Virus record (IMG/VR): IMGVR_UViG_3300006352_000013 | Span: 1 to 23,179 of that record | DNA: 23,179 nucleotides | Source of the DNA: a virus | Strand: one strand, 5' to 3' | In this document: positions 1-23,179 of the stretch, piece after piece | Layout: each line of letters opens with the position of its first letter | Numbering within the stretch: position 1 is the first letter of the stretch | Translations under genes and position numbers: made by a program | The notes under the pieces: generated by a model | What the model saw: only the letters and a program-made list of their open reading frames with translations | What the model was told of the DNA's origin: nothing | Databases searched by the model: none

Positions 1-1
1 C

Positions 2-502
2 TACTCTTGGGTCGTCTACTTCAATAGTGGTGATGAGCTCAATCACCCTAAGGAACATTCCCTTAATGTTCGTGTAGTAAACAGAGAGATGGTAGATTGT
101 AAAACTAAAGGTTGGGGTACAGACGAACAGATAGATGAGAGTCAAGACTTAAGGTCTGAGGATTTATTTAGATTATTATCTAAGCACGAAGATTTCGAGA
201 AGAGTATTGATGAGCATTTAGAGAGAGATAGAAATAGTATTATAGACGATGATATTGATAGGATAGCTGAGACTACTATAACACCTAAAGCATTATTAGA
301 CTTAGGATTTACAGAAGAGTACCAACCACCTATATATGGGATGGCTGGGTTTATTTACTACGACTTCTCTAAACATGGAATAGATTTACTATCTAATACC
401 GTAAGTAATGAAGAACCCTTGTATGTATTCTTTGAGAATCAATTTGAGATACATAACCTACGAAAGCTAGGAGATTTTATATTATCACTAAACGAATTGT
501 AA
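2..502 (+). CDS. Unknown protein, 5' end cut by window edge
   Basis: The reading frame is open from the first bases of the window to a TAA at 500-502, so this is probably the C-terminal 166 residues of a longer gene. The ATG at 89 is an internal alternative start, but no good ribosome binding site precedes it and the codons before it read as ordinary protein. The first visible stretch (YSWVVYFNSGD, then LNVRVVNRE) vaguely resembles the end of a DUF1566/Lcl_C-type domain; this is a weak impression. The remainder is acidic and probably helical (EDLFRLLSKHEDFEKSIDEH), then more globular. The stop overlaps the start of the next small gene (TAATG), suggesting coupled translation. No function can be assigned. 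Confidence 0.6.
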   Translation, partial: YSWVVYFNSGDELNHPKEHSLNVRVVNREMVDCKTKGWGTDEQIDESQDLRSEDLFRLLSKHEDFEKSIDEHLERDRNSIIDDDIDRIAETTITPKALLDLGFTEEYQPPIYGMAGFIYYDFSKHGIDLLSNTVSNEEPLYVFFENQFEIHNLRKLGDFILSLNEL

Positions 503-588
503 TGAGCGTAGAGACAGTTGTAGTAGGTATAATAACCTTAGTTGTGGTGGCTATAGTTTATGATATGGTTGTAAATAGTAAGGGGTAG
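502..588 (+). CDS. 28-residue single-pass membrane peptide
   Basis: This very short frame starts at an ATG overlapping the upstream stop (TAATG) and ends at TAG 586-588. The product, beginning MSVETVVVGIITLVVVAIVY, is almost entirely one hydrophobic helix of about 17 residues followed by a short tail with one Asp and one Lys. That is the composition of a small phage inner-membrane peptide. Start-stop overlap and composition support it being real, but at 28 codons chance cannot be excluded. Its second half lies in a long inverted repeat (545-560 with 622-637), so mRNA structure could affect its translation. The role is unknown; small membrane peptides of phages include lysis regulators and superinfection factors, but nothing here decides between them. 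Confidence 0.45.
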   Translation: MSVETVVVGIITLVVVAIVYDMVVNSKG

Positions 589-637
589 GTAAGCTCTCCT
601 TATTAAATTACAGCTAAAATGTAAACTATAGCCATCA
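545..637 (+). repeat. Long-armed inverted repeat with nested hairpin
   Basis: Bases 548-560 (TGGCTATAGTTTA) are the exact reverse complement of 622-634. Including one G-U wobble, the RNA arms extend to 545-560 and 622-637. Inside the 61-base loop, 579-585 (TAAGGGG) can pair with 596-602 (CTCCTTA, one wobble). Together they form a two-level structure spanning the end of the 28-residue gene and the following intergenic region. No T tract follows directly, so it is not a standard terminator. It may be an RNA element limiting read-through or decay, or a duplicated operator pair. Confidence 0.5.
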
Positions 638-650
638 ACAGTAAGTATAT

Positions 651-658
651 TATTTTTG
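651..658 (+). promoter_or_regulatory. Candidate Bacteroidetes-type -7 box (TATTTTTG)
   Basis: TATTTTTG matches the TAnnTTTG -7 consensus of Bacteroidetes primary-sigma promoters. It lies in one of the few real intergenic gaps of the plus block (589-723) and would start a transcript near 665, with a leader of about 60 bases before the ATG at 724. No clear TTTG -33 element is visible at the usual distance upstream, so confidence is limited. A phage-specific promoter reading cannot be excluded. Confidence 0.35.
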
Positions 659-673
659 ATTCTTTTTTCATAC

Positions 674-694
674 GGTAAATATATACGATTTACC
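674..694 (+). promoter_or_regulatory. 5'-leader hairpin before the zinc-ribbon-like gene
   Basis: GGTAAAT (674-680) and ATTTACC (688-694) form a perfect 7-bp stem with a 7-base loop. The hairpin begins 15 bases after the TATTTTTG box, so it would sit near the 5' end of the transcript, 29 bases before the ATG at 724. The same order of box, hairpin and start occurs again before 1100. It could protect the mRNA end or be a protein-binding site. Confidence 0.4.
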
Positions 695-723
695 CTCACT
701 GAATGTTAACTAAATATTAAGAA

Positions 724-930
724 ATGGCAAAGTTTAAATGCGTATTGTGTAGCACTGAGATAGAAATAGCTAAGCACACAATGAAGGTAATGGATGGTAA
801 AGTAGTTTCACCTGAGGCTATGTGTTGTAGGGTATATATGGAGAGTATCCGTGAAAACGGAGGGCTTGGGACTGTATTATCACGACCTGGAGGTAAGGTG
901 AGAGGTAAGAACGGATTAAACACAAACTGA
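724..930 (+). CDS. Small zinc-ribbon-like protein
   Basis: This 68-residue basic protein begins MAKFKCVLC, giving a CxxC pair at residues 6 and 9, with a second CC pair at residues 34-35. That spacing suits a single zinc ribbon or knuckle. The C-terminal part is glycine and basic rich (GGLGTVLSRPGGKVRGK), reminiscent of small conserved phage proteins with a cysteine-rich N-terminus and a GGxGxxxxRPGGKV-type tail. The function is unknown; a nucleic-acid-binding or regulatory role is an inference from the metal-site pattern and charge. It is the first gene after the promoter-like box at 651. Its TGA overlaps the ATG of the next small gene (TGATG), indicating coupled translation. The frame on the opposite strand is a shadow. 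Confidence 0.65.
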   Translation: MAKFKCVLCSTEIEIAKHTMKVMDGKVVSPEAMCCRVYMESIRENGGLGTVLSRPGGKVRGKNGLNTN

Positions 931-1040
931 TGCCAGACCCTACAGAAGAAAGAGATATAGACCTAGATTTAATCCTAGGCTATACAGAGGATGAGATCTA
1001 CGAAAGAGCTAAAGATGCTGATCGAGATGAAAATACTTAG
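930..1040 (+). CDS. 36-residue acidic protein
   Basis: A short frame from ATG 930-932 to TAG 1038-1040 encodes a strongly acidic peptide (MPDPTEERDIDLDLILGYTE, then more Asp and Glu). The start overlaps the preceding stop in a TGATG junction, the arrangement expected for translational coupling, which is the main reason to accept so short a gene. It has no cysteines, membrane segment or recognisable motif. The high Asp/Glu content over a predicted helix would fit a small inhibitor or DNA-mimic-like peptide, but this is speculation. The zinc-ribbon-like gene upstream and this one form a two-gene unit that ends just before a second promoter-like box. Confidence 0.45.
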   Translation: MPDPTEERDIDLDLILGYTEDEIYERAKDADRDENT

Positions 1041-1043
1041 GAA

Positions 1044-1051
1044 TACCTTTG
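1044..1051 (+). promoter_or_regulatory. Candidate -7 box (TACCTTTG) before the replication operon
   Basis: TACCTTTG fits the TAnnTTTG Bacteroidetes -7 consensus and lies in the 59-base gap before the gene at 1100, just after a stop codon. A transcript would begin near 1058. No clear -33 TTTG lies at the right distance upstream. From here to 11453 there is no gene gap above about 20 bases except around 6156-6261, so this could be the main promoter for the replication block. Confidence 0.4.
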
Positions 1052-1064
1052 ATAGTATGGAGAA

Positions 1065-1097
1065 TTAAACTACTTTTACTAGTATAAAATAGTTTAA
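1065..1097 (+). promoter_or_regulatory. AT-rich hairpin or operator at the start codon of the replication operon
   Basis: TTAAACTACTTTTA (1065-1078) is complementary to TAAAATAGTTTAA (1085-1097) apart from one bulged C, giving a 13-bp stem with a 6-base loop, CTAGTA. It ends two bases before the ATG at 1100 and starts 13 bases after the TACCTTTG box. It could be an RNA hairpin hiding the start codon region and protecting the 5' end, or a palindromic DNA operator just downstream of the promoter. Confidence 0.5.
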
Positions 1098-1099
1098 GT

Positions 1100-1333
1100 A
1101 TGAAAGATTCTCCTTACAAAGGCCTAAAGCCTACACCTGAAGATACTATAAAAATGTATCAGGTTCTAAAATTCTACTACCAAGACATAGACACATTACC
1201 TATGGCAGCGGTAGGGGAAATAATGAGAACTGAATTCGAGTGCGATTGCGGAGAGTTTGATGTATTTTTATATCTACATACCCTACAAATGAGGGACTTA
1301 GACGGAAATTTAATTTCAAATGAAATCCAGTGA
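1100..1333 (+). CDS. Unknown 77-residue protein
   Basis: First gene after the promoter-like box at 1044 and the hairpin at 1065-1097. The 77-residue product is acidic and shows no motif I recognise; it has a CDC pair near residues 50-52 and probable helices (EDTIKMYQVLKFYYQDI and AAVGEIMRTEFE). The ATG at 1100 is preferred because it is the first in the frame after the hairpin; the opposite-strand frame here is a shadow. The end overlaps the next frame by 14 bases. Position at the head of the replication operon suggests an early-expressed accessory or regulatory factor, but no function can be assigned. Confidence 0.6.
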   Translation: MKDSPYKGLKPTPEDTIKMYQVLKFYYQDIDTLPMAAVGEIMRTEFECDCGEFDVFLYLHTLQMRDLDGNLISNEIQ

Positions 1334-1502
1334 TTGCATAGAATGTGACGGAGAACCACTTACTTTATCAGAAGACCTTCTGATGCTGCTGAGTGAAGAA
1401 GAATTAGAGAAATACCTAAAGTGCGATGAAAATTACCTTAAACCTAACACGTTTAAAGGGAAGAAATCTTACACCGACCGAGTACACCTACTTACTTCTT
1501 AA
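1320..1502 (+). CDS. Unknown small acidic protein overlapping the next gene
   Basis: A 60-residue frame with an N-terminal CxxC pair (MKSSDCIECDGEP) and an acidic leucine-rich helix (LSEDLLMLLSEEELEKYL). It overlaps the preceding gene by 14 bases and the following gene by 77 bases in a different frame. The first 35 residues look like real protein. The tail, inside the overlap, is more basic and may be only the shadow of the next gene. Either the overlap is genuine or one start is misplaced. No function is recognised. Confidence 0.45.
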   Translation: MKSSDCIECDGEPLTLSEDLLMLLSEEELEKYLKCDENYLKPNTFKGKKSYTDRVHLLTS

Positions 1503-1965
1503 AGAGAGCGGAACCGCTCAAAAGTATCGAGAGATACTAACTCCAATAGACATGTTAAAATTACAGAATAACGGGTATGTTAAAATCATGCCTGATAAAT
1601 CTGTGACCCTTAGACAAAAGTCTATTGATCTTTTTAAAGTAAGAGGTTGCGAAGACTGTTGGAACCAGTTTGCATTAGCATACCCTATCAAAGAAGGAGA
1701 CAGACCTCTCCATAACGATAGGAAAAAGTGTGCTATTAAGTACAAGGCGTTGGTAGAGAAAGACCCTGAACTGCATAAAACTATCATAAAGTCTCTAGAA
1801 CAAGAGAAAGATGATAGAAGACATGCAGGTATTAGACGAGAATTTAGACCGCAGTGGAAATTAATGTCCACTTATATTAACCAAGAGTCCTGGACGATGT
1901 ACGAGGACTACGAGACCCCTCTAGATGACCCTGGAGAGCTTAATTACGGAGAGGAGCTATTATGA
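1426..1965 (+). CDS. Possible helicase loader or replisome organiser
   Basis: This 179-residue protein sits directly before the DnaB-type helicase gene, which starts inside its stop (ATGA overlap). The first 70 residues (LTPTEYTYLLLKESG, then NNGYVKI and VTLRQKSIDLF) look like a winged-helix fold. The C-terminal half is helical and ends with WKLMSTYINQESWTMYEDY, resembling the 'hxTWhNxxxWxxh' pattern near the end of DnaD-like and related phage replisome organisers. Helicase loading is therefore a reasonable inference from architecture and neighbour, not a proven family assignment. The ATG at 1426 is the first in frame after a stop at 1417-1419. It overlaps the preceding 60-residue frame by 77 bases. 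Single Cys-rich peptide: GCEDC near residue 76. Confidence 0.55.
   Translation: MKITLNLTRLKGRNLTPTEYTYLLLKESGTAQKYREILTPIDMLKLQNNGYVKIMPDKSVTLRQKSIDLFKVRGCEDCWNQFALAYPIKEGDRPLHNDRKKCAIKYKALVEKDPELHKTIIKSLEQEKDDRRHAGIRREFRPQWKLMSTYINQESWTMYEDYETPLDDPGELNYGEELL
1943..1961 (+). promoter_or_regulatory. Strong Shine-Dalgarno site for the helicase gene
   Basis: ATTACGGAGAGGAGCTATT lies immediately before the ATG at 1962 and contains GGAGAGGAG at about 8 bases spacing. The site is inside the end of the upstream gene. A near-copy, ATTACGGAGGAGCTAAAG, precedes the gene at 2911. Such sites are unusual in Bacteroidetes and their phages, where most starts, including the minus-strand genes here, have only A-rich leaders. 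Confidence 0.6.
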
Positions 1966-2930
1966 GCGAAGAAAACAAAGGCCTTAGATGGCGTCACATA
2001 TCCGAGTCAGCAAATGCTGCACTTAGATATATAGACGGCCGTAGAAAAGGAACAATCAAGTCGCTAAAGACCCCCTGGAAAAAGTTCAACCAAGTATCGA
2101 TGGGAGGAATCGAATGGCAATCAATTACCACTATCGCAGGAATGTCAGGTAGTGGTAAGACTAGTATTCTAGGTCAACTAGAGACTGGCCTTAAAGAATT
2201 GAATGCAGACCAAGAGTTCACTATCCTATCCTTTAATTTTGAGATGTTATCTTCTAGATTAGTGGGTAGGAAGTTAAGTAAGAAGCTTAACATAACTACA
2301 CAGCAATTATATAGTGCCATGGACGATTTCAGTCTTAATGACAACTACTATATGAATGCAGTGAAGGAAGCAAGAGAACTAGGGAAGCGTGATATATTCT
2401 ATGTGGATATACCTGGGAGTGTAGTACAGGTTAAAGACACTATAATGAATTTTGTAGAGGAGAAGAAACAGCCCGTCGTAGTCATGCTTGACCATACATT
2501 ATTGGTTAAGAAGATGGGAGGGGCCCAAGACAAGGATTTGCTCTATGAGCTGATGGCTATGTTTAATGGTTTGAAGAAAGAAATACGTATCTCAGTGGTA
2601 CTGTTATCTCAAATGAACCGTAATATAGAGTCATCTGACAGAGTTCAGAACCCTGACTTACACTTTCCTAAGAAGCAAGATTTATTTGGATCTGATGCAT
2701 GTTATATGTACTCAGACATAGTATTAGTATCACACAGACCTGAGCTATTAGGGATCAGATCTTATGGACCAAAGAGGTGGCCAACAGAAGGAGCAATCTT
2801 CTGGCACTACCTTAAAGTTCGTGAAGGAGAGCCTTGTATAGCTCTGATGGATAATGACCTCGCACACAATCAGATCCTAGACGCTACATCCCATTACGGA
2901 GGAGCTAAAGATGAAGATAAAGAAGTATGA
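1962..2930 (+). CDS. DnaB-family replicative DNA helicase (RecA-fold, SF4)
   Basis: The 322-residue product is a hexameric-type helicase ATPase that would unwind the fork ahead of the phage replisome. Visible motifs, in order: Walker A GMSGSGKTS (residues 60-68); the DnaB H1a-like SFNFEM (90-95) with catalytic Glu94; Walker B VVVMLDH with Asp177; the H3 sensor LLSQMNR (214-220); an H4-like stretch ending DLFGSDACYMYSDIVL; and KVREGEP near residue 285, at the place of the arginine finger (KNRxG in DnaB). At 322 residues it is shorter than bacterial DnaB (about 450-470) and lacks a typical DnaB N-terminal domain, as in many phage helicases. It starts inside the upstream stop (ATGA) behind a strong Shine-Dalgarno site. 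Downstream primase, SSB and resolvase genes support the role. Confidence 0.88.
   Translation: MSEENKGLRWRHISESANAALRYIDGRRKGTIKSLKTPWKKFNQVSMGGIEWQSITTIAGMSGSGKTSILGQLETGLKELNADQEFTILSFNFEMLSSRLVGRKLSKKLNITTQQLYSAMDDFSLNDNYYMNAVKEARELGKRDIFYVDIPGSVVQVKDTIMNFVEEKKQPVVVMLDHTLLVKKMGGAQDKDLLYELMAMFNGLKKEIRISVVLLSQMNRNIESSDRVQNPDLHFPKKQDLFGSDACYMYSDIVLVSHRPELLGIRSYGPKRWPTEGAIFWHYLKVREGEPCIALMDNDLAHNQILDATSHYGGAKDEDKEV
2893..2910 (+). promoter_or_regulatory. Shine-Dalgarno site within the helicase 3' end
   Basis: ATTACGGAGGAGCTAAAG ends right before the ATG at 2911 and holds GGAGGAG about 8 bases upstream of it. It shares ATTACGGAG and GAGCT with the site before the helicase gene. It supports choosing 2911 as the start although this overlaps the helicase gene by 20 bases. 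Confidence 0.6.
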
Positions 2931-3207
2931 GAAGCACGTATCTAGAGTTTTAATGAATAAACCTAAAGCTCGAGACTGTGATTATGTATTGTATGCATTT
3001 ATCCTACTTACCTTTGGTATTGATATGTCCACACTAACAGCTAAAGATTTTTTAAGAGGAATGAGTACCAAGTTGTACCCATCTTTTGAAGGAATCGGTA
3101 GATGTAGGAGGAAACTTCAAGAGAAACACAAAGAGTTAAGAGGGAAGAAATGGCTTGCAAGGCATAAAGAAGAAGAAGTAGTTAAACAAGAACTAAATTC
3201 AATGTAA
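2911..3207 (+). CDS. Conserved small basic phage protein, unknown function
   Basis: A 98-residue, strongly basic protein. It contains the pattern PSFEGIGRCRRKLQEKHKEL followed by RGKKWLARHKEEE, which I associate with a family of small phage proteins (PSxxSIxRxRRKxQE...LRG) found near replication and nuclease genes; their biochemical function is not known to me. The N-terminal half has a hydrophobic patch (YVLYAFILLTFGI) that is probably a buried helix rather than a membrane span. The start follows a GGAGGAG site and overlaps the helicase end by 20 bases; the stop abuts the next gene (TAAATG). Charge and the RCRRK helix suggest DNA or RNA binding, as inference only. Confidence 0.6.
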   Translation: MKIKKYEKHVSRVLMNKPKARDCDYVLYAFILLTFGIDMSTLTAKDFLRGMSTKLYPSFEGIGRCRRKLQEKHKELRGKKWLARHKEEEVVKQELNSM

Positions 3208-3885
3208 ATGGCACAAGAAGTATTAATAGTGGGGGCGAGTGGTACAGGTAAATCAACCTCTATCGAGAACCTCCCTGAAGCATCTACATTCATTGTGAAT
3301 GTAGGAGAGAAGTCACTTCCATTTAGGAAATCTAAGTCTAGATACCCTGCATGGAATAAGGACAATCCAGACGGTAGAATGGTTTCTACAGATTCATCTA
3401 ATGACATTCTTAAGATATTAAACTATATCGATGAGAAGCGTACAGAGGTGAAGTATATTATCATAGATGACTTTCAGTACTCTATGGCTAATGAATACAT
3501 GCGTAGAGCCAACGAAACTGGGTTTAAGAAGTTTACTGAGATAGCTCAGAATGCTTGGAGTATAATCAATCGTGTTAAATCGATGCGTGAAGATTTACTT
3601 GTAGTATTTATGATGCACTCAGAGGTAACCTTCGATGCTCATGGTAATAAGGTAACTAAAGCTAAGACTATCGGTAAGATGATGGACAACGTAGTTACTT
3701 TAGAGGGGATGTTTACCATTGTATTGTATACTGACGTAACTAAAGGAGACGACGCTATGGAGTATTCTTTTATTACTCAGAACGACGGAACAAATACAGG
3801 AAAGTCACCTAAAGGGATGTTTGAAAAAACGAAAATACCTAACGACCTGTTGGTAGTTAGTGAAGCTGTAGAGGCTTATCAATAA
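3208..3885 (+). CDS. AAA_24 / Sak4-like P-loop ATPase (recombination)
   Basis: This 225-residue ATPase starts immediately after the preceding stop. Walker A is GASGTGKST (residues 9-17) and Walker B is KYIIIDDFQ (82-90) with the acidic pair DD. A hydrophobic strand LLVVFMMHSEV follows at the sensor position, about residues 131-141. The compact RecA-like fold near 220-250 residues, with a nearby SSB gene, matches phage nucleotide-binding proteins of the AAA_24 (PF13479) type, to which Sak4-like single-strand annealing or recombinase ATPases belong. crAss-like phages commonly carry such a gene in the replication module. A role in annealing or recombination with the downstream RecB-like nuclease is inferred from context. 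Family assignment is fairly safe; the exact reaction is not. Confidence 0.75.
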   Translation: MAQEVLIVGASGTGKSTSIENLPEASTFIVNVGEKSLPFRKSKSRYPAWNKDNPDGRMVSTDSSNDILKILNYIDEKRTEVKYIIIDDFQYSMANEYMRRANETGFKKFTEIAQNAWSIINRVKSMREDLLVVFMMHSEVTFDAHGNKVTKAKTIGKMMDNVVTLEGMFTIVLYTDVTKGDDAMEYSFITQNDGTNTGKSPKGMFEKTKIPNDLLVVSEAVEAYQ

Positions 3886-3903
3886 ACCAGTAAATTAATT
3901 AAG

Positions 3904-4200
3904 ATGAAAGGTACAAAAAGAATTGTATGGACCCAAACGATGAACAACACTCTAGAGTCAGGGGTAAGAAGAAAATTACCATTAAGGCAGTTAGCTACAA
4001 AGTTAGGTGTAAGTAGAACAACTATACACAATAGGATTCAGTCTCTTAGAGGAAAGACACCTATTAAAGTTAGCACTAAACCAGTTAAAACCGTGGTAAC
4101 TAAACCTGCAGATAGCCTGACAGGAAATGTGACGCTAGTACACAAGAATTTCACGATGACTAGCAAAGGAAAGAACGTAACAATCACACTCAATCAATAA
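3904..4200 (+). CDS. Small helix-turn-helix DNA-binding protein
   Basis: The 98-residue basic product has a clear helix-turn-helix at residues about 27-48: LPLRQLATKLGVSRTTIHNR, with the usual A, G and V/S positions of the turn. The first 25 residues (RIVWTQTMNNTLESGVRRK) resemble the first helix of a three-helix homeodomain- or SANT-like HTH. After about residue 55 comes a Lys/Thr/Val-rich linker (TPIKVSTKPVKTVVTKPAD) and a short beta-rich tail. It could be a transcriptional regulator of the operon or a DNA-structuring factor; placement between a recombination ATPase and the SSB fits either. The gap before it is 18 bases and the start has an A-rich leader without Shine-Dalgarno. Confidence 0.7.
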   Translation: MKGTKRIVWTQTMNNTLESGVRRKLPLRQLATKLGVSRTTIHNRIQSLRGKTPIKVSTKPVKTVVTKPADSLTGNVTLVHKNFTMTSKGKNVTITLNQ

Positions 4201-4218
4201 CCATTAAAATTAAACATT

Positions 4219-4779
4219 ATGTACGGAAGTAACGTAGAAAGTAACTCAACAGGCGGATTAATGCCAGTAGTAGGTATCCAAGAAAATTGCGAATTAGTTA
4301 ACATCTCCCTAGATATGGGTAGTGGGGGTCGTTTAGACTTCGAATTCAAGCAATCAAATGGTGCAACAGTTAAGCATGCAGAATTTCCTGCAAACCCTGA
4401 CTTTGGTGACGTAGCTAAACAAGCTACAGATGTATCAAGACGTGTTAAGCATATTGCTACCAAGTGTATGAATGAAGCAGATTTTGTTGTAGATAACGTA
4501 TCTAGCTTTGAAGAATACGCTAACAAAGTGATCGCTTTATTCGGTAAGAAGTATGAAGGATTAAAGTTTAGAATGTTATTTATCTATAAAGGTAAGTATG
4601 TATCTGTACCTAAGTTCCCTAACTTTATCGAGTCTATGACTATATCGGAAGATAAGACAACAATCTATATTTCAGATTGGAACAGAGCTAAGTTGGTTAA
4701 GCCTACTCCTGATGGAGCAGCAGCTACAACCGCTCCAGCAGCAGTTACTGCAGGATCGAACAACGATATGCCTTTCTAG
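4219..4779 (+). CDS. Single-stranded DNA-binding protein-like
   Basis: The 186-residue protein ends NNDMPF after an Ala/Thr/Pro-rich disordered linker (residues about 160-180). This is the layout of bacterial SSB proteins, whose acidic tip (DDDIPF-type) recruits partner proteins. The body (residues 1-155) is rich in beta strands and aromatic residues (FRMLFIYKGKYVSVPKF), compatible with an OB fold, although the sequence is not close to E. coli SSB. Its place between the Sak4-like ATPase and the primase-like gene supports the role of coating single-stranded DNA during replication and recombination. The N-terminus MYGSNVESN closely resembles that of the next gene (MYGSKVVELN). Confidence rests on tip, linker and context. 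Confidence 0.65.
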   Translation: MYGSNVESNSTGGLMPVVGIQENCELVNISLDMGSGGRLDFEFKQSNGATVKHAEFPANPDFGDVAKQATDVSRRVKHIATKCMNEADFVVDNVSSFEEYANKVIALFGKKYEGLKFRMLFIYKGKYVSVPKFPNFIESMTISEDKTTIYISDWNRAKLVKPTPDGAAATTAPAAVTAGSNNDMPF

Positions 4780-4788
4780 TACTGTAAT

Positions 4789-5796
4789 ATGTACGGGAGT
4801 AAGGTAGTAGAATTAAATGCAATAGAGATTCTAGGGAGGATAACCTCCCTGGACATCTTTGTCTATTATTTAGGCAAAGAAGTAATGAATGGTGGAGCTT
4901 TTCACAGCCCTTTAAGAAAGGACTCGAAACCATCATTCACTATCTTTAGGCATAGAGATGGAACTTATTTATATAAAGATTTTAGCACAGGAGATGTAGG
5001 GGATTGCTTTACCCTTCTGAGCAAAATGTACGGACTCAACCACGGTGGGGTATGTAAACTTATAGATAATGATTTCCGTTTAGGACTATCTCAGACTAGT
5101 TTTTCAGCACCTACTAAGCAATTTGTAGGTTCGCATAATGAGAACTTAGAGAAGGATATGCCCTCTTCCACTACAATACAGATTAAATCTCGTCCATGGA
5201 ACTCAAGAGAAGATAAATCTTTTTGGGGTAAATATGGAATTACTTGTGAAATTCTTGAAGCCTACAATGTAAAAGCTGCTTTGGCAGTATTTGTAAATGG
5301 GGATCTAGCTGTAGAATCAAACAGGTATAACCCTATTTACGCTTATGATTTTGGTAACAGTAGGATGAAAATCTACCAACCATTTAGCAAATCTTATAAA
5401 TGGCTTAGTAATACTAGCTCAACTGACCTTCAAGGTTTGAGCCAAATCCCTGAAAAGGGTGACACGCTAGTAATTACTAAGTCATTAAAGGATGTTATGT
5501 GTTTGGCAGCGTTTGGAATCCCTGCTGTTGCGCCTTCCTCAGAGAGTTGTCTTATTCCAGAAGATGTTGTGAGCATGCTGTATAGTAGGTATGCTCGCAT
5601 CATTATTCTGTATGATTTTGACAGGACAGGAGTATCTTTTGCCAATAAGCATCGGAAACTCTACGGATTTGAGTGGCTTTTCATTACTAATGGTAAATTC
5701 AATACCTTTGACTACGAGGTTAAAGATTTTTCAGACTTTATAGAGAAGTTTGGAAGTAGAAAAGCCTCGGAATTAATTGAATACGCATGTCAATAG
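4789..5796 (+). CDS. DnaG-like TOPRIM primase-family protein
   Basis: The 335-residue product has two parts. Residues about 36-75 (FHSPLRKDSKPSF, then YKDFSTGDVGDCF) correspond to the CHC2-type zinc-finger region of DnaG but without its cysteine set; only one Cys remains. Residues about 226-320 form a TOPRIM domain: TLVITKSLKDVM in place of the usual EGxxD motif, IIILYDFDRTG with the metal-binding DxD (Asp275, Asp277), and DYEVKDFSDFI as the last acidic motif. The expected catalytic Glu is replaced (KS). The middle (FWGKYGITCEILEAYNV) is typical of primase-like proteins in Bacteroidetes phages as I recall them. It would prime DNA synthesis beside the helicase. The gene overlaps the next one by 10 bases. 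Confidence 0.75.
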   Translation: MYGSKVVELNAIEILGRITSLDIFVYYLGKEVMNGGAFHSPLRKDSKPSFTIFRHRDGTYLYKDFSTGDVGDCFTLLSKMYGLNHGGVCKLIDNDFRLGLSQTSFSAPTKQFVGSHNENLEKDMPSSTTIQIKSRPWNSREDKSFWGKYGITCEILEAYNVKAALAVFVNGDLAVESNRYNPIYAYDFGNSRMKIYQPFSKSYKWLSNTSSTDLQGLSQIPEKGDTLVITKSLKDVMCLAAFGIPAVAPSSESCLIPEDVVSMLYSRYARIIILYDFDRTGVSFANKHRKLYGFEWLFITNGKFNTFDYEVKDFSDFIEKFGSRKASELIEYACQ

Positions 5797-6155
5797 GAAT
5801 ATTTATACCAGGCAATGTCCCTTCTAGCAAGAATGGTAGAAGGTGGACAGGAAAGTACTTTATAGTTTCAAAGCAAACAGCTACGTACTATAAGGTATCG
5901 AAGGAAGAGTGGGAGAAAGGTAAGAAAGAATTTAAGAAGCTTCTTAAGGGTAAAACTAAACCCTATCAAGTTTCTTTTAAATTTATCAGGAAAAGTAAAC
6001 ACAAGTTCGATTACATCAATCCAGCCCAGACGGTTCAAGACCAGATGGTTAAGTTTGAATGGGTCGATGACGATAATGCAGATGAGATTGTCCCTAGTTT
6101 TGAGGAGTTTGAATACGACAAAGAAACGCCAGGAGTATATATTAACGTGTTATAA
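5787..6155 (+). CDS. RusA-like Holliday junction resolvase
   Basis: A 122-residue protein matching the size of RusA (about 120). The N-terminus FIPGNVPSSKNGRRW is the usual RusA-family opening strand and SKN motif. The acidic residues lie in the expected pattern: Asp75 and Asn78 in FDYINPAQ, Asp85 in VQDQM, and Asp94-Asp96 in WVDDDNADEIV. In RusA the DxDN, D and DD residues bind the metal ions that cleave four-way junctions. It would resolve replication and recombination intermediates before packaging. It starts inside the primase gene (10-base overlap). The first Asp of the canonical DxDN reads DYIN here, so the spacing is slightly different; catalytic competence is likely but not certain. 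Confidence 0.72.
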   Translation: MSIGIFIPGNVPSSKNGRRWTGKYFIVSKQTATYYKVSKEEWEKGKKEFKKLLKGKTKPYQVSFKFIRKSKHKFDYINPAQTVQDQMVKFEWVDDDNADEIVPSFEEFEYDKETPGVYINVL

Positions 6156-6166
6156 TAAAATAACTT

Positions 6167-6301
6167 ATGTTTAAAGTAGAGATTACTTATTCAGAGGAGT
6201 TTAGGGCTAAGTGCTTTAACAACCTTAGATTCTATATGGATATAGATTACTCATATCTGCAATGGATCATCAACGCCATAATATTGTTAGGTATTATTTA
6301 G
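6167..6301 (+). CDS. Possible 44-residue small protein
   Basis: An open frame from ATG 6167 to TAG 6299-6301 lies in the otherwise empty 6156-6261 stretch, preceded by an A-rich leader (AATAAAATAACTT) after the resolvase stop. The product begins MFKVEITYSEEFRAKCF and ends in a hydrophobic run, WIINAIILLGII, that could anchor in the membrane. It overlaps the next frame by 40 bases. Gene-sized density and leader favour it, but nothing else supports it. Confidence 0.35.
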   Translation: MFKVEITYSEEFRAKCFNNLRFYMDIDYSYLQWIINAIILLGII

Positions 6302-6501
6302 AGGATGCAGTAGATGATGCAGAACTTTATGATTCTAAAATAGAAAGCGAGGAAGATAGAAATGTAGCTATAGAGAAAATACACGCGCACACTGTAAGGA
6401 AAGAACTTTATAGTGAATTCATGGTATTATTACTTAACGCAGAAGACGAAAAAGATGAACGAATCAAAACCAGATTACTTTCAAAGGGAAGAGGTCTCTA
6501 A
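6262..6501 (+). CDS. Unknown 79-residue acidic helical protein
   Basis: A small acidic protein predicted to be nearly all helical (VRYYLEDAVDDAELYDSKIE, then EEDRNVAIEKIHAHTVRKEL), so a coiled coil or helical bundle is likely. It lies between the RusA-like and RecB-like nuclease genes, overlapping the latter by 47 bases if that gene starts at 6455. No motif or family recognised. The acidic character and position might suit a nuclease-modulating partner, but that is only a guess. Confidence 0.55.
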   Translation: MDHQRHNIVRYYLEDAVDDAELYDSKIESEEDRNVAIEKIHAHTVRKELYSEFMVLLLNAEDEKDERIKTRLLSKGRGL

Positions 6502-7441
6502 TAGTGACCTAACTAACCTTAGAATATCACCAAAGACCTTCTTGATGAAGAAGCAAGGACAGATGAATAAAACATCTAAAGCCCTTGAGCTAGGTACACT
6601 TATACATAGGTGGAACTTAGAGCCTGAGTTGTTTGCACTAGCAGATGTAGAACCCGTGACAGGAAAGATGGGTAAATACATTCAGGCTATGTCTGAACTA
6701 ACAAAAGGATTAGATTTAGACGAGAAAGGTCTTAGAGAGATGGGAGAGACAGCTTATATGCTAGCTCAGTATAAAGAAAGCTCCCTCAAGAAGACTACAG
6801 CATTTAAAAGTTTTCTAGAAAAGCCTGAGAACCAAGCTTACTACAATTTCCTACTTACCTCTGACGGTAAGATACTAATGACTCAGCAAGACAAGAACAT
6901 TGTAGAAGGATGTAGTACTTCATTGAGGTCCCACGTCGTAGCTAACAAGCTTGTATTTGGAGAAGACCTTGAATCTCATAACGAGGTTGAAGTATATTTC
7001 CAGCAGCACGGAGTTATGTGTAGATCAAAATTAGATAGAGTAGTTGTAGACCATGATAACAAGAAAGTTACATTGGTAGACCTCAAGACTTCCAGTAAAG
7101 ATGTATACGGTGAGTGTACTAAAGTAGCAGATACAGGATTCTTAACACGTGATTACCACGCTACAGGATTTATGTTCTCTTGCTTAATGTATTCTTACTA
7201 CCGTCAGATAGCTTTTTACGAGAACGCACTTAGAGCTGAATACCCAGGATATGAAATAGAATCATTCTTGGTAGCTATAAGTACCTCTGGTACAGGAGAT
7301 ATTGCTGTATACAAAATGCCTGCAGCATGGATAGAAGAAGGGCAGAAACAGATTGAGAACACTCTTAATGAATACAAAAAACATCAAGAGACTCAAGTTT
7401 GGGACGTTAAAGCAGGATTTGAAGGAGTAGTAACTTATTAA
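6455..7441 (+). CDS. RecB-like PD-(D/E)XK nuclease
   Basis: A nuclease of the RecB/RecE-type PD-(D/E)XK superfamily, 328 residues from the chosen ATG. Motifs visible: GTLIHRW (residues 47-53) with the conserved His51; HNEVEVYF around 175-182; the catalytic KLD with Asp194; VDLKTS with Asp209 and Lys211; and QIAFY with Gln251 and Tyr255 (the QxxxY motif). This full set (H, D, DxK, QxxxY) defines RecB-family exonucleases. In phages these 5'-3' exonucleases often work with a single-strand annealing protein; the Sak4-like ATPase and SSB-like protein upstream would be natural partners. The frame also opens at a GTG at 6413, but ATG 6455 is preferred because it follows a purine-rich GAAGACGAAAAAG leader and shortens the overlap. 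Confidence 0.82.
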   Translation: MNESKPDYFQREEVSNSDLTNLRISPKTFLMKKQGQMNKTSKALELGTLIHRWNLEPELFALADVEPVTGKMGKYIQAMSELTKGLDLDEKGLREMGETAYMLAQYKESSLKKTTAFKSFLEKPENQAYYNFLLTSDGKILMTQQDKNIVEGCSTSLRSHVVANKLVFGEDLESHNEVEVYFQQHGVMCRSKLDRVVVDHDNKKVTLVDLKTSSKDVYGECTKVADTGFLTRDYHATGFMFSCLMYSYYRQIAFYENALRAEYPGYEIESFLVAISTSGTGDIAVYKMPAAWIEEGQKQIENTLNEYKKHQETQVWDVKAGFEGVVTY

Positions 7442-7456
7442 TCCTTATAAGACATC

Positions 7457-8026
7457 ATGAAGAGAGACGGAGTAGAAAGACAGATGTTTAATAAATCCTA
7501 CACCTATATACAACCATTATTAAGTGAGTATATGGAGGTTAGAAAAGAAGGATTAATTAATGTGTTCATAGGCAGCACAGAATACCCTAAGTATACAAAT
7601 AATATATTTGTGCTATTTAGGTATTCAGGAGAGTTAGATTTTGTACGATATGAGGACTATGTGGAAACAAGCCCCTTATTTGTAGCGAAATACGACCCTG
7701 ATAAGTATCATGTGATGTTTATATTTAGGGTGCCCCCAAGGTACCAGGAAGTTTACGATAACTTTAAAAAGGGACAGTATTCTAAATTTCCTAAGCCGTA
7801 TAAGGCCTTAATATTCAAATACCACAACATTATAGACAGTAATCACAAAGTAGCTAAAGTTCTGTATAAGCATATAGACTTACGTGAGGACTTAGAAGAA
7901 CGCTTAGGGACCTTCCTACCAGAAGGGTCTGAAGTTTCCTCTATACCTGACCCATCTCTAGAAGTTTATACAGAGAGTATGAAAATAAAAGACCCTTTAA
8001 CACCTAACGAAACCCCATTTGAATGA
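7457..8026 (+). CDS. Unknown 189-residue protein coupled to rIIA
   Basis: I do not recognise this gene. The product is mixed alpha/beta with many aromatic residues (NIFVLFRYSGELDFVRYEDY, PLFVAKYDPDKYHVMFIFRV) and an acidic, proline-rich C-terminal tail ending PLTPNETPFE. There is no P-loop, cysteine cluster, signal peptide or membrane segment. It is flanked by the RecB-like nuclease (15-base gap) and rIIA (ATGA overlap), so it is cotranscribed with both. The tail ending in a hydrophobic-acidic 'TPFE' is loosely similar to an SSB-type tip, but not convincingly so. Confidence 0.6.
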   Translation: MKRDGVERQMFNKSYTYIQPLLSEYMEVRKEGLINVFIGSTEYPKYTNNIFVLFRYSGELDFVRYEDYVETSPLFVAKYDPDKYHVMFIFRVPPRYQEVYDNFKKGQYSKFPKPYKALIFKYHNIIDSNHKVAKVLYKHIDLREDLEERLGTFLPEGSEVSSIPDPSLEVYTESMKIKDPLTPNETPFE

Positions 8027-10434
8027 AAATATTACAACAGAATAACGTCGATGAAGTAATTGGCGTTCAGAAACAGCACAAATTTAAGATCACAGATCAA
8101 TCTCAGGCTATCATTATGGATAGCCTGATTAATCTGTACTCAGACCCAATTGGGTCAATAGTGAGAGAGATAACTTCGAATTGTATCGATGCTAACCGTG
8201 AGAGAGACCTGAAGATAGAGGGTAAGATCCCTAAAGATGAGGGAGATGACCAGTTATTCTGGAGCTCTAAACAAACAGTTAGTATTGAATACGTAGAGAA
8301 GAACACAATTCTAGGGATAGATGAGTGTATGATGTTCCATGACCATGGCTGTGGTTTATCTGAAGATAGAGTAGCGAATGTATTTACTACATTTGGTGCT
8401 TCTACTAAGAGAAACAACAACTATGAAATTGGAGGATTTGGGTTAGGAGCGAAATCTCCATTAGCCTATACAGAAACATTCTATGTCCGAAGCAGACATA
8501 ACGGAACAGAGACTTATTACATGTTATACCGTAATAATGATAATGTACCGCACATGGACCAAGTGTACCAAACCTCAACAGAGGAAAAGAATGGCTCTAC
8601 AGTAATCGTACCTATTAAAGAGTATTATGATAAGAGTAAATTCAGAGACGCTATTAGTGATCAACTTTGTTTCTTTGATAACATAGTCTTTAAAGGTGTG
8701 GTAGAAGGTTTAGGGCGTATCACTAAGTATTATGGTAAAGACGGACACAAATCTGTAATCGAAGAGAAAGATGGCTTTCTTCTTACTAATGATGGTAAGC
8801 AGGTAGACCTACTCGTAGGTAGAGTTGTATATCCTATCAACTGGGACCAACTGGAATTGGATGAGTACGATTACAAAGCTAGTATGTGTGTTAAGTTTGA
8901 CATAGGTGTACTTGATTTAGTCCCTTCTAGGGAATCTATCAGATACACTCCTAAGACTATCTCTGTAATAGAGGCTAAGTTTAAGGCAGTTAAGGCTGAA
9001 TTTGGAAAAGATGTATCTACAAAGTACGCAGGAGTAACTAACTACATAGATTTCATAAAATCTACAGGTAGTATAAACTCAGGCAGTAGATATAATACTT
9101 TGAATAGTAATGACCCTTTGGCTATTAAAGCCTCTATGGGAAATCTTTCTATGACAGATATTACATTCTCCCCTACACCAAGTATGTCTCCTAAAAACCC
9201 TGCAGACGCAGTAGGAGGATTCCATCACATATTCAATGGTATTCACATCTTTAGGATAGGTATTTCTAACAATAGTAAAGCTGTTGGAGGGAAGACAATC
9301 TCTAGGGTAGAAGTAACTAGTTATTCAGAATTATCTAATCTGTTAGATAGCTCTGACTGTATCTATCATGTAGAGGGTAACTTCAACACCGCTAAAGAAG
9401 CAGCTATATTAGCTGAAAAGGATTATTTCCTATGCTTCAAAGCTAGTAAGGATAAGTTTGGGGCTAGAGTAGATGCTGTTAAGAGCAATTTGAGAGATTC
9501 TAGAGCGGAGTGGCAACAAACCACTATGTACAACTCTACCTTAAAGCACTTGAAAGCGTACTCTGGGTACAGTGACTACAATGCTGTGGAAGAATTAGAG
9601 CTAGATGACCAGTTTGGTGATATTGTAGACAATAAAACTAGACGTAAGCTTAATAAGGAAGTCTTTGCTCGTAGAGCGTATGTATCTTCTGGGTACACTA
9701 TGGAAATTAAGTATAACAACTATGAGTATAAAATCTCTAACCTTCAAGAGAAGATTGAGGCTGAGGATGATCGCCTTAAGTATGTTATATACGCAGAGAG
9801 CTGTGATGAAGAATGGTTAAAGAAAGCTATAATAGTAGTATCTTCTTCTACAATAAACAGGGAATCTAGGTACTACAGCGATCTTTATGATATGAGTAGT
9901 AATGTACTATGTTTTAAGGTTGCAAAGAGTGTAGCTAAGGATTTCAAGAACCTAGAAGGATTTATTAACGCTAAAGATTTATTTATGGAAACCAAGAATC
10001 ACCACAGACTAACTCATTTTTGTACTGGACATCGAATAAGTCAAATGATAAGTAAAGTTAGATTCTTAAATGAATTTAGCGCTCTTCACCCTCCTTTGCA
10101 TTTAGCTTACAGAAACCTATTCAGATATGAAAAGGACCATAGATGGAACGTATGGAATGAGAATGCAGTGAATGCTGTGATGTTGGAAGTGCTTAACATA
10201 CCTGGAGTTGATGAAAAGGTTTTAATAGACCAAGACATAGCTAAAGATATGGAAGACACCTTAGCATACACAGACAGTATCCAACTACTTAACTACGTGT
10301 CATTTAATAGCTCGGAAGCTTGGGAATGTGTGCAAGATTTCCTATCTTTAAAAGGTAAACCCTTTGGAGAGGGCCTTACAATAGAGGTAGAGGAGAAAAT
10401 AGAAGAAGAATCAACAGAAACAATAACCGTTTAA
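8023..10434 (+). CDS. rIIA: RIIA-like GHKL ATPase
   Basis: An 803-residue homologue of T4 rIIA (725 residues). The N-terminal GHKL (Hsp90-type) ATP-binding domain is clear: N-box REITSNCIDANRERD (residues 48-62, Glu49, Asn53), G1 box DHGCG (107-111), and G2 box GGFGLGAKSPLAY (137-149) forming the ATP lid. The rest resembles a long MutL/Hsp90-like body with no membrane span. In T4, RIIA and RIIB act together at the inner membrane, prevent the lambda Rex exclusion response and influence lysis inhibition. The next gene is rIIB, 11 bases downstream, so the pair is intact. It begins inside the preceding stop (ATGA). Identification rests on ATPase motifs plus the adjacent rIIB. Confidence 0.85.
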   Translation: MKILQQNNVDEVIGVQKQHKFKITDQSQAIIMDSLINLYSDPIGSIVREITSNCIDANRERDLKIEGKIPKDEGDDQLFWSSKQTVSIEYVEKNTILGIDECMMFHDHGCGLSEDRVANVFTTFGASTKRNNNYEIGGFGLGAKSPLAYTETFYVRSRHNGTETYYMLYRNNDNVPHMDQVYQTSTEEKNGSTVIVPIKEYYDKSKFRDAISDQLCFFDNIVFKGVVEGLGRITKYYGKDGHKSVIEEKDGFLLTNDGKQVDLLVGRVVYPINWDQLELDEYDYKASMCVKFDIGVLDLVPSRESIRYTPKTISVIEAKFKAVKAEFGKDVSTKYAGVTNYIDFIKSTGSINSGSRYNTLNSNDPLAIKASMGNLSMTDITFSPTPSMSPKNPADAVGGFHHIFNGIHIFRIGISNNSKAVGGKTISRVEVTSYSELSNLLDSSDCIYHVEGNFNTAKEAAILAEKDYFLCFKASKDKFGARVDAVKSNLRDSRAEWQQTTMYNSTLKHLKAYSGYSDYNAVEELELDDQFGDIVDNKTRRKLNKEVFARRAYVSSGYTMEIKYNNYEYKISNLQEKIEAEDDRLKYVIYAESCDEEWLKKAIIVVSSSTINRESRYYSDLYDMSSNVLCFKVAKSVAKDFKNLEGFINAKDLFMETKNHHRLTHFCTGHRISQMISKVRFLNEFSALHPPLHLAYRNLFRYEKDHRWNVWNENAVNAVMLEVLNIPGVDEKVLIDQDIAKDMEDTLAYTDSIQLLNYVSFNSSEAWECVQDFLSLKGKPFGEGLTIEVEEKIEEESTETITV

Positions 10435-10445
10435 AAACAAAACAA

Positions 10446-11453
10446 ATGAATTATTTAGTAGCAAAACTTACACCGACAGATGTAACAGTTATTATCAATG
10501 GTAATCACAAGAGAATCCGAAAGGATTCTCCTGATTCCTCAGAAGTCATCGAATTGGTAAAACTACATAACGCCAGTAATGTAGCCCAAGAACGCGAAGA
10601 CATCGTTACAAAGATAGAAGAATTATGCAACCCTGCAAAGAAAATTGAACTTAGAAGTGATGGAAGGTTCGAATTTGATGGTACATCTGCTATGTACCTT
10701 AAAGGGACAAGTGATGCTATCCCAGAATTCTTAGCTAAGAAGTTACTTAAGTACATCGACGATAAGCTTGATGTAGAGCCTTTAGTTAACTTCTGGAAGA
10801 ACGTGCTTCTTAACCCTGATAAAGCTGTTAGACAACAGCTATTTGGCTTCTTGGAGCACAATGGTCACCCTATAACCGACAAAGGTTATTTCTTAGCGTA
10901 TAAGGCAGTGCAAGTAGCCCGTAAATACGACGTAGAAACAGGTGAAGAGATTATCAGCGTTAGTTATGACGGAGATACAGGAGAGAGAGTTGAGGAAGTA
11001 TTGAATCAATCAATGACCTTCAAACCTTATCACTCAGGTTCTCACGGAATGGTAGTTAAAGTAGGTGAGCCTATAACTATGCCAAGAGAGAACTGTGACT
11101 CTGATCCTTACCGAACTTGTTCTTCAGGTTTACACGTAGGGTCTATGGAGTATGTACACGATTTTGGATACCATGACGGAGTTATCTTAGAGGTACTAGT
11201 TAGCCCTCGTAATGTTGTTGCAGTCCCAGAGGATTACAATAACACTAAGATGAGATGTTGTGAATATTATCCAATTGCCATCACAAATGGTAATAACGAG
11301 AATATCTACCTAGAATCTGATTACCAAGCTATTGATCACAATAACTTGGAAGCAGATTTAGAAGATTATGAAATCTCTAAATTAGAGGTTATCAACGAGA
11401 TTGAGAGAGAGCTTTCTGAACGAAGAGCTGTCGCTAAATCTATCACAGATTAA
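10446..11453 (+). CDS. rIIB: RIIB-like protein
   Basis: A 335-residue homologue of T4 rIIB (312 residues). The match is strong in the C-terminal two thirds: LFGFLEHNGHPITDKGYFLA parallels T4 LFDFLVANDIEITEDGYFYA; TMPRENCDSDPYRTCSSGLH parallels its KMPRxxVNDDDxQTCSRGLH; and AVPEDYNNTKMRCCEY parallels SIPIDYNDAKMRTCQY. The T4 N-terminal helix-turn-helix is not evident. It presumably acts with the adjacent RIIA-like ATPase at the membrane against superinfection exclusion. The start follows an A-rich leader (AAAACAAAACAA) without Shine-Dalgarno, and the gene ends in a double stop TAATAG. It is the last gene of the plus block, right before the terminator. Confidence 0.88.
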   Translation: MNYLVAKLTPTDVTVIINGNHKRIRKDSPDSSEVIELVKLHNASNVAQEREDIVTKIEELCNPAKKIELRSDGRFEFDGTSAMYLKGTSDAIPEFLAKKLLKYIDDKLDVEPLVNFWKNVLLNPDKAVRQQLFGFLEHNGHPITDKGYFLAYKAVQVARKYDVETGEEIISVSYDGDTGERVEEVLNQSMTFKPYHSGSHGMVVKVGEPITMPRENCDSDPYRTCSSGLHVGSMEYVHDFGYHDGVILEVLVSPRNVVAVPEDYNNTKMRCCEYYPIAITNGNNENIYLESDYQAIDHNNLEADLEDYEISKLEVINEIERELSERRAVAKSITD

Positions 11454-11476
11454 TAGTTATTGGTTGGTTGATTGTT

Positions 11477-11520
11477 AAAAGGGGGAAGGTAAATGCTTAG
11501 GCGTTTATCTTCCCCCTTTT
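11477..11520 (+). terminator. Bidirectional intrinsic terminator between converging blocks
   Basis: A 20-bp stem (11477-11496 with 11501-11520, loop TTAG) starts AAAAGGGGGAAG and ends CTTCCCCCTTTT, followed by TATTTTT. Both strands therefore have a G/C-rich hairpin plus a U tract. Two positions are G-U wobbles in the plus transcript but A-C mismatches in the minus transcript, so the hairpin is stronger for the plus block. It lies between the rIIB stop and the end of the minus-strand structural gene. Confidence 0.92.
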
Positions 11521-11525
11521 TATTT

Positions 11526-11948
11526 TTAAGCTACAGCAATGAACATTTCAATTTGAGAAGCAACAGATGTTTTTACAGCTATACTATCCAAGTTGGTTAA
11601 CGTATCAGAAGTTGTAATATCATTATAAGCGTCTACAGTTTGATTTGTAAAAACATAAGAACCTTTAGGCTCAACTTTTACATAGACTGTGTGTGCGTCT
11701 GACCTCAGTCTTAGGGTTATATCTGCAGAGGCATCTAAATTAGTTATTCTAACGTAGTTAACTGTCGAATCTTTATATTGTCCTGCCCCATTGGTAGCTC
11801 CAAAACGTATATATTCTATATACGAAGTTGTAATATCTAATATTCGGTGGTCTACCTCTGTTGCTGCAGATGTCAAGGTATTTGTAGCACCTCTGTCTAC
11901 CCCATTAAGGGTTATTGCTTCTGTTATTGTTACTGTTAATACTGCCAT
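11526..11948 (-). CDS. Small beta-rich virion structural protein
   Basis: A 140-residue protein made mostly of short alternating Thr/Val/Ile strands: MAVLTVTITEAITLNGVDRG, YVRITNLDASADITLRLRSD and VYVKVEPKGSYVF. This is the look of a beta-sandwich capsid, head-fibre or tail-decoration protein, and 'VRITNLDxxxxIxL' is a pattern I associate with small structural proteins of marine and Bacteroidetes phages. There are no cysteines and no signal peptide. It is the last gene of the minus block, starting 4 bases after the 1198-residue gene with an A-rich leader (TTATAAAAAA). Its stop lies a few bases from the shared terminator, so it is the terminal gene of the virion operon. Exact location in the virion is unknown. 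Confidence 0.6.
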   Translation of the reverse strand: MAVLTVTITEAITLNGVDRGATNTLTSAATEVDHRILDITTSYIEYIRFGATNGAGQYKDSTVNYVRITNLDASADITLRLRSDAHTVYVKVEPKGSYVFTNQTVDAYNDITTSDTLTNLDSIAVKTSVASQIEMFIAVA

Positions 11949-11952
11949 TTTT

Positions 11953-14900
11953 TTATAATTTTAAATATTTAAGAGAGGACTCTATGTCTCTGTCTAGTTG
12001 TTTAAATATAGGTAGAATATCTCTAAACTCTTTACCTAATTTTGTTCTTCCTTTTCTTTTTCCTCTTTTGTAAATCTCAAGGTCTCCATTAGCTATATCT
12101 CCTCCAAGCTGAGCTAACACTTCTGCAGCGCCTTCAAGCATTGATATTGAAGCAGCAGGATTCTTAAGAATTAAGAAAGTTTCCAAAGGCCACATATAGA
12201 ATGAAAGCTCTGAATATAGCCTTCTAGAATAGAATGCTAAAGACATAAGCTGTCTTCTTTTTATTTCGTCATCCTCATCTGATGCTATACCTAAAGCTAA
12301 TACAGATAAGGTGTAGGATAGAACTACACTCACAGCTTCAGATACTGTTCTGTGTATCGCAGACTTCTCTCTAGCAGATAGCTGATGCCAGTTGTCTTGC
12401 ATCTTAAGTCCTGAACCAAGGTTGAATATTGATTTACCTAAAGAGGTTACATATCTAATAGTCTCAGTGTACTGACCATAACTCATATCTTCAGAGTGTC
12501 TACTGTAGTATAAATCCTCAGCTGTAAGGTCATCTCTACTAGTAAATACCTGCCCTATACCTCTATATCTTTTTAAAACACCTGGGCCTAACCATTTACG
12601 CATCATAAGTACAGCTTTACCTGAAATAGTTTTCTGAAAGTGAGACGTATTTTTAGAGTCATAGTTACCATTCATATAGTAATTAAGCTCTAGCAGTGCA
12701 TCTTTAATTCTAAACTCTGCATTTAAAAGAGCCTTAGGATTACTAGCATCCAATGTTCTGCCCGTTTTAAGCTCTATAGACCCTAAGTCTATATCTTTTC
12801 TAACCTCTAACTTACCATCAACAGTTTCGTACATCTCATCCATAGACATAGCTCTGTCTCTGCCCTCAACTACTTTACCATCTTTATTTATATACTCTCC
12901 TTTAGAGTTTTTAACTTTAGCAGCATTCATATAAGAATACATAAGTAGATGTTGAACATAATGCTCTCCCATACCATGGAATCCATGAAGTGCCCCTGCG
13001 TCAAAGTTCTGACTTAAGCCTGTGGCTGCCATAAATCTCTTAGCGGATACTGACCAGTCTTGCATTGCCTGGAAACGCTCTCCTAGTAAGTTAGTCTTTG
13101 CTTTAGGTCTTATACGACCTATATCTCCAAATATCTGCCCATTAGCAGCATCTGATGCATATTTTCCTATAGCAGTTATAGCGTCTCTTCCTCCGAAGTC
13201 TACTCCATAGAACAAACCCGACCCTGACTCTATAAATAACATTGTAGAGGCTTGATTAACAGATGCTATTGCGGAGTACGCGTTAAGCATAAGCATTACA
13301 TTTCCAGTCCAAGCCATAACAGCTGAAGCTATCTTGTTTGCCTTAGGACTTCCTAATTGCTTAACACCATACAACCTTGAAGATATTAAACTCTCTAATG
13401 CAAAGTATGTGTTAGATTGCTTACCTCCTACTGTCTCATGCTTAAGTACTGTGGTTCCATCCTCAAGAGTAATCTCTTGGGCCTTTCTTTTACCATTATA
13501 GTTAGGGGACGCTCTTCTAAGATCACTTCCAACTGCTCCTCTAAGAACCTCCAACTCTGGGGCCACCATACTCTTCTCTACGAAGTTTACAGATCCCCAA
13601 TAATCCATTAGAAGCACTGAAGCTAAATCAAAAGACTGTTCCTCTAAAGGAACTATATCATCTTTTCTGTAGTATACAGGTATACTCTCCTGAACCTTAC
13701 CACTCTCATCTAAGGATGCGTGAAGTAATTTCTGAACATCGTACCATTTTTTATTAGCTGTTGCGTCATTATGCTCAACATGATAATCAATGTCTTCCCC
13801 TGTAATATGGAATTTATCTTTGTATATCCTTTTAATAGCTGCAGTTGCACCGTCCTCAAAAGTAGTCTCCATTACAGTCTTCTGTAGGGCAGGCAGTTTC
13901 ATACCTCTACCTCTTCCGCTTAACATAGGATAATTCCTATCTCTCTCAGAAATCATCTCTCTAAAGAACCAGTACATTTTGTAATCTATGTTCTCTTTAT
14001 TTTTCGAGTCTGCAAAGAAATCATACTGAGGGTCTAACCATTTATCTTTAACTATAAAGGTATTTGTCTTGTAATCCCAAGTATTAGTGTTGGCGTCCAT
14101 CCAAGTTTTAAAAACCTTGTTGGCTTCTTTATAGAAAGCACTTTCTATACCATGCTCTTTCTTAGCTTCTGCTCTAGCCTTGTTAACTATAGCCCTAGCC
14201 TCCCAAAAAGGCCTACCAATTCTATCTACTAGGTATTTAGTTACTTTTCCATCCTTGTCTTTAGCAATCATGGGGTCATATAACTTCTGTTGGTCTGTAG
14301 TATTCTTACCTTTAATAAACTCCTTCCATATGGCATGTAACTCTGAAGCCTTATTAACCGTGAGTCGCATCACATTATAATCCGCTATATCTAAAAGCTC
14401 TACAGCCATAGATATAAGATCGTTATTCATATTCCTTGCATCCATTATTATTGAATGCAATTTCCCTAAATCTTTAGGGTCGTTAGAAAGTAATTGTTTG
14501 ATATGGTCAACCTCTTGCTGCCTTACATCAGCAGCTGACTTCTCCATAAGATTGGCTACATAAGCTGCCTTATCTTTTTTATACTGAGCCTTCAATTCCG
14601 CACCTTTCAGGTTTGAGTTCCTCTCATACTCACTAAAAACAGTGAAAGAATTCCCAAAATCTCTAATAGCTATGGCAGTCATTTTACCTGGAATATTTCC
14701 CCATTTCTCAGCTATAGCATTTATAGCAGCTATATTAAATGAAGTTTCCAGTTTAGCTTTCCTAGCAGCTAGCCCTTTGTAATCTAACTTCTTACCTGTT
14801 AAGGAATCTGCAGCAGATACAACCTCCTTTAATGCAGGATCACCCTCTACAGATTGAAGTACATCCTCTAACCCAGAGAAAAAGGATAACCTTGTATTGT

Positions 14901-15549
14901 ATTCAGCTATACTCTCCACATTAAACGCTCCTGCATACTCTAAAGATAGTTCCGCACTAGCCATAAGAGAATCTACTGTATCTAGATAAGTTTTTATAGC
15001 AGCAAGTTCTACTTGAGTCTCTAAGGCCCCCTTAAGTTCTTTAAGTTCCTCTAGATATGCTCTACGATTAAGTTCAATCTGAAACTGAGCAAACTCTTCT
15101 GGAGTTGCAGTCTCCCTCATAGCTTCTACAATTTCTATATCTGAATCTGACAAAGAAGCCATCTTAGTTTGGTTGAGTTTTCGGATACGTTGTATAACTC
15201 TAACCTGCATATCCTGCACAATCTTACTAGTGGTTGTAGGTTTGAACACCTCATGCTCTAAATACAGAGTAGTAGCTTCAAAATCTTCTACTTTCTTATC
15301 TTGTTGTCTTAATGTCTCCTTTAAAGCAGCTAAAGTAGGCTCTCCATTCTTATGGACTCTACCTTTAAACCGACTAGCGTGGGCATCCCCTTCACCAGAA
15401 AGCTGATTTATTGCTTCCCAATCCCCAAACTTATGTTTAAATCCAGGGGTGTGTGCGTGGGCCCACAAGACATCAGCTCTACTGCTTATGTCTTTGTTTG
15501 AGTCATTCTTTAACTCTGTGTATAACTTACTATCTAGTTTACAACTCAT
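11953..15549 (-). CDS. Giant virion-associated protein (1198 residues) after the RNA polymerase
   Basis: The gene starts 1 base after the polymerase stop and encodes a 1198-residue protein. The N-terminus MSCKLD is followed by TPGFKHKFGDWE (34-45) and KNGEPTL (67-73), the linker that precedes ADP-ribosyltransferase domains in phage polyvalent proteins; the same pattern occurs near the start of the upstream polymerase. Residues about 75-350 are charged and helical. Two hydrophobic stretches, about 735-765 (AWTGNVMLMLNAYSAIASV) and 1066-1090 (VVLSYTLSVLALGIA), could insert in a membrane. A basic motif MMRKWLGPGVLKRYRG lies near 986. Synteny with crAss-like giant genes suggests a packaged cargo or ejection protein forming part of the transcription or DNA-entry apparatus. 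That role is inferred; no enzymatic motif was found. Confidence 0.65.
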   Translation of the reverse strand: MSCKLDSKLYTELKNDSNKDISSRADVLWAHAHTPGFKHKFGDWEAINQLSGEGDAHASRFKGRVHKNGEPTLAALKETLRQQDKKVEDFEATTLYLEHEVFKPTTTSKIVQDMQVRVIQRIRKLNQTKMASLSDSDIEIVEAMRETATPEEFAQFQIELNRRAYLEELKELKGALETQVELAAIKTYLDTVDSLMASAELSLEYAGAFNVESIAEYNTRLSFFSGLEDVLQSVEGDPALKEVVSAADSLTGKKLDYKGLAARKAKLETSFNIAAINAIAEKWGNIPGKMTAIAIRDFGNSFTVFSEYERNSNLKGAELKAQYKKDKAAYVANLMEKSAADVRQQEVDHIKQLLSNDPKDLGKLHSIIMDARNMNNDLISMAVELLDIADYNVMRLTVNKASELHAIWKEFIKGKNTTDQQKLYDPMIAKDKDGKVTKYLVDRIGRPFWEARAIVNKARAEAKKEHGIESAFYKEANKVFKTWMDANTNTWDYKTNTFIVKDKWLDPQYDFFADSKNKENIDYKMYWFFREMISERDRNYPMLSGRGRGMKLPALQKTVMETTFEDGATAAIKRIYKDKFHITGEDIDYHVEHNDATANKKWYDVQKLLHASLDESGKVQESIPVYYRKDDIVPLEEQSFDLASVLLMDYWGSVNFVEKSMVAPELEVLRGAVGSDLRRASPNYNGKRKAQEITLEDGTTVLKHETVGGKQSNTYFALESLISSRLYGVKQLGSPKANKIASAVMAWTGNVMLMLNAYSAIASVNQASTMLFIESGSGLFYGVDFGGRDAITAIGKYASDAANGQIFGDIGRIRPKAKTNLLGERFQAMQDWSVSAKRFMAATGLSQNFDAGALHGFHGMGEHYVQHLLMYSYMNAAKVKNSKGEYINKDGKVVEGRDRAMSMDEMYETVDGKLEVRKDIDLGSIELKTGRTLDASNPKALLNAEFRIKDALLELNYYMNGNYDSKNTSHFQKTISGKAVLMMRKWLGPGVLKRYRGIGQVFTSRDDLTAEDLYYSRHSEDMSYGQYTETIRYVTSLGKSIFNLGSGLKMQDNWHQLSAREKSAIHRTVSEAVSVVLSYTLSVLALGIASDEDDEIKRRQLMSLAFYSRRLYSELSFYMWPLETFLILKNPAASISMLEGAAEVLAQLGGDIANGDLEIYKRGKRKGRTKLGKEFRDILPIFKQLDRDIESSLKYLKL

Positions 15550-15550
15550 A

Positions 15551-18500
15551 TTAGCATTTATTAATGTGTGGCGCAGTTAATCTTACTACTTGTGAATAAT
15601 GTAAAGGCTGTCGCAAGGTAGTTAAAAATTCTGTTAACCTCTCCGCGTGGCCTTCCTCTTTTTTGCTTAAGAGTCTGTAACCAGTATTGTTAGAGTCATA
15701 TATACTCGCCCACTTAGCACTCGCTACAGAGTCAGAATTAAAATTAAACTCATTCAATTTTACTCCTCCTTTACCTCTATAACCTAAAGGGTCTCTAGAA
15801 ATATATATAGGGTTACCTGAAATTTTATCCTCTCCTGCGAACTCATACAGCATAGGAGTGTCTTTCCCTTGATTTGTAGTGAATATAGGTTTGCCGTTTT
15901 TACCTAACTTACCTGTGGAAGTTGTTGTAGATTCTCCTTGTATGTCGAATCTGATAAACTTTTTATAAATAATAACAGCAGGCTTACCTTCTGTTTTAGG
16001 TATAGTTTTAGACACAGCTACTTTCTTTGCAGGAAACTTTAATTCCACAGCTAGCGCTCTAGGGAGAGTTAATTTCTTTCCTTTATTAAGTCCTGAGACT
16101 TTATTATCTACCTCTCCTCTATATATATTCCATACGCCATCTGTGTCTGAGAAATCCTCTACAAAAGATTTATTATCAAACTCATGTCTCAGTATTTGAG
16201 ATACCATCTCCTGGAGATATATTCCCGAGCCTTCGCTTCTTAGTACATCTGTAGTATCTTTTACATACTGAGAGAACCCACTATCAATACTCCACTGCAT
16301 TGGTATCATTTTATGGAAAGAAGCTAAAGAGTCTCCAAAACCAGAAGATGAAAACGCCATTCTAACTAATTTACTAGCAAACTTAGCAGTATCCTTGTTC
16401 AAGTACATCTCTTCCCATTCTCTGTAGGCTAAATTCATAACATCTGCAGGGACACTTTTAGTACCTCTAGCAGTAATGTAGCTAGGGTTTTTAAATTCCC
16501 CTTGTCCATTGTGGTTTAACTTACTCCCCAGGAGGCCTAATAGAATACTATTTGGTCTTTTCTCTTGCATAATTCTGAACTCCCTAACAAATGCTGCGTT
16601 ATCTTCTGAATTAAATAATAATCCCTTAGATACAGAGTCCATATCCATACCTCTACTGAAGAACCCACTATACACATAGGAATACATCTTATCCACAATC
16701 CTTGTACGAAGGTCAACATCTTGTGAACCGATATTACCTGTAACGCCTAATATAGCGTTAAGCCCATTCTCCATAAATGGAGAGTTAGATAGGAATTCAC
16801 CTTCGAAGGTATTTAATAGGAAATCTACAGAGTTTTTATACTGTGTTTCCAAAGTTGTATCAGTGAACTTATTAGTGAATCCTTCAAATACAGTACTGTT
16901 ATCTGCTTCTATTTTCTTTTCTCTCATTACCGCTGCCTCTATAAGACTCTTACCTGCAGCTTTAGTACTCACCTTAGTAGCAAGTAGTTGAGAGAATACA
17001 GGATCTGCAACATCTTTAAGATCTTGGAACTTATCTAATATATACTCCTGTAGCTCATAAAAGTCATCCGAAGAGTTATCTTTTAGTAGTCTATTTAAAA
17101 TAGGTATAGTTAATTTATCTTCTAACCTTACCTCCTCTTCTACTTTTTCTTCTACTACCTCCTCAGTCTGCGTTTTTAAGGACTCATTAATCTCAAGAAC
17201 CTCAGCTACTTGTTTTTCAAACTCCTCACTGAACACAATATTAGAAGGAATTTCATTCCCTTGGTAGACAGTAAACATCTCTGCCATCTCTTCTCCTGTG
17301 TACCCATTAAGGTTTGTGCCTGAGTAGTCATTAACTAGATATTCCTTTTCAGGATTCTCTCTTGCAACATTATACAGCTGCTCAATGCTATCTGCTATAT
17401 CATCCTCAGAGATAGATCGCATTCCTTTATTTTCTGTAACCCTTAAATCTTTAGTAGGTAACGCGTAGGACTGTCCTTGCATTCCTTCTCCTTGGCCGTA
17501 TATAGCTCCGAAATTCATAGCAGCTTTGGCTGCACCTTTACCATGCTTTCCCTCAGGATTACTCCCGAACACAAACACTTGGTTATCTTCAAGCTTAGTT
17601 ACAAAGCCTGAGTATGTCTTTCTAGCTCCAATTACTTCTGCTTTAGGGAAGAACGCAGCTTTAGTCCTTGTTAGTGCTTCTTTAAATCCTTTCTTTCCTG
17701 GAAGAGACTCACTACCTAAGGCGTTCATTTGATCTGAAAGCTCTCTCAATATAGGTTGAGCTAAGAATCTATTTACCCATCTATAATCTACCCCTGCTCT
17801 AAGTAATAGGAATCCTATATTAGATGTGTTAGGGTTGAAGTTAGTGTAGTATATATAAGGATCTTTCTCAATATCCACATTGGCGTTCATATACGCAGAT
17901 AAAAGCTGTGTTATAAAGTGACTCTCATTTTCAGATTGCTCTTCATGTAGAGAAGTTCTCCATAGAGGCTCTTCAGCAGTTCCTAGATTAAATCTATGTC
18001 CAATCCCAATGTCTGAGTTAAGGTAGAATCCTGATTGAGTAGAGTTCACTTGGTCTACAATATTGTTAGCTACTGCAGCTACCATCTTTTGACCTATGAT
18101 AAATCTCTCTCTTAGTGCTTCCTGGTAATCAGGGCTTATCATTTTAAGCCCTAGCATTAAATCTTTACCTTTAGAGTCTGTTTCAGGGTTGTTGCTTTCT
18201 ATTAACTTTCTAATAGCATTAGCGTCATCTTTAAGGAAGCTAGCATCCGTAGGGTACATAACCTGAGCCATGTTATCCTTACTTTGTAGTGCGTCTTCCC
18301 ACAACTCTATCCTTCTATTCTCTAGTGATTTCTTACCTTCCTCATTAGAAGGTACTCTAACTAGGTTTCCTGTGTTTCCGTGTGCTGGTCCATCTATTCT
18401 AAGATTAGGTAGTAATAAGAATACTTTATCAATATCAAAATCACTCCCTGTCTTAGCTGTGATGTCTTCGTACACTACAATGGTGTCTCCCATCTCTTCA

Positions 18501-21500
18501 GGTAAAATACCTACTATCTCTAACGAATCCATAGATGCTACAGACTGGTTAGGGATACGATAACCTATAACCTGTAGAGCTTTAGGGTCTATCTTAGACC
18601 TTAACTCCTCATCAGTCATATTCTCATACCCCTTTATGTCTTTAACATATTTATAAGGTAAAAGTATCTGTCCAGGCAGGACTTTCTTGTTCTTCATATC
18701 CAGTCTAGGAGGCTTCAATCTATTAGTAGGAACTATCCATCTAATTTTTCCTCTAACTGAATCACTTAGCTTTCCATATCTATTTTCATCTATCCCTAAA
18801 CCAAAGGCAGACATCTGAGCGAATGACCCTCCTAGGGATTTATACAGTACTGCCTTAGACTTAAGCCCATTTGTTATGATAGACTGAAATCTACGTTTAG
18901 CTTGGAATATAGCATCTAGAGGGACATCCATAGATTCTAACCCTTCCACTATATTCATATTATCAGCCTCTAAAAACTTAGACGCTAAAGCTTGCCTGAA
19001 TAAGGTCTTATCTTTCACAACTCCCGTAGGAACTCCGTCAAAGTCTCTTGTAATTTCAATACCAAACTCTGCTGCAAACTCTACTAAACCTAAATCAGAA
19101 ATTTGTCTCTCCACATCATGAGCCTCTTCAAGCCAGGCTTCACCAGTAAGAGATCCATACATCCCATCAGGATTTATGTTGGCCATTATATTTACTTTAG
19201 CTTGAGAACCTACTATAGTAGGTTTAAATCCTTTTGTAGGTAAATCCTGAGCTAATCCCCAATTTTCATGGCTCTCAGAAGTGAACGTTAAATCTCCCAT
19301 AGAAAGATTACCCGCGTTATCATCTATTTTACCTACAGTGTTTGCTCCAGTTTTTACAGAACTTATTAACCCTATCTGAGCTCCAATCTCTTCACCGTAT
19401 TCTCTTTTATACTCTGCTTCTTTTTCTAGTAAAGTGTCATACACTGTTTGAAGAGAGGTTGTATTTACTAACGCGGGCCATAGCGGCATATAAGCAGTTT
19501 TCTCTATCCTTGGGATAACATAAAAACCTTTAGCCACCATACCTCTCACTGTCCCTTTAACAGGAGTGAACATTGCGTTCTCATAATCAGCTTTAGTAGC
19601 TTTACCTTGCATTATTCTGGTGAACGCTGCGTCTCTAATGTCATTCCATTTACCAACGCCCTTCTCTCTCTGCTTAAATAAAGTAGGAGATACCCAAGTA
19701 GTAGCATCAGCTATATCTGTCTCTCCTTCCCAAAGGTCAGCTATCTCATCCCCTACAAGTTCTCTAAACCTAGGATCTTGACTAACCATAGAAGGGGCCT
19801 CAATATCAGTTATAGTTGCATGGAGGTAATTAGGATGAACCTCCCAATTATCATTTGAATCTTTATAAATTCTAAGCTTAGATACTGGAGTAGTGAAATG
19901 TCCTGTTCTTTTAGGCATATCCTCTACGGTCTTATACATTGCAGGGTGTCCCACAAACAGACCTATAGACTCCCTAGTAGCAATCATAGAATTTAAGATA
20001 TAGTCACCTAGCGCTCTACCTGCTTTATGTTTGTCCTCTATATCTTCAAATGTTTTATCTAAAAGAGCTTTTTCAACTCTTTTATTTATAATAACACCAT
20101 TAGCAACCGTCATAACTCCCAGCTTATCTGCTTTACTTAGATTGTGGTTGTATATCCTTTTAAAAGATAGAGTTATTAATTCTTCTATTTTAGGATTGTT
20201 CAGTATAGACTCATCCTTATCGTTCTGAATAGTGAAAGGTAGGCCTCTAGTATTACCGAATTGACCATATATACCTAACTCTGCAGCTAAACCTGTGGCT
20301 TCACCTTTCTCATTAGCGTTATAACCAAGCTCAGGAAATACCATAGTATCTCCCTTGAATACATTCCCTGTAGGAACTCCATTCTTATCAAAGAATACTG
20401 CGTTATTCTTTTTATCTAAATGGTAGTGATAGAATAGAATCATTTTAGACATATCTCCTGTAGCTTCAGCATTCTTCACATCTTCAAAGGCTTGCCTCTG
20501 AGCTATAAAATCTGCTTCTATATATTCCTTAAATATATCTATTACAGTAGAGTTCTCAAAACTAATTTCATTATCCTCAAAGATTACTCCTGAGTCTTCA
20601 ACTGGAGGGCCTTGTACTGCATAGTCTGTAGAAGCTGTTCCTCTAGCTATAGTACCATGTAACCCTTTAAGAGACCTAGTTATAGCGTTTACCATATGAT
20701 CAGGTCCTAGAAGCTCTGTATAGGCTTTACCCTGAGAATCCGTGCTTGTATTTACCATATGAAGGAACTGTACAAGCTTAAAGTTCTCTCTGTTTAATTT
20801 ACCGTCTTTTACAGTCTCATCTCTTAGCCATCTAACCCATCTAGAATTTGACGTATAAGGTGAGGCTTCTAGTTTGTCTAGGTAAGAAGTGTCTCCTCTA
20901 TGAAGTTTGTCGATTGTAGTGTGTAGAAAACTGTATAATCCATACTTCCAATATAACTTCCCCCCAGGGCCTAACACTGTGTTGTCTACAAGGTCTTCCT
21001 TGAATACAGCTTCTGCTAAAGCTAAGGTATTAATACCAGATTCATCTGTAATTATAGAACGTACATCACCCTCTTCATCCTCTAGGATAGGCTTATTACT
21101 ATCAGTCTTCTTAGCTTTATGTGCGGACTCTATTAGGTTAGATATAGTAGTAGAGCCTTTAGCTTTACTACTTTGAAACACATAATTCAAACCTGACATT
21201 AACATAGTGTACCCTATCGTAGGATCTTCCTCAGTAGATGTATTCAGAATATGGTACTTTAACGCTGCCTTAGACATGGTAACACCAATAGACTCTAATA
21301 GGTTTAATATTTTTGCATTAAACTGAGCTAAAGGGAGGTCGTTCCTTCGAGCGTACCCAATCTCCTTAACTAGTTTATTATAATCACTTAAAGCATCCTC
21401 AGCTGCTTTTAAATCGAGTACTTTTCTACCCGCTCTACTTACAGTAAGTAACTTTTTCTCAAAATTTACTTGCCACGTAGCTAGTATATCCTTCTCACTG

Positions 21501-22741
21501 GACTGCACATCTGGTGACCCTATAACTGTAGAGTATTTAGATTGCTTCTCTACAAACGTTGTAGAGAAGTCGATAGAAGGTCTATAAAAAGCTTGGACAA
21601 ATTGAGTCTTTTTGTATTCAGGAGTTGCAGGGTCTTTTAAGATCCGTAGTAACTCTGAGTACTCTGCGTGATAAGGTAATAAAGTTTCTAACTTCTCCAA
21701 TAACGCAGGTAAAACATCAAACTCTCCCTCTGCAGGGTGAACTCCCGCTAAATATGACTGCAGTTGTGCATATACTTTAGTAGCATTTACCAAAGTACTA
21801 GATTTTAATGTAGGTGATTTAGATATTCTTACAACCGCTTTACCGTTTACATCAACCCACTCCGTCTTCCATAGAGACTGAATAAGTAGTTTTATGTTAG
21901 CAGCCGAAGATTCTTTAGGGTTAGTGAAATGAGCTGGAGTTATATTAAGAGCTGCTGTAGGTTCATTATCCTCAACAGCTTGTACACCTGAAGCAGATGA
22001 CACTCTTCTAACAACTAGTTCTAATAACTTAGAGTTTTGTTTATCTAAGAAGTATTCCCCTTCACTGTTCTTTACTGGCGTACCAGTTACAGCATCGTGA
22101 AATATTAAATCTGTAAACATTCTATCCCACATATCTTGCATTGCAGCTGGATACGTAGCCCCCGCAGCCTTCACTTTCATAGGAAGATAGAACTTACCAA
22201 ATGTAACAGCCTTAGCTAATACATCAAAGTTTATGTGCTTAAGGTCTGTAAAATCTTGTACAGTGTATGTATTGTTTTTTAAGATCTCTGCGAACAAACG
22301 TTCAGTTGCTTCTAGAATCTGAGATGAAGACATACCAGGAATCCTCTTTAAACCTAGAGGTATCCTTTCAATGGCTGTATCCTTATTAGTATCTGATACG
22401 TGCCAAAAAGACTCCTCACCATTTACTTTAGAGTTGTAATGTTTGTTACCAAGGAGCTTTGGTTCTCCCTGGGAATTCACATTATGCCCAGACTCACTTT
22501 CTTCAAACCAATCTAAGAAATCTTTAGTCTCTATTGTCTTATATAACTCATAGGCTTTTTTAGCTGCAACAACATCAACCCCTTCTTCAGTGGTTTTATT
22601 TAAGTTGTATAGCTCTGCGTATAAAGAAGAAAACTGATCACTATTTTGAATAGATACTTTACCATTTCTGACTGTCTTAACACCTGCCTTAACTGAAGCG
22701 TAAGGGTTTTTGAAATCATCCGTTACTAAACTACATCTCAT
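15551..22741 (-). CDS. crAss-like virion RNA polymerase with embedded macro-like domain
   Basis: The 2396-residue polypeptide is a single-chain DNA-dependent RNA polymerase of the crAss-like, YonO-related type. The catalytic loop is TGSDFDIDKVF with Asp1434, Asp1436 and Asp1438, the DFDID form reported for phage phi14:2. It is preceded by YRIPNQS and EEMGDTIVVYED, as in the beta-prime double-psi barrel. A possible first barrel carries SSVKTGANTVGK (Lys1130, Lys1138). Residues about 1715-1850 (VFVFGSNPEG, QSYALPTKD, TNLNGYTGEEMAEMF) look like a macro-type ADP-ribose-binding domain, followed by a Glu/Val-rich linker. Near the N-terminus, TKDFLDWF and QGEP (73-94) form a polyvalent-type linker. 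It is longer than phi14:2 gp66 (about 2180 residues). It would be packaged, ejected and used to transcribe early genes. The leader is A-rich, lacking Shine-Dalgarno. Confidence 0.87.
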   Translation of the reverse strand: MRCSLVTDDFKNPYASVKAGVKTVRNGKVSIQNSDQFSSLYAELYNLNKTTEEGVDVVAAKKAYELYKTIETKDFLDWFEESESGHNVNSQGEPKLLGNKHYNSKVNGEESFWHVSDTNKDTAIERIPLGLKRIPGMSSSQILEATERLFAEILKNNTYTVQDFTDLKHINFDVLAKAVTFGKFYLPMKVKAAGATYPAAMQDMWDRMFTDLIFHDAVTGTPVKNSEGEYFLDKQNSKLLELVVRRVSSASGVQAVEDNEPTAALNITPAHFTNPKESSAANIKLLIQSLWKTEWVDVNGKAVVRISKSPTLKSSTLVNATKVYAQLQSYLAGVHPAEGEFDVLPALLEKLETLLPYHAEYSELLRILKDPATPEYKKTQFVQAFYRPSIDFSTTFVEKQSKYSTVIGSPDVQSSEKDILATWQVNFEKKLLTVSRAGRKVLDLKAAEDALSDYNKLVKEIGYARRNDLPLAQFNAKILNLLESIGVTMSKAALKYHILNTSTEEDPTIGYTMLMSGLNYVFQSSKAKGSTTISNLIESAHKAKKTDSNKPILEDEEGDVRSIITDESGINTLALAEAVFKEDLVDNTVLGPGGKLYWKYGLYSFLHTTIDKLHRGDTSYLDKLEASPYTSNSRWVRWLRDETVKDGKLNRENFKLVQFLHMVNTSTDSQGKAYTELLGPDHMVNAITRSLKGLHGTIARGTASTDYAVQGPPVEDSGVIFEDNEISFENSTVIDIFKEYIEADFIAQRQAFEDVKNAEATGDMSKMILFYHYHLDKKNNAVFFDKNGVPTGNVFKGDTMVFPELGYNANEKGEATGLAAELGIYGQFGNTRGLPFTIQNDKDESILNNPKIEELITLSFKRIYNHNLSKADKLGVMTVANGVIINKRVEKALLDKTFEDIEDKHKAGRALGDYILNSMIATRESIGLFVGHPAMYKTVEDMPKRTGHFTTPVSKLRIYKDSNDNWEVHPNYLHATITDIEAPSMVSQDPRFRELVGDEIADLWEGETDIADATTWVSPTLFKQREKGVGKWNDIRDAAFTRIMQGKATKADYENAMFTPVKGTVRGMVAKGFYVIPRIEKTAYMPLWPALVNTTSLQTVYDTLLEKEAEYKREYGEEIGAQIGLISSVKTGANTVGKIDDNAGNLSMGDLTFTSESHENWGLAQDLPTKGFKPTIVGSQAKVNIMANINPDGMYGSLTGEAWLEEAHDVERQISDLGLVEFAAEFGIEITRDFDGVPTGVVKDKTLFRQALASKFLEADNMNIVEGLESMDVPLDAIFQAKRRFQSIITNGLKSKAVLYKSLGGSFAQMSAFGLGIDENRYGKLSDSVRGKIRWIVPTNRLKPPRLDMKNKKVLPGQILLPYKYVKDIKGYENMTDEELRSKIDPKALQVIGYRIPNQSVASMDSLEIVGILPEEMGDTIVVYEDITAKTGSDFDIDKVFLLLPNLRIDGPAHGNTGNLVRVPSNEEGKKSLENRRIELWEDALQSKDNMAQVMYPTDASFLKDDANAIRKLIESNNPETDSKGKDLMLGLKMISPDYQEALRERFIIGQKMVAAVANNIVDQVNSTQSGFYLNSDIGIGHRFNLGTAEEPLWRTSLHEEQSENESHFITQLLSAYMNANVDIEKDPYIYYTNFNPNTSNIGFLLLRAGVDYRWVNRFLAQPILRELSDQMNALGSESLPGKKGFKEALTRTKAAFFPKAEVIGARKTYSGFVTKLEDNQVFVFGSNPEGKHGKGAAKAAMNFGAIYGQGEGMQGQSYALPTKDLRVTENKGMRSISEDDIADSIEQLYNVARENPEKEYLVNDYSGTNLNGYTGEEMAEMFTVYQGNEIPSNIVFSEEFEKQVAEVLEINESLKTQTEEVVEEKVEEEVRLEDKLTIPILNRLLKDNSSDDFYELQEYILDKFQDLKDVADPVFSQLLATKVSTKAAGKSLIEAAVMREKKIEADNSTVFEGFTNKFTDTTLETQYKNSVDFLLNTFEGEFLSNSPFMENGLNAILGVTGNIGSQDVDLRTRIVDKMYSYVYSGFFSRGMDMDSVSKGLLFNSEDNAAFVREFRIMQEKRPNSILLGLLGSKLNHNGQGEFKNPSYITARGTKSVPADVMNLAYREWEEMYLNKDTAKFASKLVRMAFSSSGFGDSLASFHKMIPMQWSIDSGFSQYVKDTTDVLRSEGSGIYLQEMVSQILRHEFDNKSFVEDFSDTDGVWNIYRGEVDNKVSGLNKGKKLTLPRALAVELKFPAKKVAVSKTIPKTEGKPAVIIYKKFIRFDIQGESTTTSTGKLGKNGKPIFTTNQGKDTPMLYEFAGEDKISGNPIYISRDPLGYRGKGGVKLNEFNFNSDSVASAKWASIYDSNNTGYRLLSKKEEGHAERLTEFLTTLRQPLHYSQVVRLTAPHINKC
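17192..17599 (-). other. Macro-like domain within the RNA polymerase gene
   Basis: This segment encodes about residues 1715-1850 of the polymerase. It reads NQVFVFGSNPEGKHGKGAA, FGAIYGQGEGMQGQSYALPT, then GTNLNGYTGEEMAEMF and IPSNIVFSEEF. These are hallmarks of a compact phage and bacterial domain family (FGSNxxGxHGxGAA...YAxPTKD...GYxxxxxAxxF) that I regard as macro-like, i.e. ADP-ribose-binding. The glycine loop GKGAA and the conserved Asn support this. It is elsewhere found as a stand-alone protein. Here it is fused in frame and closed by the charged linker TEEVVEEKVEEEV. Binding or hydrolase activity is not established. Confidence 0.6.
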
Positions 22742-22751
22742 TGTTTTTTAT

Positions 22752-23179
22752 TTAAAATATTTTCTTTCCACAAGCTTTATCCTCTTCAGGAACTGACTCC
22801 TCTGCTGCCACTGTAAAACTACTTAGGTCAAACTCGTCTGCAGACTCAAATCCTTTAAGCATATCATCAACAGTAGAGTTGACATCTTCTTTGTTTTCCT
22901 TTTCAGTCTTTGTAGTGGCTTCTGCTTCACCTCCGCTAAAAAATCCAATCTCATCTAGGAAGCTTTCCGCATCCTTCATAAGGTCTGACTGAGACTTCCC
23001 TTCAGTTCCAGGGGCCTCTTTTGCAATCTTAGTACTTCCTACAACTTTAATCTGACTAGGGCTAAATACACCTACGTTAGTAAACCCACTTTCTACATTT
23101 ATTACAGCGTCATAACCTAACCCTCTAAGACCTTTAAAAGGTTTACGAGAACTTCCATAGCGACCTATTTCGGTATATT
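22752..23179 (-). CDS. Virion-operon protein ending in an ADP-ribosyltransferase-like tail, truncated by the window
   Basis: The frame is open to the right window edge, so only the C-terminal 141 residues are seen; an internal Met at 22977-22979 is probably not the start. The first part (RGLGYDAVINVESGF, then VFSPSQIKVVGS) matches the typical end of ART domains in phage polyvalent proteins, 'GYDxVI...VhFxPxQIKS', where the last strand carries QIK. The catalytic HGT and Glu motifs would lie beyond the window, so activity cannot be judged; related nuclease toxin folds end in a similar way. The tail is acidic and low-complexity (STVDDMLKGFESADEF), probably disordered. It ends 10 bases before the polymerase start, so it is cotranscribed. 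Confidence 0.6.
   Translation of the reverse strand, partial: YTEIGRYGSSRKPFKGLRGLGYDAVINVESGFTNVGVFSPSQIKVVGSTKIAKEAPGTEGKSQSDLMKDAESFLDEIGFFSGGEAEATTKTEKENKEDVNSTVDDMLKGFESADEFDLSSFTVAAEESVPEEDKACGKKIF

Follow-up and report, generated by a model that had tools for sequence, protein, structure and literature searches.

A mobile macro-like domain in the virion RNA polymerase of crAss-like phages

The virion RNA polymerase encoded on a 23179-base IMG/VR virus fragment of a crAss-like phage (hereafter the window) contains a macro-like domain. The domain is a mobile cassette inserted into a flexible acidic linker of the polymerase. Its insertion, fold and homology, a conserved lysine, and the gain, loss and exchange of the cassette are all results of computation. 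We slightly favor the view that the domain is an active ADP-ribosyl hydrolase, delivered with the virion and exchangeable between phages, that would strip host-added ADP-ribose from phage DNA or from the polymerase.

The polymerase and its inserted domain

The polymerase can be assigned to the crAss-like virion RNA polymerases by homology and by its catalytic motif. Residues 59–1686 match the solved virion RNA polymerase of phi14:2 (6vr4) with an E value of 1.4e-95, and the protein carries the DFDID motif, of which DFD.D is invariant across 23 aligned polymerase cores. Together with a 1198-residue gp076-like protein, the 2396-residue polymerase constitutes a transcription block on the minus strand (Table 1). 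The phi14:2 polymerase belongs to the same family and shares the gene order with a gp076-like second protein. A Pfam scan of the gp076-like protein of the window gave no match, and no ADP-ribose domain was found in it. The plus strand contains replication-type genes for a DnaB-like helicase, an AAA_24 ATPase and a PD-(D/E)XK nuclease (DUF3799), as well as a weak Toprim match and a GHKL-like ATPase. The latter is a weak GHKL ATPase (HATPase_c) match in an 803-residue protein of the replication block (8023–10434, plus strand).

The record of the phi14:2 polymerase homologue lists it as a structural protein by mass spectrometry (MS/MS), and passages of PMC7886860 cite its packaging and injection. 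By analogy, the polymerase of the window phage would also be packaged and injected. Several GenBank crAss records (L003, L008, L009 and others) label virion RNA polymerases as DNA helicase, DprA-like, exonuclease V or nuclear pore complex protein-like. Some of these labels may be a sign of further cargo domains.

The inserted domain is a full-length member of the family known as A1S_2505 phage non-structural protein (NCBIfam NF049995), phrog_2072 or N4 gp14 (PHA00684). It matches phrog_2072 over nearly the full length with an E value of 1.8e-31, and NF049995 with an E value of 1.8e-30 and 105.4 bits, above the curated cut-off of 45. Judged by sequence comparison, the family match is far beyond chance. 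All 76 rows of the domain alignment, which comprises the window and IMG/VR loci, match NF049995. A Pfam search with the domain yielded no significant match, and hits to DUF5724 and other Pfam entries at E values of about 0.01–0.03 were dismissed as chance.

Homologues of the domain are present in 217 phage records. Most members known so far are small, functionally uncharacterized proteins that stand alone, whereas the window copy is embedded in a giant virion RNA polymerase. N4 gp14 is annotated as such in several Schitoviridae and belongs to the same macro family; in this group (L018, L270, L271, L272) it lies just upstream of the RNAP1/RNAP2 genes. In PhAPEC7, JWDelta, PGN829.1 and PA26, the gp14 gene is immediately upstream of the second N4 RNA polymerase genes. 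The family is thus tied to phage RNA polymerases also in an unrelated phage group, there by gene neighborhood. Homologues also occur in bacterial records (L107–L186), including Nostoc plasmids, many Brachyspira and Bacteroidales MAGs. One record named Acinetobacter phage MD-2021a (L020, CAKLQH020000006) has a homologue amid uvrB, rarD and a diguanylate cyclase and resembles a bacterial chromosome.

A sequence-only reading of the window had delimited the domain at residues 1715–1850 (nucleotides 17599–17192) by four motifs, and both its coordinates and its motifs hold. VFVFGSNPEG (1722–1731), GKGAAKAA (1734–1741), QSYALPTKD (1757–1765) and GYTGEEMAEMF (1813–1823) each occur once. The proposed distance of about 285 residues past DFDID amounts to 281 residues counted from the start of DFDID, and the view that the family normally stands alone is borne out by phrog_2072 and N4 gp14. 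The domain was also said to be bounded by a Glu/Val-rich linker; the linker is present, but on the C-terminal side only.

Table 1. Features of the transcription block in the window.
Feature	Position	Strand	Basis
crAss-like virion RNA polymerase, single-polypeptide two-barrel type, 2396 aa	15551..22741	-	6vr4 homology
Catalytic DFDID, residues 1434-1438	18428..18442	-	Exact motif position and alignment of polymerase cores
A1S_2505 / phrog_2072 / N4 gp14-type domain, predicted macro fold, residues 1715-1850, between conserved polymerase blocks	17192..17599	-	Family match, fold, DarG/TARG1 profile, insertion
N-x-x-G-x-H-G-x-G-A-A loop, aligned as the macro GxG loop, residues 1728-1741	17519..17560	-	Conservation; aligned with DarG
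Lys1764 in QSYALPTKD	17450..17452	-	Aligned with catalytic Lys80 of Thermus aquaticus DarG
Acidic Glu/Val-rich linker EEVVEEKVEEEV, residues 1860-1871, C-terminal side	17129..17164	-	Common to the domain-less homologue L189
Second transcription-block protein, 1198 aa, phi14:2 gp076 homologue	11953..15549	-	blastp E 1.8e-73

Fold, branch and active-site residues

An AlphaFold model of the window domain, based on 76 sequences (the window plus IMG/VR loci), has a pLDDT of 95 and a pTM of 0.88. A Foldseek search of the PDB gave 15 matches with E values of 0.001 or lower, all of which are macro domains; Chikungunya nsP3 matched at 4e-4. The VIA-align Z scores are 11.0 for TARG1, 10.8 for TTHA0132, 10.4 for YmdB and 9.6 for DarG, where values within 1 are tied. 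A standalone member modeled on its own alignment (pLDDT 92) ranks TARG1 first with a Z of 11.2 and DarG near the top with 10.5. The top PDB matches of the models, with Z of 10–11, are macro domains or designed proteins on macro scaffolds. As modeled, the domain adopts the alpha/beta fold of the macro domain superfamily. Neither the domain nor its profile retrieved a macro domain in sequence searches of the PDB; the relationship was found only by fold and profile–profile comparison.

Sequence profiles separate the branches of the superfamily better than the fold does, and the placement in the DarG/TARG1 branch is therefore based on profiles. The DarG and YmdB queries used were verified by comparison with PDB chains or with records that carry a macro-domain annotation. 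The standalone rows match the DarG/TARG1 profile with an E value of 2.5e-8 and a probability of 95%. The full family aligns with DarG/TARG1 by hhalign with an E value of 4.5e-5, compared with 0.0033 for the best of 100 column shuffles. The NCBI DarG model is matched by 5 of the 76 domain rows (best E 8.9e-6). The comparison with the YmdB/MacroD-type profile gave an E value of only 0.07, and affiliation with that type was rejected. These comparisons argue, at the level of profile homology, for membership of the DarG/TARG1 branch. The earlier macro-like assignment was right at the level of the fold: the high-confidence model has a macro fold, and the family can be aligned with the macro domains of DarG/TARG1, including the position of their catalytic lysine. 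Its suggestion of an ADP-ribose 'reader or eraser' needs narrowing: the domain is macro-related, and its profile places it in an 'eraser' branch instead of marking it as a generic reader.

The loop after the second conserved strand contains a GxG motif (HGKG, 1733–1736) and aligns with NTVGVMGKGVA of DarG. N1728 and G1736 are conserved in all 191 aligned rows, H1733 in 190 and G1734 in 164 of the 191. The PTK sequence of the family is aligned with PTK80 of Thermus aquaticus DarG, with T and K matched in both profile comparisons, and K1764 of the window occupies the catalytic-lysine position of the DarG/TARG1 branch. In TARG1, the counterpart of DarG K80 is K84, the catalytic lysine after the central strand. 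K80 of DarG is catalytic and needed for catalysis (PMC11543638). A lysine is found at this position in 45 of 47 large-ORF (mostly polymerase-fused) copies versus 87 of 144 short-ORF copies, a contrast with a Fisher p of 1e-6, which ignores relatedness and near-duplicate rows. A sizeable share of the standalone copies has T, V or M in place of the DarG-type lysine.

The first strand, which bears the adenine-contacting Asp/Asn (GD/GN), is missing. The standalone model aligns only from residue 25–28 of TARG1 and residue 12–13 of DarG, and N4-type members begin with M-IFVFGSN. The adenine-contacting Asp/Asn is common, though not known to be universal, among divergent macro domains; our claim is therefore limited to fold and homology and does not extend to a canonical macro site. 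The family has GCGLAGY or TNLNGY where TARG1 places its catalytic Asp after GCGL. DarG also has no Asp after GCGL, so this residue is specific to TARG1. In all, the window domain resembles TARG1 and the macro domain of DarG, the DarTG2 antitoxin, in fold, GxG loop and lysine after the central strand, and differs from them by the missing first strand and the fusion to a polymerase. The family further differs from DarG in an invariant His where the DarG loop has Met and in having no DarT-binding C-terminal domain. The window domain is not a DarG antitoxin proper, as it is embedded in a polymerase and the scanned window proteins contain no DarT-type domain.

Insertion, gain, loss and exchange

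Homologues without the domain delineate a clean insertion. The polymerase of L189, whose core is 46% identical to that of the window, retains the same flanks but lacks the domain that separates them in the window: KTKKDFFPK is followed by the Glu/Val-rich linker and ELTVPVLEDLL. The phi14:2 polymerase also has no domain; its counterpart of window residues 1689–1902, 214 in number, is just 42 residues long. In an IMG/VR sample selected on the basis of the core alone, the domain is present in about 8 of 80 polymerases (L211, L219, L227, L257, L258, L214, L235 and, partially, L220). The domain is not intrinsic to the polymerase, given its absence from most crAss-like homologues, including phi14:2 and L189. 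The sequence-only reading would have fallen had an intrinsic domain without macro fold been present in all homologues. That a polymerase-intrinsic domain was mistaken for a macro domain is extremely improbable, and is refuted by this absence, the clean insertions and the macro fold; no support for it was found.

The domain precedes the core in cr112_1, cr116_1, L033, L035, L040 and L050, and follows it in the window, frurule, cr50_1 and many others. The sequence-only reading knew of no description of the fusion, and none was found for a macro fusion to a crAss-like polymerase in the open-licence full texts searched. The fusion is not confined to the window: dozens of giant phage polymerases have it, at differing positions. 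The polymerases of Kolpuevirus frurule (L006) and cr126_1 (L007) are identical at 1962 of 2242 aligned positions (87.5%). Their only large indels are a 147-residue macro piece in frurule and a 164-residue (123 + 41) NADAR insert in cr126_1. The frurule macro domain is 76% identical to that of cr112_1, which is located at the opposite end of the polymerase, and the two polymerase cores are 30% identical. Between the window and its nearest relative, L011, dS is 0.14 in the domain, 0.70 before it and 1.08 after it; in this one pair, the domain value is the lowest of any sliding stretch along the gene, suggesting a recent cassette exchange between related phages.

On a polymerase-core tree of 114 tips and 34 carriers, with two contigs entered twice, the presence of the domain needs 25 changes (shuffle mean 29.6, range 25–34). 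The tree is poorly resolved and thus displays a patchy distribution rather than an exact number of gains. A domain tree based on few columns needs 16 changes between fused and standalone states, against a shuffle mean of 33.

ADP-ribose writers and erasers of three unrelated folds are attached to this one kind of virion protein. The window protein contains the polymerase and macro domain only, whereas L028 (IMGVR_UViG_3300033571_009510; 1–11508, plus strand) has macro, NADAR and ART. Its single open frame is sequentially composed of the core, a macro domain (3012–3130), a NADAR domain (3158–3277) and an ART-PolyVal domain (3545–3672). ART-PolyVal also shares a polypeptide with the macro domain in L068 and in cr116_1 (residues 248–376). 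L235 (3–15809, plus strand) encodes a 5268-residue frame that is open only when TAG is read as an amino acid (glutamine), with the core at 3080–3513 and the macro domain at 4115–4242; in converted coordinates, a NADAR match lies at about residue 4770–4880 and ART matches lie in the next gene. ART-PolyVal is above cut-off in only 4 of 24 macro-carrying records. It is absent from the window fragment and from the frurule and cr112_1 polymerases, and ART is also found without a macro domain. Among 50 polymerase-bearing records, the PF18760 and PF08719 cargo domains are rarer than a fixed slot predicts.

A possible counter-defense role

As polymerases of this type are packaged and injected, the domain would reach the host with the first phage DNA. 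It would enter with the injected virion polymerase and use Lys1764, as DarG uses Lys80, to hydrolyze ADP-ribosyl links. ADP-ribose set on phage DNA or the polymerase by host ADP-ribosyltransferases such as DarT would then be removed before phage gene expression. NADAR, the DarT1-paired eraser, would meet the same need in related polymerases. The gain, loss and swapping of domains among polymerase relatives suggests that phages deliver an antidote to host ADP-ribosylation defenses with the polymerase. The target is probably a DarT-like attack on DNA; DarT is found in 18 of 247 Bacteroidales genomes. Macro and NADAR domains are alternative antitoxins of DarT systems, for thymine and guanine ADP-ribosylation, respectively (PMC11543638). 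The NADAR antitoxin of DarTG1 reverses DarT-type ADP-ribosylation, and the NADAR/macro exchange between DarTG1 and DarTG2 parallels that between cr126_1 and frurule. Possible, but held only tentatively, is a general cargo system in which phages exchange DarG-type macro cassettes (for thymine) and NADAR cassettes (for guanine) according to which DarT type their host has. The de-ADP-ribosylase would ride on the polymerase and clear the template during the first transcripts, a transcription-coupled anti-defense repair.

The missing adenine-binding Asp/Asn and first strand, the absent second catalytic residue of TARG1 and the lysine replaced in many standalone members all speak against hydrolysis. 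The same missing strand and replaced lysine would be expected if the domain were a non-catalytic module that binds ADP-ribose or nucleic acid and only tethers or regulates the polymerase. We consider this very unlikely: large-ORF copies retain the lysine in 45 of 47 cases, and NADAR, whose fold is unrelated but whose chemistry is similar, takes the place of the domain in a near-identical polymerase, which indicates an enzymatic role common to both. Phage macro domains have also been argued to prefer soluble ADP-ribose derivatives and mostly to counter them (PMC9503650). The domain could accordingly hydrolyze or sequester a soluble compound, such as the cyclic ADP-ribose signal of TIR-type systems, ADPr-1''-phosphate or O-acetyl-ADPr, with the polymerase tether serving for entry only. 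Macro domains do act on soluble derivatives, and a free position before or after the core is what mere delivery would predict. This explanation is nevertheless unlikely, because the profile is nearest to the DarG/TARG1 branch, for which ADP-ribosylated DNA or protein is among the substrates tested (PMC11543638), and not to the YmdB type, and because one or few copies per virion would make a poor sponge.

As several carriers code for an ADP-ribosyltransferase too, the domain may instead target a product of the phage itself. The macro domain would then be the immunity partner of a phage effector, guarding the phage against its own co-injected ADP-ribosyltransferase by cleaning the polymerase or phage DNA. 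The shared polypeptides of cr116_1, L028 and L068 and the adjacent gene in L235 fit such a pairing, but the low share of macro carriers with ART-PolyVal, the polymerases without ART and the ART without macro domain make self-protection quite unlikely. We thus retain the removal of host-added ADP-ribose as the preferred role.

Polyvalent proteins, which include an N4-type virion RNA polymerase fused to ART (Iyer 2017, PMC5512222), are likewise injected multidomain virion proteins that combine an RNA polymerase with ADP-ribose chemistry, if the window protein is injected as we infer. The window polymerase, however, is of the unrelated crAss two-barrel type, and its kind carries an eraser (macro or NADAR), sometimes with ART. 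The text of PMC5512222 has no NADAR, crAss or macro-domain passage. Iyer 2022 (PMC9503650) describes macro, NADAR and ART domains packaged in virions and does not mention crAss phages. Yutin 2021 (PMC7886860) describes crAss transcription proteins as multidomain, and its text contains no reference to macro, NADAR or ADP-ribosylation. The anti-DarT factors AdfA and AdfB also counter DarT-type ADP-ribosylation (PMC11481870). AdfB is a separate gene product made during infection, whereas the window domain would arrive with the virion.

crAss-like phages are among the most abundant human gut viruses, and to our knowledge little is known of how they escape host defenses. The pair frurule and cr126_1, whose polymerases differ chiefly in macro versus NADAR, constitutes a natural experiment in which the idea can be put to a direct test, and frurule, isolated from Bacteroides cellulosilyticus, is available in culture. 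By model and profile, the N4 gp14 and A1S_2505 family gains a predicted fold and a likely chemistry. An active domain would mean that an anti-defense enzyme is built into a phage protein that is among the earliest at work in the cell, where it could operate before phage gene expression.
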